Below are positions 1-58,541 of a stretch of DNA of 58,541 bases, piece after piece. Source of the stretch: Rhodocyclaceae bacterium (GTDB lineage: Bacteria; Pseudomonadota; Gammaproteobacteria; Burkholderiales; Rhodocyclaceae); assembly GCA_026417115.1 (NCBI GenBank), contig JAOADW010000025.1, positions 1-58,541 on the forward strand, given 5' to 3'. Under the pieces are notes generated by a model. The model ran no database searches and was not told the origin of the DNA. It worked only from the letters and a program-made list of their open reading frames with translations. Positions within the stretch are counted from its first letter, which is position 1; each line of letters opens with the position of its first letter. The translations under genes and the position numbers were made by a program.

Positions 1-1349
1 CCCGTACAGACGACGAATTCATCGCTACCGATGCGTGCTGGCGGCCACCGACCCTCGGGAAACGCACGCAGTCGTCCTGCGAGCTCGGTCAACACCACAT
101 CGCCTGCGGCAAAACCCAAGGCGTCGTTGATCTGTTTGAAGCCATCGAGATCGATCAAGATCAACGCAAAGGGCGGAGAGCGCGGACTCAAATCCGCCAA
201 TGCCTGTTGTAGGCCCGCGCGATTGAGAAAACCAGTCAAAGGATCGGTGACCACCAAGCGGCGTGCCATTAATTCTTCTTGTTTGCGTTCCGTGATGTCG
301 GTGACGGTACCTTGCACATGGCCATCGCCAAGCGTCACGAGCGACAGCTGTAGCCAGCGCAAAGTGCTGCGTCGCGCATGCAAAGCGAAATCGCCGGTCA
401 TTTGGGTGCCGATACCGCCCTCCAAACACTGCCGGATCAAGGTCAGAACCTTGGTCGGTTCCCCCCAATGCCCCTCGCTGATGTGGCGCGGCACGTTATC
501 GGGAACAGGAGAGAGATGCACCAGTTCGGCAAATGCCCGGTTATAAGACTCGAGCCTACCGTCACGATCCGCCAAAAAGATGCCAGAAGATGAATTCTCG
601 AAAAGATTTTGATACTTGCGTTGGTCGATCTCCCTTTGCTGACGCAACACTCTTTCTTGCGTGAGCGCGTTCGTCAGTCGCTCGATCAGCTGATCGATAT
701 CGCGCACCAATCGACCGATTTCGGTATGACGGTGATGCGGTGGAATCGCAAGCCGTTCGCCCTCGGTGGGCCGCAACTCGTGGAGTTGATCGGACACTGC
801 CTTGATTGGACGCACGACGAAGAAGTAGAGAACGCCCCCGGTAGCCGATACTGCGAGCAGCAGCTCAACCAAGAGCAAGCGCCTAGCGAGCTGAACGTTT
901 TCTTCGACACGTGCCCCGATCTCGGCCCAATCTGCATCCAGACGGATCTCACCGATCACTTCGTGACCATTGAACGGTGAATAAAGAGAACGACTGACCG
1001 TCGCAAAGACCGCAAACTCCGCCGTCTTTGCAGGGGTGGGGCGTTCCACCATCGCCAGCTGGCGGCCATCTGCGATGATGACCACCCGCGCGACCTCACT
1101 ATTGCGCAACAGGCCTTCCGCCACCTCGCGTGCAAGCTGCTCGTCGCGTGCAAAGCACGCGATGCTCGCCGTACGTTCGACAGTGTGCAGCAGCTCGCTG
1201 AGCTTGCTTTCCGCTTGATGGTGGATCCTTTTACCGACGATTTTTTCGGCAAAAAAAGCCGAGGCGATCGCCATCAACAGGGACGACATCAGCACGACGA
1301 TTACGCTGCGACTGATGATTCCACGCCACCAGGAGACGGGATGTGTCAC
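1..1349 (-). CDS. Membrane-anchored diguanylate cyclase (HAMP-PAS-GGDEF), 3' end outside window
   Basis: The GTG start lies one base after the stop of the upstream gene, in the sense of transcription, and about 449 codons are visible. In order: an N-terminal membrane helix (IVVLMSSLLMAIASAFF), an extracytoplasmic region of about 120 residues, a second helix (ELLLAVSATGGVLYFFVV), a HAMP segment starting RPIKAVSDQL, a PAS domain starting KYQNLFENSS and a GGDEF domain (TDPLTGFLNRAGL, then LILIDLDGFKQIND). The signature is GSDEF instead of GGDEF, a change in the second glycine that is tolerated in some active cyclases. The domain would make c-di-GMP from GTP in the cytoplasm in response to a periplasmic cue. 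The neighbour is a phosphate-binding-like protein, which suggests ligand sensing through that partner. Domain assignment is firm; enzymatic activity is not proven. Confidence 0.88.
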   Translation of the reverse strand, partial: MTHPVSWWRGIISRSVIVVLMSSLLMAIASAFFAEKIVGKRIHHQAESKLSELLHTVERTASIACFARDEQLAREVAEGLLRNSEVARVVIIADGRQLAMVERPTPAKTAEFAVFATVSRSLYSPFNGHEVIGEIRLDADWAEIGARVEENVQLARRLLLVELLLAVSATGGVLYFFVVRPIKAVSDQLHELRPTEGERLAIPPHHRHTEIGRLVRDIDQLIERLTNALTQERVLRQQREIDQRKYQNLFENSSSGIFLADRDGRLESYNRAFAELVHLSPVPDNVPRHISEGHWGEPTKVLTLIRQCLEGGIGTQMTGDFALHARRSTLRWLQLSLVTLGDGHVQGTVTDITERKQEELMARRLVVTDPLTGFLNRAGLQQALADLSPRSPPFALILIDLDGFKQINDALGFAAGDVVLTELAGRLRAFPEGRWPPARIGSDEFVVCT

Positions 1350-1350
1350 A

Positions 1351-1770
1351 TTAGTCCTCGAAGGAAAAGATTACTTTGAGATCGGGAGGGGTCGAGGAAG
1401 CATCGAGATATGCCAAAGCTCCAGGACGTTCACGCACCACTCGTATTGCCTCGGCATAATCGCTCACGACCCGAGGCGGCCTCGTCCTGCCGGAAAATAT
1501 CAAGCGTGCCCAATAGGCATTGATCTCGGCGAGATGTTTCCCCACGAGACGTTGATAGAACTGCGCACGTGCAGGATGGTCGATTGGCAGATCCAGAGGC
1601 TCAGCCGTGATGCCGACAGGCAGCAGGCGGTATCGTCCGAGAAAAATGTTGATCACTTCTTCGCGACTAAGCCGCTCTATCCCCGTCTGAGGGCTCGTCA
1701 CGACGACCAGTTCGGCCTGCGCCACGGTCGCCACGAAAGAGAAAAGAAAGGCGCCTAGAGCAGCCCGCAT
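1351..1770 (-). CDS. Periplasmic PstS-like binding protein, single domain
   Basis: This 139-residue protein has a cleavable signal peptide (MRAALGAFLFSFVATVAQA, cut before ELVV). It is followed by the fold signature of short PstS-type phosphate ABC-transporter binding-like proteins: VVVTSPQTGIERLSREEV, INIFLGRYRLLPVG, then RPGALAYL. It is about half the length of a true PstS, so it is probably not a transport component but a periplasmic sensor or accessory. Its stop codon is one base from the GTG of the diguanylate cyclase, and the porin gene ends one base before its own start. The three genes therefore form one operon (porin, binding protein, cyclase). The ligand cannot be read from the sequence. 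Confidence 0.75.
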   Translation of the reverse strand: MRAALGAFLFSFVATVAQAELVVVTSPQTGIERLSREEVINIFLGRYRLLPVGITAEPLDLPIDHPARAQFYQRLVGKHLAEINAYWARLIFSGRTRPPRVVSDYAEAIRVVRERPGALAYLDASSTPPDLKVIFSFED

Positions 1771-1771
1771 T

Positions 1772-2998
1772 TCAGAAAACGAAATCGTAGGTCAGGCTCA
1801 GAATATTGGTCTTCCCATTCCATCGGGGATCTGCATGGACGAAAGAAAACTGCGACCCTGGCCGCGCCCGCAGCCAGTCCCACTGAACCTTCAATGCCTG
1901 CTGCGGATGAAAATCCCAGCGCATGCCCAGCGATAATGTTTTCCTATCGACATCGGCATATGCAATGAAGGCCTGATAGGCAGCATTGAGATCAGGGTCG
2001 GCGAGCGTTTGCAAATCCTTGGCAGGAAACGTTTTCCAACGCGAAAGTACGACATAAGGCGTCATCGCACCGAGACGATAGCCGGCTTGTATGAACGCGG
2101 CGCGCGAATCCTGGAATATGCGCGTTTCATGACGGATGAAATTGATCATCGCTTGAAGCCTGAGGGCATTTCTTTCATAAACCGCGCCGAGCGCGTAATA
2201 ACGCGTCGTCTTGCCTTTTGCTGCCAAGGAATCGGCTGCCCGTAGTGCAGCGCTATCTCCACTCATTTGTCCATAGATACGCAAGGGCGTGGTAAGAAAA
2301 CCGACTTCCATGTCATGGGAAAAACGGATCTCAGCGAAATTGCCCCGTAGCTGCCAGGGACCCGTTTGATAGTCGAGCACGATTCCGCGAAGATCGGAGC
2401 CGCTCGTATCCCAAACTTGCGAAGCACTGGCCACCTTCTCCTGCGTCTTGCCAAGAAATCCCTTGGCTCGCATGAGTCCTTGTCCTAGATACGCTTCCAC
2501 TGCAACATCGAGCCCCGTGAAATGGGAAATGAAAAGGGGACCAAAAAAATCGGGAGGGGGGCGCACTGGCAAAAAGGAATAACCCACCAGTCGCGAGTCG
2601 GCGAGCATCATGAAGTCTGCGCCAATACGCCCCATGCGGATCTGTAAGCGGGGATCAGGCTCCCAACGGGCAAAAGCCCACATCAACTCAGGATTATGGC
2701 TTTTGTCATAGTGGAGGCGTGACACAACCTGTCCGACAAATTCCCAATCATGGTCGATATGCCAATTGGCTTGCAGCCCAAGAATGCTGTCGATGCGCCC
2801 TGACCATCGCCCCCCACGGATGCCATGAGGCTGAGACAAATCGCGTATGAATTCCGCGCCATCGGCAGTCGAGCGCGCGAGCCCAAGGGTGCCGAACCCC
2901 CGCAAAGTGAAATCATCGGCCGTTTCATGCCCCATCGCCAGGGCATGTATCGCACAAGCCATCAGGCTGCAGGCTAGGGACATCGTTTTGGCATGCAT
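1772..2998 (-). CDS. Outer-membrane porin-like beta-barrel protein
   Basis: The chosen ATG encodes MHAKTMSLACSLMACAIHALA, a signal peptide, and is preceded by GAGGTTGAGGAT as ribosome binding site. The mature part of about 387 residues is rich in alternating hydrophobic and aromatic strands and ends in Phe (LSLTYDFVF), the classic outer-membrane beta-barrel C-terminus. No cysteine clusters or enzymatic motifs are seen. It resembles the uncharacterised porin-like proteins often encoded next to periplasmic binding-protein/GGDEF pairs. The open frame extends 48 codons upstream, but those codons lack a signal sequence and are not needed. It is the first gene of a three-gene operon with the PstS-like protein and the diguanylate cyclase. 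Substrate unknown. Confidence 0.7.
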   Translation of the reverse strand: MHAKTMSLACSLMACAIHALAMGHETADDFTLRGFGTLGLARSTADGAEFIRDLSQPHGIRGGRWSGRIDSILGLQANWHIDHDWEFVGQVVSRLHYDKSHNPELMWAFARWEPDPRLQIRMGRIGADFMMLADSRLVGYSFLPVRPPPDFFGPLFISHFTGLDVAVEAYLGQGLMRAKGFLGKTQEKVASASQVWDTSGSDLRGIVLDYQTGPWQLRGNFAEIRFSHDMEVGFLTTPLRIYGQMSGDSAALRAADSLAAKGKTTRYYALGAVYERNALRLQAMINFIRHETRIFQDSRAAFIQAGYRLGAMTPYVVLSRWKTFPAKDLQTLADPDLNAAYQAFIAYADVDRKTLSLGMRWDFHPQQALKVQWDWLRARPGSQFSFVHADPRWNGKTNILSLTYDFVF

Positions 2999-3089
2999 AT
3001 CCTCAACCTCGCTGTTTTTGTGCACACTAGCATGGATCGCTTCGTCATGGCCACACCCTGCCGCGCCGAGGCCACCTGCGCGAATCTGG

Positions 3090-4007
3090 CTACGCGCTAG
3101 GCGCACGTACCTCTCGACGAGACGGGGCAGTGATGAGGGCAACGCCGCCGATCACGCTGAGGGCGCCGAGCAATTGCATCAAGGAGAGGGGTTCGGCAAG
3201 CAGCCAGGCAGCGAAAAACAGCGTGACCAATGGGCCGAGCATCGAGACCAGCGCCACCTTGCTCGCGCCGAGGCGTTGCGTTGCCATGGCTTGCGCAAAG
3301 ACCGGCAAAGCCGTGCAGAATAAGCCCATTGCGATGCCAGATGCGTGCACTTGCCAAGGCAGGCGCGCCATGATGGCGACGGGATGCTCGTGTAAAAAGT
3401 GCAACAACACAGCGATAGTGGAGATTAGCGTCGCCAAGGCGGCAAAGCGCGCAGCCCCCAGTCGCGCGATGAGGGCGGCGCTGCCGGAAAGATAGAGTGC
3501 GTAGCAAACGGCGGAGGCAAAGACAAGCCCGGCGCCCAGCCAGATGCGGCCCGTTTCGGCGGCTCTTCCCAGGTCGTGATGGAACACCAGAGCGATGCCC
3601 GCATAGGAAAAAATGAGCGAAAGGATTTCACGGCGAGTCGCTGGGCGCCGGGCTTGAGCCAGGCTGATCAGCAGCGTCAGCATTGGATATGTAAACAGAA
3701 TCAGACGCTCGAGGCCGGCTGATATATATTGCAGGCCATAAAAATCGAAAATGCTAGCGCCATAGTATCCCACAAGCCCAAGAGCGACCACGCCCATCCA
3801 ATCGCGCCACGATAATGGCGACATCTCTCGCGTGGCGAACGCCACCCAGAGAAAAATGGGGGACGCATAAATCATGCGTAAGAAAAGCAAGGCAATCGGG
3901 TCAACCCCATACGGATAGGCAAGCTTGACGAAAATCGCCTTGAAAGAAAAGCCGAATGCAGCGAGCACAGCCAATGCCATGCCCATACCAGAGGCGCTGC
4001 CCTTCAA
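3090..4007 (-). CDS. EamA-family drug/metabolite transporter
   Basis: This 305-residue inner-membrane protein has about ten hydrophobic helices in the two-fold repeat pattern of the EamA (DMT) superfamily. Typical segments are [16 protein letters not shown] at the N-terminus and [14 protein letters not shown] in the last helix. It probably exports a small metabolite; the substrate cannot be inferred. The start codon overlaps the stop of the upstream DUF853 gene (ATGA at 4004-4007), so the two are translationally coupled. The porin operon begins 91 bases downstream on the same strand. Confidence 0.85.
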
Positions 4008-5494
4008 CGCCGACGCCCAAGCAAAGAACCCAATACTCCCCGCACGATCTCGCGCCCGACCTGGGCGCCGATCGTGCGCGCCGTGCTTTTCATGATGGCT
4101 TGTATGAGGCCGTCGTGCTGGCCTCCCCGTGGCCCCGTCCGCCCAAGGAGGATTTCCCCAAGGACGCCTTTTATTCCCGTTGCGGCGCCATCTCCTTCTT
4201 CTCCACCTCGAGCACGTTGTTGCAGCCGTTCATAGGCGGATTCTCGGTCGATGACTTGTTCATAGTGGCCATACAAGGGTGAAGCGCGCACTGCGGCTTC
4301 CCGCTCCGCATCGGTCAAGGGCCCGATGCGAGAGCGCGGCGGCAAAATCCATGCGCGTTCGACGATTCCAGGCCGCCCTTTTTCATCGAGGAAGGAAACC
4401 AAGGCTTCACCCACCCCTAATTCGGTGATCGCCGTCGCCGCATCAAACGCCGGATTCGCGCGCATTGTTTCCGCGGCAACGCGCACGGCTTTCTGGTCCC
4501 GAGGGGTGAAGGCGCGCAAGGCATGCTGGATGCGATGGCCGAGTTGTCCAAGAATTTCTTCCGGAATATCGAGCGGGTTTTGCGTAACGAAATACACGCC
4601 GACGCCTTTCGAGCGGATGAGTCGCACCACCTGCTCGACTTTGTCGATCAGCGCCTTAGGCGCATCGTCAAACAAAAGATGCGCCTCGTCGAAAAAAAAC
4701 ACAAGCCGGGGCTTCTCGGGATCGCCGATTTCCGGCAATTGTTCGAACAGCTCGGCAAGCAGCCAAAGCAAGAAGGTGGCATAAAGTTTGGGCTGATGAA
4801 CCAGTTTTTCGGCAGCGAGCACATGGATGACGCCACGTCCGTCCATGGTTTGCATGAGGTCGTGAATGTCGAGCATGGGCTCGCCGAAAAACTTGTCCCC
4901 CCCTTGATTTTCCAAACTGAGAAGCCCCCTTTGGATGGCGCCGATGGAGGCGGCCGAGACGTTGCCATAGCGCGTCTTGAACTCGGCGGCATGCGCACCG
5001 ACGTACTCCGTCATGGCGCGCAAGTCCTTGAGATCGAGAAGAAGCAACCCTTCATCGTCAGCGATGCGGAAGACGATCGAAAGCACGCCTTCTTGCGTCT
5101 CATTGAGGTTGAGCAGGCGGGCCAATAAAAGCGGCCCCATGTCGGAAATGGTGGCGCGTATGGGATGTCCCTTCTCGCCGAGCACGTCCCAAAATACCAC
5201 CGGATTCGCCGCCGGTTGCCAATCCGCAATCCCAAGCATCTTGAGCCGCTCCAGCAATTTGTCGCTGCGTTCTCCCGCAGCGCCCAAACCCGACAAGTCG
5301 CCCTTGACGTCGGCAAGAAACACGGGCACACCGATCGAGGAAAAACATTCGGCCAAGCGCATCAGGCTCACCGTCTTGCCGGTGCCGGTGGCGCCCGTGA
5401 TCAAGCCATGTCGATTGGCAAGCTGAGGCAAAAGACTGAGATCTTGGCCATGCGCACGCGCAATGGGTAAGGGTGGGGGTGACATCTTTGACAC
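4004..5494 (-). CDS. DUF853 / YjgR-type HerA-like ATPase
   Basis: This 496-residue P-loop ATPase belongs to the DUF853 (YjgR) branch of the HerA/FtsK-like NTPases. The N-terminus carries [16 protein letters not shown] (Walker A, residues about 33-41), and a Walker B is seen in [15 protein letters not shown]. Conserved family blocks follow, such as [10 protein letters not shown] and [13 protein letters not shown]. The protein is cytoplasmic, and its physiological role is not established in the family. A run of small and charged residues ([12 protein letters not shown]) precedes a conserved C-terminal helix that ends LGSLLGRRR. It is cotranscribed with the downstream EamA gene and is divergent from yebC across 190 bases. 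Confidence 0.88.
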
Positions 5495-5684
5495 CTCTTA
5501 GGAATCGAGATCGTCAGCGCATTCCAGCGAGAAAGGCGCACTTCTTGCGCGCGCCCGCGAAAGCGCACGAAAGGAAACCCAAAAGCGCCGCCAATCATAG
5601 CGCCGCGCTCTCATCGTCGTCCATCGATCGTTCCAAGCCGTCGACGCGATAAAATATGCGCCGTATTCGCAGGAAAGCACGACC

Positions 5685-6410
5685 ATGGCCGGACATTCGA
5701 AGTGGGCCAACATTCAGTATCGCAAAGGGCGCCAGGATGAAAAGAAAGGCGCAGCGTTTTCGCGCATTGCTCGCGAACTGACGGTCGCCGCCAAGCTGGG
5801 CGGCGGCGATGCGGCCTTCAACCCTCGTCTGCGCTTGGCGATCGACAAGGCGAAAGCGGTCAATATGCCCAAAGACAAGATCGAAAATGCGATCAAAAAG
5901 GGCACGGGTGAATTGGCTGGCATCGATTATCAGGAGGTGCGTTACGAAGGATATGGCATCGGCGGCGCCGCCGTGATGGTCGATTGCATGACCGACAACA
6001 AGAATCGCACGGTCGCCGAAGTGCGCCATGCCTTCGCAAAACACGGGGGCAATCTCGGCGCCGATGGCTGTGTCGCCTTCATGTTCAAGCATTGTGGCCA
6101 GCTCGTCTTCGCACCGGGTACCGACGAGGACAGGTTGATGGAAGCAGCGATCGAGGCAGGCGCCGAAGACGTGATCACGAATGACGACGGCTCGCTGGAA
6201 GTGATCACGTCGCCCCAGGATTTCCTGGCCGTCAAAGAAGCCGTCGAGAAAGCGGGATTTCGCCCGGAGTTCGCCGAAATCACGATGAAGCCTTTATCGG
6301 AAACCGTGCTGAAAGGCGAAGAGGCCGTGCGGATGCAAAAACTGCTCGACGCGCTCGACGCCCTGGACGACGTGCAAGAAGTCTATACCACGGCGGTGTT
6401 GGAAGATTGA
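5685..6410 (+). CDS. yebC: YebC/PmpR-family protein
   Basis: This 241-residue protein starts [18 protein letters not shown], the diagnostic N-terminus of the YebC family, and has the usual length. Family blocks such as [19 protein letters not shown] and the C-terminal [10 protein letters not shown] are intact. Members act as DNA-binding regulators (PmpR) or as ribosome-associated translation factors for proline-rich stretches; which applies here is unknown. It opens the plus-strand run that leads to the ruv and tol genes, as in many betaproteobacteria. The sequence GATAAAATATGCGCC about 30 bases upstream is a possible -10 region. Confidence 0.95.
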
Positions 6411-6447
6411 GTCTGCCTTTGCCTACGACGATCTGAGCCGACCCCGG

Positions 6448-7293
6448 ATGCACCGCTGGGCGCCATGGCTATTCGTGCTGCTCTGGAGCACGGGCTTTCT
6501 GGGCGCCAAGCTCGGCCTTCCGCATGCGGATCCGCTCGCCTTCCTCGCCGTTCGCTATTTCCTCGTCATCGCCTTGATGGCCGCGCTCGCTTTCTCGATG
6601 CGTGCTCCCTGGCCCCGTGACCTGATGCAGTGGGCGCATCTCGGCGTGGCTGGCCTGCTCGTCCATGGCCTTTATTTGGGTGGCGTATTCACGGCCATCG
6701 ACTGGGGGCTGCCCGCCGGCGTGACGGCCCTCGTCGTGGGCATGCAGCCTTTGCTGACGGCAACCCTCGCCAGTCTGTTTCTCGGCGAGACAGTCACCGC
6801 TCGGCAATGGCTGGGGCTGTTCCTTGGCCTCCTAGGCCTTTTTTTCGTGGTGAGCGAAAAGATGGGCGCCCAATTTCCGCCCATGGCGCTCGCGCCTGCA
6901 GGAACGGCGCTGTTCGGGATTACGGTGGGCGCCTTGTATCAAAAGCGCTTTTGCCCGGCATTCGACTGGCGCAGCGGCTCCGTTGCGCAATTTCTCCCCT
7001 CGGCAGTCTTGACCTCCCTAATCGCGTGGTGGACGGGGGAAACACGCATCGAATGGACAGCGGAATTTCTCTTCGCCTTGCTGTGGCTCGTCCTCGTCCT
7101 TTCGATGGGCGCCATCTCCTTGTTGAACGGGCTGATTCGTCGAGGCAGCGCAGTCAATGTCGCGAGTTTGTTTTACTTGACCCCTGCGACGACGGCCTTC
7201 CTTGCCTGGGCGATTTTCGATGAAACGCTCTCCCTTCCCGCACTCCTGGGCATGTTCTTGGCCGCGTGGGGCGTGTATCTTTCGCGTCGATGA
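6448..7293 (+). CDS. EamA-family transporter (RhaT/DMT type)
   Basis: A 281-residue integral membrane protein with about ten helices, starting [22 protein letters not shown], where the WSTGF motif is typical of DMT exporters. The duplicated EamA domain is visible ([17 protein letters not shown] in the first repeat, [17 protein letters not shown] in the second). The substrate is not inferable. It lies between yebC and ruvC on the same strand. An ATG in the ruvC frame at 7290 overlaps its stop codon, so translational coupling with ruvC is possible. It is distinct in sequence from the EamA protein at 3090-4007. Confidence 0.88.
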
Positions 7294-7313
7294 CCCATTC
7301 TCATCCACAAGCC

Positions 7314-7826
7314 ATGCGTATCCTTGGCATCGACCCGGGGCTCAGATGCACGGGGTTTGGCGTCATCGAGGCGAGCGGACAAAGGCTCTCCTATGTCGCG
7401 AGCGGCTGCATTCGCAGCAAGGAAACCGCTCCCTTGCCGCTGCGCATCGAGACGCTCTTCGCAGGAATTGGCACGGTGATCGCGACCTACAAGCCTGCGC
7501 TGGCCGCCATCGAAAAGGTGTTCGTCAATGTCAATCCCCAATCGACTTTGCTCTTGGGGCAGGCGCGCGGCGCGGCGATCGCCGCGCTCGTCGCGGCGCA
7601 TCTGCCGGTGGCCGAATATACGGCGTTACAGATCAAGCAGGCCGTCGTCGGCCACGGCAAGGCCACGAAAGAGCAGGTCGCGCAGATGGTCATGCGCCTG
7701 CTGGCGTTGCCGGCCGCCCCCTCGCCGGACGCCGCCGACGCGCTCGCCTGCGCGATCTGCCACGCCCATGTCCACATAAGCCTCGGTGCCCTGAGCGGGC
7801 GTCGGCGCGCGCCTTCCACGGTATGA
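7314..7826 (+). CDS. ruvC: Holliday junction resolvase RuvC
   Basis: A 170-residue RNase H-fold endonuclease that resolves Holliday junctions delivered by RuvAB. The start at 7314 gives [19 protein letters not shown], the canonical family N-terminus with the first catalytic Asp at residue 7. Further acidic residues of the active site lie in AAIEKVFVN and in the C-terminal [14 protein letters not shown]. An in-frame ATG at 7290 would add eight residues (MTHSHPQA) and overlaps the preceding stop codon. That start cannot be excluded but does not fit the family. ruvA follows 34 bases later. Confidence 0.96.
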
Positions 7827-7860
7827 TTGAGGTTTCACGTCGTCTGCCCATGATAGGCTC

Positions 7861-8451
7861 ATGATCGGCCGCCTCCACGGAACCCTCGTCAGCAAACATC
7901 CGCCCCTGATCCTCGTCGATGTCGGCGGCGTCGGTTATGAGCTCGAGGTGCCGATGAGCACCTTCTACCATTTACCTGAGTGCAATCATCCCGTGAGCTT
8001 GTTGACGCATCTGGTCGTGCGTGAGGACGCCCATCTGCTCTATGGTTTCCTCAGCGAGGCCGAGCGCGCCGCCTTTCGTCAGCTGCTGAAAATCTCAGGC
8101 ATCGGCGCCAAGCTCGCACTCGCCGTGCTTTCGGGTCTCTCCGTCGAAGAATTGGCCCACGCAGTCGCGCGCCAAGAAACGGGTCGGCTTACCAAGATCC
8201 CCGGCATCGGCAAGAAGACGGCCGAGCGCCTGCTCCTCGAGCTCAAGGGCAAGTTCTCGACGGCCTTGCCGGTAAAATCCAGCAGCAGTGAAGGCGCACA
8301 GGGCGATGCCGCACGCCAGGACATCCTCGGCGCCTTGCTCGCGCTGGGATACAGCGAACGCGAGGCTGCCGCCGCACTCGCAGGGCTGCCCGAGGGCGTC
8401 GACGTCGCCGCTGGCATTCGCCTGGCGTTGAAGAGCTTGGCGCGGTCATGA
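7861..8451 (+). CDS. ruvA: Holliday junction DNA helicase subunit RuvA
   Basis: This 196-residue protein begins [20 protein letters not shown], the OB-fold N-terminus of RuvA. Two helix-hairpin-helix motifs follow ([14 protein letters not shown] and [14 protein letters not shown]), and then the flexible linker and C-terminal domain III ([19 protein letters not shown]). It forms the tetramer that holds the four-way junction and recruits RuvB. It overlaps the downstream permease gene by four bases. Length and motif order are standard. Confidence 0.97.
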
Positions 8452-9527
8452 ACGAATCCACTTTCCGGCCCGTCCGCGTGGCCCTCGTGCTCCTGCTGAC
8501 GTTTGGAGCCCTCGCCGTCCTCGCCCCTTTTCTGCCCGCGCTGGGGCTGGCAGTCGTGATCGTGCTCGCGAGCTGGCCGCTGTTTGCCCGCCTCGAGGTC
8601 CATCTTGGCGGTCGCAGCAGCCTTGCTGCCTTGCTGATGACCCTGTTGCTGGCCACCGCCTTGCTTCTGCCCATGGCTTATCTCGCCGCCACAGCAGCCG
8701 ATGGCGTTTCCTGGCTGATCGAGTTCTTGCGCGGCTGGATTGCGGCAGGCGATTATTCTCCTCCCCATTGGCTTGCCGACCTACCGCTCGTAGGCACGTG
8801 GCTTTCGAATTACTGGACGAAGATTTTTGGCAGCCAAGAGGAGCTTGCGCGGCTTGCCCAGCAGCTGTTCGAACCCACGCGCCGTTTTCTGACCGCCGCT
8901 GCATCGCTCATCGGCCAAGGTTTGCTCGAATTGACGCTGGTGGTTTTCGTCACCTTCTTTTTCTACCGCGATGGTCGCACCTTGGCGCAGCGCGTGGATC
9001 GTTTCGCGCAGAGGCTCGGCGGCGAGCTCGGCGGCCGCATGCTCGAGATGGCGCGCACGACGATCATCGGGGTCTTGACGGGCATCGTCGGCACTGCGTT
9101 CGGTCAAGCGATGGCGGCGCTCGTGGGCTTTTTGATCGCGGGCGTCCCCGCCCCCCTGTTGTTGGCGGCCGCCACTTTCTTTCTCTCGATGGTGCCGATC
9201 GGCCCACCCCTGGTCTGGGGGGGCGCTGCCTGGTGGCTTTACCGTGAGGGTGAACCCGGCTGGGCGATCTTCATGGTTGTCTGGGGAGCTGCCGTCATCA
9301 GCAGTGTCGATAACTTTCTCAAACCCATCTTGATCAGCAAAAGCGCAAGCCTACCGATCCTGTTGGTCGCGCTCGGTGTCTTCGGCGGCGTGCTCGCCTT
9401 CGGTTTCGTCGGCATCTTTCTTGGGCCAGTGATCCTCGCGTTGGCCAGGATGCTGATCGAGGCATGGCTTACGCCTGGGGCTGAGCAGGCGCGCTCCTCC
9501 GATTCTTCCGCTTCTCCTTCGCCATGA
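8448..9527 (+). CDS. AI-2E family (PerM-type) transporter
   Basis: A 359-residue membrane protein of the AI-2E/PerM family with paired N-terminal helices ([20 protein letters not shown]). The soluble middle segment contains the family's FFFYRDG, and a helical C-terminal half contains [18 protein letters not shown] and [11 protein letters not shown]. Family members are associated with autoinducer-2 export or small-molecule antiport; no specific substrate can be claimed. It overlaps both ruvA and ruvB by four bases (ATGA), so it is an integral part of the ruv operon, an arrangement seen in several betaproteobacteria. Confidence 0.9.
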
Positions 9528-10573
9528 TCGAGATCGAAAACCTGCAAAGCCGCCTCGTCGCCTCTCGTCCCGTCTCGCCTCAGGAGGAGGCCATCGAACG
9601 TGCGCTGCGCCCGACGCGCTGGTCCGACTACATCGGTCAGACAAAGATCCGCGCTCAACTCGAGATCTTCATCGCCGCGGCGAAGAAACGCGAGGAAGCG
9701 CTCGATCACGTGCTGCTTTTCGGCCCCCCGGGACTGGGCAAAACGACGCTCGCGCACATCATCGCCCATGAGCTCGGCGTCAATCTGCGCGTGACGTCTG
9801 GGCCGGTGCTCGAGCGCGCGGGCGACCTCGCGGCCTTGCTCACCAATCTCGAGCCCCGAGACGTGCTCTTCATCGACGAGATCCATCGGTTATCGCCGGT
9901 GGTGGAGGAAATCCTCTACCCCGCGCTCGAAGACTTCCAAATCGACATCATGATCGGGGAAGGACCGGCCGCGCGCGCGATCAAGCTCGATCTTCCGCCT
10001 TTCACCTTGATCGGCGCCACCACACGCGCCGGCATGCTCACCAACCCTTTGCGCGACCGTTTCGGCATCGTCGCGCGCCTCGAGTTCTATACGCCCGAGG
10101 AACTCGCTGCCATCGTCCGGCGATCGGCGCGCTTGCTTTCGTGCCCGATCGAAGAGGAAGGCGCATTGGAAATCGCGCGCAGAAGCCGCGGCACGCCGCG
10201 CATCGCCAATCGACTCTTGCGGCGCGTGCGCGATTACGCCGAAGTCAAGCACGAAGGGGTCATCACCCGGGCGGTCGCCGACGCCGCGCTGACGATGCTT
10301 GAGGTCGATCGCCTGGGGCTCGACGTGATGGACCGCAAGCTGCTTTCCACGGTGCTGGAAAAATTCGGCGGCGGACCCGTCGGTCTAGACAACCTCGCCG
10401 CCGCCATCGGCGAGGCGCGCGACACCATCGAAGACGTGCTCGAACCCTATCTGATTCAACAAGGTTACTTACAGCGTACGCCGCGCGGCCGCGTGGCCAC
10501 CGCCGCGATTTGGCGCCACTTCGGGCTGGCGCCGCCCGCTTCCCAACATCCCGAGCTATGGCCCGAGCAATGA
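9524..10573 (+). CDS. ruvB: Holliday junction branch-migration ATPase RuvB
   Basis: A 349-residue AAA+ motor. Visible motifs are the N-terminal [14 protein letters not shown], Walker [14 protein letters not shown], Walker [10 protein letters not shown], sensor 1 [10 protein letters not shown], an arginine-finger region [10 protein letters not shown], and a C-terminal winged helix ([14 protein letters not shown]). It drives branch migration together with RuvA. The last bases form ATGA with the ybgC start, which links the recombination genes to the Tol-Pal operon. Everything is typical for the family. Confidence 0.98.
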
Positions 10574-10965
10574 GTTTGCCGCTGCGTGTCTATTACGAGG
10601 ACACCGACGCCGGCGGCGTCGTCTACTACGCCAATTACCTGAAGTTCCTCGAACGCGGGCGTACCGAGCTGCTGCGCACTCTCGGCTTCGAGCAGTGGCG
10701 CTTGCTGCAAGAGGCCGGCGTCGCCTTCGCCGTGCGCGAACTGGCGGTCGACTACCTGCGGCCTGCGCGGCTTGACGACTGGCTCGTGGTGGAAACCGCC
10801 ATCGCAGGCATCAGCCGCGTTCAGGTAACATTTGCGCAACGCATCGTACGCGCGGATGAGCTGTTGCTTACGGCGCGCGTGCGCATCGCTTCGCTCGACA
10901 CCCGGCGAAATCGCCCCACGAAAATGCCCCTCGATCTCTTTGAGTGCTTATCCGCATGTCGCTAA
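10570..10965 (+). CDS. ybgC: Tol-Pal associated acyl-CoA thioesterase YbgC
   Basis: A 131-residue hot-dog fold thioesterase. The chosen start overlaps the ruvB stop and gives [20 protein letters not shown]. The motif [16 protein letters not shown] contains the catalytic Asp of the YbgC/4-hydroxybenzoyl-CoA thioesterase family. It is the usual first gene of the tol operon and is thought to act on acyl-CoA or acyl-ACP in phospholipid metabolism at the membrane. It overlaps tolQ by ten bases. Confidence 0.95.
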
Positions 10966-11639
10966 ACGTCAGCCAAGATCTCGCCCTCATCGATCTCGTG
11001 CTGCAAGCAAGCCTGATCGTCAAGCTGGTGATGGGGCTGCTTCTCTACGTCTCGGTGATGTCCTGGTATTGGATATTTCGCAAATGGTTCCAACTTCGGG
11101 ACGCGCGTAAAAAAACCGACGCGTTCGAGGCTGAATTCTGGAGCGGCGGGGATCTCATCCGCCTCTATGAAGCAGCCGTTGCGCGCCGCCACCATAGCGG
11201 CGCGATGGAGCGCATTTTCGAAGCCGGCTTTCGGGAGTTCTCCAAGCTGCGCGGGCAAAAAAACTTCGACGCGGCGACCGTCATCGACGGCGTTCGACGC
11301 GCCATGCGCGCCACTTACCAGCGCGAGATCGACGATCTCGAAGCGCATCTCGCCTTTCTTGCGTCCGTGGGCTCCGTTTCCCCCTATGTGGGGCTTTTCG
11401 GCACGGTCTGGGGCATCATGCATTCCTTCCGCGGCCTTTCTTCGATGAGCAATGCCACCCTGGCGGCCGTCGCCCCCGGCATCGCTGAAGCGCTCGTCGC
11501 CACGGCCATCGGCCTATTCGCGGCGATTCCGGCCGTCGTCGCCTACAACCGCTTCGCGCACGACACCGACCGTCTCGCCGTGCGCTTCGAAAGCTTCATC
11601 GAAGAATTCTCCAACATCTTGCAGCGTCAGATGAAGTAA
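10956..11639 (+). CDS. tolQ: Tol-Pal motor subunit TolQ
   Basis: A 227-residue inner-membrane protein homologous to ExbB/MotA. The first helix lies in IVKLVMGLLLYVSVMSWYWIF; two further helices are in LASVGSVSPYVGLFGTVWG and AEALVATAIGLFAAIPAVVAYN. Together with TolR it forms the proton channel that energises TolA. The ATG at 10956 was preferred over an upstream GTG at 10944, which would add only MLIR. The stop codon overlaps the tolR ATG (TAATG). Confidence 0.97.
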   Translation: MSLNVSQDLALIDLVLQASLIVKLVMGLLLYVSVMSWYWIFRKWFQLRDARKKTDAFEAEFWSGGDLIRLYEAAVARRHHSGAMERIFEAGFREFSKLRGQKNFDAATVIDGVRRAMRATYQREIDDLEAHLAFLASVGSVSPYVGLFGTVWGIMHSFRGLSSMSNATLAAVAPGIAEALVATAIGLFAAIPAVVAYNRFAHDTDRLAVRFESFIEEFSNILQRQMK

Positions 11640-12055
11640 TGCGGCAAAGACGCCTCAAGCACGAAATCAACGTCGTCCCCTATATCGACGTCATGCTCGT
11701 CTTGTTGATCATCTTCATGGTCACAGCGCCCCTCGTGCCGCCTGCCTCCATCGATTTGCCCGCGGTCGCCAAGGCTTCGACGCCGCCGGCGGAACCCCTC
11801 GAAATCCTCGTCAAAGCCGATGGCTCCCTGGCCATCAAAGACAAGTTTTTGGGCGGGGCCGAAGTCAGCATCGGGCGTCATGAACTCCACGAGAGGGTCG
11901 CTTCCTTGCTTGCGAACAACCCCGAGCAACCCGTGCTGATCGCCGGCGACAGGCATGTCAAATACGAGGCCGTGCTCGCGGTGATGGACCAATTGCAACG
12001 CGCCAACGTCAAGAAGATCGGGCTGCTCGTGCAACAAAAGTCCGAGCGCCGATGA
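11639..12055 (+). CDS. tolR: Tol-Pal motor subunit TolR
   Basis: A 138-residue protein with a single N-terminal helix containing the conserved protonatable Asp of ExbD/TolR proteins (NVVPYIDVMLVLLIIFMVTA). A periplasmic domain follows, with LLANNPEQPVLIAGDRHVKYE. It dimerises inside the TolQ pentamer. It overlaps tolQ by one base and tolA by four bases, so production is tightly coupled. Confidence 0.97.
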   Translation: MRQRRLKHEINVVPYIDVMLVLLIIFMVTAPLVPPASIDLPAVAKASTPPAEPLEILVKADGSLAIKDKFLGGAEVSIGRHELHERVASLLANNPEQPVLIAGDRHVKYEAVLAVMDQLQRANVKKIGLLVQQKSERR

Positions 12056-12768
12056 AAACGTCCCCCCCTCGCTCTCCCGGCAAGCGCATGGCATTTTTCT
12101 TGGCGCTGTTGGTGCATCTCGTGCTGTTGATTTTCCTTTTCTACGGCATCGAATGGCAAAGGAAAGAAGCCGTCGTCGCCGTCGATCTCGTGCCTGCTCC
12201 CCAGAAAGCGGCCACGACGAGCGACGAGCCCGTGGCGAAAGCCCCCGCGGCGACGCCGCCGCCCAAACCCCTCGAGCCCAAACCCGCGCCAGAGGCGCCG
12301 CCCCCCAAACCCGAAATCCTGCAAAAAGAAAAAACGCGCGCTGCGCCCAAGCCGCCCGCGCCCCTCTCGGATCCTTTCAAGGAGCAGCTCGAACGCGAGC
12401 TCAAAGAAGCGGAGAAGCGCAAGGCGCAAGAAGCGGCGGCGCGAGAGCTTGCCGAGCTGTCGGCGCGGGAGAGCGCGCTGCGCGAAGCGAGCGCGCGCGA
12501 GCAATACATCGCTGCGATCCGCGCCAAGATCCGCGGCAACATCGTGATGCCACCTGCATTGAAAGGCAATCCCGAGGCCGTGTTCGAAGTCACTCAACTG
12601 CCCTCGGGAGAGGTGCTGTCGACGAGGCTCGTCAAATCCTCTGGCCAGCCCGCGTGGGATCTCGCCACCGAGCGTGCGATCCTCAAATCGAGCCCCCTGC
12701 CCAAGCCTGCTCAGCCCCAGCTCTTCGCGCGCGTGCTGGAATTGCGTTTCCGGCCCCTCGAGGAGTGA
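12052..12768 (+). CDS. tolA: Cell envelope protein TolA
   Basis: A 238-residue protein that spans the periplasm and links TolQR to TolB-Pal. It has one N-terminal helix (AFFLALLVHLVLLIFLFYGI), a long Pro/Ala/Lys/Glu-rich central region (residues about 45-150) with coiled-coil character, and a compact C-terminal TonB-like domain (YIAAIRAKIRGNIVMPPALK). It is shorter than E. coli TolA (421 residues), as is common in betaproteobacteria. The C-terminal domain is the best evidence, since the middle is low complexity. Confidence 0.94.
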   Translation: MKTSPPRSPGKRMAFFLALLVHLVLLIFLFYGIEWQRKEAVVAVDLVPAPQKAATTSDEPVAKAPAATPPPKPLEPKPAPEAPPPKPEILQKEKTRAAPKPPAPLSDPFKEQLERELKEAEKRKAQEAAARELAELSARESALREASAREQYIAAIRAKIRGNIVMPPALKGNPEAVFEVTQLPSGEVLSTRLVKSSGQPAWDLATERAILKSSPLPKPAQPQLFARVLELRFRPLEE

Positions 12769-12785
12769 GGTCGTATAATCCCGCC

Positions 12786-14060
12786 ATGCGTTCCTTTCTT
12801 CGTCTAGGCGCCGTTGGCCTGGCGCTTTTCTTCGCCACGCTGATCGCGCACGCCCAGCTTGCCATCGAAATCACGGGCGCGGGCGCCGGTCGCGTGCCGA
12901 TCGCGGTTGCCGATTTCACGGGCGAGCGTGTGATCGCCCAAGCGCTCGTCTCGGTCGTGCGCGCCGATCTCGAGCGCAGCGGCCGTTTCAACGTGCTCGA
13001 TGCGGGCGCCGCCAGCCTCGACGAAAACGCCACGCCCGACTATGCCGGTTGGAAAGGCAAGGGATTGGATGCGATGGTCGTCGGCAGCGTGCATGCCTTG
13101 CCCGACGGCCGCTATGAAACGCGTTTTCGCGCTTATGACAGCATCAAACGCCAGGCCGTGGCTGGCTTCGCGTTCCAGCATACATCGGCGCAGATTCGCC
13201 TCACCGCCCATCGCATCGCCGACGCAATCATCGAGGCCCTGACCGGCGAGCGCGGTGTCAATGCTACCCGCATCGCTTATGTGGTGAAAGGAGCCGGCCG
13301 TTATGAGCTGATGATCGCGGACGCCGATGGGCAAGGCGCGCAAGCGGCCCTCGCCTCGAAAGAGCCGATCATGTCGCCGGCCTGGTCGCCGGATGGCGCG
13401 AAGCTTGCCTATGTCTCTTTCGAGCAGAAGAAACCGGTGATCTACATCCACGACCTGGCCACGGGGCGGCGCCATGTGCTCGCGAACTTCAAGGGCTCGA
13501 ACTCGGCGCCCGCATGGTCGCCCGACGGCAAGAGATTGGCGGTGACCCTGACCAAGGACGGCATCTCCCAGATCTATCTGATCAACGCCGATGGCAGCGG
13601 GGCGACGAAATTTTCAAACACCGCCACCCTCGACACCGAGCCGCAATTTTCTCCGGATGGCGAGTTTCTTTATTTCACCTCCGACCGGGGAGGCACGCCG
13701 CAGATCTACCGCCAAGCGCTCTCCGGCGGACCTGCCCAACGCCTCACTTTCGAAGGGAGTTACAACGTCACGCCGAGGCTCTCGCCCGATGGCAAGCACC
13801 TCGCGTTCATCACTCGGCACGAAGGCCGTTTCCGTGTTGCGTTGATGGATCTCGAATCGCGCCAGACCGTGATCCTCACCGACACCGCCAAAGACGAATC
13901 GCCGAGCTTCGCGCCCAATGGGCGCATGATCCTTTTCGCCACCGAAGTCGGTGGACGCGGCGTGCTCGCCGCCGTCTCCACCGATGGACGCAGCAAATAT
14001 CGTCTTTCCATCCCCGCCGCCGACATCCGCGAGCCGGCATGGGGCCCTTTCCCCAAATGA
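12786..14060 (+). CDS. tolB: Tol-Pal periplasmic beta-propeller TolB
   Basis: A 424-residue periplasmic protein. The start at 12786 gives a clean signal peptide (MRSFLRLGAVGLALFFATLIAHAQ); longer readings upstream only enter the tolA coding region. The N-terminal domain (PIAVADFTGERVIAQAL) is followed by WD40-like PD40 repeats, each with a SPDG or similar motif (MSPAWSPDGAKLAYVS, SAPAWSPDGKRLAVTL, EPQFSPDGEFLYFTS, TPRLSPDGKHLAFIT). It binds Pal and TolA. A TATAAT at 12774-12779 lies only six bases before the ATG and is noted as a curiosity. Confidence 0.97.
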   Translation: MRSFLRLGAVGLALFFATLIAHAQLAIEITGAGAGRVPIAVADFTGERVIAQALVSVVRADLERSGRFNVLDAGAASLDENATPDYAGWKGKGLDAMVVGSVHALPDGRYETRFRAYDSIKRQAVAGFAFQHTSAQIRLTAHRIADAIIEALTGERGVNATRIAYVVKGAGRYELMIADADGQGAQAALASKEPIMSPAWSPDGAKLAYVSFEQKKPVIYIHDLATGRRHVLANFKGSNSAPAWSPDGKRLAVTLTKDGISQIYLINADGSGATKFSNTATLDTEPQFSPDGEFLYFTSDRGGTPQIYRQALSGGPAQRLTFEGSYNVTPRLSPDGKHLAFITRHEGRFRVALMDLESRQTVILTDTAKDESPSFAPNGRMILFATEVGGRGVLAAVSTDGRSKYRLSIPAADIREPAWGPFPK

Positions 14061-14084
14061 CTATCGACCGTGAGATCATCCATC

Positions 14085-14636
14085 ATGCGTAAGCTCTTCT
14101 TCGTAAGCGCCTCCTCGATCGCCTGCCTCATCGCCGGCTGCGGCACCCAGCCCGCCGCGCCCGAGCAAGCCGCGGCGGGCGTGGAAGTACGTACGCCGAG
14201 CGCCGTAGGCACCCAACCGGCGCAGACGACGCCCGTCGCTCCCCCGCCGGCGACCGATCCTTATGGGCTGGCGGCGTTGAAGGACCCCGCTAGCCCACTG
14301 GCCAAACGCAGCATCTATTTCGATTACGACAGCTTCGTGATCAAGGATGAATTCAAGCCTTTGCTCGAGCATCATGCGCGCTTCCTGCAGAAGAACGCCT
14401 CGATCAAGATGTTGATCCAAGGCAATGCGGATGAGCGCGGCAGTCGAGAATACAACCTCGCGCTCGGCCAAAAGCGCGCCGAGGCCGTGAAGAAGGCGCT
14501 TTTGCTCCTCGGCGCTCAGGAAGAGCAGATCGAGTCCGTCAGCTTAGGCGAGGAGAAGCCAGTGTGCCTTGAATCGAACGAAGCGTGTTGGGCCAAGAAC
14601 CGCCGCGCCGATTTGCTCTATTCCGGTGAGTTCTGA
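14085..14636 (+). CDS. pal: Peptidoglycan-associated lipoprotein Pal
   Basis: A 183-residue outer-membrane lipoprotein. The chosen ATG gives MRKLFFVSASSIACLIAGC, where LIAGC is the lipobox and the Cys is residue 19. A Pro/Ala-rich linker and an OmpA-like peptidoglycan-binding domain follow (SIYFDYDSFVIKDEF, then IQGNADERGSREYNLALGQ). It tethers the outer membrane to peptidoglycan and interacts with TolB and TolA. A GTG 15 bases upstream is a less likely start. Confidence 0.96.
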   Translation: MRKLFFVSASSIACLIAGCGTQPAAPEQAAAGVEVRTPSAVGTQPAQTTPVAPPPATDPYGLAALKDPASPLAKRSIYFDYDSFVIKDEFKPLLEHHARFLQKNASIKMLIQGNADERGSREYNLALGQKRAEAVKKALLLLGAQEEQIESVSLGEEKPVCLESNEACWAKNRRADLLYSGEF

Positions 14637-14640
14637 AGCC

Positions 14641-15411
14641 ATGCGACGCGGCGTCTTGATCCTGCTTTGCGCGGGCATGTCCGCGGCGCATGCGGGCCTC
14701 TTCGACGACGAGGAGGCGCGCCGGCAGATCCGCGAGCTGAGGAACGACTTCACCCTCGCCACTCAGCGTCTCGAGGCCATCGAAAAACGGCTCGACGCCG
14801 CAACGCGCAATCATCTGGGAATCGCCAACGAAATCGAAGCGCTGCGCGCCGAGCTATCCCCGCTACGCGGCCAGCTCGAAGTGCTGCACAATGCGCTCAA
14901 TGCTGCGCTCAAGCGCCAACAAGACTTCTACGTCGATCTCGACGCGCGCGTGCGCAAGCTCGAAGCGCAAGACGTCGAAGCGCGCAAAACCGCTCCTTTC
15001 GCCGATGTAAAGCCTGACCCTCAAGCCGAAATGCGCGCCTATGAAGCCGCCTTGACGCACTTCCGCGAGGGGCGCTATGGCGAGGCTCAAGCCGCTTTCG
15101 AGGCATTCATCGCCGCGCATCCCAAATCCACGCTGCTGCCCAACGCGTATTACTGGCTCGGGTCAAGCCTCTACCAACAAAAGCGTTTTGACGATGCCGC
15201 CAAGGCCTACGGCCAGGTCGCGCAACTCTGGCCCCAAGACGCGAAGGCGCCGGAGGCGTTGCTCGGCCGCGCCAACGCTTTGATCGGCGCCAAGGACGTC
15301 GCCGGCGCGATCAAGGCTCTCGAAGAGCTCATCGCGCGCTATCCGCATTCTGCGGCGGCCGAGACGGCGCGCGCGCGCCTGAAAACCCTGGCGCCGACGA
15401 AAAAGCGTTGA
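14641..15411 (+). CDS. cpoB: Cell division coordinator CpoB (YbgF)
   Basis: A 256-residue periplasmic protein. The start at 14641 gives signal peptide MRRGVLILLCAGMSAAHA. A coiled-coil segment follows (RQIRELRNDFTLATQRLEAI, residues about 28-110), and the C-terminal half is a tetratricopeptide domain (YYWLGSSLYQQKRFDDAAKA, PHSAAAETARARLKTL). CpoB coordinates PBP1B activity and Tol-driven constriction at the division site. It is the last tol gene; queE follows after only six bases. Confidence 0.94.
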   Translation: MRRGVLILLCAGMSAAHAGLFDDEEARRQIRELRNDFTLATQRLEAIEKRLDAATRNHLGIANEIEALRAELSPLRGQLEVLHNALNAALKRQQDFYVDLDARVRKLEAQDVEARKTAPFADVKPDPQAEMRAYEAALTHFREGRYGEAQAAFEAFIAAHPKSTLLPNAYYWLGSSLYQQKRFDDAAKAYGQVAQLWPQDAKAPEALLGRANALIGAKDVAGAIKALEELIARYPHSAAAETARARLKTLAPTKKR

Positions 15412-15417
15412 GGTGTC

Positions 15418-16074
15418 ATGGCGGAGGGTTTGGTTCCGACCTTGCGCGTGTCGGAAATTTTTTTCTCGTTGCAGGGAGAATCGACGCGCGCCGGACTGCC
15501 CACGGTATTCGTGCGTCTGACCGGCTGTCCGTTGCGTTGTCTATGGTGCGACACGGCCTATGCCTTTAGCGGCGGGCAGACGATGACGCTCGATGAGATC
15601 CTCGCGCAGGTGGCTGCCTTCGCCTGCCCGACCGTCTGCGTCACAGGGGGCGAGCCCTTGGCTCAGCCGGCTGCTCGCCGGCTGCTCACGCACTTGGCCA
15701 ATGCAGGCTATGAGGTCTCGCTGGAAACCTCGGGCGCGCTCGACATCGCCGACATCGACGCCCGCATCAAGCGGATCATGGACCTCAAGGCGCCGAGCTC
15801 CGGAGAGAGCGAAAAGAATCGCTGGCAAAATCTCGACCTCCTTACGCCCCATGACGAGATCAAGATCGTGATCGCCGATCTCGCCGATTATGCGTGGGCA
15901 AAAGCGCAGCTTGCGCGGCGCCGCCTTGCCGACCGTTGCCCAGTGCTCCTTTCACCCGCTTGGGGACGGTTATCGCCGCGGGCATTGGCCGAGTGGATGC
16001 TGGCCGACCGCCTGCCGGTGCGTTTTCAGCTACAGCTGCACAAATTGCTCTGGGGAGAAGCGCGTGGACGCTAA
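15418..16074 (+). CDS. queE: 7-carboxy-7-deazaguanine synthase QueE
   Basis: A 218-residue radical SAM enzyme of queuosine/7-deazaguanine biosynthesis that converts 6-carboxy-tetrahydropterin to 7-carboxy-7-deazaguanine. The cluster motif is CPLRCLWC (CxxxCxxC), preceded by the typical [20 protein letters not shown]. The ITGGEP-like element is seen as [11 protein letters not shown]. It sits behind cpoB and overlaps queC by eleven bases, a gene order found in many Proteobacteria. Confidence 0.96.
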
Positions 16075-16753
16075 GCATGCCGTCGTATTGCTCTCTGGCG
16101 GACTCGACTCGGCCACGACATTGGCGATGGCGCGCGCTGAGGGCTTCCTCTGCCACTGCCTGAGCCTCGATTACGGCCAGCGCCACGGCGCAGAGCTTTC
16201 CGCCGCACGACGCATTGCGCAGGCCCTCGGCGCATGCGAACATCGCGTGGTCTTTCTCGACCTTGCGCAACTCGGCGGTTCGGCGCTTTTGGACGCCACG
16301 ATCCCCGTGCCGACCGAAGGCGTCAAACCCGGCATCCCCGTCACTTATGTGCCCGCGCGCAACACCCTCTTGCTCGCGCTGGCCCTCGCCTGGGCCGAAG
16401 TCCTCGGCGCGCACGATCTCTTCATCGGCGTCAATGCCGTCGATTATTCCGGCTATCCGGACTGCCGTCCCGAATTCATCGCCGCCTTCGAGCAACTCGC
16501 GCATCTCGCCACCAAAGCCGGCGTCGAAGGTCAACGCTTTCGCATCCACGCCCCCTTGATCCATCTCTCCAAGGCGGAAATCATCCGTCGCGGGCTTGCC
16601 CTCGGCGTCGATTACGCCTTGACCGTCTCGTGCTATCAAGCCGATGCCGAAGGCCGCGCCTGCGGCGTCTGCGATGCCTGTCGCCTTCGCCGCGCGGGCT
16701 TCCAAGCCGCAGGAGTGCCTGATCCCACACGTTATGCGGTTTGCCCAGAATAA
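16064..16753 (+). CDS. queC: 7-cyano-7-deazaguanine synthase QueC
   Basis: A 229-residue ATP-dependent enzyme that forms preQ0. The GTG at 16064 is preceded by GGGGAGAAG and gives [20 protein letters not shown] with the PP-loop SGGLDS. Other signatures are [25 protein letters not shown], and a zinc-binding cysteine set near the C-terminus ([14 protein letters not shown]). No in-frame ATG gives a better N-terminus. It is the last gene of the run that began with ruvC. Confidence 0.96.
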
Positions 16754-17055
16754 AGACGCTGGCATGGCCTGTATTCCTCTATGTCCGCCCATCCGTTGGA
16801 CTCATCGCGAGGGAGGTTTCTGCACGCCTCGTGTCTTTGACCTCAGAGCGTTCATTCCACGTTTCCTTCCATCGGCCCCGGCAAGCGAATACGCAATCGG
16901 CAACAATGGTAAAGAACGGCCAAGGTCACCCGCCTCGACAAAACGCTTTTTTGTGTCGATAGGGGTTTCATGGCTTGCAACACCGGTCGTCATACGGCGC
17001 GCAGAAGCCGAATTCGCCTACGGTTGGCTGCGCAACATCGCTGCCGAAGCTTTTC
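16754..17055. other. Intergenic region downstream of queC
   Basis: About 300 bases between queC and the promoter of the sulfur-transporter gene. Short open frames exist, but none has a credible ribosome binding site, signal sequence or family motif. I see no transposase, tRNA or repeat here. The imperfect inverted repeat around CGACAAAACGCTTTTTTGTG (near 16937) could act as a weak terminator for queC but contains a bulge. Confidence 0.5.
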
Positions 17056-17061
17056 TATAAA
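17056..17061 (+). promoter_or_regulatory. Candidate -10 element for the YeeE/YedE gene
   Basis: TATAAA within TTTTCTATAAAATAGCGC. With a start point about seven bases downstream, transcription would begin at or next to the 10-bp stem at 17065, giving a leader of about 185 nucleotides. No convincing -35 was identified (TTGGCT lies further upstream). Confidence 0.4.
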
Positions 17062-17064
17062 ATA

Positions 17065-17112
17065 GCGCGCATGGCGTAGGGGTGGAGAGGACCAAGCGTA
17101 TCCCATGCGCGC
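17065..17112 (+). ncRNA. Structured 5' leader hairpin upstream of the YeeE/YedE gene
   Basis: A perfect 10-bp stem is formed by GCGCGCATGG (17065-17074) and CCATGCGCGC (17103-17112), enclosing a 28-base loop rich in G. A second, longer-range pairing GCCCA/TGGGC (17111-17115 with about 17161-17165) encloses further GC-rich helices before the AGGAGG site near 17239. The layout resembles a cis-regulatory RNA, but I do not recognise a known riboswitch class. Confidence 0.4.
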
Positions 17113-17252
17113 CCAATCGCGCCCGACGGGGAAGACGCGGGCGGCGGAAGACGCCTGCGCTGGGCAAACGGCTTGTCGAACAACAATGGCCATGGCCGCG
17201 CTTCGGATCAACCGATGCGCATCCCGAACCAATCGCAGGAGGAGGCTAGCTC

Positions 17253-18353
17253 GTGGAATTCAACATCCATCTTCAAATACTGACGATCGTTTTCGTGCTC
17301 GCCCTGATCCTCGGGGCGATCGCCAACAAGACCAATTTCTGCACGATGGGTGCGGTTTCCGATTGGGTCAACATGGGCGATACGGGACGTCTGCGCGCCT
17401 GGCTCCTCGCAGGCGCCGTTGGCATCTTGGGCGTGGCGATCCTCGAGGCAACCGGAAAGGCAACTCTCGGCACCTCGACCTTTCCCCCTTACCGCACGGC
17501 CAATTTCGCCTGGCTGCGTTATTTGGTCGGCGGCTTTCTCTTCGGCGTGGGGATGACGCTCGCCTCCGGGTGCGGCAACAAGACGCTGGTGCGCATCGGC
17601 GGCGGCAACCTCAAATCGCTCGTGGTTCTCGTCATCACCGCAGCCTGCGCTTACGCGATGCTCTGGACGGATTTCTACAACGCAGTCTTCGGTAAGATGG
17701 TTTCCGCCACCACGATCGATCTCGCCGGCCGTGGCATCAAGAGCCAAGCCCTCGGCGATTTCCTCGGACTGGGCCACACCCTCACGGCCGTCGTCATTGC
17801 CTTTGCGATTGCCGCCTGGGCTTTTTCCTCAGCGGATTTCCGCAGCAATCGCGACAACGTCCTTGCAGGCCTCGTGATCGGCCTCGTGATCGTCGCCGCC
17901 TGGTATGTGACCGGCGGCGCGATGGGTGCGGAATGGAAAGAATGGGCCGAATTCGCCGAGACCAAGCCCTTGCGCGTCGAAACACAGTCCTTCACCTTCA
18001 TCAGCCCCATGGGCGACGGATTTCGCTATCTCCTCAACCCCACTGACACCTCTTTGATCAATTTCGGCATCGTCGCGCTCATGGGAGTGATACTCGGCTC
18101 CTTCCTCTGGGCCATCCTCTCGGGTGGCTTTCGCATCGAATGGTTCGTGTCTGTCGGCGACTTCGTCTCGCATGCGATCGGCGCCGTCCTGATGGGCATC
18201 GGCGGTGTGCTTTCGATGGGTTGCACGATTGGCCAAGGCATCACGGGCGTATCCACCCTTGCGCTTGGATCCTTTCTCACGCTTGCCGCCATCATCGCCG
18301 GCGCCGCAGCAACGATGAAATACCAATACTGGCGTATGATGCGCGAGGCTTGA
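17253..18353 (+). CDS. YeeE/YedE-family sulfur (thiosulfate) transporter, TsuA-like
   Basis: A 366-residue integral membrane protein with two inverted repeats of the YeeE/YedE (DUF395) family. The conserved Cys-containing loops are visible: NKTNFCTMGA, TLASGCGNKTLVRIGGG and LSMGCTIGQGITG. In the characterised homologue TsuA such cysteines pass thiosulfate across the membrane; here thiosulfate or another sulfur species is the likely cargo. The GTG start follows the strong site GCAGGAGGAGGCTAGCTC, so initiation at 17253 is well supported. The gene stands alone, behind a long structured leader, with tRNA-Lys 65 bases downstream. Confidence 0.88.
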   Translation: MEFNIHLQILTIVFVLALILGAIANKTNFCTMGAVSDWVNMGDTGRLRAWLLAGAVGILGVAILEATGKATLGTSTFPPYRTANFAWLRYLVGGFLFGVGMTLASGCGNKTLVRIGGGNLKSLVVLVITAACAYAMLWTDFYNAVFGKMVSATTIDLAGRGIKSQALGDFLGLGHTLTAVVIAFAIAAWAFSSADFRSNRDNVLAGLVIGLVIVAAWYVTGGAMGAEWKEWAEFAETKPLRVETQSFTFISPMGDGFRYLLNPTDTSLINFGIVALMGVILGSFLWAILSGGFRIEWFVSVGDFVSHAIGAVLMGIGGVLSMGCTIGQGITGVSTLALGSFLTLAAIIAGAAATMKYQYWRMMREA

Positions 18354-18396
18354 CGCAAAAAACGCGCCCATCTTCCACACAACGCGAAAGGCGCGT

Positions 18397-18402
18397 TATA
18401 AT
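18397..18402 (+). promoter_or_regulatory. -10 box of the tRNA-Lys promoter
   Basis: A perfect TATAAT in GCGTTATAATGCGCG, 16 bases upstream of the mature tRNA 5' end. TTCCAC at 18373-18378 is a possible -35 with an 18-base spacer. Confidence 0.65.
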
Positions 18403-18418
18403 GCGCGCCTTTCGTGAC

Positions 18419-18494
18419 GGGTGGTTAGCTCAGTCGGTAGAGCAGCTGGCTTTTAACCAGTTGGTCACAGGTTCGAATCCTGTACCACCCACCA
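18419..18494 (+). tRNA. tRNA-Lys (anticodon TTT)
   Basis: The 76-base sequence folds into a full cloverleaf: 7-bp acceptor stem GGGTGGT/ACCACCC, D-arm with AGCTCAGTCGGTAGAGC, anticodon stem CTGGC/ACCAG around TTTTA, and T-arm with GGTTCGAATCC. The 3' CCA is encoded. The anticodon TTT reads AAA and AAG lysine codons. Confidence 0.97.
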
Positions 18495-18747
18495 TTTCCT
18501 CCTCACGATTCCCGCCTCCCGCCCATAGTTCTCCCCGTTTTGCGCAAAGCCCGATACGAGCGCCCTGGCGCGATGTTACCGTGGGTTGGGCCTGCGCCCA
18601 TGGGAAGTTCGCTTGCAGGAATCGTGCTCATGCGCACGTTTGCGCGGCAAGCTTCACGCCTCGGCCGAGGGCTCCATGCACTCTGCACCGCGTTCGCCGT
18701 AGCGCCTGGATGAAATCCCCGTGCGTCCGCGTAGAATCCGCTTTCTG

Positions 18748-18933
18748 TCAAAAAGGGTTTTTCTGTAAGTGAGCAGGCATGTCTTTCGCGACATGGCCGT
18801 GGCAGGAGCACCCTGGCCATCGATAGGGGCCGAGGTCGGGGTGCCGGGCCGCAAAGCGACGATAGGCCCGGTCGCAGGCAAGACCGATGAGCATGAGTAT
18901 GAATAGGAAGGCGATCGCGGCGAGATAGCGCAC
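18748..18933 (-). CDS. Small membrane-anchored Cys-containing protein downstream of rnfA
   Basis: A 61-residue protein starting MRYLAAIAFLFILMLIGLAC, an N-terminal membrane helix. A cytoplasmic or periplasmic tail follows, with the short cysteine/histidine motif WPGCSCHGHVAKD. I do not recognise the family. It begins seven bases after the rnfA stop in the same direction, so it is most likely the last gene of the rnf operon. A maturation or accessory role in Rnf is possible by analogy with the small Cys-containing NqrM protein of Na+-NQR, but the sequence is not obviously NqrM. Confidence 0.5.
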   Translation of the reverse strand: MRYLAAIAFLFILMLIGLACDRAYRRFAARHPDLGPYRWPGCSCHGHVAKDMPAHLQKNPF

Positions 18934-18940
18934 TTTCTCC

Positions 18941-19519
18941 TCACCCCCCGAGGCCGGCGAAGCCCATGAACGACAGCGAAAGGATCCCTGCCAACATCAA
19001 GGAAAGCGCCGTGCCTTGCACGACAGCCGGCACTTCGGACAGCGCCAAGCGCTCGCGCACACTCGCCATCAGTAAGAGCGCGAGGGTGAAGCCGGCGCCG
19101 GCACCCGCCGCGAACATCAATGCTTGCACGAAATCGTATTCGCGCGCGGTCTGAAACAGGGCTACGCCCAAGACGGCGCAATTGGTCGTGATCAGCGGTA
19201 GATAGATGCCCAAGGCGCGAAAGAGCGCCGGGCTGTGTTTCTTGAGCACCATTTCGACGAGCTGGACGCTTGAGGCAATGATCACGATGTAGGCGATGAG
19301 GCGCAGGAATTCGAGTCCGAAGGCAGTGAGCAAGGCATTGACGCCAAAGGCCGTGGTCGAAGCGACGAACATCACGAAAGTGGTCGCCGCCCCCATCGGT
19401 AAGGCCGTTTCGAGCTTGCTGGATACGCCCAAGAAGGGACACAAACCGAGGAACATCGCCAACACGAAGTTGTTGGCGAGAAACGCATTGATGAACACAG
19501 ACCCAGGGGACTCGACCAT
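18941..19519 (-). CDS. rnfA: Rnf electron-transport complex subunit RnfA
   Basis: A 192-residue membrane protein with six helices. Family blocks are NNFVLAMFLGLCPFLGVS near the N-terminus and GIYLPLITTNCAVLGVALF in the second half; the two Cys-containing helices are paralogous to RnfE/NqrD-E. RnfA and RnfE form an inverted pair around a [2Fe-2S] centre that moves electrons between RnfG/D and the cytoplasmic face. It lies three bases after rnfE. Confidence 0.97.
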   Translation of the reverse strand: MVESPGSVFINAFLANNFVLAMFLGLCPFLGVSSKLETALPMGAATTFVMFVASTTAFGVNALLTAFGLEFLRLIAYIVIIASSVQLVEMVLKKHSPALFRALGIYLPLITTNCAVLGVALFQTAREYDFVQALMFAAGAGAGFTLALLLMASVRERLALSEVPAVVQGTALSLMLAGILSLSFMGFAGLGG

Positions 19520-19522
19520 TTC

Positions 19523-20134
19523 CTATGCTCCGGCCCGCCTGCGGGCGAAAAAAGAGAAAAGCAACAACCAGCCCCCGAGCACGAAGAACCCTCCCGGGGG
19601 CAGCAGCATCACGACCCACGGCTGAAATCCGTCGCCGAACAACGAGATGCCGAACCAGGCGCCAGCGCCAAGGATTTCACGCACGCTCCCCAAGGCGAAG
19701 AGTCCGAGGGTAAACCCCACCCCCATGCCCAGCGCGTTGATGATCGCAGCAAGCGGTGGATTTTTCGAGGCGTGGGCCTCGGCGCGTCCCAAGATGATGC
19801 AATTGACGACGATCAGCTGGATGAAGGCGCCAAGCGCCTCGTAAAGCGTGAGACTGATCGCTTGGATCAGATAATCGACGACCGTCACGAAGGTGGCGAT
19901 GATCACGATGTAGGTGGCGATGCGCACTTCCTTGGGAATCCATTTGCGCAAGAGCGAAATCAGCGCGCATGAGGAAACCAAGACGAAGGTGGTGGCCAAG
20001 CCCATCGAGAGCGCGTTGATCGCCGACACCGAGACGGCAAGCACGGGGCACATGCCCAACGCCATCACGAAAACGGGGTTCTGGCGCCAAACGCCTTCCA
20101 TGAACTCTTCCCAGGCAAGAGGTCGCGTCTTCAT
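19523..20134 (-). CDS. rnfE: Rnf electron-transport complex subunit RnfE
   Basis: A 203-residue membrane protein homologous to NqrD. It starts MKTRPLAWEEFMEGVWRQNP and contains ALGMCPVLAVSVSAINALSM and AFIQLIVVNCIILGRAEAHA, including the paired cysteines. Length and helix count are standard. It overlaps rnfG by four bases. Confidence 0.97.
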   Translation of the reverse strand: MKTRPLAWEEFMEGVWRQNPVFVMALGMCPVLAVSVSAINALSMGLATTFVLVSSCALISLLRKWIPKEVRIATYIVIIATFVTVVDYLIQAISLTLYEALGAFIQLIVVNCIILGRAEAHASKNPPLAAIINALGMGVGFTLGLFALGSVREILGAGAWFGISLFGDGFQPWVVMLLPPGGFFVLGGWLLLFSFFARRRAGA

Positions 20135-20823
20135 GTCTTCTGTGCAAGCGTAGCGAGATGGGGAGATAGGCGAGGAAGCAGCGCTTGCGCCGCCTCGTTG
20201 ATCGCGCGCGCGACCGCGCGCGAGGTGATGGTGGCGCCGGCGATCGCATCGACTTCCCAGGGGTGGGTTTTCGTGCCATGCTTGACGGCGCGGATCTCGT
20301 GCGCAAGCGCCGTGCCATCGTCCGATAGCTGCGCCGAGAGCGGGAAATTGGCGAGGAAATCTTTGTCCTTGGTCACCTTGTCGCCGATGCCGGGGGTTTC
20401 TCGCGAAGCGATGACGGCGAAACCACGCACCGCCTGCGCATGCGGATCATAGGCATAGAGCACTCGCACCGTATCGGCATAGCCCTTGGCCGCCCCTTCG
20501 GCGGCAATCCCCACGAGCCGACCGGACGCATCATAGCCAGCATGGAAAACGAGGGCGCCGGGAGGAGGCGCGCCGTTCGCTTTGGCGAGCGCGCCGCTCG
20601 GCAGCAGCCAATAGGCGATGATTTCGCGCGCTTCGGGCAACACCTTGCGCACGGCGCGCTCGAGAGCGATGCGCTTGTTTTCTTGTACCGCCGAGAGCGT
20701 GCCCTGATGCGCAGCCACCACGAGGCTGCCGCAAATCGCCGCCACGAGCGCGAGCACACGCACCATTCGGGCCGGTGGCGTTGCGTCCATGCGCGGCATG
20801 AAATGCACCGTCTGTTCATTCAT
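20131..20823 (-). CDS. rnfG: Rnf electron-transport complex subunit RnfG (covalent FMN)
   Basis: A 230-residue periplasmic subunit with one N-terminal helix (VRVLALVAAICGSLVVAAH) and an FMN-binding domain. The flavinylation motif is DAIAGATITSRAV near residue 195, where FMN attaches to Thr; the usual SGAT reads AGAT here. The start at 20823 overlaps the end of rnfD by eight bases. RnfG passes electrons between RnfD and RnfE/A. Confidence 0.94.
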   Translation of the reverse strand: MNEQTVHFMPRMDATPPARMVRVLALVAAICGSLVVAAHQGTLSAVQENKRIALERAVRKVLPEAREIIAYWLLPSGALAKANGAPPPGALVFHAGYDASGRLVGIAAEGAAKGYADTVRVLYAYDPHAQAVRGFAVIASRETPGIGDKVTKDKDFLANFPLSAQLSDDGTALAHEIRAVKHGTKTHPWEVDAIAGATITSRAVARAINEAAQALLPRLSPHLATLAQKT

Positions 20824-21997
20824 GGGGCTTCTCCGCCGATCGACGGTCTTCTTGCTTGGGTTTATGGATGAAGATCCGTTTCTTCGGCGCTTCGGCGCCA
20901 GCATCCTCGCGCGAGATATAGGTCGGATGCAAAGGATAGGAAGCGCCCATGCGGGTCTTGCCCAAGCGAGCGAAAGGGCCTTTACCAAAAGGCACGGGCT
21001 GGGTGATCTTCTCGATCAGAGGCGAAGCGGCGTTGCCGATCAGAATCGCATACATGACGCCCTCCGGCAAGCCGCCGTAGTAGCGGATGACGACAGTCAG
21101 CAGGCCGATCAATGCGCCATAGAGCCACATGCCCCGCGGCGTCACGGGCGAAGTCACCATGTCGGTCGCCATATAGACGGCGCCCAGGATCAGTCCTCCG
21201 GAAAACAACATGAAGAATGGATTGGGGAAACGCTCGGGCGAAAGGGCGTAGAGGAGCCACGCGGTCAAACCGGCCGCGCCGAGAATGGCCGTGGGAATAC
21301 GCCAGTCGAGAAAGCGTCGCGCCGCCAGATAAGCGCCGCAGATCAGGATCAAGAGTGGAGAAGGGCCGACGGCCATGTGCCCAGAAAGCGAAGTGAGCAA
21401 GGCCTCGGCGTCCGTGATCACGCCTTCGAATTTCCACAACGCCAAAGGAGTGGCCGAGGCGAGCGCATCGAAGCGATTGACCTTCAGCCAGGCAGCAAGC
21501 TCGGGCGGTTGCATCAAGGGCCAAGTGAGCGTGCTGGGCACGAATTCGGCAAAGCGCCCGGGCAGAAACGAGGGCGAATAGGTGGCAATGGCCTGGGGAA
21601 AGGCAGCCTGCGCGAACGCTCGTCCGACGAGCGCCGGATTGAAGACGTTGCGTCCCAGTCCGCCCGTCATGGCCTTGCCGAAGGCGATGGCGACAAACCC
21701 GGCAACGGCGCCCATCCAGAGAGGAAAAGCGGGCGGCAGCGACAAGGCGAGCAAAAGCCCCGTGATGACGGCGGAAAAATCGCCGATGTCGCTCGCTTGC
21801 GTTCCGGTGCGCGCGAACAGGCGTTCCGTCGCCACGCAGCTTGCCGTGACGACGAGCAGGGAAGCCAGCGCGGACAAGCCGTATTGATAGACGAAAAAAG
21901 CGCATACCGGCAATAAAGACCACACCACGTGCCGCATGATCAAGGGCACGTCGCGTGGCGCATGCAGATGCGGGGCTGGGCGAATTTCGATCGTCAT
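20816..21997 (-). CDS. rnfD: Rnf electron-transport complex subunit RnfD
   Basis: A 393-residue membrane protein homologous to NqrB. The start overlaps the rnfC stop (ATGA) and gives MTIEIRPAPHLHAPRDVPLI. Family motifs are GGLGRNVFNPALVGRAFAQ, ASATPLALWKFEG (the covalent FMN site) and YMATDMVTSPVTPRG. It carries FMN and forms part of the ion path. The hydrophilic C-terminal tail of about 50 residues (KKRIFIHKPKQEDRR) is longer than in many homologues. Confidence 0.96.
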   Translation of the reverse strand: MTIEIRPAPHLHAPRDVPLIMRHVVWSLLPVCAFFVYQYGLSALASLLVVTASCVATERLFARTGTQASDIGDFSAVITGLLLALSLPPAFPLWMGAVAGFVAIAFGKAMTGGLGRNVFNPALVGRAFAQAAFPQAIATYSPSFLPGRFAEFVPSTLTWPLMQPPELAAWLKVNRFDALASATPLALWKFEGVITDAEALLTSLSGHMAVGPSPLLILICGAYLAARRFLDWRIPTAILGAAGLTAWLLYALSPERFPNPFFMLFSGGLILGAVYMATDMVTSPVTPRGMWLYGALIGLLTVVIRYYGGLPEGVMYAILIGNAASPLIEKITQPVPFGKGPFARLGKTRMGASYPLHPTYISREDAGAEAPKKRIFIHKPKQEDRRSAEKPHE

Positions 21998-23364
21998 CTT
22001 GCGGCGGCGAGTTTGCGTTCGCGTAGGATTTGCTTGGCGACCCGAAACTGCTGCACGAGCGGGATGTATGAGGGGCAGACATATGTGCAGCAGCCACACT
22101 CGAAGCATTCAAAGAGGTGGTAATCGCTTTCCATCGTTTCGTATTCGCGGCGCGCAGCGAGCATGCCCAGCATCGAGGGATTGAGTCCCATCGGACAAGA
22201 TTCAACGCACTCGCCGCATTTGATACAGGGATAAACCTTCGCCTTTTCTCGCCGCGCGAGTTCCTGTGCCGACAGCACCAACACCCCCGATACGCCTTTC
22301 GTGATCGGCGCGTCCAAGGAGGCGACGGCCTGCCCCATCATGGGGCCGCCCAGGATCACCTCTTTTGCCTTCGCCTCGGGTGCGCCGGCATACTCGAGCA
22401 GCCAGGATATGGGGGTGCCGATCGGCACGAGGTAGTTGCCGGGCCTTTTCACGCCCGAGCCGGCAATCGTCACAACGCGTTCGGTAAGCCCCCTGCCCGC
22501 AGGCAGGAGTTCGCCCAAAGAAGCCAAGGTGCCGACGTTGCTGACGACCATGCCCAAGGCAAGCGGCAGCTGGCCGGCCGGAATTTCGGCGCCGAACAAC
22601 GCCATCAACAACATCTTTTCAGACCCCTGGGGATATTTGGTCGGCACGAGCTCGGCATGGATTTCGCCTTCGGGAATCGTCCCCAGCCGAGCGATCGCCG
22701 CACCGATGGCCGCATGCGCATCGGCCTTGTTGTCTTCGATGCCGATGATCGCCCGCCGCGCGCCGGTCGCGCGCATCGCATAGCGAATGCCGGCAAGCAG
22801 CCATTCGCTGCGCTCGAGCATGATGCGATGATCGCAGGTCAGATACGGCTCACATTCGCAGCCATTGACTACCAGGGTATGCACCTCTGCGCCGGCCGGC
22901 ACGGAAAACTTGGCATGTGTGGGAAAAGCGGCGCCTCCGAGGCCCACCATGCCCGTATCCCGAATGGCTTCGATGAGCTGGGCGCGACTCATGGCCTCGA
23001 GGTCTTGCGGCTTTCCTGCAAGATCCTGCTGAGTCGCGGAAGGATAGGCGCGAATCACGATCGCCTCCTGCCAGGGGCCCCGCGCCGAGGGGCGCAGCCC
23101 GACGGCCTCGACGCGCCCCGTGAGCGGCGCATGGTGGGGGACGGACAGCCAATCGCTGGCCTCGGCGATCCTTTGCCCGCGGACGACCTCATCCCCGACG
23201 CGCACGAGCGCGCGCGAGGCTTTGCCGATGTGTTGCATAAGCGGCACGACGACGCGCGGCGGGAAGGGCAAACGGCGAATCGGCAGTGCCGCCGTGTGCT
23301 TTTCTTCCGGCGGATGGATGCCACGCTGGAACGCTTCGCCACGCAGATAGGACACTAGCCTCAT
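21994..23364 (-). CDS. rnfC: Rnf electron-transport complex subunit RnfC
   Basis: A 456-residue cytoplasmic subunit. It has the N-terminal RnfC domain (FQRGIHPPEEKH) and a nucleotide/FMN-binding SLBB region (GMVGLGGAAFPTHAKFSVP, VNGCECEPYLTCDHR). Two [4Fe-4S] motifs near the C-terminus read CIKCGECVESCP and CFECGCCTYVCP. It connects NADH to the Fe-S chain. The gene lies 30 bases downstream of the PFOR gene, which is placed inside the operon. Confidence 0.96.
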   Translation of the reverse strand: MRLVSYLRGEAFQRGIHPPEEKHTAALPIRRLPFPPRVVVPLMQHIGKASRALVRVGDEVVRGQRIAEASDWLSVPHHAPLTGRVEAVGLRPSARGPWQEAIVIRAYPSATQQDLAGKPQDLEAMSRAQLIEAIRDTGMVGLGGAAFPTHAKFSVPAGAEVHTLVVNGCECEPYLTCDHRIMLERSEWLLAGIRYAMRATGARRAIIGIEDNKADAHAAIGAAIARLGTIPEGEIHAELVPTKYPQGSEKMLLMALFGAEIPAGQLPLALGMVVSNVGTLASLGELLPAGRGLTERVVTIAGSGVKRPGNYLVPIGTPISWLLEYAGAPEAKAKEVILGGPMMGQAVASLDAPITKGVSGVLVLSAQELARREKAKVYPCIKCGECVESCPMGLNPSMLGMLAARREYETMESDYHLFECFECGCCTYVCPSYIPLVQQFRVAKQILRERKLAAAR

Positions 23365-23394
23365 GATCCTCGCCCGCGCACCTCGTCCTGCTAT

Positions 23395-26300
23395 TCAGTT
23401 GTATTTCGCAGCGCGCGCGATCCACTTTTCGAGATCGGGCTCGTGCGGGTTCCACGGCGTGCCCGGATGCAAGCAGCCTGCGGTGCATTTTTCCGCCGCC
23501 TTGACGAGATCCGCATACCTTGCGCCCTTGGGATCGACGACGATCACCTGCTTCTGGTCGTTGTAGGCAAAGACCTTGGGCGCGATGGCGATGCACTCGT
23601 CGCAGGCGGTGCATTCCGGCGTCTCCACCCAGACTGGTTCGTAGTCTATGCTTGCGCCCAGCGCAGGAGCCTTGACGGTGTCTAGCGCCGCCAAGGGTGT
23701 GGCGGGAAGGGTGGAGTCGCTGCCGGCAAGCCCGAGGCTCGCGGTGATCTTGGCGAGAAACTCCGCACGCACGCGTTCTGCAATCGCGTCGACATCAACT
23801 GCTTGCTGCACGCCCCGCACCAGGCCCTTGAGCTGTCGCCAGAAACGGCGCCGCTCTGCGGTCGAGCGCACGAGATCGGCAGAAACCACGAGCCGCTGCA
23901 GTCGATTCTGCGCATCGACGGCCCAGATGTAGGGGAACTTGCCTTCGCGCTCGTCCTCGGGAAGATCGAGGAAATCGGCCAACGGCACCATGGCCTCGTT
24001 CCAGGTCTCTGGCGGTGCCTTCTTGAATTGCTTGGCGAAACGCGTTTCGGTGGCCGCGAAATCGGCAAAGGTAAACGGCAGCTTCATGCTCTGCTCGTTT
24101 CCTTCTTCGTCGCGGTAACGCAGCGTATAGGTCGGCCAATCGGCGTCGATTGCCGGGTTGCCTTCGAGGCTTGCGCATTCGGCGAAGGTCTCTCCCGCAT
24201 CGGGGTCGAAGCGGAAGAGCGGATAGGCGCGCCCCTCGACGGCCATCTTGCTTTGCTTGATGCTTGCGTCATCGCCGACGCCGTGCTCAGGCGGACAGAC
24301 CGCATAGACGTTGAAGAGCGCCGGCCGACGGCAGTTGAGGCCATCGATATAGCATTCGAGCAGATGATTGACATGAGCGATCGTGCTCTGGCAGACGAAG
24401 GCCGTGCGATGCGCCATGCCAATGAGCGCGATTTCCTTGCGGATTTCTTGCTTGCCATGCTGCGCCTTGCCATAAGGCGCCATGTCGGAAATCTGCGAGA
24501 TGAAGCCCGACGTGCAGGCCTGACCGCCCGTATTCGAATAGACCTGGGTATCGACCACCAATACCTTGATTGGCATGCCCGACATCAACGCGCGCGAGAG
24601 ATTCTGGAAGCCGATGTCATACATCGCGCCGTCGCCGCCGAGCGCCACCACCGGCGGGCAGAGCAGCCATTCCTCCTCGGAAAAGTCGCGCCAGGTGAAA
24701 CGTTGGAAAAACTCATCGTCGCGCGCCGGCAGGTAATCGCCCGCAAGCTCTTTCTCAGCCATGCGCACGGCCTTGAAGCCTTCGGCCATCTTCGCCATGT
24801 GCCCTTCGAACAGCCCCATCGCCACCGACGGGGAATCTTGGAAGAGATGTGAACTCCAGGGGAAGGGATAGGGGCTATAAGGGAAGGTCGACCCCCAGAC
24901 CGAGGTGCAGCCCGTGGCATTGACGATGCCCATCTCGGCGCGGCCCCGCCCCGTCGGTCCGGCGGTGTAGCGCCAGCGCAAGTCTTTGAGCTTGTCGATG
25001 AGCTGCACGGTGTTCTTCAGCCACTGCGGATCGATGAGCCCCCCTCGGCGCCGTTCATCGAGCTTCGCCGCGAGCTTGGAGAGGGTCAAATCGTGGCTGC
25101 TGGCCTCGGCGACGGCTTCGAGTAAGGCCTGCGCATCGGAAAGATCGACGGCCGAAGCAAGCTTCAGGCGCAGATGCTGTTCGAGCCGCGCGATCAGGTC
25201 GTCGAGCTTGGCGACGAACGCCGCCACCCGCGGCTGCATCAATGCCGTGACCGTGGCGGTGAAGAGGTGGATCGCCGTCTTCTCGCCACAGCCAAAGCAA
25301 GCGCCGTCGCCGCAATTCATCGACTGATAATTGCGCTTGTCGAGCAAAAGCGTTTTCAGCGCGCCCACCTTCTTGTCGAGATCCTGGATGCGGATCAGGC
25401 TTTGCGGCGTCGTCGGCAAGGCAAGCCATGTCTGCCAGTCACGCTTCAGGCGCGCCACGCTCTCGTCGGTCTGGGTCACCATCTCGAGGGCCCCGTCCTT
25501 ACAGACTTCGACGCAGAGCGCACAGCCTTTGCAGGTATAGGGGTTGATCGTGATGGAAAAGAGCCCGCCGCTTCCCTTGGCCTTCTTCTCGTTTGCGGTC
25601 CAATAGGGTTTGGTGGTGACGAAATCGAATTCGCCGAGCGCATCAGTCAAAAGCGCGAATTCTTCGGCAAGCTTTTCTTTCTCTTCCGCCCTAGCCTCCG
25701 CAAGTGTTTCCTCGATCGCCGCAAGCAGAAGCGGCCGCACCGAGAGATAGTCGCGCGTAAGTTTCGCGCGCAGTTTCTTTTCCACCGTGCGCACGGCGCG
25801 GCGCAGGTGGCGCGTTGGCGTGCCTGCCGTCTCGATCCGCGTGACGAGACTGCCGAGCACATCGGCAATCGGCAGCGCGAGGCCGGGGATCGCCGAATCC
25901 GGACATTCGGTGTAGCAATCGCCACAGGCCGTGCATTTTTCCGGAATCCAGACCGGGTGCTCAAAGCGTATGCCGGTCATGTCGCGGAAAATGCCGGAGC
26001 CTGCCGGGATCAGGGCCGTACCCATGAAAGGATCCGCCAGCGTGTCGGAGCCCTTGCCGGTGGCGTAGAAATAGCCGGTGCTTTCCCAGAAACGATGGAT
26101 GTCCGCCACACGCCCATCGGCAGCGGGAAGCTCCTTGAGCATCACCGGCAGGCCGATCTCATTGTGAGCAAGCGAACGCTTGCACTTCCCCACCTCCTTG
26201 TCGACGATTTCCACGACCTCAAGAAAACCGCGCTTGACGACGCGCAGGTTGTCCTCGACGACGCGTTTGCCCTTGGCGCCGAATTTCGCTTGCAATTGCG

Positions 26301-28314
26301 CCTCGATCGCTGCAAACAGCGCCCCCTCTGAAAGATTCGCCTGTTTCATCACGGGGCTTGCGGCAAAGAAGGCGCCCTGGAAGGCAATGCCCTGCATGCG
26401 CATCATGAGATCGGCAGAGCCCGCTTCTTCGCGCGCGATCTTGAAGGCATCGAGATAAAACACGCGAATGTCATTATCGACGATGGTTTTCTGTGCCCAG
26501 AGCGGGAAGCTCGCCCACGTGTCCTCCCCGAGGTTCGACTGAATGATGAAGATGCCGCCTTTTTTCAGTCCAGCGAGCGGATTCGAATGGTTGAACACAT
26601 AGGGGTCAGGCGAGAGCACGACATCGACATGGACGTATTCGCAATTGACGCGTATCGGCTCCGGCGCGGCGGACAAATAGTAGGTCGTCGGCTGCCCCTT
26701 CTTCTCCGAGCCATATTTGGGGTTGGCCTTGATGTCCCAGCCCAGGAGTTCGAAGAGCGTCAGCGCAAGGTTCTTGCCAGTCGTGATCGCGCCCCAGCCG
26801 CCAACCGAGTGCATGCGCACGGTGATCGCGCCTTCCGGCAGCAGGTTGGGGTTCTCCGAGCCGCGCAGGGCGAGGTCTTTGATCTGCGGATATTTCTCGA
26901 GCAATTCCTGGATGCGCACCTCGTCCTTGGGATGGAGCGGATCGCGCACGAAGTCGATGGAAAGATAGAAGAATTTGCGCCGTTTTCCCGTCGGCAGCAT
27001 GTTCTCGACCGCAGCGATCAAGCCCTCCGGCTGCAAGTCGCGGCTGCCGAGCCCATAGCAGCCCGAATACAAGCGCGGCATTTCGCCGGCTTTGAAGCTG
27101 GCATACTCGGGATAAGGCTTCTCGCCGCTCGTCGCGAGGCCATTTTCGAGGCATTTCGTGACCGTGGCGCGCACCTCGCGCATCAGCGGCAAGTCTTCGG
27201 CCAGAGGCTGATCGGTGCGCTCGAGCACGACCACGCCTTTCTTGCCCGCCAACATATGTCCGAGCAAATCGCCGGGGAAGGGACGATACATCGTGACATT
27301 GACGACGCCGACGCGCACTTGGCGCGTCTTGCGCAAGTAATCGGCCACCGCTTGCGCCTGGATCACCATGCTGCCCATGCCGACGATCAAGTAATCGGCG
27401 TCCTCGACCTTGTAGCCCGACACGCGGCGATAGCGGCGCCCCGTGAGCTCGGCATATTCGGCCATCACGCGATCGGCGATCTCTTCGACATGATCGAAGA
27501 AGAAAGGACGCTGCGCCGCCACCGCCTGCATATAGGAATCCTGGTTTTGCACGGCGCCTGAAACGAGCGGCGTATCGACATCCCAGATCGCCGGCACTCG
27601 ACGACGCTTAGGCCCATACAGCATGGCTTGCGCCGGTGTCGGCGTTTCGATGAGGTCATCGGGACGGCCAAGGAACTCCGCGATCAGCTCGCGCTCGGGC
27701 AACAGCGCCGATTCGATCAAGTGCGTGGTGAGGAACCCATCTTGGCCGACGACCGCCGGCGTGAGCGAGAGCTCTGCGATCTTGCGCGCAATCAAGTTCA
27801 AATCCGCCGCTTCGGTCGCATTGGCGGCCATGACCTGGATGAAACCCGTGTCATCGACGCAATGGAAGTCGTCGTGGCTGCAATGTACGTTCAAAGAGGC
27901 CTTGGTGATGGCGCGGCAGCCCATGTTGAGCACATAAGGGAGACGCTTGCCGGCCGCGGCATAGAGGGACTCGTGCATGAAGGCGACGCCCTGTGCCGAC
28001 GAGAAGTTGGTCGCGCGCAAACCCGCCATCGACAGGCCTGCGGTCACCGCCGCCGCGGCATGTTCGGATTCCGGCTCGATGAAGATCAAAGGCCGCCCGG
28101 AAATGTTCAGATGCCCCTGCGCAGCGGCCTCAGACCAGTATTCGCCCATCTGCGTCGAGGGCGTGATCGGATAGGCGCCTGCCGCATCGGAGGCTTCGCG
28201 TTCGACATGGATCACGGCGGTATTGCCATCGACCGCATCGCGGATGCCAGGATACTTGGGCTTTGCCGCTTGACCTTCGGTTTCCTTGCTCGTCGAAAAG
28301 AGTTTCATCAACAT
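23395..28314 (-). CDS. nifJ: Giant pyruvate (2-oxoacid):ferredoxin oxidoreductase, NifJ-type with extra ferredoxin domain
   Basis: A 1639-residue single-chain PFOR, about 400-450 residues longer than usual NifJ proteins. In order: the pyruvate-binding domain (AYPITPSTQMGEYWSEA, residues 47-63), the gamma/EKR domain (NPKYGSEKKGQ, 531-541), the first [4Fe-4S] motif C794-C797-C800-C804, a helical insertion (about 825-900), and the second motif C928-C931-C934-C938. The TPP domain has CFGCGE (1006-1011), C1136 and C1340 as proximal-cluster ligands and GGDGAMYD as TPP motif (1226-1233). A helical insert (about 1030-1115) and a C-terminal extension follow, the latter with a further ferredoxin-like set (C1568-C1571-C1574, C1610, C1614). 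The start has AGGGAG eight bases upstream. The position between rnfB and rnfC implies direct ferredoxin coupling to Rnf. The exact 2-oxoacid is uncertain. Confidence 0.93.
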   Translation of the reverse strand: MLMKLFSTSKETEGQAAKPKYPGIRDAVDGNTAVIHVEREASDAAGAYPITPSTQMGEYWSEAAAQGHLNISGRPLIFIEPESEHAAAAVTAGLSMAGLRATNFSSAQGVAFMHESLYAAAGKRLPYVLNMGCRAITKASLNVHCSHDDFHCVDDTGFIQVMAANATEAADLNLIARKIAELSLTPAVVGQDGFLTTHLIESALLPERELIAEFLGRPDDLIETPTPAQAMLYGPKRRRVPAIWDVDTPLVSGAVQNQDSYMQAVAAQRPFFFDHVEEIADRVMAEYAELTGRRYRRVSGYKVEDADYLIVGMGSMVIQAQAVADYLRKTRQVRVGVVNVTMYRPFPGDLLGHMLAGKKGVVVLERTDQPLAEDLPLMREVRATVTKCLENGLATSGEKPYPEYASFKAGEMPRLYSGCYGLGSRDLQPEGLIAAVENMLPTGKRRKFFYLSIDFVRDPLHPKDEVRIQELLEKYPQIKDLALRGSENPNLLPEGAITVRMHSVGGWGAITTGKNLALTLFELLGWDIKANPKYGSEKKGQPTTYYLSAAPEPIRVNCEYVHVDVVLSPDPYVFNHSNPLAGLKKGGIFIIQSNLGEDTWASFPLWAQKTIVDNDIRVFYLDAFKIAREEAGSADLMMRMQGIAFQGAFFAASPVMKQANLSEGALFAAIEAQLQAKFGAKGKRVVEDNLRVVKRGFLEVVEIVDKEVGKCKRSLAHNEIGLPVMLKELPAADGRVADIHRFWESTGYFYATGKGSDTLADPFMGTALIPAGSGIFRDMTGIRFEHPVWIPEKCTACGDCYTECPDSAIPGLALPIADVLGSLVTRIETAGTPTRHLRRAVRTVEKKLRAKLTRDYLSVRPLLLAAIEETLAEARAEEKEKLAEEFALLTDALGEFDFVTTKPYWTANEKKAKGSGGLFSITINPYTCKGCALCVEVCKDGALEMVTQTDESVARLKRDWQTWLALPTTPQSLIRIQDLDKKVGALKTLLLDKRNYQSMNCGDGACFGCGEKTAIHLFTATVTALMQPRVAAFVAKLDDLIARLEQHLRLKLASAVDLSDAQALLEAVAEASSHDLTLSKLAAKLDERRRGGLIDPQWLKNTVQLIDKLKDLRWRYTAGPTGRGRAEMGIVNATGCTSVWGSTFPYSPYPFPWSSHLFQDSPSVAMGLFEGHMAKMAEGFKAVRMAEKELAGDYLPARDDEFFQRFTWRDFSEEEWLLCPPVVALGGDGAMYDIGFQNLSRALMSGMPIKVLVVDTQVYSNTGGQACTSGFISQISDMAPYGKAQHGKQEIRKEIALIGMAHRTAFVCQSTIAHVNHLLECYIDGLNCRRPALFNVYAVCPPEHGVGDDASIKQSKMAVEGRAYPLFRFDPDAGETFAECASLEGNPAIDADWPTYTLRYRDEEGNEQSMKLPFTFADFAATETRFAKQFKKAPPETWNEAMVPLADFLDLPEDEREGKFPYIWAVDAQNRLQRLVVSADLVRSTAERRRFWRQLKGLVRGVQQAVDVDAIAERVRAEFLAKITASLGLAGSDSTLPATPLAALDTVKAPALGASIDYEPVWVETPECTACDECIAIAPKVFAYNDQKQVIVVDPKGARYADLVKAAEKCTAGCLHPGTPWNPHEPDLEKWIARAAKYN

Positions 28315-28338
28315 TGCTGCACTCCCTTTGTCAGGGGT

Positions 28339-29217
28339 TCAATCCAGCAACGGCAGAGGATCCTGGCGCAGGATCTTTTTCGCCGCCGCACCTTTGATTG
28401 CACGATTGGGGGTTTCGAACCAGACGATGGCGCCCGTCGGACAACGTTGGATGATGGCCGGGGACGTCCAGGCATTGAGCTCATAGCGCACTTCGGCCAA
28501 TTGGCCAGCCAGGCGCATGACTCCTGGCGGTGCATCGGCCACGCATTTGCCGCATGCCGTGCAGGCGACTTCGCAAGCCCGCTCGGCGGCCTCGCCATCT
28601 GCCTGATTCTTACAAGCCACCCACAGGCGATGGTGGATGGGCTCCAAAGAAAACAAGCCCTTGGGGCAGACCTCGACACAGTCGTTGCAGGCCGTGCATT
28701 TGTCGGCATTGACGTGTGGCAGGCCGTGCGCATCCAGATGCAGGGCGTCGAAGGTGCAGACCGCCTCGCAATCGCCCAGACCCAGACAGCCCCAGGCGCA
28801 TTCCTTGCCGCCCCCCGCGACTACGGCCGCCGCGCGGCAACTCCGATGGCCCGCATAACGGGCGCGCAGATAGGCGACATGGCGACCGCCGGCGCATGCC
28901 AAGCGGGCCACGCGCTTTTCCGCTTCACCCGCCGCCACGCCCAAAAGATCGGCGATGGCCTGACGCTGCTGGGGGGAGCAGACCGTGCAGCGCGCCGGCT
29001 CGATTTCTCCGGCCACCACCTTCTCGGCGAAACCGCGGCAACCCGGCAGACCACAGGCGCCGCAATTGCTCTTGGGCAAGAGCTCCTCGACTGTGTCGAT
29101 GCGCGGATCTTCGAAAACGTAGAGCTTGCGATTGGCCAACGCGAGGAGGCTGGCCAAGGCAGAGCCCAACAGGGCCATGAAGCCCCCTGCCACCGCGATG
29201 CTCGCAACGGATTCCAT
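28339..29217 (-). CDS. rnfB: Rnf electron-transport complex subunit RnfB
   Basis: A 292-residue subunit. The start at 29217 gives MESVASIAVAGGFMALLGSA with an N-terminal helix. It is followed by the Fe-S motif NCGACGLPGCRGFAEKVVAG and ferredoxin-type motifs (CTACNDCVEVCP; CEVACTACGKCVADAP). RnfB is the ferredoxin-interacting subunit. It contains several cysteines beyond the usual set (ECAWGCLGLGDCEAVC), as in other long RnfB proteins. It is the first gene of the operon and is followed after 24 bases by the PFOR gene. The open frame extends 73 codons upstream without a start-like context. Confidence 0.95.
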   Translation of the reverse strand: MESVASIAVAGGFMALLGSALASLLALANRKLYVFEDPRIDTVEELLPKSNCGACGLPGCRGFAEKVVAGEIEPARCTVCSPQQRQAIADLLGVAAGEAEKRVARLACAGGRHVAYLRARYAGHRSCRAAAVVAGGGKECAWGCLGLGDCEAVCTFDALHLDAHGLPHVNADKCTACNDCVEVCPKGLFSLEPIHHRLWVACKNQADGEAAERACEVACTACGKCVADAPPGVMRLAGQLAEVRYELNAWTSPAIIQRCPTGAIVWFETPNRAIKGAAAKKILRQDPLPLLD

Positions 29218-29470
29218 GACGCAGCCCGTAATGCCTCGGTAACACGCGCAGGGGAGAATGCCTACCCAGCGCGCCGTGATCAGAATGGGTTTTTTGCTTA
29301 CGCACAAACCCCCCTTTCCCACCTCTTTGGATGCCGCCTTGCGGGCGCATCGAAAAAGGCAGACACGGCGCAGCCGGGATTTCCGGGCTGCGTTGCAACG
29401 AAGCGGGTTGCTGCTTCGTTGCCTGGACATGTGCAAGGTTGCGCCTTGCGCATGCTCGTGTTCGGCTCTG
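29218..29470 (-). other. Long 5' leader of the rnfB-PFOR-rnf operon
   Basis: About 250 bases separate the candidate promoter from rnfB, with no credible gene. The stretch contains two adjacent GC-rich inverted repeats: one around CGCAGCC/GGCTGCG near 29370-29393, and a perfect 10-bp stem at 29395-29422. Either could be structured leader RNA. I do not recognise a riboswitch class. Confidence 0.4.
29395..29422 (-). repeat. Perfect inverted repeat in the rnf operon leader
   Basis: GCAACGAAGC (29395-29404) and GCTTCGTTGC (29413-29422) pair perfectly over 10 bp with an 8-base loop. It has no U-tract on either strand, so it is not a standard terminator. Confidence 0.6.
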
Positions 29471-29500
29471 AGTATAGAAAATCGTTTTGCGTTGCAACAA
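29471..29500 (-). promoter_or_regulatory. Candidate sigma-70 promoter of the rnf operon
   Basis: Read on the minus strand: TTGTTG (29500-29495) as -35, an 18-base spacer, and TATACT (29476-29471) as -10. It lies in the most AT-rich stretch of the divergent region, between the rnf operon and the Met-rich protein gene. Confidence 0.45.
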
Positions 29501-29552
29501 GCAGATTTTTTTATTTACCTATAACCAAATCTGATTCAAAGACGCCCGCCAG

Positions 29553-29571
29553 GCATGACATTTTGTCATGC
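29553..29571. promoter_or_regulatory. Upstream inverted repeat 1 (candidate activator site)
   Basis: GCATGACATTTTGTCATGC is a perfect 8-bp inverted repeat with a 3-base centre and core GACA-TTT-TGTC. Its core is the exact reverse complement of the second site at 29624. It lies about 175 bases upstream of the start point predicted from the sigma-54 promoter, a typical enhancer position. Confidence 0.6.
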
Positions 29572-29623
29572 TGGATTTCTCTGCCATAACAATGCGTTGC
29601 GTGAAAACATGCGGGAGCGCCTC

Positions 29624-29634
29624 GACAAAATGTC
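29624..29634. promoter_or_regulatory. Upstream inverted repeat 2 (candidate activator site)
   Basis: GACAAAATGTC, the second copy of the GACA-N3-TGTC core. Its centre is 67 bases from the first site and about 108 bases upstream of the predicted sigma-54 start point. Confidence 0.55.
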
Positions 29635-29710
29635 AGGGACACGCCGAGCCCCGGCCGGGAGGGGATGAAAAATTGCTGTATAATCATATTGTTACGAGCA
29701 GAATGGGGCT

Positions 29711-29726
29711 TGGCACGAGGCATGCA
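29711..29726 (+). promoter_or_regulatory. Sigma-54 promoter of the Met-rich protein / molybdoenzyme module
   Basis: TGGCACGAGGCATGCA, preceded by T. It matches the -24/-12 consensus TGGCACG-N4-TTGCW with one change (ATGC for TTGC) and the exact GG-to-GC spacing. A start point near 29737 follows. A response regulator with the sigma-54-contacting GAFTGA loop is encoded in the same module at 37584. A TATAAT at 29679-29684 could be an alternative sigma-70 element but lacks a partner. Confidence 0.75.
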
Positions 29727-29736
29727 AAAGCGTTTG

Positions 29737-29757
29737 CGCCGCCGCATAGCGGCGGCG
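29737..29757 (+). repeat. Hairpin at the predicted transcript 5' end
   Basis: CGCCGCCGC-ATA-GCGGCGGCG forms a perfect 9-bp stem with a 3-base loop, starting exactly where sigma-54 transcription should begin. A smaller stem, CTGACG/CGTCAG (29762-29778), follows. The palindrome TCCTTCGAAGGA (29787-29798) overlaps the ribosome binding site. Confidence 0.6.
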
Positions 29758-29807
29758 GGAGCTGACGCCCTTCGTCAGGAACCTGATCCTTCGAAGGAAT
29801 CTTGGTC

Positions 29808-30200
29808 ATGAAGAAAAGCATGATGATCTTGTCTTCCGCGCTGGCCATTTCTGCGATGAGCATGGCGTTCGCGCAAGAGCAAAAGGGCATGTCAGGAATG
29901 TCCGGCATGCAGGGCCAGCAAGGCATGAGTGGCATGTCCGGCATGAGCGGCATGCAGGGTCAGAAAGGCATGTCGGGAATGTCGGGAATGTCCGGCATGC
30001 AGGGCCAACAAGGCATGAGTGGCATGTCCGGCATGAGCGGCATGCAAGGCATGTCCGGCATGGAAGGCAAAGGCAAAAAGCAGCAGGAAGGCATGTCGGG
30101 CATGAGCGGCATGCAAGGTCAGAAAGGCATGTCGGGAATGTCGGGAATGTCCGGCATGAGCGGCATGCAAGGCATGTCCGGCATGGAAGGTAAAAAATAA
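29808..30200 (+). CDS. Secreted Met-Ser-Gly repeat protein (methionine-rich, MrpX-like in character)
   Basis: A 130-residue protein with signal peptide MKKSMMILSSALAISAMSMAFA. The mature part is built only from Gly, Met, Ser, Gln, Lys and Glu: tandem GMSGMSGMSGMQGQ(Q/K) units interrupted by MEGKGKKQQE, then repeated. I count 27 Met among 108 mature residues and no Cys or aromatic residue. The ATG at 29808 has GAAGGAAT as ribosome binding site. Met-rich periplasmic peptides such as MrpX of Azospira suillum scavenge hypochlorite by forming methionine sulfoxide, and other Met-rich proteins bind copper; either role is inference here. It sits behind a sigma-54 promoter and ahead of an intrinsic terminator, so it is probably highly expressed. 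Confidence 0.8.
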   Translation: MKKSMMILSSALAISAMSMAFAQEQKGMSGMSGMQGQQGMSGMSGMSGMQGQKGMSGMSGMSGMQGQQGMSGMSGMSGMQGMSGMEGKGKKQQEGMSGMSGMQGQKGMSGMSGMSGMSGMQGMSGMEGKK

Positions 30201-30223
30201 CGATCTCCTCCCAAAACCCTTTG

Positions 30224-30254
30224 AGGAGGGGAGAAAATATCTCCCCTCCTTTTT
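30224..30254 (+). terminator. Intrinsic terminator after the Met-rich protein gene
   Basis: AGGAGGGGAGA (30224-30234), loop AAATA, TCTCCCCTCCT (30240-30250), then a T run. The perfect 11-bp stem with T-tract is a textbook Rho-independent terminator. No promoter fits between it and the next ATG at 30276, so the downstream operon probably depends on partial read-through. Confidence 0.9.
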
Positions 30255-30275
30255 GCCTCCTCCGACTGTCAGGCG

Positions 30276-30596
30276 ATGCTCCTGCGTTTTACATACGTTC
30301 TCGTCCGTGGCATGCTGCTCTTGCTCGCGCCCGCCGTGGCCGCCGCCCAGCTTGGCTATCCGGTGGCTGGGCTTGCGCCTGACGCACGGCCGGCTGCAGC
30401 GCCACGCCTTACCGAGCCAAAGCCGATCGATCGTAAGACGGCGCTTTACGGCGTCAGCGCTCCCATTCCTCCAAGCCTTCGGTTCTTGGACCATCAAGGG
30501 GGGTGGTTCAATCCTTTCCTCGCTCCCGGCATGACAGGTCCCTATGATCTGCGAGGGTGGCATGCCGCGCGCACGCAAGGGGAGCCTCGCCCATGA
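30276..30596 (+). CDS. Small exported protein of the molybdoenzyme operon
   Basis: A 106-residue protein with an N-terminal signal peptide ending in PAVAAA before QLGYPV. The mature part of about 80 residues is rich in Pro and Ala and ends GWHAARTQGEPRP. I do not recognise the family, and it has no cysteines or heme motif. The ATG of the pentaheme cytochrome overlaps its stop codon (ATGA), so it belongs to the operon and may be a periplasmic partner or assembly factor. An internal Met (position 13) is a possible alternative start, which would still leave a signal peptide. Confidence 0.6.
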   Translation: MLLRFTYVLVRGMLLLLAPAVAAAQLGYPVAGLAPDARPAAAPRLTEPKPIDRKTALYGVSAPIPPSLRFLDHQGGWFNPFLAPGMTGPYDLRGWHAARTQGEPRP

Positions 30597-31477
30597 CGCG
30601 ACAAGATTTCCTCATCGGTGGCGTAATCCTCGCCGTTGTCGCCGCCATCGGCCTGACCGTCGGCTTTACGCGCCCTGAGGGCCCCCTTCAACGGGAGGCG
30701 ACAGCCGCTGCGGAAATCGCAGGCCTTCATCTGCGCGCCACCTATGATCCGCTGCATTTCAAACCGGCGATCGAATTGGCCCGCGACGAACAATGCCTCG
30801 TCTGCCACAAAGAGGTCTTGGAAGATCGCGTGCGAGAAACCTCCCCAGCCGGCGTACAGGCAAGCTGGAGCAAGGCGTGGTATCAGCGAGTCGCGACTTA
30901 TGAAGGCGAACAAGAGACGTTTCATCGTCGGCACCTGACGACGCCGCTCGCCCAGAAGCTGATGAAACTCAAATGCAATACCTGCCATGAAGGTCATGAT
31001 CCGCGGGAGGAGGCGCCAGGCTCTTCCGCCAGCGTGCCGCAAGAAACCCAGGCCTTCACGCTGCGCAAGCAGGTCAATCCCGAAACGACCTGCCTCAAAT
31101 GTCACGGGCGTTTCCCAGACAAAGAGATCATGGGGCTGCCCGGCCCTTGGGAAGAGGTCAAAGATCAATTTCAAAACGATTGCCTCGTCTGCCACGCCGC
31201 CATCCGCACCCACCGGCACCGCGTCAATTACCTCGACGCCGAGGCGATCGAGGCGATGGCGAAAGCCGGCCAGGCCACGCAAACGGCTGGCGACGTCTGC
31301 TACGGCTGCCATGGCGGGCGGGCATGGTATCGCATTGCGTATCCCTACCCGCGCCATCCCTGGCCCGGTATGTCGCCAGAAACTCCCGTGTGGGCGAAAA
31401 ACCGCCCCCTCCAATCGGAAGCTCGCTTCACGACGACGCGTCAGTCACTCGACCGTTTCCTGCAGCCTAAGCCATGA
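30593..31477 (+). CDS. Membrane-anchored pentaheme c-type cytochrome
   Basis: A 294-residue protein with one N-terminal helix (FLIGGVILAVVAAIGLTVGF) and a periplasmic domain. Five CxxCH heme motifs are visible in order: CLVCH, CNTCH, CLKCH, CLVCH and CYGCH. The first is at residues 68-72. It does not match NapC/NirT or the known octaheme families closely, and I cannot name its family. It overlaps the molybdoenzyme gene by four bases, so it very likely carries electrons between the quinone pool or periplasmic carriers and that enzyme. The hemes need the ccm genes found 8 kb downstream. Confidence 0.88.
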   Translation: MTRQDFLIGGVILAVVAAIGLTVGFTRPEGPLQREATAAAEIAGLHLRATYDPLHFKPAIELARDEQCLVCHKEVLEDRVRETSPAGVQASWSKAWYQRVATYEGEQETFHRRHLTTPLAQKLMKLKCNTCHEGHDPREEAPGSSASVPQETQAFTLRKQVNPETTCLKCHGRFPDKEIMGLPGPWEEVKDQFQNDCLVCHAAIRTHRHRVNYLDAEAIEAMAKAGQATQTAGDVCYGCHGGRAWYRIAYPYPRHPWPGMSPETPVWAKNRPLQSEARFTTTRQSLDRFLQPKP

Positions 31478-34044
31478 ACGCGCCCCCGTCCTCATCGCCT
31501 GTTTCTTCGCTCCTCAATCCCGCACGGCGCAATTTCTTGAAAGGCGCAGCCGCCGGCGCCGCTGCGCTGGGATTGTTCCGCTATGGCCTGCGCAGCGAAG
31601 AAGCGCAGGCACATGCCTACGAGCCCTACCCCACCGACGACCAATTGGAGACGGTGGTGACGTCCTGCGACCACAATTGCGGCTCGCGGCATATGCTCGT
31701 CGCCCACAAGAAAGGCGACGTGATCGTGCGCCTCTCGAGCGATGACGGGCGGTATCAAGCCGGCGGCGCCTTTGGTTTCGAAAGCGAACAAATCCCCCAA
31801 TTGCGCGCGTGTCTGCGCGGCCGCTCATATCGGCTTCGGCTTTATTCTCCCGAGCGGCTGCTCTACCCGATGATGCGCGTCGGCAAACGCGGAGAGGGCC
31901 GTTTCAGGCGGGTGTCATGGGATGAAGCGCTCGATTTCCTCAGCCATAAGATGGTCGAGCTCAAAACGAAATATGGCCCCACCGCGATCCTCGACCAGGC
32001 CTATGCGGGCGCCTCCTACGGGGTGTTGCACAAGTCCGATCAGATCGAGGGCTTGCTTGCACGCTTTCTGGGCATGTTCGGTTGCCGCACGAGCTCATGG
32101 TCGGTGCCCTCTTATCAGGGCACGACGTTTTCGAGCCGCATCACGTTCGGCACCATCGAAGACGGCAACGAAGACGACGCGTTCGCCTATTCGAAACTGA
32201 TCATCCTCTGGGGATGGAATCCTGCCTACACCTTCCATGGCGGCAACACCTTCTATTACATGCGACTGGCGAAGCAACGCGGCTGTAAGTTCGTGCTCGT
32301 GGACCCCCAATACACGGACTCCGCCGCTGCCTATGACGCCTGGTGGATTCCGATCCGGCCCAACACCGATGCCGCGATGCTCGCGGGGATGGCCCACTAC
32401 ATCTTCACGCACAACCTCCAGGACCAGGCCTTCATCGATCGCTTCTGCCAAGGCATGGACGAGGGCACGATGCCGGAATGGGCCAAAGGCCAGGAGAATT
32501 TCAAGGACTACATCCTGGGCAAATACGATGGGACGCCCAAATCGCCGGAATGGGCGGAAAAGATCTGCGGCGTGCCGGCTGCGGACATCAAAAAGCTCGC
32601 GGACATGTATGCGCGCACCAAGCCGGCGGCGCTAAAAGCATCCTGGGCGCCTGGGCGCAACGCCTATGGCGAGCAATACAACCGCATGGCGGCGGCCTTG
32701 CAGGCAATGACCGGCAACATCGGCATCCTGGGCGGCAGCGCCGAGGGGGTGGGCAAGGCTTGGCATGCCGAAGCAGTCGCCTACCCTTACGATGAGTATG
32801 CCAATGTCTGGTTTGCCTCGATCAAATCCGACCGCTGGGCGCATTGCGTGCTCAATTACCCCCACGTCCGGCGCGAAGAGATCGGCCTCTGGCCTCGCAC
32901 TGATGCGCTCGATGGCGTGATCCCGAACATCAAGGCGATTTGGTGGCATGGCTCCGATTGGTTCAATCAGCTCACCCATATCAACAAGGAAATCGCAGCG
33001 ATCGAGAAGCTCGAGCTCGTCGTCTGCGCCGATTCGACGATCACCCCTTCGGGCCTCTGGGCCGACGTGCTGTTGCCGGTGGCGACCCACTTCGAGCGCC
33101 ATGACGTCGCCCTGCCCTGGTATAAGGGGCATTACTACATCCACCGGCCCAAGGTCATTGAACCGCTAGGCGAGTCGAAGACCGATTTCCAAATCTTCAC
33201 CGAGCTCGCTTATCGCATCGAGGCGATCGACCCCACGGTCAAGGATTTCGGCAAGCGCTACAACCCGCGCGCCGACCGCAGCTATTGGGACAACCCCGAC
33301 GCCGTCGATGAAGCCTACCTCGAGGCCTGGTGGCGTCGCGTGCAAGAGCATCAGGGCGTGGCCATGTCATGGGAAGAATTCAAGCGGCGCGGCGTTTATA
33401 AATTCGTCTTCGATCGCCCGCTCGTTGCCTTCCGCGACCAGATCGAAAAGGGCATTCCTTTTGATACGCCCTCGGGGAAAATCGAAATCTTTTCCACGAC
33501 GCTGGCCCAGGTGAAGGACTGGACCAAGACCCAATGGGGCTATCCGATCCCTGCGATTCCGAAATGGATCGAACCCTTCGAATGGCTCGGCGCAGAGAAA
33601 GCGAAAGAGTACCCCTTCCATCTCGTCAGCCCCCATCCGCGCTGGCGCACGCATTCGATCTTCCACAACATTCCCTGGTTGCGCGAGACGTACCAACAAG
33701 AGGTCACGATCAACGCGGAGGACGCCGCGCGGCTTTCCATCCGCACGGGCGACATCGTCGAGATCTGGAACGATCGCGGCAAAGTCGTCGTCCCCGCCTA
33801 TGTGACGGAACGCTGCATGCCCGGCGTGCTGGTGCTCTACGAGGGCGCCTGGATGGATCTCGACGAGCGGGGGGTGGATCGCGCAGGCAACCCAGATTTC
33901 CTCACCAAGGACGAACCCAGCCCTGCAGGCGCTTTCGCCTACAACACGGTGCTTTGCAACATCCGCAAGACGACGCTGGAACACCGTCCAGGCTGGGATA
34001 GCGTCGCGACCTCCCGCGCCTACGTCTTCCGGCGTGACCGCTGA
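31474..34044 (+). CDS. Tat-exported molybdopterin oxidoreductase (DMSO reductase superfamily), substrate unknown
   Basis: An 856-residue catalytic subunit with twin-arginine signal (ARRNFLKGAAAGAAALGLF), so it acts in the periplasm. The N-terminal Fe-S motif is C65-x3-C69-x3-H73-x39-C113: the third ligand position is His where DmsA-type enzymes have Cys. The large domain has VSWDEALDFLSHKMVE, LIILWGWNPAYTF and VADVLLPVATHFER-like elements (WADVLLPVATHFERH), and the C-terminal domain has VSPHPRWRTHSIFHNIPW. The Mo ligand region is SSWSVPSYQGTTF, which suggests Ser rather than Cys, but this needs an alignment. Neighbours provide a pentaheme cytochrome, a four-cluster Fe-S protein and a TorD chaperone. 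Oxyanion, sulfoxide or polysulfide-type substrates are all possible. Confidence 0.9.
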   Translation: MNAPPSSSPVSSLLNPARRNFLKGAAAGAAALGLFRYGLRSEEAQAHAYEPYPTDDQLETVVTSCDHNCGSRHMLVAHKKGDVIVRLSSDDGRYQAGGAFGFESEQIPQLRACLRGRSYRLRLYSPERLLYPMMRVGKRGEGRFRRVSWDEALDFLSHKMVELKTKYGPTAILDQAYAGASYGVLHKSDQIEGLLARFLGMFGCRTSSWSVPSYQGTTFSSRITFGTIEDGNEDDAFAYSKLIILWGWNPAYTFHGGNTFYYMRLAKQRGCKFVLVDPQYTDSAAAYDAWWIPIRPNTDAAMLAGMAHYIFTHNLQDQAFIDRFCQGMDEGTMPEWAKGQENFKDYILGKYDGTPKSPEWAEKICGVPAADIKKLADMYARTKPAALKASWAPGRNAYGEQYNRMAAALQAMTGNIGILGGSAEGVGKAWHAEAVAYPYDEYANVWFASIKSDRWAHCVLNYPHVRREEIGLWPRTDALDGVIPNIKAIWWHGSDWFNQLTHINKEIAAIEKLELVVCADSTITPSGLWADVLLPVATHFERHDVALPWYKGHYYIHRPKVIEPLGESKTDFQIFTELAYRIEAIDPTVKDFGKRYNPRADRSYWDNPDAVDEAYLEAWWRRVQEHQGVAMSWEEFKRRGVYKFVFDRPLVAFRDQIEKGIPFDTPSGKIEIFSTTLAQVKDWTKTQWGYPIPAIPKWIEPFEWLGAEKAKEYPFHLVSPHPRWRTHSIFHNIPWLRETYQQEVTINAEDAARLSIRTGDIVEIWNDRGKVVVPAYVTERCMPGVLVLYEGAWMDLDERGVDRAGNPDFLTKDEPSPAGAFAYNTVLCNIRKTTLEHRPGWDSVATSRAYVFRRDR

Positions 34045-34055
34045 AGGGGGAAACC

Positions 34056-34727
34056 ATGGCGAAAAAGCTCGACGACAAGCAAAAGCTCAAGGCGGCGCTT
34101 GCGCGCAAAGTGGCGCAAACCTACGAGCCGGTCAAGCCCGCGATGCAGCTTGGCTTCGTCCACCACAATGTCGATTGCATCGGCTGTCGCGCCTGCGAGA
34201 TCGCTTGCAAGGACAAAAATGGCCTGCCGCCCGGTCCGCGTTTCCGCCGCGTGATGTATATCGAAGGCGGCGCCTATCCAGAGGTGTTCGCCTACAAGGT
34301 CAACATGTCCTGCAACCATTGCGCACAGCCCGCCTGTTTGCCGACTTGCCCGACGGGCGCCATCTGGAAGCGCCCCGACAACGGCGTCGTCGACATCGAT
34401 TCGACGCTGTGCATCGGCTGCCGCCGCTGCGAGGCGGCCTGTCCCTATGGCGCGCCCCAATGGGATCCATTCGAAAAAGTGATCAAGAAATGCAACCTCT
34501 GCATCGATGAGCTCGAAGCCGGGCGTAAGCCTTATTGCGTGATGGCCTGCATGATGCGCGTGCTCGACATCGGGCCAATCGACCGCTTGCGCGCGGGGTC
34601 CTGGAAAACGCCGGCCGTCGGCCCAGGCGAGCGGGTCGTACGGCAAGTCAAGAACATGGCCAATCCCGAGCTGACCAACCCCTCGATCGTCTTCGTCGCG
34701 CACAGCAAAGGAAAAATCGATGCATGA
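34056..34727 (+). CDS. Four-cluster Fe-S electron-transfer subunit (DmsB/PhsB type)
   Basis: A 223-residue protein with the four ferredoxin-like cysteine groups of DmsB-type beta subunits: CIGCRACEIAC, CNHCAQPACLPTC, CIGCRRCEAAC and CNLCIDELEAGRKPYC(VMAC). It has no signal peptide, so it should be exported with the Tat-carrying catalytic subunit. It transfers electrons between the Mo enzyme and its redox partner, here probably the pentaheme cytochrome because no DmsC-like membrane subunit is encoded. GGGGGAAACC lies just upstream of the start; the gene overlaps the chaperone gene by eight bases. Confidence 0.94.
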   Translation: MAKKLDDKQKLKAALARKVAQTYEPVKPAMQLGFVHHNVDCIGCRACEIACKDKNGLPPGPRFRRVMYIEGGAYPEVFAYKVNMSCNHCAQPACLPTCPTGAIWKRPDNGVVDIDSTLCIGCRRCEAACPYGAPQWDPFEKVIKKCNLCIDELEAGRKPYCVMACMMRVLDIGPIDRLRAGSWKTPAVGPGERVVRQVKNMANPELTNPSIVFVAHSKGKIDA

Positions 34728-35478
34728 GCCTCGAAGCATGCCGCTTTCCCGCGCCTTCGTCGAGGCCATCGCCGACGATGCGGAAGGTCTGGCCGCGTTG
34801 CACGACCGTGAGCTTACGCCGACATTGCTGAATGCGCTCTTGGAGGCGAAGTTCCCCGAGTCGCTGGGGCTCTTGCCGCACACCGAAGCGCAGCGGCAAG
34901 CCTGGCAGGCTTGTCGCGAGGCCCTTCGCCGTCTCGAAGTGGCCTCCGATGCCCGCCGCTTCGAGGAATTGGCCGCAGACTATGCGGCGATCTATCTGAC
35001 CGGCGCCTATGGGGTATCGCCCTGCGAATCGTTTTGGCGCGACGAAGACCATTTGCATTGCCAAGAAGCGATGTTTGCTTGGCGCGCGCATCACGCCCGT
35101 CTAGGCCTGCGCGCCGTCGATTGGCGGAAAAGGCCGGATGATCACCTCGTGCTGCAACTGCTCCATATCGCGCGCGCGCTGCGCCAAGCGAACGAAAGCG
35201 AAGACTTGCGCAGGCTGGCGCAAATACTCGACGAACACACGCTTGCCTGGATCTTCGATTTCGCGGCCAAAGTCGCTTACCGCTGTCGGGAGGATTTCTA
35301 TCGCGCCTTGGCGATGCTTACGGCGGCTTGGCTCGATGGCCTGCGCGAGGTGCTGGCCCAAGCCGTGGCAGCCCCTCGCCCCTTGCGCGCGGCGGTGTCC
35401 TCTCGCGAGGCCGAACGAAAGGCCGCAGAGGCGCAGAAAGGACTTCGTGCCCTGCCCGGCGGGGCGCCGACCTGGTAA
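34720..35478 (+). CDS. TorD/DmsD-family molybdoenzyme chaperone
   Basis: A 252-residue all-helical protein of the TorD family. It shows YAAIYLTGAYGVSPCESFW and the DDHLVLQLLHIARAL segment typical of the C-terminal helices. It would bind the Tat signal of the catalytic subunit and hold it until cofactor insertion. Translation is coupled to the Fe-S subunit gene by overlap. An in-frame ATG at 34738 (MPLSRAF) is an alternative start. The tail of about 40 residues is Ala/Arg-rich and probably unstructured. It is the last gene of the operon before the two-component genes. Confidence 0.9.
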   Translation: MHEPRSMPLSRAFVEAIADDAEGLAALHDRELTPTLLNALLEAKFPESLGLLPHTEAQRQAWQACREALRRLEVASDARRFEELAADYAAIYLTGAYGVSPCESFWRDEDHLHCQEAMFAWRAHHARLGLRAVDWRKRPDDHLVLQLLHIARALRQANESEDLRRLAQILDEHTLAWIFDFAAKVAYRCREDFYRALAMLTAAWLDGLREVLAQAVAAPRPLRAAVSSREAERKAAEAQKGLRALPGGAPTW

Positions 35479-35532
35479 TCTAGGGAATTCCTGAAAAACC
35501 GTTGCGAGCGGCTGATGGACGCGACGCAGGGA

Positions 35533-35660
35533 GCGTAAGCGACGAGACAACCCGAGGCGTGAGGCGGGCAAGCGAGCGCCGTGGGTTGCGGTTTAGGCTC
35601 ACGCGAGCGCAGCGAATGTGCCAAGCGCCCCGCAGCGGCCCGAGCCAAGAAATCGCGCAA
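35533..35660. repeat. REP-like GC-rich repeat region
   Basis: The interval between the chaperone and kinase genes contains GCGAGCGCAGCGAATGTG and nearby CAACCC/GGGTTG inverted ends. It resembles the GTGAGCGGAGCGAACGCTA element found at 41769-41787, suggesting a dispersed REP-like family. Boundaries are approximate. Confidence 0.45.
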
Positions 35661-35728
35661 CGCCGCCGTCCGGCCGCACAAGCAGGTCATTCAGAGGTTT
35701 CCTTGGCGTTCCAACGCAGTTTTTTTCC

Positions 35729-37615
35729 ATGTCGCATGTCGATCCCAGCCTGAGACAGCGTCTATCGGCGGCGATCGTGCTCGTCGCCGGCGTCGCCTCT
35801 TTGCTCTTCGGCGCATCGTTTTGGCTGCTTTACCGGCAGCAGCTCGAAGCCGAGCGGGCAGAAGCCTCGCTGCACGTCAATCGCACGCTGCAAGCCGCTT
35901 GGGAAAACGCAATGCTCAAACGCGACATCCCGGGTTTGCGCGACATCGTTGCGCGTCTCGGCGAGTTGCCAGGCATTCGCGACGTCATGATCCTCGCGCC
36001 GCAAGGCGAAGTCCGCTTCGCCTCCGACCCGCGTAAGCTCGGCTTGCAGCTGCCGTCCATCGCCCAAGCGCATCCTGCGGGCCAGCCCGTGACGCGCTTC
36101 GAACTCGTCCATGGCGCCGAGGTGTTGCGCTCGATCAATCCCGTGCCCAATCGCACGCCTTGCACGCCGTGCCATGGGGCCGTCGAAAAAAATCCGGTCA
36201 ATGGCATACTCGTGATCGACTATGACGCCGCGCCAATCCGCGCGCAGGCGCGTAAAAGCGCTTGGCTCTGGGCAGCCGCCGGTGTCTTGGTCGTGCTTTT
36301 GACGCTGACCACGCTTTGGTTCGTGCTGCGACGGCACGTGGTACGGCCGCTCCTTTCCTTGGAACGCACCGCACAAGCCCTTGCCAGCGGCGACCTCGCT
36401 GCGCGCGCCGAAAAGTCCGCCGACGATGAAATCGGCCGGCTGGCGGAAGCCTTCAATCAGATGGCGGAAAAGCTTTCCGCCCAGATGCGACGTCTGCTGC
36501 TCCAGCAGCATTACCTGCAAGGTGTCCTCGACGGACTGCCTGATGGCGTGCGCGTCATCCGTCTCGCCGACAAACGCGTCGTGCTCGCCAATCAAGCTTT
36601 TTGCCAGCAAGTGGGCCGCTCGCTCACCGAAGTCGTCGGCCAGGCCTGCCATCTCGCCAGCCATGGCAAGGCGGAACCTTGCATACCCACGCTCGTCGTT
36701 TGCCCGCTCGAGGCGCTGAAAGCCCCGGGCGCACGGCTCAAGACGATGCACCGACATCGCCATCGCGATGGCCACGAGGTGCCCGTGGAAGTGCATGCGG
36801 CGCGCATCGAGCTGGACGATGGCGCCGGGCCAGCCGCCTACGTGATCGAAGTCATGCGCGATCTCCGCGAAGCCGTGCGCATTTCCCAGGAGCAACGCCT
36901 TTCCGAACTCGGCTTGCTCGCGGCCGGCGTCGCTCACGAAATCCACAATCCCCTCGCCTCGATGCGGCTAGGCGTGCAAAGCCTGCAACGCGAAGCGGCT
37001 GCTGGCCGGCTCGATCCGGTCCGCGCCGCGGAGTATCTGGCCCTGATCGATCAGGAAATCGACCAATGCCTGGCTGTTACGCGCCGCCTGCTCTTGCTCG
37101 CGCGCCCGCCCAGCCAAACCCTGCAACCCGTCGTCGTCAATGACGCCTTACGCGACACCGTCCAGCTGCTCGAATACGATGCGCAGACGCGCGGCATACG
37201 TCAACACCTCACCCTGCCGGCCGAGCCCTTGCGCGTGCTCGCGGAAGAGGCAGAGATCCGCATGATTTTTCTGAACCTGATACAAAACGCGCACCATGCC
37301 ATGCCGGCAGGAGGCGAGCTGCACGCCAGCGCCTGGCAAGAAAACGGCGCCGTCGTCGTGGAAATACGCGACACCGGCGTGGGCATCGAACCGCACTGCC
37401 TGCCCCGCATTTTCGACCCCTTCTATAGCAAACGCGCCGACGGCGTCCACGGCACCGGTCTTGGCCTCACGATCGTCAAGAGCTGCCTCGAGCGGCTGCA
37501 AGGCTCGATTGGCGTCGACAGCGCGCCACACCGAGGCAGCGCCTTCACCGTGCGCTTGCCGAGCGCCGAAAAGGCTTTTCCCCATGCGCCGCAAGACACT
37601 CCTCATCGTCGATGA
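35729..37615 (+). CDS. Sensor histidine kinase with periplasmic heme-c motif and Cys-rich PAS domain
   Basis: A 628-residue kinase. Membrane helices lie at about 11-33 and 178-200. The periplasmic sensor domain between them contains CTPCHG (C145, C148, H149), a c-type heme attachment motif, just before the second helix. A HAMP segment follows (about 200-250), then a PAS domain with the cysteine/histidine pattern GQACHLASHGKAEPC and VVCPL. The HisKA motif is VAHEIHNPLASMRLG (H403), followed by the HATPase region (LNLIQNAHHAMPAGG, GTGLGLTIVKSC). Heme would allow redox or small-ligand sensing. The gene overlaps the response regulator gene by 32 bases and follows the molybdoenzyme operon, so it probably controls it. 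The start at 35729 is the first Met that leaves a normal N-terminal membrane helix. Confidence 0.9.
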   Translation: MSHVDPSLRQRLSAAIVLVAGVASLLFGASFWLLYRQQLEAERAEASLHVNRTLQAAWENAMLKRDIPGLRDIVARLGELPGIRDVMILAPQGEVRFASDPRKLGLQLPSIAQAHPAGQPVTRFELVHGAEVLRSINPVPNRTPCTPCHGAVEKNPVNGILVIDYDAAPIRAQARKSAWLWAAAGVLVVLLTLTTLWFVLRRHVVRPLLSLERTAQALASGDLAARAEKSADDEIGRLAEAFNQMAEKLSAQMRRLLLQQHYLQGVLDGLPDGVRVIRLADKRVVLANQAFCQQVGRSLTEVVGQACHLASHGKAEPCIPTLVVCPLEALKAPGARLKTMHRHRHRDGHEVPVEVHAARIELDDGAGPAAYVIEVMRDLREAVRISQEQRLSELGLLAAGVAHEIHNPLASMRLGVQSLQREAAAGRLDPVRAAEYLALIDQEIDQCLAVTRRLLLLARPPSQTLQPVVVNDALRDTVQLLEYDAQTRGIRQHLTLPAEPLRVLAEEAEIRMIFLNLIQNAHHAMPAGGELHASAWQENGAVVVEIRDTGVGIEPHCLPRIFDPFYSKRADGVHGTGLGLTIVKSCLERLQGSIGVDSAPHRGSAFTVRLPSAEKAFPHAPQDTPHRR

Positions 37616-38918
37616 CGACGCCATTTTCAATGGCCTGCTTTGCAAAGAGCTCGCTGCCCTAGGTTTCGCCGTCGAGGGCGTGAAGAGCTGGCAGGATGCA
37701 AAAAGCCGGCTCACGGAAATCGAGCCCGACGCCATCATCCTCGATTACAAGCTGCCCGACTGCGAAGCGCCCGCCGTCTTGGGCGAGATACGTCAGCAGT
37801 ACCCCGTCATCGTCCTCACAGGCTACGGCTCGATCCCAGACGCCGTCAAAGCCATTCGGCAAGGCGCCGCCGACTACTTGACCAAGCCGGTCGACATCGA
37901 CGAGCTGGAACTCACGGTGCGGCGCGTGTTGGAGACTGCCGAACTCAAGGCCTCGAACCGTTTCTATCGCGATCAGCTCGCACAACGTCGTCCCGGTCCC
38001 ATGATCTATGCCAGCCGCGCGATGCAGGAGGTGCAGAAAATGATCGACGCCGTCGGTCCTACCGACGCCACGGTATTGATCTTGGGCGAATCGGGCACCG
38101 GCAAGGAAATGGTGGCGCAGGCGATCCACGAGAAAAGCGCACGCGCAGGGCGCGAATTGGTCGCCCTCGACGCCAGCGGCTTGCAGGAAAACCTCTTCGA
38201 ATCCGAACTGTTCGGACATGAAAAAGGAGCTTTCACGGGTGCCGACCGTCAGAAGAAAGGGCTGATCGAAGAAGCCGATGGCAGCAGCCTCTTTCTGGAC
38301 GAGATCGGCGATATCGGCGCCGGCATCCAAGCGAAACTCTTGCGCGTGATGGAAACGGGCGCGTTTCGGCGTTTGGGCGGCACCAAGACGCTGCAAGCCG
38401 ATGTGCGCTTCATCGCCGCCACCAATCGCGACCTCGAAGCCATGACACGCACGGGCGCATTTCGCAGCGACCTTTTCTTCCGCCTTTCCCGCTTCGTGAT
38501 CCAATTGCCTCCTTTACGCGAACGGCGCGAAGACATCGAGCCGCTCGCGCGACACTTCCTTGCGCGCTTTACTCGCACTGCGCCGATGACGCTCTCGTCT
38601 GCAGCGCTTACGCTCTTGCTCGCCCATGACTGGCCTGGCAATGTGCGCGAGCTCAAAAACGCGATCGAGCGCGCGGTGATCCTCGCCCGCCCCGGCAGCC
38701 AGATCCTTCCCGAACATCTTGCGTTCCTCGCCCGAAGCGGAGCCGGCGAAGTCCTTTTGCGCTTTCCTCATGAGCCCACGCTCGAGGAACTCGAAAGCGC
38801 CTATTTCCGGCAAACGCTGCTCAAATGCGGCGGCAATCGACAAAAAACCGCTGCCGTCCTCGGCATCAGCGAACGCCACGTCTATCGCTTGATCGAAAAA
38901 TACGCGCCCGAGGCGTGA
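37584..38918 (+). CDS. NtrC-family sigma-54-dependent response regulator
   Basis: A 444-residue regulator. The receiver domain has the acidic pair (LLIVDDDA), phospho-acceptor D54 (AIILDYKLPD) and conserved Lys (YLTKPVD). The AAA+ domain has Walker A ILGESGTGKEMVAQ, the sigma-54 contact loop GHEKGAFTGAD, and Walker B SLFLDEIGD. The C-terminal Fis-type helix-turn-helix is NRQKTAAVLGISERHVYRLI. It should be phosphorylated by the overlapping heme kinase. The only strong sigma-54 promoter I found in the window is at 29711, ahead of the module, with two inverted repeats upstream as candidate binding sites. Confidence 0.95.
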   Translation: MRRKTLLIVDDDAIFNGLLCKELAALGFAVEGVKSWQDAKSRLTEIEPDAIILDYKLPDCEAPAVLGEIRQQYPVIVLTGYGSIPDAVKAIRQGAADYLTKPVDIDELELTVRRVLETAELKASNRFYRDQLAQRRPGPMIYASRAMQEVQKMIDAVGPTDATVLILGESGTGKEMVAQAIHEKSARAGRELVALDASGLQENLFESELFGHEKGAFTGADRQKKGLIEEADGSSLFLDEIGDIGAGIQAKLLRVMETGAFRRLGGTKTLQADVRFIAATNRDLEAMTRTGAFRSDLFFRLSRFVIQLPPLRERREDIEPLARHFLARFTRTAPMTLSSAALTLLLAHDWPGNVRELKNAIERAVILARPGSQILPEHLAFLARSGAGEVLLRFPHEPTLEELESAYFRQTLLKCGGNRQKTAAVLGISERHVYRLIEKYAPEA

Positions 38919-39093
38919 AGAGACGCCGAAAAATCGCTGCCCGCACGAAACGCTAGCGGGATAGGAAGGAGCCCGCAAAAGGGCCTGCCCAAAGCCGCGC
39001 AGCGCCATCATGCGGCTAGCACGCAGGGAAACATGCGTTTCCTTGATCCATTCGGTGTGCGCTTAGCCGGCGATTCGGGCAAAATGCGGCCCC

Positions 39094-39699
39094 ATGCTGA
39101 CAGCCCACGATCTCGCTTGCGTGCGCGGCGACCGCACCCTTTTTTCCGGCATCGAGTTTTCGCTCGCGCCGGGCGAGTGGCTGCACGTCCAAGGCGAAAA
39201 CGGCGCTGGCAAGACGAGCCTTTTGCGCATCCTCGCCAGCCTTTCGCCCCCTGCTGCGGGCGAGATTCGCTGGCATGGGCGCTCGATCCGCGAGCTCGGC
39301 GCCGACTACCGCGCGCAACTGATCTTTCTGGGTCATCACGGCGCCGTCAAGGAAGAGTTCTCGCCTCTCGAGAACCTGCTTTTCGCCGCGCATCTCGACG
39401 AGGTTCCTTTATGCAGGCAAGAGGCACAGGCTGCACTGGCCGCCTTTGGCCTGCGCGGGCGCGAGGATCTGCCGGTGCGCTTTCTCTCGGCGGGCCAAAA
39501 GCGTCGCGCGCTGCTCGCACGGCTGGCCGTGCGACGCGCCTGCCTCTGGATCCTCGACGAGCCCTTCACCGCGCTCGACGTGAAAGCCGTGGCGATGCTC
39601 TCGGCCTTGATCGAGCGCCATCTCGCCCAAGGCGGCATCGTCGTCCTGACGAGCCATCAAAGCATGCCTTTGCCGAAAGGCAAAGCGCTTTCACTATGA
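39094..39699 (+). CDS. ccmA: Heme exporter ATP-binding protein CcmA
   Basis: A 201-residue ABC ATPase with Walker A VQGENGAGKTSLLRIL, a signature-like FLSAGQKRRALLARL and Walker B ACLWILDEPFTALD. It energises the CcmABCDE heme delivery step of system I cytochrome c maturation. It starts the ccm operon 175 bases after the response regulator and overlaps ccmB by four bases. The intergenic part holds no obvious gene. Confidence 0.95.
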   Translation: MLTAHDLACVRGDRTLFSGIEFSLAPGEWLHVQGENGAGKTSLLRILASLSPPAAGEIRWHGRSIRELGADYRAQLIFLGHHGAVKEEFSPLENLLFAAHLDEVPLCRQEAQAALAAFGLRGREDLPVRFLSAGQKRRALLARLAVRRACLWILDEPFTALDVKAVAMLSALIERHLAQGGIVVLTSHQSMPLPKGKALSL

Positions 39700-40361
39700 A
39701 CGCCCTCCTCTCCGTGATCCGACGCGACCTCTTGCTCGCGCTGCGGCGCAAGGGCGATGCCCTGACCGTCCTCTTTTTCTTCGTCATCGTCACGAGCTTG
39801 TTCCCACTCGGCATTGGCCCGGAAGCGAATCTCTTGCGCAAGATCGCGCCGGGCATTCTCTGGGTGGCCGCGCTGCTCGCGACCATGCTGGGGCTTGGTC
39901 GCCTCTTCGCCCCCGATCACGCCGATGGCACGCTCGAGCAAATGGCCTTGTCGCCCAGCCCATTCGGGCTCCTGGTTATGGGTAAAATCATTGCCCACTG
40001 GCTGACGACGGGCATGCCTTTGGTCGCGCTGGCGCCGTTTTTGGGCCTGCTCTTCGATCTGCCTGCGGATGCGCTGTTTTTGCTGACACTGACCTTGCTG
40101 ATCGGCACGCCGTTGCTCTCGCTGATCGGTGCCATCGGTGCCGCGCTCACCCTGGGCTTACGGGGAGGAGGAGTCCTGTTGTCGCTGCTCGTCTTGCCGC
40201 TTTACGTGCCTGCGCTGATCTTCGGCGCGGGCGCCGTCGAGGCCCAGATCGTGGGCTTGGATGCCTCCGGCCACCTGTCATTGCTGGCGGCGTTGCTCGC
40301 CTTGGCGGTTTTTTTCGCGCCCTGGGCCGCCACCGTCGCCTTGAGGATCGCGCTTGAGTAA
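39696..40361 (+). CDS. ccmB: Heme exporter membrane protein CcmB
   Basis: A 221-residue membrane protein with six helices, starting MNALLSVIRRDLLLALRRKG. The family segment LFAPDHADGTLEQMALSP is intact. The start overlaps the ccmA stop (ATGA). Partner of CcmA and CcmC in the release of holo-CcmE. Confidence 0.95.
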   Translation: MNALLSVIRRDLLLALRRKGDALTVLFFFVIVTSLFPLGIGPEANLLRKIAPGILWVAALLATMLGLGRLFAPDHADGTLEQMALSPSPFGLLVMGKIIAHWLTTGMPLVALAPFLGLLFDLPADALFLLTLTLLIGTPLLSLIGAIGAALTLGLRGGGVLLSLLVLPLYVPALIFGAGAVEAQIVGLDASGHLSLLAALLALAVFFAPWAATVALRIALE

Positions 40362-41109
40362 CCGATTGATCAATTGGTTCAAATACGCAAGTCCCCAGAG
40401 CTTTTATCCGCTCGCGGGGCGCATGATCCCGTGGTTTTGGGGGCTCGCCGCCATCGCCTTCGCCGTGGGTCTCTATATCGGGTTTTTCGTCGCCCCTACG
40501 GACTTCCAGCAGGGAGAAGGCTATCGCATCATCTTCATCCACGTGCCCGCCTCCTGGATGTCGATGTTCATCTACTGCGTGATGGCGTTTTGGGCAGGGC
40601 TTGGGCTTGCCCTGAACACGCGGCTTTCCAGCATGATGGCGCAGGCGCTCGCGCCCACGGGCGCATTGATGGCGTTTTTGTCGCTCTGGACCGGCGCTTT
40701 TTGGGGCAAACCGATGTGGGGGACGTGGTGGGTGTGGGATGCGCGACTGACCTCCGAGTTGATCCTCTTTTTCCTTTATCTGGGGTTCATCGCGCTCACT
40801 TCAGCCATCGACGAACCACGCCGCGCCGACAAGGCCGGCGCCATCCTCGCCTTGGTTGGCGTCTTCAATGTGCCCATCATCTATTTTTCGGTGCAATGGT
40901 GGAACACCCTGCATCAAGGCGCCTCTGTCTCGCTCACGCGCGCGCCTTCGATGGCCATGACGATGCTGCTGGGCATGTTGGTGATGGCGTTCGCGTTCTG
41001 GATGTATTCGATCGCCGTGGCCTTGATGCGCGTGCGTGCGATCATCCTCGAGCGCGAGGCACACACCGATTGGGTCAAGCAATTGCCGGAAGTCCAGGGA
41101 GCGCGATGA
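40354..41109 (+). CDS. ccmC: Heme-handling protein CcmC
   Basis: A 251-residue membrane protein of the heme-handling family. It has the WWD motif [19 protein letters not shown] and flanking histidines ([20 protein letters not shown]). It loads heme onto CcmE. The only fitting start is a TTG at 40354, which overlaps the ccmB stop by eight bases. Confidence 0.95.
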
Positions 41110-41294
41110 TGCAGTGGGAATCCCCCGCCGCCTTTTTCGCCATGGGAGGCTACGCTCTCTATGTCTGGGGCAGCTTCGGCATGGCGGCGGTGGCGATGAT
41201 CGTGGAACCCCTCCTGGTCGGCCGACGTCGAAGAGACATCTTGCGGCGTCTGCGCCGCGAACGTTTGGCCGAAGAACTCGACGAAAAGCCATGA
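41106..41294 (+). CDS. ccmD: Heme exporter protein CcmD
   Basis: A 62-residue protein with a single helix ([26 protein letters not shown]) followed by an Arg-rich cytoplasmic tail, as in CcmD. It overlaps ccmC and ccmE by four bases each. A second ATG at 41109 is equally possible. Confidence 0.9.
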
Positions 41295-41734
41295 AACCGA
41301 GACACCAGCGCGCCCTTTTGATCGTCGGCGGCCTCGCGGCCCTCGGGGTAGCCGCTTATTTCGTGCTGCGAGCGCTTGAAAGCAACATCGCTTTTTTCAT
41401 CTCGCCCGCCGAAGTCGTGGCCGGCAAAGCGCCCAAAGACAAAGTCTTTCGCATCGGCGGCATGGTCAAAGAAGGCTCCTTGCATCGGCAAGACCTGACG
41501 GTGCGCTTCGTCATCACCGATACGGCCGCCGACATTCCGGTCGTCTATACCGGCATCTTGCCCGACCTCTTCGCCGAAGGCAAAGGCGCGGTAGCGCAGG
41601 GAAAACTCAGGGAGGATGGCGTTTTCCACGCCACCGAAGTCCTCGCCAAGCATGATGAAAATTACATGCCCCCTGAGGCCGCCCATGCGCTTGAGCAAGC
41701 GCAGAAAGCCCAACGCACTTTGGCGAAACCATGA
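41291..41734 (+). CDS. ccmE: Periplasmic heme chaperone CcmE
   Basis: A 147-residue protein with an N-terminal anchor ([19 protein letters not shown]) and the OB-fold domain. The covalent heme-binding His is in [11 protein letters not shown]. The gene's last 77 bases, including the stop codon, are part of a 79-base sequence that is duplicated 158 bases downstream (41816-41894). Confidence 0.95.
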
Positions 41735-41736
41735 GC
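41658..41736 (+). repeat. 79-bp direct repeat, copy 1 (3' end of ccmE)
   Basis: Starts AAAATTACATGCCCCCTGAG and ends GCGAAACCATGAGC. It is identical base by base to 41816-41894. This copy codes for the end of CcmE. Confidence 0.97.
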
Positions 41737-41759
41737 ACACAGGGGCATGAAATTTCGGC

Positions 41760-41812
41760 GCAGGCTAGCGTGAGCGGAGCGAACGCTAAGCGAGCCTCTG
41801 CGAGCGGCCGGA
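41760..41812. repeat. REP-like palindromic element between the ccmE duplications
   Basis: Contains AGGCTAGCGTGAGCGGAGCG followed by AACGCTAAGCGAGCCT: the ends AGGCT and AGCCT and the inner AGCG/CGCT blocks are inverted. It shares AGCGnAGCGAA with the repeat near 35590. Confidence 0.5.
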
Positions 41813-41815
41813 GCC

Positions 41816-41894
41816 AAAATTACATGCCCCCTGAGGCCGCCCATGCGCTTGAGCAAGCGCAGAAAGCCCAACGCACTTTGGCGAAACCATGAGC
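41816..41894 (+). repeat. 79-bp direct repeat, copy 2 (duplicated ccmE 3' end)
   Basis: Exact duplicate of 41658-41736. It is not preceded by a start codon in frame and is not expected to be translated as CcmE. It lies immediately before the ccmF ribosome binding region. Confidence 0.97.
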
Positions 41895-41920
41895 TAAAAG
41901 CCCCCTGCCGGAAAGCGACG

Positions 41921-43864
41921 ATGATCCCCGAACTCGGACATTTTGCCTTGATCCTGGCCTTGTTCACCGCGCTCGTGCAAGGCACCTTGCCGCTTTACGG
42001 GGCCCAGCGCGGGCATGCCCAGTGGATGGCGCTTGCGCGTCCCGCCGCCTTGGCCGTCTTCCTGCTGGTGAGTGTGGCCTATCTCGCGCTTACCTGGGCT
42101 TTCTATGTCAATGACTTTTCGGTGCTCTATGTCGCCGGCCACTCGAATACGCGGCTGCCCTTGATGTATCGCCTCGCCGCCGTCTGGGGAGGGCATGAAG
42201 GGTCGCTCCTGCTGTGGCTCTTGATGCTCGCCGGCTGGTCGCTCGCCGTGGCCCTCTTTTCCCGTCGCCTGCCCACCGCGATGGTCGCGCGTGTCTTGGC
42301 CGTCCTCGGCCTCGTCATGGCCGGCTTGCTGGCCTTCGTGCTCCTGACGTCGAATCCTTTCGAACGGCTGTTGCCGGCCGCCGAGGAAGGACGATCGCTG
42401 AACCCCTTGTTGCAGGATCCTGGCCTCGTCTTCCACCCGCCGCTGCTTTACATGGGATACGTGGGCCTGTCGGTCGCCTTCGCGTTCGCCATTTCTGCTT
42501 TGATCGCCGGGCAACTCGACGCCGCCTGGGCGCGCTGGTCGCGGCCGTGGACCACGGTCGCATGGATTTTTCTCACCCTCGGCATCGCGCTCGGCTCCTG
42601 GTGGGCCTATTACGAATTGGGATGGGGAGGCTGGTGGTTTTGGGATCCCGTCGAAAACGCCTCGTTCATGCCATGGCTCATCGCCACGGCCTTGATCCAT
42701 TCCCTGGCCGTGACCGAAAAACGCGGCAGCTTCAAAAACTGGACGGTGCTGCTCGCGATCGCCGCGTTCTCGCTTTCCCTGCTCGGCACCTTCCTCGTGC
42801 GCTCCGGCGTGCTCACCTCGGTGCATGCCTTCGCCACCGACCCCAAGCGCGGCGTCTTCATCTTGATCCTGCTTGCCGTCGTCATCGGCAGCTCCCTGCT
42901 CCTCTACGCCACGCGCGCCCCGCAGGTCAGTCTCGGCGGCCGTTTCGCCTTGCTTTCCCGCGAAACGATGCTGCTCGTCAACAATGTCTTGCTCGTCGTC
43001 GCATGCGGCGCCGTCTTGCTTGGCACGCTTTACCCGTTGGTCGTCGATGCGCTTGGCCTCGGCAAGATCTCGGTCGGCCCCCCTTATTTCAATACCGTCT
43101 TCGTGCCGCTGATGCTGCCGCTCCTGTTCCTCGTCGCGATCGGTCCCGTGTTGCGCTGGAAACGCGCCGAGCCGAGGGAATTGCTCAGACCCCTCCTGTT
43201 GCCTGCGGTGGCCGCCCTCGTCTCGGCCGCCCTTTTGCCCTGGCTTGCCGGCGCCTGGCGCATGGGGGTTGCCTGGGCCTTGGGTCTTGCAGTCTGGATC
43301 GCTACCGCTATTGTCTGGCAGAGCATCGATCGTTTGCGCAAAGGCATGCCGACGGCCTCGTGGTGGGGCATGCAGATCGCCCATTTCGGCATCGCCGTCT
43401 TCGTCGTCGGCGTCACGATGGTATCCAGCTACGAAGAAGAGCGCGATGTCAAGATGAGCCCTGGCGAGGTGGTCACGGTGGGCGGCCATACTTTCAAGTT
43501 CCTCGGCGTTTCCGAGGCTGAAGGCCCCAATTACGTGGCTGCCGTCGGGACTTTCGAACTTTATAAAGACGGCAAGCGCTTGCGCCTGCTCCACCCAGAA
43601 AAACGGCATTACGATAGTTCGGCGATGCCGATGACCGAAGCGGCGATCGATGCCGGTTTCACCCGCGACGTCTATGTCTCGCTCGGCGAGCCGCTCGCCG
43701 ACGGCGCCTGGGCCGTGCGCGTTTATTACAAGCCTTTCGTCGACTGGATCTGGGGCGGTTGCCTGCTGATGGCCATCGGCGGCGCCATTGCCGCCTCCGA
43801 CCGACGCTACCGCATCGCCGTGCGCCGCGCCACCCCCGCCGTTGTTCATTCCTCAGCCCTATGA
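41921..43864 (+). CDS. ccmF: Cytochrome c heme lyase subunit CcmF
   Basis: A 647-residue membrane protein with about fifteen helices. The WWD signature GWGGWWFWDPVENASFMPWL is present along with conserved histidine regions (AGHSNTRLPLMYRLAAVWGG). It ligates heme from CcmE to apocytochromes with CcmG and CcmH. The start at 41921 is followed by MIPELGHFALILALFTALV; it is separated from ccmE by the 79-bp duplication and a REP-like element. Confidence 0.97.
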   Translation: MIPELGHFALILALFTALVQGTLPLYGAQRGHAQWMALARPAALAVFLLVSVAYLALTWAFYVNDFSVLYVAGHSNTRLPLMYRLAAVWGGHEGSLLLWLLMLAGWSLAVALFSRRLPTAMVARVLAVLGLVMAGLLAFVLLTSNPFERLLPAAEEGRSLNPLLQDPGLVFHPPLLYMGYVGLSVAFAFAISALIAGQLDAAWARWSRPWTTVAWIFLTLGIALGSWWAYYELGWGGWWFWDPVENASFMPWLIATALIHSLAVTEKRGSFKNWTVLLAIAAFSLSLLGTFLVRSGVLTSVHAFATDPKRGVFILILLAVVIGSSLLLYATRAPQVSLGGRFALLSRETMLLVNNVLLVVACGAVLLGTLYPLVVDALGLGKISVGPPYFNTVFVPLMLPLLFLVAIGPVLRWKRAEPRELLRPLLLPAVAALVSAALLPWLAGAWRMGVAWALGLAVWIATAIVWQSIDRLRKGMPTASWWGMQIAHFGIAVFVVGVTMVSSYEEERDVKMSPGEVVTVGGHTFKFLGVSEAEGPNYVAAVGTFELYKDGKRLRLLHPEKRHYDSSAMPMTEAAIDAGFTRDVYVSLGEPLADGAWAVRVYYKPFVDWIWGGCLLMAIGGAIAASDRRYRIAVRRATPAVVHSSAL

Positions 43865-44385
43865 ATCGCTTTCTTCTGCCTTTGGCCATTTTCATCGTCT
43901 TGGTTGCCCTGCTCGCCGTGGGCCTCACGCTCAACCCACGCGAAGTGCCCTCGCCCCTGATCGGCAAGCCCGCGCCAGCATTCTCCGCGCGCTTGCTGTC
44001 CGATCCGGAAAAGACATTCACGCCGCAGGATTTCGTCGGCAAAGTCTGGCTGCTCAACGTCTGGGCCTCTTGGTGCGTCTCTTGCCGAGAAGAGCATCCA
44101 TTGCTCATCGAATTCGCCCAACAGGGCAAAGCGCCCATCGTCGGGCTCAACTACAAAGACAAGCGCGAAGACGCCCAGCGGTGGCTGGCGCGGTTTGGCG
44201 ACCCTTATGTCTTGTCCGTCGTCGATGCGGAGGGACGCATCGGCATCGATTATGGCGTCTATGGCGTGCCGGAGACGTTTTTGATCGACAAGCAGGGCAT
44301 CATCCGCTACAAGCAGATCGGTCCGATCACGCCGGATGCCTTGAACAAAAAAATCCTTCCTTTGATCGACGAGCTCTCACGATGA
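43861..44385 (+). CDS. ccmG: Thiol:disulfide reductase CcmG (DsbE)
   Basis: A 174-residue membrane-anchored thioredoxin-fold protein. It has an N-terminal helix (LLPLAIFIVLVALLAVGLTL), active site WASWCVSCREEHP, and cis-Pro segment YGVYGVPETFLID. It reduces apocytochrome CxxCH cysteines. The start overlaps the ccmF stop (ATGA). Confidence 0.96.
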   Translation: MNRFLLPLAIFIVLVALLAVGLTLNPREVPSPLIGKPAPAFSARLLSDPEKTFTPQDFVGKVWLLNVWASWCVSCREEHPLLIEFAQQGKAPIVGLNYKDKREDAQRWLARFGDPYVLSVVDAEGRIGIDYGVYGVPETFLIDKQGIIRYKQIGPITPDALNKKILPLIDELSR

Positions 44386-44843
44386 CGCGTCTTTTCGTCT
44401 TTTTCTTCAGCCTTGTGCTCGTCTGCACCACACATGCCCAAGAAGCCAAGCCACTGGCCGAAGATCCGGTCATCGAGCAGCGCATGATCGCGATCGCCTC
44501 AGAACTGCGCTGTCTCGTTTGCCAAAACGAATCGCTCGCGGGTTCCCAGGCCGAGCTCGCCAAGGATTTGCGCGAAGAAGTCCGCCAATTGCTCAAGGCC
44601 GGCAAGAGCGATCAAGAGGTGCGCGATTTCCTGGTCAGCCGCTATGGCGACTTCGTGCTCTATCGTCCGCGCATCACGCCCATCACCTATCTCCTATGGG
44701 GCGGCCCCTTCTTGCTCCTCGCCCTGGGCATTTTCGTGCTGATTCGCTATTTGCGGCGACGCGCACGGCTACTCGAGCCACCTACGCTTTCCGAGGACGA
44801 GCGACGCAAAGCCGAAGCCTTGCTCGAGGAGAAAGCGCCATGA
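44382..44843 (+). CDS. ccmH: Cytochrome c maturation protein CcmH
   Basis: A 153-residue protein with signal peptide MTRLFVFFFSLVLVCTTHAQ. The redox motif is SELRCLVCQNESLAGSQAEL (CxxC), and a C-terminal helix follows (YLLWGGPFLLLALGIFVLI). It is the short CcmH; the TPR part is encoded separately as ccmI. Confidence 0.96.
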   Translation: MTRLFVFFFSLVLVCTTHAQEAKPLAEDPVIEQRMIAIASELRCLVCQNESLAGSQAELAKDLREEVRQLLKAGKSDQEVRDFLVSRYGDFVLYRPRITPITYLLWGGPFLLLALGIFVLIRYLRRRARLLEPPTLSEDERRKAEALLEEKAP

Positions 44844-45703
44844 TCGGCTTTCTCCTCGGCGCCGCCTTTCTGTTGGCGCTCACGCTCATCATCTTGTCAT
44901 GGCCGCTCTGGCGCCGCGCGCAAGTCGTTTCCACCGACCGTCGCGCCATCAACGCCGCGCTCTACCGCGACGAATTGGCCGAGCTCAAGCAAGACCTCGA
45001 AACCGGCGCGCTCTCTCGCAGCGATTACGAAGAAGCCTATGCGGAGCTTCAGCGTCGCTTACTCGAAGACGCTGCGGCCCAAGACGACATGCGCCCCGCA
45101 CGCCCCAGCAGCCCGCGCAAGCCGTGGATCGCCCTGGCTGCGGGCATCACTTGTGCGGCCATCGCGCTTTATGCGCTGCTCGGCAACCCCGCGGCGCTCA
45201 CCGTCGAGGCCAAGCCCCAGCATCGCGTCACAGCCGCCGACATCGAGCGCATGGTCTCCGCCCTTGCCGCGCGCCTGGAAAAAGAACCCAGCAACACCCA
45301 GGGCTGGATCATGCTCGCGCGGTCCTACAAGGCCTTGGGGCGCTTTGAGGAAGCCGCGCGCACTTATCGTCGCATCGAAGGCGCGCTCGCCGACAATGCC
45401 GACCTCCTCCTCGATTATGCCGACGTCTTGGCCGCGGCGCGCCGTGGCTTCGATGACGAAGTCCTCGCCATAATCGACAAGGCGCTCGCGCTCGTCCCCG
45501 ACCATCCCCAGGGCCTATGGCTCAGGGGCACCGCGCATTACGAAGCCGAACGCTATGCGCAAGCCCTCGCCGATTGGCAGAAGCTTTATGACCAGCTGCC
45601 CAAGGGCTCTGAGGCCGCCATGATGATGGCCGCGAATCTTGCCGAGCTGCGCGAGAAAATGAAGCAGCCCAAGACAGCGCCCGCGCCGGCTGCGAAGCCC
45701 TGA
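44840..45703 (+). CDS. ccmI: Cytochrome c maturation TPR protein CcmI
   Basis: A 287-residue apocytochrome chaperone. Two membrane helices (FLLGAAFLLALTLIILSW and ALAAGITCAAIALYALLG) flank a cytoplasmic loop with YRDELAELKQDLETGALS. The C-terminal part is a TPR domain (GWIMLARSYKALGRFEEAA). It is the last gene of the ccm operon, 168 bases before napC. Confidence 0.94.
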   Translation: MIGFLLGAAFLLALTLIILSWPLWRRAQVVSTDRRAINAALYRDELAELKQDLETGALSRSDYEEAYAELQRRLLEDAAAQDDMRPARPSSPRKPWIALAAGITCAAIALYALLGNPAALTVEAKPQHRVTAADIERMVSALAARLEKEPSNTQGWIMLARSYKALGRFEEAARTYRRIEGALADNADLLLDYADVLAAARRGFDDEVLAIIDKALALVPDHPQGLWLRGTAHYEAERYAQALADWQKLYDQLPKGSEAAMMMAANLAELREKMKQPKTAPAPAAKP

Positions 45704-45799
45704 GCCCTCGCTGGCGATCAATGCATCGGGAATGCCTCTGCCGCCCAGGAGGCGGCCTTGGGGCGGCGCCTGCCTCGCCTAGCGCTCACGACGCGTCGA

Positions 45800-45813
45800 A
45801 TGACCTTAATCAA
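45800..45813 (+). promoter_or_regulatory. FNR/ANR-type box upstream of napC
   Basis: ATGAC-CTTA-ATCAA: the right half-site is perfect and the left has TGA of TTGAT. It lies about 65 bases before the napC ATG, suitable for activation under low oxygen. Confidence 0.6.
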
Positions 45814-45871
45814 GGCAATGCCGGCCCTCGGGGCCTAGCTTAGGCGCATCGTCATCACAGGAGAAACCACG

Positions 45872-46444
45872 ATGGGCATCTGGCAAGCTCTCAAAAGCCC
45901 GAGCGCGAAATATTCTCTAGGCGGCGTCCTCGCTGCCGGTTTCGTCTCCGGCATCATCTTCTGGGGCGGCTTCAACACCGCGATGGAAGCCACCAACACG
46001 CTGGAATTCTGCGTCTCCTGCCATGAAATGCGGGACACCGTCTATCAGGAATACAAGCAGACCATTCATTACCAGAACCGCACCGGCGTGCGCGCGATCT
46101 GCTCGGACTGCCATGTGCCCAAAGACTGGGTGCATAAAGTGGCGCGCAAGATCCAGGCTTCCGGCGAGCTTTATGGCAAGATCATGGGCACGATCGACAC
46201 GCCCGAGAAGTTCGAGGCCAAGCGGCTCACGCTTGCCCAACACGAATGGGATCGGATGAAGAAATCCGATTCGCGCGAATGCCGCAACTGCCACTCATGG
46301 GAGGGCATGAAAGCCGATGCGCAAAAGCAGCGCAGCCGCAAACAACATGAAATGGGCCTGCGCGACAAGATGACCTGCATCGACTGCCACAAGGGCATCG
46401 CCCACAAGAAGCCCGCCGGCATGAAAGAAGACGACGACGAATAG
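45872..46444 (+). CDS. napC: Tetraheme quinol dehydrogenase NapC/NirT
   Basis: A 190-residue membrane-anchored cytochrome. It has an N-terminal helix (LGGVLAAGFVSGIIFWGGF) and four CxxCH motifs (CVSCH, CSDCH, CRNCH, CIDCH). It would transfer electrons from quinol to NapAB in the periplasm. Unusually it is not in the napDAGHB operon but faces it tail to tail, directly downstream of the ccm operon and with its own FNR-type box. It could also serve other periplasmic reductases, such as the molybdoenzyme upstream. Confidence 0.94.
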   Translation: MGIWQALKSPSAKYSLGGVLAAGFVSGIIFWGGFNTAMEATNTLEFCVSCHEMRDTVYQEYKQTIHYQNRTGVRAICSDCHVPKDWVHKVARKIQASGELYGKIMGTIDTPEKFEAKRLTLAQHEWDRMKKSDSRECRNCHSWEGMKADAQKQRSRKQHEMGLRDKMTCIDCHKGIAHKKPAGMKEDDDE

Positions 46445-46901
46445 GACGCGCACACGGCAGACAGAACGGCCGCGGTCGAAGACGATCTCGGCCCGTCCCG
46501 CTTCCTGCGGCAGGTTTGCGCAGGATCTCGGCCTATCCATTCGCAATACGGCGTTCGGCGAGAGGCTGCAGCCGCTCGCCGAACTCATGCGGTGCGGCCC
46601 CAAAGCTTCGAACCGGCTGCCCCCGGCGCGCGGCAACGTATGACGCTTGATCGACGACCCCGGCGCCAGGCAGTGGCGGATTTACCCTCGCCCATGCGAC
46701 GCGCCCGCTGTAAAACCGGTGCGCGATGCAAGACCAGGCTATGCGCCCGCCATTGGCGCGATCGAAGCCTTCCCGCGTCTCTGAGCGGCGATAGCGGAAA
46801 GCAGCCGGGCAAGATTATGACGCTGCGGCGTTGCCGCCGGCGCCATGGCTGCCGGCGACCTTACCCCTGGGAAGGCGCCGGCGGAAACTCGTCAGCGTCG
46901 A
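46445..46901. other. Intergenic region between convergent napC and napB
   Basis: About 457 bases without a credible gene. The region holds one strong inverted repeat (46553-46584); small open frames lack start signals or family motifs. Confidence 0.5.
46553..46584. terminator. Long inverted repeat between napC and napB, possible bidirectional terminator
   Basis: GTTCGGCGAG (46553-46562) pairs perfectly with CTCGCCGAAC (46575-46584), and the interior GGCTGCAGCC is itself palindromic, which extends the stem. It is placed between convergent genes but has no U-tract. Confidence 0.45.
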
Positions 46902-47360
46902 TCAATTCCTGACGTTGCCGACGAAGGTGTTTTCCACGAGCGGCGGTGCATCGACTTGCGGCACGTGGCATTGCATGCAGTTCCAACGGGCCGCAGAGCT
47001 CTCCGCAAGCTTCTTGCCCGTCACAGGGTCGATGAAATGGCTGTCGCCGATCTTGGGCGCGTTCTTCTTCTGATAGTTTGCGGCCGCATGGCAATCCATG
47101 CAGGAATTCTCTTCGAGATTGACGTCGCCGAATTTTTCGATTTCGTGCGGAATCAGCGGCGGTTGCGTGCTGAAGGTGCGCGCGATGTTCTTTGTCGTGC
47201 CCGGCCGTCCGCCCACATAGGCTTTGGGCGCATCGGCCTTGTCCTCTGCGGCGACGTCGGTGCCGCGCATCGGCTTGATGCCTGCGAATTGTTCCGCGCA
47301 GCCCACGACCAGCACTGCGGCCACGACCAGCGACAGGCTATAGACGAACGTACGCTTCAT
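46902..47360 (-). CDS. napB: Periplasmic nitrate reductase diheme subunit NapB, putative lipoprotein
   Basis: A 152-residue diheme cytochrome c with motifs CMDCH and CMQCH, and the NapB segments MRGTDVAAEDKADAPK and PLIPHEIEKF. The chosen start gives MKRTFVYSLSLVVAAVLVVGC, whose LVVGC fits a lipobox, so this NapB may be lipid-anchored rather than soluble. It accepts electrons from NapC and/or NapGH and passes them to NapA. Last gene of the napDAGHB operon. Confidence 0.94.
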   Translation of the reverse strand: MKRTFVYSLSLVVAAVLVVGCAEQFAGIKPMRGTDVAAEDKADAPKAYVGGRPGTTKNIARTFSTQPPLIPHEIEKFGDVNLEENSCMDCHAAANYQKKNAPKIGDSHFIDPVTGKKLAESSAARWNCMQCHVPQVDAPPLVENTFVGNVRN

Positions 47361-47370
47361 GATAGTCTCC

Positions 47371-48270
47371 CTACCCTGGTAAAGTCGATTCTTGGCGCGG
47401 GGGCATGCCGCTGCGAGCCGCCACATTGCGCCCTCCAAATGCAAAGACGCGCTTCGAGCAGACGTCGATGCAGCGTCCGCAATTCGTGCATTGCGCGTCC
47501 AGGATCACCGGCGGTGCACCATCGATGCTCTTGAGCGCCGGCCGGATCACCTGCTGCTCGGGGCAGACCGCAAAACAGTCCATGCAATCGTTGCAGTTTT
47601 CCCGCGCCGGCAGGGTGATGCGCAGCTGCGCAAAGCGGCCGAGCAACCCATAGAAGGCGCCGACGGGGCAAAGGTGGCCGCACCAGCCATGCCTCATGAC
47701 GAACAAATCGAACAGGAAGATCGCGAGGATCACCGCCCAGCCAAACCCCATGCCGAAAATCAGGCCGCGATGGAGCAAGGAAACGGGGTTGATCATCTCC
47801 CAGGCGATCGTGCCCGAAACCGCCGCCACGATCAACGTCATGGCGAGCATCCCATAACGGGTAGCGCGCGACAGATGCGCGCCGCCCTTGATGTCCAGCC
47901 GTCGCCGGAGCCAGGCAGCGGCGTCGGTGACGACATTGAGCGGGCAAACCCAGCTGCAATAGCTGCGGCCGCCCACGACCAGATAAAAAGCCAGCACGAT
48001 GGCCGCGCCGATCCAGCCCAATTGCGTAGGCCATTGCCCCGCCACCAGCATCTGCACCACGAGGTATGGATCGGTCAATGGCAATACGCCAAGCGTATAG
48101 CTGTAATTGAGATTGCCCTTGACGATCCATAGTCCCAACCATGGGCCGCACAGAAACAGCGCGAGGATCGCCGCCTGCGCGCAGCGGCGCAGGATCAGCC
48201 ATCGGTGAGCTGCGAACCAGCCCTTGCTGGCGATCGCTTCGGCGCCGACGGGTTTGTTGGCCGCGCTCAT
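47371..48270 (-). CDS. napH: Quinol dehydrogenase membrane component NapH
   Basis: A 299-residue protein with four helices, membrane cysteine motifs ([20 protein letters not shown]) and two C-terminal [4Fe-4S] motifs ([24 protein letters not shown]). With NapG it forms a second quinol-to-NapAB route. The start overlaps the napG stop by four bases. Confidence 0.95.
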
Positions 48271-49145
48271 AGCCGATCTCCCTTGAGCGCCTTGGGCAAG
48301 CCGCCTGTCGCCTCGGCAGGGCCGCTGGGCGCTGGCTCGGCTGGCGGCGCGCGGTAAAGTCCCTTGCCGCCGAGCTCATAGCGCATGTCCTCGGGCAGGT
48401 TGTATTGGTGCTCGGGATCCGGGGCCACGAGGCTGCCTCCGGCTTTTTCCTTTTCCACCCAGCCCAGCCGATAATGCGCCGACAAGCGGCCCTTGGCCAT
48501 ATAGAGCGGGAACACCTTGATGGCGGCGATTTCGGTTGGGCAAGCCTTCTCGCACTTGCCGCAGCCCGTGCAGTGCGCGGAATGCACGACCGGAATGAAC
48601 AGCGTATGTCGGCCCGTGCGGGGATTGGCCTGGGGTTCCAGCGTGATCGCCTTGTCGAGCACGGGGCAGACGCGATAGCAGATGTCGCAGCGCAGGCCCA
48701 GGAAATTCAGACAGGTTTCCTGGTCGACGAGAACGGCAAGCCCCATCTTCGCCTTCGTGATGTCGGTCAGCCCATGATCGAGGGCGCCCGTCGGACACGC
48801 CTTGACGCAGGGAATGTCTTCGCACATCTCGCAGGGCGCCTGCCGCGCGACGAAATAGGGAGTACCCGTCGCCATCGGCTCTTCTGGTTTGGCGAGGAGC
48901 AGAATGTCGTACGGGCAATCGCGCACGCACAGGCCGCAGCGGATGCAGGCGGCGGAAAACGCCTCTTCTGGCAATGCGCCCGGGGGCCTGATCGCCGCAG
49001 GGGGCAACGCGGTCGCCCGGCGCGCATAAAGCCCCAGCGCAAGCCCACACAGGCCCACGCCACAAGCCATGCGCGCGGCATCGAGCAAGAATTGACGGCG
49101 TGCGTTCGGCGCACGCTTCGTGGCAGCAGATGTCGTCTCGTTCAT
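48267..49145 (-). CDS. napG: Ferredoxin-type protein NapG
   Basis: A 292-residue protein with a twin-arginine-like N-terminus ([19 protein letters not shown]) and four Fe-S motifs ([35 protein letters not shown] and [12 protein letters not shown]). It works with NapH. The extended C-terminal tail is Pro/Ala-rich (about 30 residues). It follows napA after 67 bases. Confidence 0.95.
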
Positions 49146-49212
49146 GATCGGGGGGCGGGAAGCTTGCCCCCTGTTCCGCTTCCCGCTTCATGGTTTCACA
49201 TCGCCATCGACA

Positions 49213-51762
49213 TCACACCTTCACCACCTTGGCCGCGCACTTCTTGAAATCGGTCTCTTTCGAGATCGGGCACGTGGCGTCCAAGGTCAACTTATTGACG
49301 AGGCGATGCTCATCGAAGAAGGGGATGAAGATCATCCCTTCGGGCATCTTGTTGCGCCCTTTGGTTTCGACGCGCAGCTGGATTTCGCCTCGACGCGTGG
49401 CCACCTTGCAGACATCGCCGCGCTTCAGACCCCGCTTTTCGGCGTCCTTGGGATGCATGAACACGACGGCGTCCGGGAAGGCCTTGTAGAGCTCGGGCAC
49501 GCGCCGCGTCATCGACCCTGAATGCCAATGTTCGAGCACGCGGCCGGTGCAAAGCCACAAGTCGTATTCGGCGTCGGGCTTCTCCGGCGGATCTTGATAG
49601 GGCAGCGCAAAGATGCGCGCCTTGCCATCGGGGTTGCCGTAGAACTTCCAGCCTTCGCCCGCCTTCACGTAAGGATCGAACCCCTCGCGATAGCGCCAGA
49701 GGGTTTCCTTGCCGTCGACGACCGGCCAGCGCAGGCCGCGCACGCGATGATAGTGGTCGAAATCGCCGAGGTCCTTGGCCTTGCCGCGGCCAAATTGCAC
49801 ATATTCGCTCCAGATGCCCTTTTGCACATAGAACCCGAAGTATTCGGACTCGTCATTGGTATAGCCGGGCCAAGCATGGGCATTGACCTTCGCCGCCTCT
49901 TCCTTCGGGAATTGATTGATCTGGCCGTTCAAGAACAACACTTCATAAAGCGTCTTGCCCTTGAGCTCGGGCGCCTTGGCGAGCAATTCCGCGGGCCAGA
50001 CCTCTTCGACCTTGAAGCGCTTGGAAAATTCGAGATACTGCCAGAGATCGGAGCGGCACTCGCCCGGGGCCTTGACCTGCTGACGCCAGAACTGCCCCCG
50101 GCGCTCGGCGTTGCCATAGGCGCCTTCCTTTTCCATCCACATCGCGCAAGGCAGGATCAAATCCGCCGACATCGCCGAAACCGTCGGATAGACGTCCGAT
50201 ACCACGACGAACGCCTTCGGGTTGCGCCAACCCGGGTAGATCTCGCCATTGACGTTGGGGCCGGCCTGCATGTTGTTGGTCGTCGTCGTCCAGTAGAAGC
50301 CGATCTTGCCGTCCTTGAGCATGCGCGACTGCTGCACCGCGTGATAACCCACCCGCTCAGAGATCGTGCCCGCCGGCACTTTCCAGATTTTTTCCGCGAC
50401 CGCGCGGTGGTCGGGGTTCATCACCACCATGTCCGCAGGCAGACGATGTGAAAAGGTTCCGACCTCCCGCGCCGTCCCACAGGCCGAAGGCTGGCCGGTC
50501 AAGGAGAAGGGGCTATTGCCGGGCTCGGAAATCTTGCCGGTCAAGAGATGGATGTTATAGAGGAGATTATTGACCCAGGTGCCGCGCGTATGCTGATTGA
50601 ATCCCATCGTCCAGAAGGACGTCACCTTGATCTTGGGATCAGCATAGGTCTTCGCCAGCGCTTCGAGCTTGTCCTTGGGCACGCCTGACATCTCGGCGAC
50701 CTTGTCGAGCGTATATTCGGAGACGAACTTCGCATATTCCTCGAAGGTGATCGGCGAAAAGGCGTTGGGGTTGCCCTTGGGCTTGCCATCCGGCCCAGGA
50801 TAGCCGTTGTTGCCCGCCGCCAGTTCGAGCGGATGGTTCGGCCGCAGGCCATAGCCGATATCGGTCACGCCCTTGTGGAAGGTGCAGTATTTATTGACGA
50901 AGTCCTTGTTCACCGCGCCTGTCTGGATGATGTAGTTGGCGATGTAGTTGAGGATCGCCAGATCGGTTTGCGGCTTGAAAAGCATTTCGTTGTCGGCAAG
51001 CTCGCAGGAGCGGTGCGAGAACGTCGAGAGCACGTGGATTTTGACGTGATTGGCCGTCAGCCGCCGGTTGGTGATGCGCGACCAGAGGATCGGATGCATC
51101 TCCGCCATGTTCGACCCCCAGAGCACGAAGGCGTCCGCATGCTCGATGTCGTCATAGACGCCCATCGGCTCGTCGGCGCCAAAGGCGCGCATGAAGGCGA
51201 ACACCGCCGAGGCCATGCAATGGCGTGCGTTCGGATCGATGCTATTGGAGCGAAAACCAGCCTTCCAGAGCTTGTTCGCCGCATAGCCTTCCCAGACGGT
51301 CCACTGGCCGGAGCCGAACATGGCGACGCCAAACGGGCCCTGGTCGGGATTCTTGATCGTTTCCTTGACCTTCTGCGCCATGATGTCGAAGGCCTGATCC
51401 CAGGTGATCGGCGTAAATTCGCCGTTCTTGTCGAATTTGCCATCCTTCATGCGCAGCAGGGGCCGCGTCAGGCGATCCTTGCCATACATGATCTTGGCGA
51501 GGAAATAGCCTTTCACGCAATTGAGGCCTTTATTGACGGGCGCATCGGGGTCGCCTTGCGTCGCCACGACGCGTCCATCTTTCACGCCGACCAAGACGCC
51601 GCAGCCGGTGCCGCAATAGCGGCAAACCCCTTTGTCCCAGCGCACGCCATCGTCCGCCTTGGTCTGGGCGAGGACGGCGGCTTTGGGCAGGGCGGCGCCC
51701 GCGATGCCTGCGGCCGCAGCGATCGCGTTTGCCTTGATGAATTCACGCCGTGTCACTTTCAT
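49213..51762 (-). CDS. napA: Periplasmic nitrate reductase catalytic subunit NapA
   Basis: An 849-residue molybdenum enzyme with Tat signal ([19 protein letters not shown]), [4Fe-4S] motif [10 protein letters not shown]...NC (C47, C50, C54, C82) and the Mo-ligating Cys in [10 protein letters not shown] (C182). It reduces nitrate to nitrite in the periplasm. The start was chosen for the Tat signal; the open frame runs a further 86 codons upstream through napD. Preceded by napD, which binds the Tat signal. Confidence 0.98.
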
Positions 51763-51802
51763 GGCAACCTCCTTGTCGATGGGCAGCGCCCGTGGGCGGC
51801 GC

Positions 51803-52069
51803 TCAACGGATGGAATGAACGGTGATTTCCTCGTCGGGATTGGGTTCGCTATGCTGATAGACCATGGCCGCCGACATGACGCCGGGAAGCGCCGCGACGC
51901 GATCGAATAAAGACGCCGTCGTCGCATCGTCCTCTGCTTCGAGCGTGACGACGAACTTGCCGTCGGGCGAAATGGCATGGATCTCGGCGCCTTCGATCTC
52001 GAGAAGGCCCCGCTCGACATCGCCGCCTTGGTCGGGATGGGGAATGACGATCAGACTGGAAATGTTCAT
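51803..52069 (-). CDS. napD: NapA signal-peptide-binding chaperone NapD
   Basis: An 88-residue protein beginning [20 protein letters not shown], with [16 protein letters not shown] near the end, the conserved NapD elements. It prevents premature export of NapA. First gene of the operon; a perfect FNR box lies about 70 bases upstream. Confidence 0.95.
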
Positions 52070-52111
52070 CTTGCACGCAAACTCTGCTCGCCCCTGCGAG
52101 CGTTCGCGTGC

Positions 52112-52117
52112 ATCCTA
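52112..52117 (-). promoter_or_regulatory. -10 element of the nap promoter
   Basis: TAGGAT on the minus strand. The centre of the FNR box is about 41.5 bases upstream of the start point expected from this -10 (near 52105), the geometry of a class II FNR-activated promoter. Confidence 0.6.
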
Positions 52118-52139
52118 GGCGCGTGTGCGCAAAGAAGGC

Positions 52140-52153
52140 TTGATAGCGATCAA
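52140..52153 (-). promoter_or_regulatory. FNR/ANR box upstream of napDAGHB
   Basis: TTGAT-AGCG-ATCAA is a perfect match to the FNR/ANR/DNR consensus TTGAT-N4-ATCAA. It lies in the gap between napD and the DUF3460 gene, properly placed for napD. Confidence 0.85.
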
Positions 52154-52314
52154 GAAATTACAAAGTTGACTATGCTGCTCAGATAAAGGCGCGACGTAGG
52201 CTTTCGCTTGCGCGTCCCACCCGCCAGGAGCCTGCGCGCACGGGCGCGCAGCAAGCGCGTCCATCGCCGCGCTGGGCGCAGACGGCCATCGCGCGAACAT
52301 AGGCTGCGCCGCGC

Positions 52315-52527
52315 CTAGCGGCGTGCGCGCGCCGGATCGAAATCGGCGTCATACGCGTAAGGCTTCGGCGGCACGCGCGTGCGCGCCTCGATGCGCCGCG
52401 TCGCCTCGACCGCCTGGGCGCCGCGATCCCACCACAAGGCGCGTCCGCTGTGTTGCACGGCTTTCACCTCGGGATGGGCGGCAAGCCATGCGCGCATGAA
52501 ACGGGTGAATTCGGATTCATAGGCCAT
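52315..52527 (-). CDS. DUF3460 family protein
   Basis: A 70-residue protein starting MAYESEFTRFMRAWLAAHPE with SGRALWWDRGAQ in the middle, the characteristic pattern of DUF3460, a small family of betaproteobacteria with unknown function. It lies twelve bases downstream of spoT on the same strand and is probably cotranscribed. Confidence 0.85.
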   Translation of the reverse strand: MAYESEFTRFMRAWLAAHPEVKAVQHSGRALWWDRGAQAVEATRRIEARTRVPPKPYAYDADFDPARARR

Positions 52528-52539
52528 GTCGATACTCCT

Positions 52540-54786
52540 TCAGCGAGGGTGCGCGCGCTCGCCCTTGACGCGCGCGATGCGCATGACATTGGGCAAGCGG
52601 CGCAGATTCTTCAAGATGCGCGCCAGATGGAGCCGCCCCGTCACCTGCAAGGTGAAATGAAGCGCCGTCGTCGTGCCGCCGTCGGCGGTATCCATATGGA
52701 CGTCGATGATGTTCGAATCATGCATGGCGATCGCATGGGCGATGCGCGCCAGCACGCCGGGGCGATTTTCCGCGACCACGCGGATCGCGACGTCGAAGGG
52801 CCCGACCGTTTCCGCGTCCCATTCGACATCCACCCACTGGCGGTTGCCGCCCTGCGCGCGTGCGCCCTTGAGATTGGGGCAGTCGAGGGTATGGATCGAC
52901 AAGCCCTGGCCGGGAACGGTGACGCCGACGATCGCGTCGCCCGGGATGGGACGGCAACAACGCGCAAGCTGCATCGCGAGATCCTGGCTCGACTTGATGC
53001 GGATCGCGCCGCCTACGAGCGGCGCCTGCGCGCCGGGGGCGGCGCCGTCGAGCAAGCGGCGCGCCACCACCTGCGGCAAGCGCTTGCCGAGGCCGATTTC
53101 GGTGAAGACCTCGCGCGGCGTCTTGCCCGAAAACGTCGCCAGAAAGCGGTTCCAAGCCGCCGTGCCGAGTTCTTCGAGGCGGTGGCCGAGGCTCGCGAGC
53201 GCCTTCGCCAACAATTGCTCGCCCAGCGCGGCCGAGGATTCCTCCTGCCTCGTCTTCAGGAAATGGCGGATCTGCGCGCGCGCCTTGCCCGTCTTGACGA
53301 ACGAAAGCCAGTTGGGGTTGGGCGCCGCGTTGGGCGCCGTGATGATCTCCACCTGGTCGCCGTTCTTGAGCTCGGTGCGCAACGGCATATGCTCGTTGTT
53401 GATCTTGCAGGCGATGCAGCGATTGCCGATGTCGGTATGCACGGCATAGGCGAAATCGACGGCGGTGGCGCCGCGGCGCAAAGAAATGATGTGCCCGGCG
53501 GGCGTGAAGACGAACACCTCGCCCGGAAAGAGGTCGAGCTTGACCTGCTCGAGGAACTCCGTGGAATCCGGCGTGGCGCGCTGCAAATCGAGCAAGGATT
53601 GCAGCCAGCGATGGGTGGTCTTGTGCAGCTCCGAAAGCGTGGCGTCTTCCTTGTAAAGCCAATGCGCGGCCACGCCCGATTCCGCGACATGATGCATCGC
53701 GCGCGTGCGGATCTGCACCTCGATCGGCATCCCGAACGGGCCGATGAGCGTCGTATGCAGCGACTGATAGCCATTGGCCTTGGGCAGCGCGATGTAATCC
53801 TTGAATTTGCCCGGCACCGGCTTGAAAAGGCCATGCATGGCGCCGAGCGCGAGATAGCAGGCAGGCACGTCCTCGACGATGATGCGCACGCCATAAATGT
53901 CGAGCACCTGGGCGAAAGAAAGGCGTTTCTCGCGCATCTTGCAATAGATGCCATAGAGATGCTTTTCGCGGCCCACGACCTCGCCCTCGATACGCCATTC
54001 GGGCAGGCGTTGCTTGATCGCGTCGAGCACCTTGCTCATGCCCTCGCGCCGGTTGCCGCGCGCGGCGCGCACCGCGCGCGCGAGCACGCGGTAGCGCAGC
54101 GGGTAAAGCGCGCGGAAAGCGAGATCCTGCAATTCGCGGTAGAGGGAATTGAGGCCCAAGCGATTGGCGATCGGCGCGTAGATCTCGAGCGTCTCGCGCG
54201 CGATGCGCCGACGCTTCTCCGGCCGCATGGCGTCGATCGTGCGCATGTTGTGCAGCCGATCGGCGAGCTTGATCAGGATCACGCGCACATCCTGGGCCAT
54301 TGCCAACAGCATCTTGCGCAGATTCTCCGCCTGCGCTTCGGCGATGCTTTGATGCTCGATGCGGTCTAGCTTGGAAACGCCATCGACGAGCTCGGCCGTG
54401 ACGCGCCCGAAGCGCTGCGCCAGCTCCTCCTTTGCGATGCGCGCATCCTCCATGACGTCGTGCAGCAACGCGGCGGCCAGCGCCTGCGCGTCGAGCCGCC
54501 AATGCGCCAACGTCTCGGCCACCGCGAGCGGATGCGAAACATAGGGTTCGCCGCTTGCGCGATATTGGCCGCGGTGCGCCGCCTCGGCGAACTGATAAGC
54601 CGCCTTGACCTGGGCAACCTCCTCGGCCTTCAAATAGCGCGTGATCTGGGCGATGAAATGCTCGTAGTCCTCCGCCAGATCGATCGGCGGATGCATGTCG
54701 AGCGGAATCAGGGAGGCGGCGTCCTCCTCAGGAAGCGCAGCCGGCAGCGGGCGAGACGGCTCGATCGTCAAGGAAACCGCGGCCAT
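52540..54786 (-). CDS. spoT: Bifunctional (p)ppGpp synthetase/hydrolase SpoT
   Basis: A 748-residue Rel/Spo homologue. In order: HD hydrolase (ALLHDVMEDARIAKEEL), synthetase (VLDIYGVRIIVEDVPACY, PKANGYQSLHTTLIGPFG), TGS (VFVFTPAGHIISLRRGATAV), a central helical/zinc-finger-like region, and a C-terminal ACT domain. It sets the level of the alarmone. The genes rpoZ and gmk precede it in the same direction, the classic order gmk-rpoZ-spoT. Confidence 0.97.
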   Translation of the reverse strand: MAAVSLTIEPSRPLPAALPEEDAASLIPLDMHPPIDLAEDYEHFIAQITRYLKAEEVAQVKAAYQFAEAAHRGQYRASGEPYVSHPLAVAETLAHWRLDAQALAAALLHDVMEDARIAKEELAQRFGRVTAELVDGVSKLDRIEHQSIAEAQAENLRKMLLAMAQDVRVILIKLADRLHNMRTIDAMRPEKRRRIARETLEIYAPIANRLGLNSLYRELQDLAFRALYPLRYRVLARAVRAARGNRREGMSKVLDAIKQRLPEWRIEGEVVGREKHLYGIYCKMREKRLSFAQVLDIYGVRIIVEDVPACYLALGAMHGLFKPVPGKFKDYIALPKANGYQSLHTTLIGPFGMPIEVQIRTRAMHHVAESGVAAHWLYKEDATLSELHKTTHRWLQSLLDLQRATPDSTEFLEQVKLDLFPGEVFVFTPAGHIISLRRGATAVDFAYAVHTDIGNRCIACKINNEHMPLRTELKNGDQVEIITAPNAAPNPNWLSFVKTGKARAQIRHFLKTRQEESSAALGEQLLAKALASLGHRLEELGTAAWNRFLATFSGKTPREVFTEIGLGKRLPQVVARRLLDGAAPGAQAPLVGGAIRIKSSQDLAMQLARCCRPIPGDAIVGVTVPGQGLSIHTLDCPNLKGARAQGGNRQWVDVEWDAETVGPFDVAIRVVAENRPGVLARIAHAIAMHDSNIIDVHMDTADGGTTTALHFTLQVTGRLHLARILKNLRRLPNVMRIARVKGERAHPR

Positions 54787-54804
54787 CGCTGCGCCTCACG
54801 CGCC

Positions 54805-55014
54805 CTAGCTCGTCTGGTTGCGGAAGAGCATTTCGCGGCCGTATTTGCCCTCCGCCAGCTCGCGCAACGCGATGACCGTCGGCTTGTCATGTTCTGGATC
54901 GACCTGGGGAGTGCTCCCCATGGCGAGCTGGCGCGCGCGGTATGCCGCCGCGAGCGTCATTTCGAAACGGTTCGGAATGGTTTGCAAGCAATCGTCTACG
55001 GTGATGCGGGCCAT
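54805..55014 (-). CDS. rpoZ: RNA polymerase omega subunit
   Basis: A 69-residue protein beginning [20 protein letters not shown] with ARQLAMG and [14 protein letters not shown], diagnostic for omega. It assists RNA polymerase assembly and forms part of a ppGpp site. Lies between gmk (15 bases) and spoT (18 bases). Confidence 0.96.
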
Positions 55015-55029
55015 GGCGAATCTCGCGCT

Positions 55030-55674
55030 TCAAAGGGTGGAAAGAAAACGAAACACCTCGGGATGCCGCGCGCGCTGACGCGAAAACGTCAAGCGGGATG
55101 CGCGCACGGCGGCCTGCAAATCCAGCAGGGCCTCATGCAAGTCATTGTTGATTATAACGAAATCGAACTCCGCCACATGCCTCATCTCGCCCAGCGCAGC
55201 AGCCACGCGCCGCTGGATCACCTCCTCGGCGTCTTGGCCGCGCGCACGCAGCCTGCGCTCGAGCTCGGAAAGCGAAGGCGGCACGATGAACAGCGTCACC
55301 GCTTCGGGAAACAGCGCGCGCACCTGTTGCGCGCCCTGCCAGTCGATTTCGAGCAAGATGTCGTGGCCTTGCGCCAACTCCTCCATGAGCCAAGCGCGCG
55401 ACGTGCCATAGAAATTGCCATGCACTTCCGCCCATTCGAGAAACTCGCCGCGCTCGCGCATCGCTAGGAATGTCGCGATGTCGATGAAATGATAATCGCG
55501 CCCCTCGACCTCGCCGGCGCGCGGCGCACGCGTCGTATAGGACACCGAATGCCGAATGCGCGCATCCTTCTCCATCAACAGGCGCACGAGCGTCGTCTTG
55601 CCCGCGCCCGAAGGAGCCGAAACCACGAACAACACGCCGGCGGAAGCAGACAAGTGTGCAGCGTTGCTCATCAT
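55030..55674 (-). CDS. gmk: Guanylate kinase
   Basis: A 214-residue P-loop enzyme that phosphorylates GMP to GDP. Motifs are VVSAPSGAGKTTLVRLL, SVSYTTRAPRAGEVEGRDYH and DILLEIDWQGAQQV. Two adjacent ATG codons (55674 and 55671) are possible starts. The upstream open frame of over 100 codons has no family content. It lies 130 bases downstream of the defence trio on the same strand. Confidence 0.95.
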   Translation of the reverse strand: MMSNAAHLSASAGVLFVVSAPSGAGKTTLVRLLMEKDARIRHSVSYTTRAPRAGEVEGRDYHFIDIATFLAMRERGEFLEWAEVHGNFYGTSRAWLMEELAQGHDILLEIDWQGAQQVRALFPEAVTLFIVPPSLSELERRLRARGQDAEEVIQRRVAAALGEMRHVAEFDFVIINNDLHEALLDLQAAVRASRLTFSRQRARHPEVFRFLSTL

Positions 55675-55804
55675 CTGGCGAAAATCCCTGGCGAATATGA
55701 TCAGGCGAAAAGCACGCGCCGGCGCCCTTGCCCCCGCAGGGCGCACGAGGCCTGCGCGACTATTCGTAGTGTAACCCGAAGCGCCGCCGCGCGCCGGCTG
55801 CGCG

Positions 55805-56773
55805 CTAGCAAAAGCCCGTTTGCAGGGCGTGCGCAAGCGTCGCGCGCAACGCCCGCAAATGCGCTCGCTCGACGGGCGTGATGCGCAGCGCCTGCGCCCG
55901 CGCGCGCAACTGCGGGGAAAGCGACTCGCTGGTGACGAAGATGCCGCGCCCGCGCAGCCCACCCAGCGCATGCACCTGCTGCGCCAGCTTGTAAAGCGCA
56001 TCGCTCGCGGCGCCTCCGCGTCCCGACTGGCCCGTCTTGCATTCGATCAGATACAGCGTATTGTCGCGCAACACGCACACGTCGATTTCGTTTTCCACGC
56101 GCGCGCCGGCCTCGCCGTCATCGTCGATCACGAACTGACGCGCGTAATCCTGGATTTTCGCATCCGCACGCGCAATCGCGGCGACCTCGGCGAACACCAG
56201 CTCTTCGAGCCAGTCCCCGCCCTCGCTGACATAGCGGCTGCACGCACGCGCCACGTCTTCGAGCAGGGCGCGCGCCTGCGCAAGCCTTTCCGCCGTCGGC
56301 ATCTGCCGGCGAAGCGGACGATGCGGCGCCACGCGCAGCCCATGCGCCGGTATATAGAGGTCGAGCTTCATGCAGTCTGCAAGCGGCGTCTCGGGCAGCG
56401 TCGGGCGCAGCCAGCGCACGCAGTCGCGCCGGATGTCGATGTAATAGACGCGGTCTTGCGCGCGCGCAAACGTCTCCCAGGCGGCGATCGTCATCGGCTT
56501 GGCCCCGCCCGTGACATTGACGGCAAGCCCCTCGGCGTAGCGCTGGGCGAGCGCCGCGAAATCCGCGCGCGTCGCTTCGAGGTCGAAGCCGTCCTGCAGC
56601 GGCCAAAGCGTGCAAGGCACGCCCTGGCGCGCGAGCACGCCCGCAAGCCAACGGGCATGCCGCGCGCGCTCGGGCGCATGGGCGAGGATCGCCGCCTGCG
56701 CGCCAATCGCGGGGTCGAGCAGCGGCGCAAGGCTCGGCGTTGGCTGGTCGGAAACCAAGACCAGATGCCTCAT
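55805..56773 (-). CDS. Card1/Can2-like CARF nuclease (DUF1887), type III CRISPR ancillary effector
   Basis: A 322-residue protein. The N-terminal CARF-type domain (1 to about 150) contains VNVTGGAKPMTIAAW (86-100), the family's NVTGG(T/A)KPM signature for cyclic oligoadenylate binding. The C-terminal PD-(D/E)XK nuclease domain has LEELVF (189-194), VENEIDV (226-232) and LYLIECKTG (240-248) with E244 and K246 as likely catalytic residues. This matches DUF1887 proteins such as Card1 and Can2, cA4-activated DNA/RNA nucleases. The start overlaps the stop of the ring-nuclease-like gene (ATGA). No cas gene is seen in the window. Assignment rests on motifs and context; cA4 specificity is inferred. 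Confidence 0.82.
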   Translation of the reverse strand: MRHLVLVSDQPTPSLAPLLDPAIGAQAAILAHAPERARHARWLAGVLARQGVPCTLWPLQDGFDLEATRADFAALAQRYAEGLAVNVTGGAKPMTIAAWETFARAQDRVYYIDIRRDCVRWLRPTLPETPLADCMKLDLYIPAHGLRVAPHRPLRRQMPTAERLAQARALLEDVARACSRYVSEGGDWLEELVFAEVAAIARADAKIQDYARQFVIDDDGEAGARVENEIDVCVLRDNTLYLIECKTGQSGRGGAASDALYKLAQQVHALGGLRGRGIFVTSESLSPQLRARAQALRITPVERAHLRALRATLAHALQTGFC

Positions 56774-57087
56774 GCCAGGCGCTCGAGCCAGCCCAGTTCG
56801 AAAGGAATCGCCGCAAGCTCGGCGGCGTCGAGCACGCGGCCCTCGGGCAAGCGCGCCAGCAGGCGCAGCACGAGCGCCGCATCGCCTGGCTGCATGACGA
56901 TGGCCTCGCGCCGCACGGAAACCTCGACGCCCAAGAGTTGCGTCAGCAGCTGCGCCGCGCCCGCGTGGCCGATCGCCGAAGAAAAACCCGCGGCGATGCG
57001 CTGGCGCGCCTCCGCCGGCGTCAGCGGGCCGCTGAAGCGAAACTCGCCCCACGCCGTGAGCACAGGCGCGTTAAGGAGATAAATCAT
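56770..57087 (-). CDS. DUF1874 (AcrIII-1/Crn2-type) ring nuclease
   Basis: A 105-residue protein, the full length of DUF1874. It starts MIYLLNAPVLTAWGEFRF; then follow SAIGHAGAAQLLTQLLGVEV with the conserved His (H41), MQPGDAALVLRLL, and PEGRVLDAAELAAIPFELG with a conserved Glu near residue 97. In viral AcrIII-1 and bacterial Crn2 this fold degrades cA4 using a conserved His, switching off or defeating type III signalling. It lies between two putative effectors and overlaps both by four bases, which fits an intrinsic off-switch rather than a stray viral gene. Activity is inferred. Confidence 0.82.
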   Translation of the reverse strand: MIYLLNAPVLTAWGEFRFSGPLTPAEARQRIAAGFSSAIGHAGAAQLLTQLLGVEVSVRREAIVMQPGDAALVLRLLARLPEGRVLDAAELAAIPFELGWLERLA

Positions 57088-57605
57088 AGGAAAGTCGGAT
57101 GGCGCAGCGGCCCAAAATCGACATAAGTCGAGCCCATATGGTTCTGATAGAAATGGATGCGGCAATTCGAATTGGCGAGCTCCGCGCCCACCAGCGCGGC
57201 GATCGCGAGCGGCCCCGCCAGAAACAGATGCAGTTCGTCCGTGCCGGTGCGCCACACCTCCGCCACCATCGCGCGGATCTCCTGCGCCACCGCCGGCATA
57301 TCTTCAGGCTGCAGGGTCTTTTCGCGGCCAATGTAAAAGACGCGCTCGGGCGGAATTTCCTTCAGCGTCTCGTGGCTGGCGAGGAAGCGCTCCACCTGCA
57401 CGCGGATGTTCTTGCCAGCCAAATAATCGAAGATCAACACCGCCGGCAGCTTGCCGCTCGACTTGCGCGCACTCTCGAACCACAGCCGATAACGGCGCTG
57501 TCTGCCGAGCGTAAGGCTCCACCACGTCCAAAAAATGGGCAAAGCCGTGACGATACTGATCACCGTCGCGATTGGATCGAGCGTCTCACGGATGAAATCG
57601 ATCAT
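57084..57605 (-). CDS. Membrane-anchored CARF/SAVED-like effector (Cam1-like architecture)
   Basis: A 173-residue protein with one N-terminal membrane helix (about 10-31, PIATVISIVTALPIFWTWWS). A basic stretch (RQRRYR) follows, and then a cytoplasmic domain with a strand at VLIFDYLAG, LHLFLAGPLAIAALVGAEL (125-143) and STYVDFGPL (159-167). The hLFhaGP-hahhhG pattern resembles the nucleotide-binding segment of CARF/SAVED domains. A single helix plus one such domain is the layout of Cam1, a cA4-gated membrane effector that depolarises the cell; Csx23 is another membrane effector of similar size. First gene of the three-gene operon. Family call is moderately secure; ligand and activity are inference. 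Confidence 0.68.
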   Translation of the reverse strand: MIDFIRETLDPIATVISIVTALPIFWTWWSLTLGRQRRYRLWFESARKSSGKLPAVLIFDYLAGKNIRVQVERFLASHETLKEIPPERVFYIGREKTLQPEDMPAVAQEIRAMVAEVWRTGTDELHLFLAGPLAIAALVGAELANSNCRIHFYQNHMGSTYVDFGPLRHPTFL

Positions 57606-58361
57606 GACGCGAGATTATAGATATGGAAACGCCGCGCGGCCATGATGATGCACGGCGCACCGGCAGCCCGCCATGCGCTGCCGCGCCTTTCGTCCACATG
57701 TTCGCGCGCCTTCGCCGCCCTTGACTCTCACCGAAGGGCGCGCGCGTTTAGGAGCGGCGGTGCTGCCGCGCTCGCCATTCCCTCTGCAGACCTTCCCTTA
57801 AATTGACTCCTGCAGGCGCTGGCGCCCCTTCGCATGCATCACGCGCCCACAAGCCACGCCTTTCGTCCTTGCAGTCGAATGGGCAAGGCAGGCACAATAG
57901 GCTACTGGTCCGGCTTTCCGCCAACAGGAAAGCATCTTTATCCTCTATAAACAGGGCACAGCTCAAACATTTACTTTGCAATGGCAGCGCGAAAATGCGC
58001 CATGATCCCTCGCGCAAGCCCGCCCGCTTCTGGCCCCAGGATATCTCTGCGTCGTGGGAGAGGAAAAGATCTAGAGGGGGGTGACGGCGCGCGAGAGGCC
58101 TGCCGTCGGCAGGGCAAGATTGGCTGAGGAAGGCCCCTTCAGGACACCCCCGTCCCCTGGTCTGCGTGAAGTCCAGGATGACCGTCACCCTCGATTCCCC
58201 TGCTTTGCCCTCGCTCCCGCTTCGCTTGCCGGCAGAGGCTTTCCCTCAGGCGACAGCCTCTACAACAGACGACTGACGACTTGGTCCCCCCTGCTAGCCG
58301 GCCTAGCGCTTCCCTCAACATGCTTCATCGCTGCGCGCCTGCTTTCGCAACCTGGGTTTCT
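57606..58361. other. Intergenic region upstream of the defence trio
   Basis: About 750 bases without a credible gene. I looked for CRISPR repeats (regularly spaced direct repeats of 28-37 bases) and found none. Small GC-rich hairpins are present (for example CCTGCCG-T-CGGCAGG at 58099-58113 and AGAGGCT/AGCCTCT at 58234-58261). Open frames in this segment have no recognisable protein content. Confidence 0.5.
57614..57619 (-). promoter_or_regulatory. -10 box immediately before the TM-CARF-like gene
   Basis: A perfect TATAAT on the minus strand, eight bases before the ATG, with no ribosome binding site between. If used, the mRNA would be leaderless or nearly so. The -35 region (TGGCCG) is weak. 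Confidence 0.45.
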
Positions 58362-58541
58362 TCACCACGCGCGCGGCGTAAATCCCGGGCGGTTTCTGAG
58401 CACGACGTCGTCGTCTGCCTGCACGAGCACATACAGCCCTTGCCGCTCGGCATGGCGCACCGCTTCTTCCGGCGCTCCCATCGCCGCCACCGCCCCATGC
58501 AAGATCTTGTCCCCATGCTCAGGAAAACACGCCTTGAAGCG
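58362..58541 (-). CDS. C-terminal end of a DUF3782-like protein, 5' part outside window
   Basis: The last 59 codons of a minus-strand gene. The readable end contains GAVAAMGAPEEAVRHAERQG, LYVLVQADDDVVLRNRPGF and a terminal TPRAW. The pattern of AVA, then AE(R)xGLYVL, then a short C-terminus ending in W is typical of the C-terminal part of DUF3782/PD-(D/E)XK-like coiled-coil proteins. No function can be given from this fragment. Confidence 0.55.
   Translation of the reverse strand, partial: RFKACFPEHGDKILHGAVAAMGAPEEAVRHAERQGLYVLVQADDDVVLRNRPGFTPRAW

Follow-up and report, generated by a model that had tools for sequence, protein, structure and literature searches.

The closest described counterpart lies in the perchlorate-reduction islands of Azospira, where MrpX, YedY1Z1 and SigF/NrsF likewise unite an exported Met-rich protein, a Mo enzyme and a dedicated stress regulator; the excerpts of PMC4623255 cited here describe sigF/nrsF, yedYZ and mrpX as a periplasmic methionine-cycling mechanism. 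Among reductases, DmsABC and YnfEFGH of E. coli and H. influenzae combine a Tat-exported, Ser-ligated catalytic subunit with an Fe-S subunit and a TorD/DmsD-type chaperone. Passages of PMC11024254 and PMC12096835 quote Km values of 35 uM and 90 uM for the reduction of MetSO by DmsABC and report that hypochlorite raises its expression. In excerpts of PMC7402097, DorA, a monomer served by DorB/DorC, is reported to reduce protein MetO, with QWGAGM(O)QAEED preferred about 3-fold over TTPGYM(O)EEWNK.

We compared these systems with a locus at 29.6-38.9 kb of a 58,541-nucleotide stretch of Rhodocyclaceae DNA (contig JAOADW010000025.1), hereafter the window; all features below are on the + strand except the palindromes, which have no strand. 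Every part listed in an initial annotation of this locus was found, in agreement with its view of a single coherent system. Our literature search, judged on listings and on passages of PMC9751292, PMC11024254, PMC12096835, PMC4623255, PMC10100899 and PMC7402097, found no description of this operon, and the words DMSO, dms, sulfoxide and methionine were all absent from a Thiodiazotropha genome paper (PMC11171427). The likeness of the Met-rich protein to MrpX is one of description (PMC4623255). In contrast to YedY1, which has a sulfite-oxidase fold, the window enzyme belongs to the DMSO-reductase superfamily (PF00384/PF01568), and the locus adds an Fe-S subunit and a pentaheme cytochrome to the YedY1Z1 plan. 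Its regulation also differs, with a two-component system bearing a heme-c motif and sigma-54 in place of the ECF-type sigma factor of SigF/NrsF. Compared with DmsABC, the operon lacks DmsC and contains a small exported protein (SEP), the cytochrome, the Met-rich protein and sigma-54 regulation.

Catalytic subunit and electron-transfer partners

The Tat-exported Mo-bisPGD catalytic subunit (31474-34044) is DmsA-like and falls in a separate clade. It scored 601.1 bits against TIGR02166, below the cut-off of 777.7, and lay far below the cut-offs of the YnfE, YnfF and DmsA models. Clade relatives from Alpha-, Beta- and Gammaproteobacteria were 76-86% identical to it and DmsA-type enzymes 34-37%, with no match of intermediate identity among those at E <= 1e-100; the identities to E. 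coli DmsA, YnfE and YnfF were 35%, 34% and 33%. In a quick tree, which left out L084 (no complete Mo ORF), L016, L018-L021 and L023, the 80 family rows separated from five outgroup rows at 100, on a long stem. This split and the identity gap agree with the earlier proposal of an uncharacterised molybdoenzyme and place it outside the characterised DmsA/YnfE clade. Because 191 conserved family positions differ from all four DmsA/YnfE-type proteins compared, transfer of a substrate by homology is weak.

The nearest solved relatives are DMSO/TMAO reductases, and the enzyme shares with DorA, TorA and MtsZ the superfamily, a Ser ligand and a Tyr in the SYGW region. Ser213 occupied the Mo-ligand position in 80/80 proteins and aligned with the Ser of DmsA/YnfE/YnfF and DorA; a non-Ser ligand was rejected on this alignment. 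Tyr177, aligned by phmmer to the Tyr of DorA SYGW, was equally invariant (80/80), and the whole motif reads [A/S/G]YAG in all 80, so that the Tyr is kept while Gly-Trp becomes Ala-Gly; SYGW is also missing from E. coli DmsA. The FS0 cluster, C-x3-C-x3-H...C, has His at the third ligand place throughout (80/80), where DmsA/YnfE/YnfF have Cys. DorA differs further, having no N-terminal Fe-S cluster according to the excerpted PMC10100899.

The partner subunits surround this enzyme. SEP (30276-30596) matched no Pfam or NCBIfam family, and its profile was present at 53/81 loci; in one (L057) it was joined in frame with the cytochrome. A structure model of SEP, built from 47 of the 49 extracted sequences, had a pLDDT of 61 and almost no secondary structure, and the only three matches of its profile to the PDB (E 0.05-0.2) were regarded as chance. 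The pentaheme c-type cytochrome (30593-31477, its start read by eye and likely) has five CxxCH motifs and one N-terminal hydrophobic segment and exceeded the cut-off of the Cytochrome_C7 model; exactly five CxxCH were present in 75/80 cytochromes. The DmsB-like Fe-S subunit (34056-34727) scored 193.3 bits against TIGR02951 (cut-off 214.1), had 16 Cys in 69/79 proteins and probably carries four [4Fe-4S] clusters. The TorD/DmsD-type maturation chaperone (34720-35478) exceeded the PF02613 cut-off (51.6 versus 22.2 bits) and was below those of the NCBIfam TorD and DmsD models. DmsC was not found among the nine window proteins scanned; at L042, an NrfD/DsrP-like protein, belonging to a cluster of three loci, lies nearby.

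The direction of electron flow could be reversed: the enzyme would then be a dehydrogenase that delivers electrons to the pentaheme cytochrome, while the Met-rich protein would protect or chaperone it. Multiheme-cytochrome wiring works both ways, and several carriers belong to Thiodiazotropha, Sedimenticola and Sulfuritalea, lineages known as sulfur oxidisers. However, among the Ser-ligated relatives named in the excerpted PMC10100899, most are S-/N-oxide reductases, transhydroxylases/hydroxylases being the exceptions, and we consider the oxidative direction very improbable.

Met-rich protein and its distribution

The Met-rich protein (29808-30200, with an alternative TTG start at 29802 that is also open) is a (Gly-Met-x)n/(Gly-Met-Ser)n polypeptide with a Sec-type signal identified by eye. 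The spacing between Met residues was three residues in 2,023/2,310 intervals. It matched the collagen model PF01391 with 58.6 bits (cut-off 27.2), and a relative at L087 gave 21.3 bits, below the cut-off; Pro content was only 1.2%, and the match reflects Gly at every third residue.

We searched up to 1.5 kb upstream of the cytochrome at 81 loci, the window and 80 others. A Met-rich gene was immediately upstream at 57 and was absent from 20, each with at least 1.2 kb of upstream sequence; the upstream sequence of the other four was too short to score. Elsewhere in these loci the same test gave only two isolated hits, not counting frames on the opposite strand of the Met-rich genes themselves. 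A genome-wide search of one genome (G067) gave no Met-rich match, and that of another (G187) gave no more than one short frame and a binding protein that has a short GM tail and is unlinked. On this evidence, the operon is not obligately paired with the Met-rich protein. NapA, whose start is about 19 kb away, was rejected as the partner of the Met-rich gene.

The presence of the reductase core in Met-less operons also favours a general respiratory reductase of a small S-/N-oxide or other soluble acceptor. In that case the Met-rich protein would only protect or serve the periplasm where this acceptor, or a by-product of it, acts as an oxidant. The catalytic and Fe-S subunits are far better conserved than the cytochrome, chaperone and SEP, which fits this account, as does the reduction of many small S-/N-oxides by DmsABC/DorA reported in excerpts of PMC11024254, PMC12096835 and PMC10100899. 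Nevertheless, the Met-rich gene stands first, or close to first, in the operon and is retained beside the reductase across three classes, and we regard the general reductase as possible, though doubtful.

The three-residue spacing also fits MxxM, and (GMx)n could form a chain of Cu(I) sites buffering periplasmic copper or silver, with the molybdoenzyme linked only through shared redox conditions. A strict (GMS) DNA pattern, requiring two Ser-type codons, matched 5/300 genomes of the order, three of them with the operon; in one of these (G248) the matches fall outside it. In the two genomes without the operon, both matches were genes that we take to be CopA-like multicopper oxidases, a point in favour of copper handling. 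The strict pattern replaced a loose one of four GMx repeats, dropped after it matched 134/300 genomes; its listed hits were mostly of the GGM type, presumably GroEL tails. Against copper handling, no copper family was present among 16 recurrent accessory clusters beside the operon (representatives compared with Pfam), the kinase bears a heme-c motif, and the association with a molybdoenzyme is left unexplained. Overall, we judge copper handling to be improbable.

Promoter, sensor kinase and regulator

Upstream of the Met-rich gene are two putative regulator sites, GACATTTTGTC (29557-29567) and GACAAAATGTC (29624-29634), both exact GACA-N3-TGTC palindromes, the second starting 67 bp downstream of the first. 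They are followed by a near-consensus sigma-54 promoter, TGGCACGAGGCATGCA (29711-29726), which matches 11/12 consensus positions; the same genome has an rpoN gene whose reading frame is uninterrupted by stops. Among 34 loci with a Met-rich gene, a kinase/regulator pair and enough upstream sequence, 22 had sigma-54 sites of at least 10/12 (0.56 expected). Exact palindromes preceded the first gene in eight (0.24 expected), and palindromes with at most one mismatch were found in 27 (4.54 expected).

An intrinsic terminator, a 12-bp hairpin running into a T-run, lies 3' of the Met-rich gene (30223-30254). Its hairpin had an energy of -26.3 kcal/mol (z -3.34), equalled by 1/200 shuffles. A simple consensus scan of 29400-30700 is no proof alone, because it gave two terminator-like sites against 1.3 expected; the other "site" is the first palindrome. 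Across the 57 loci, a Met-rich stop followed by a hairpin and T-run occurred in 13 against 0.9 expected, by a scan that misses the window's own hairpin.

The sensor histidine kinase (35729-37615, start likely, by eye) has a periplasmic Cache/PAS-like domain with the heme-c motif CTPCH, and CxxCH was kept in 43/43 orthologues. The model of its sensor domain, predicted from 36 of the 43 domains, had a pLDDT of 85, with fold matches to WalK, DctB and CitA and a lower one to GSU0935. The Geobacter sensor domains of GSU0935 and GSU0582, which contain heme-c, gave weak profile matches (E 0.013 and 0.015) as well as fold matches; however, those proteins are chemotaxis receptors, and WalK and DctB match the fold better. 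The NtrC-type sigma-54 response regulator (37584-38918, its start also a likely reading by eye) has a GAFTGA motif, with PF00072, PF00158 and PF02954 above cut-off.

The Met-rich gene, kinase/regulator pair and sigma-54 promoter tend to co-occur. After exclusion of kinase/regulator matches below 38%/44% identity (e.g. L032, L065, L078), 58 loci could be scored for the Met-rich gene and the two-component system: 42 had both, 11 neither, and five were discordant. Sequence comparison supports a single conserved and self-regulated module, as first proposed. The stronger notion of a closed circuit gains from co-occurrence and promoter conservation, but the association is phylogenetically clustered, and an independent-pairs test was not significant (median p 0.25, too few pairs).

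A candidate methionine-sulfoxide cycle

We tentatively propose, with confidence a little short of even, that the locus encodes a quinol-linked, periplasmic respiratory methionine-sulfoxide cycle, in which the Met-rich protein is oxidised and the enzyme re-reduces its Met sulfoxides; the gene set looks like a self-renewing oxidant sponge. The heme-c-motif kinase would detect a periplasmic redox change or oxidant and phosphorylate the regulator, which, on its paired GACA-N3-TGTC sites, would open the sigma-54 promoter. Owing to the terminator after the first gene, exported (GMx)n protein would be made in excess and read-through would give less enzyme. Oxidants would convert exposed Met residues to Met sulfoxide. 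Judging from the subunit types, electrons would pass from the membrane to the pentaheme cytochrome, with SEP, and through the Fe-S subunit and FS0 to the Ser-ligated Mo centre, which would reduce the sulfoxides of the Met-rich protein. Oxidant removal would be paid for by the respiratory chain and, conversely, the cell would respire oxidised methionine; Met-less operons may use free or other protein-bound sulfoxides.

The linkage of the Met-rich gene, the presence of the operon in three of the five genomes matched by the strict (GMS) pattern, the three-residue Met spacing, the invariant Ser ligand and Tyr177, the DMSO/TMAO reductases as nearest solved relatives, the joint occurrence with the two-component system and the published precedents of DorA, DmsABC and MrpX all speak for this cycle. 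The earlier list of candidate substrates can be narrowed by inference: a sulfoxide is favoured over an oxyanion because of the Ser Mo-ligand, the kinship to DmsA/DorA and the (GMS)n partner. The suggested parallel to MrpX holds as an analogy: the cycle would work like that of MrpX/YedY1, though its enzyme, its regulator and the route of its electrons are unrelated to those there.

Several points stand against the cycle. The 20 Met-less loci are one, and the incomplete SYGW, with Trp replaced by Gly, is another, as the excerpted PMC7402097 calls SYGW necessary for sulfoxide reduction by DorA. On casein, DorA reduced only 1-2/6 MetO, with limited reduction on two native proteins (same excerpts), and a passage of PMC11024254 limits DmsABC to free S-/N-oxides, with MetSO in proteins left to MsrAB. 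The MxxM repeats may suit Cu(I) too, with similar runs in CopA-like proteins.

A bolder form of the cycle, which we consider rather unlikely, is a respiratory chain ending on a protein, with a large periplasmic (Gly-Met-x)n polymer as both renewable terminal electron acceptor and shield. The three-residue period could place up to about 94 Met on one face of an extended helix as a "methionine rail", charged by environmental oxidants and discharged via the dedicated quinol-linked Mo-Fe-S-pentaheme complex.

If the methionine-sulfoxide cycle is true, a methionine-redox defence would be wired to respiration in environmental bacteria of three classes, clam symbionts among them, and a separate clade of the DMSO-reductase superfamily would gain a candidate substrate. 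The locus also introduces SEP, an uncharacterised exported family linked with a multiheme cytochrome, as well as an FS0 in which His replaces a Cys and a sensor that has a heme-c motif and for which DNA sites are predicted.

Gene layout, neighbours and electron path

All of the items listed by the initial annotation were found between 29.55 and 38.92 kb of the window, which is contig 17 of a draft genome (2.27 Mb, 62 contigs, 87% complete) that also contains an rpoN gene. The parts of the operon, their order and conservation, the promoter and site motifs and the cofactor motifs are established at the level of sequence. The cytochrome and Mo subunit genes overlap by 4 bases, and overlaps were also present between the Fe-S subunit and chaperone genes and between the kinase and regulator genes, which suggests co-transcription. 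Judged from the sampled genomes, the operon is accessory in this genus, because neither of the two other same-genus genomes sampled (G020 and G150) contained a match to the Mo subunit at E <= 1e-100. Directly past the regulator gene are what we take, from their translations, to be ccm-like cytochrome c maturation genes (39094-44843). The same contig encodes a NapC/NirT-type cytochrome (45872-46444), scoring 302.6 bits, just below the TIGR02161 cut-off of 310.6, and the periplasmic nitrate reductase NapA (49213-52020). Divergent from the operon, on the minus strand (21994-29436), are genes for RnfC, an RnfB-like Fe-S protein and a 1639-residue protein that is presumably pyruvate:ferredoxin-oxidoreductase-like.

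The small exported protein (SEP) was detected in 53 of the 81 loci, comprising the window and 80 compared loci. A six-frame search found it in none of the 28 misses, 14 of which extend 1.2 kb or more upstream. SEP and the pentaheme cytochrome probably form one complex, since they are fused into a single frame in Hydrogenophilus sp. SKW272 (L057, 7904-8971). An NrfD/DsrP-like membrane protein and a further multiheme cytochrome are encoded between the chaperone and kinase genes of locus L042 (12227-14297), which suggests a quinone link there. Additionally, two clusters lay near the operon, mainly downstream: a thioredoxin-NHL protein (L097, 14732-16354; 12 loci) and a 4Fe-4S protein (L088, 5727-6803; 21 loci). 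An Fe/Mn superoxide dismutase gene (L045, 13543-14127), from a cluster found in 5 loci, lay roughly 7 kb from the start of the Mo enzyme.

Phylogenetic position of the Mo enzyme

Matches to the Mo subunit at E <= 1e-100 were found in 15 of 300 genomes of the order, eight at 77-100% identity (including its own genome) and seven at 36-37%. In the phylum sample of 398 genomes, 22 matched, five at 76-100% (again including its own) and 17 at 34-37%; neither sample contained matches of intermediate identity. A scan of named genomes, which is biased toward close relatives by its use of peptide patterns taken from the query, gave 279 relatives, the best 80 of which showed 76-85% identity and were labelled mostly as Alpha-, Beta- and Gammaproteobacteria. 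The environmental isolate Zoogloea sp. 1C4 is among the carriers of the operon. One contig assigned to Desulfobulbus (L082) and one assigned to Clostridia (L093) are probably misbinned, because they branched among Beta- and Gammaproteobacteria in a quick tree. In this tree, the 80 family rows were separated by a long stem, with a support of 100, from DmsA, YnfE, YnfF and two other relatives. The phylogeny called for by the initial annotation thus places the Mo enzyme outside the DmsA/YnfE group.

The window's Mo subunit shared 35%, 34% and 33% identity with E. coli DmsA, YnfE and YnfF, respectively, and its TIGR02166 score of 601.1 bits was below the cut-off of 777.7. The Mo-ligand Ser was conserved in 80/80 family members, and in all 80 the N-terminal Fe-S cluster has His in place of Cys as its third ligand. 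At 191 positions conserved to at least 97% in the family, the residue was absent from all four compared DmsA/YnfE-type proteins. Tyr177 was invariant and was paired by phmmer with the Tyr of the DorA SYGW motif, the equivalent family motif being [A/S/G]YAG.

The Met-rich protein and its regulators

With a Met-rich gene defined as a plus-strand frame with at least 8 Met per 40 residues, no more than 1.5 kb upstream of the cytochrome gene, we found one in 57 of the 81 loci; 20 had none although their upstream sequence spans 1.2 kb or more, and four were too short. The only other matches to this criterion in these loci were two isolated ones (L056 and L077), reverse-strand frames of the same genes aside. 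Past the first GM, the 57 proteins, three of whose frames contain runs of N, had 36% Gly, 25% Met and 16% Ser, and both His and Cys were absent in 37. The Met-Met spacing was 3 in 2,023 and 6 in 182 of 2,310 intervals, with 11 to 94 Met residues past the first GM in the 46 frames free of contig-end cuts. In some Met-rich proteins (L062, L085, L087, L094 and L096), the GM repeat was interrupted by inserts, for example YFQITPQGQIFFYPASG or W[VI]CTQW.

A strict GMS pattern occurred in five of the 300 order genomes. Three (G000, G218 and G248) carry the operon, the G248 matches falling outside it, and the matches in G003 and G133 are presumably CopA-like multicopper oxidases. The Met-rich gene adjoined the operon in five of the seven other carriers of the order sample. 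Away from the operon, the window's own genome encodes another small Met-rich protein (L150; contig 23, 5960-6190), which has GMSGMQ repeats and a signal resembling that of lipoproteins. In two genomes of the same family, a C-terminal (GMx)n tail was observed on proteins (L148 and L151) that we take to be branched-chain amino-acid type ABC substrate-binding proteins.

The two-component system (TCS) adjoined the operon in 43 of the 81 loci at thresholds of at least 38% identity for the kinase and 44% for the regulator. The conserved co-occurrence sought by the initial annotation was evident as a raw association: among the 58 loci scorable for both, 42 had the Met-rich gene and TCS, 11 neither, four the Met-rich gene only and one the TCS only (Fisher p 6.6e-8, kinship ignored). 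However, once phylogeny was considered, the independent pairs with support numbered only 4 or 6, with means of 2.7-2.8 concordant and 0.1-0.0 opposing (a single opposing pair arising in some pairings) and a median p of 0.25; co-occurrence beyond kinship is therefore suggestive, not proven. Parsimony required 8 changes for either trait. The Met-rich gene was likely lost repeatedly, because the rows nearest the outgroup root bear it, although these deep forks are weakly supported.

Before the first gene of 34 loci with both traits, sigma-54 sites (at least 10/12) were present in 22 (0.56 expected), and GACA-N3-TGTC was found exactly in 8 (0.24 expected) and with at most one mismatch in 27 (4.54 expected). 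Among the 20 Met-less loci, two had a sigma-54 site (L083 and L099), none an exact palindrome and two a one-mismatch palindrome (L033 and L080). CxxCH was present in 43/43 kinases, and the sensor-domain model (pLDDT 85) resembled WalK, DctB and CitA, with GSU0935 lower.

A possible methionine sulfoxide cycle

In the cycle that we propose, the kinase would sense an oxidant, the Met-rich protein would be made in excess of the enzyme, and its Met residues would be oxidised and then re-reduced by the Mo complex. A simple scan, which leaves the window's own hairpin unscored, placed terminator-like hairpins after the Met-rich stop codon at 13 of the 57 loci, against 0.9 expected. The operon would work like MrpX/YedY1 but differs in its regulator and, as the initial annotation had anticipated, in an enzyme of another family than MrpX's partner. 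Its enzyme is DmsA-like, but departs from DmsABC in score, N-terminal cluster ligands, anchor and clade.

Several observations count against the cycle. The reductase core is retained in Met-less operons; genome-wide, no Met-rich match was found in G067, and those in G187 were limited to one short frame and a binding protein, unlinked to the operon, that bears a short GM tail. In other proteins, MxxM repeats are Cu(I) ligands, and CopA-like proteins bear similar runs. SYGW, treated as necessary for DorA sulfoxide reduction in PMC7402097, is incomplete in the family, and E. coli DmsA also lacks it. The same paper reports that DorA reduced just part of the MetO in protein substrates, and according to PMC11024254 DmsABC handles only free S-/N-oxides, protein-bound MetSO being the task of MsrAB.

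No description of the operon was found in open-licence papers, including a superfamily survey (PMC10100899), which does not prove that none exists. The cycle has published precedents. DorA acts on MetO in proteins, with a preference for a GAGM(O)Q peptide (PMC7402097); in both H. influenzae and E. coli, DmsABC is responsive to hypochlorite and reduces MetSO, with quoted Km values of 35 and 90 uM (PMC11024254, PMC12096835); and PMC4623255 describes the PRI genes sigF/nrsF, yedYZ and mrpX as a system for methionine cycling in the periplasm. The GMSGMQ repeat sets every Met in a Gly-rich context like that of the DorA peptide. Taken from sequence, the methionine sulfoxide cycle is a tentative proposal for this family, plausible though falling slightly short of probable.
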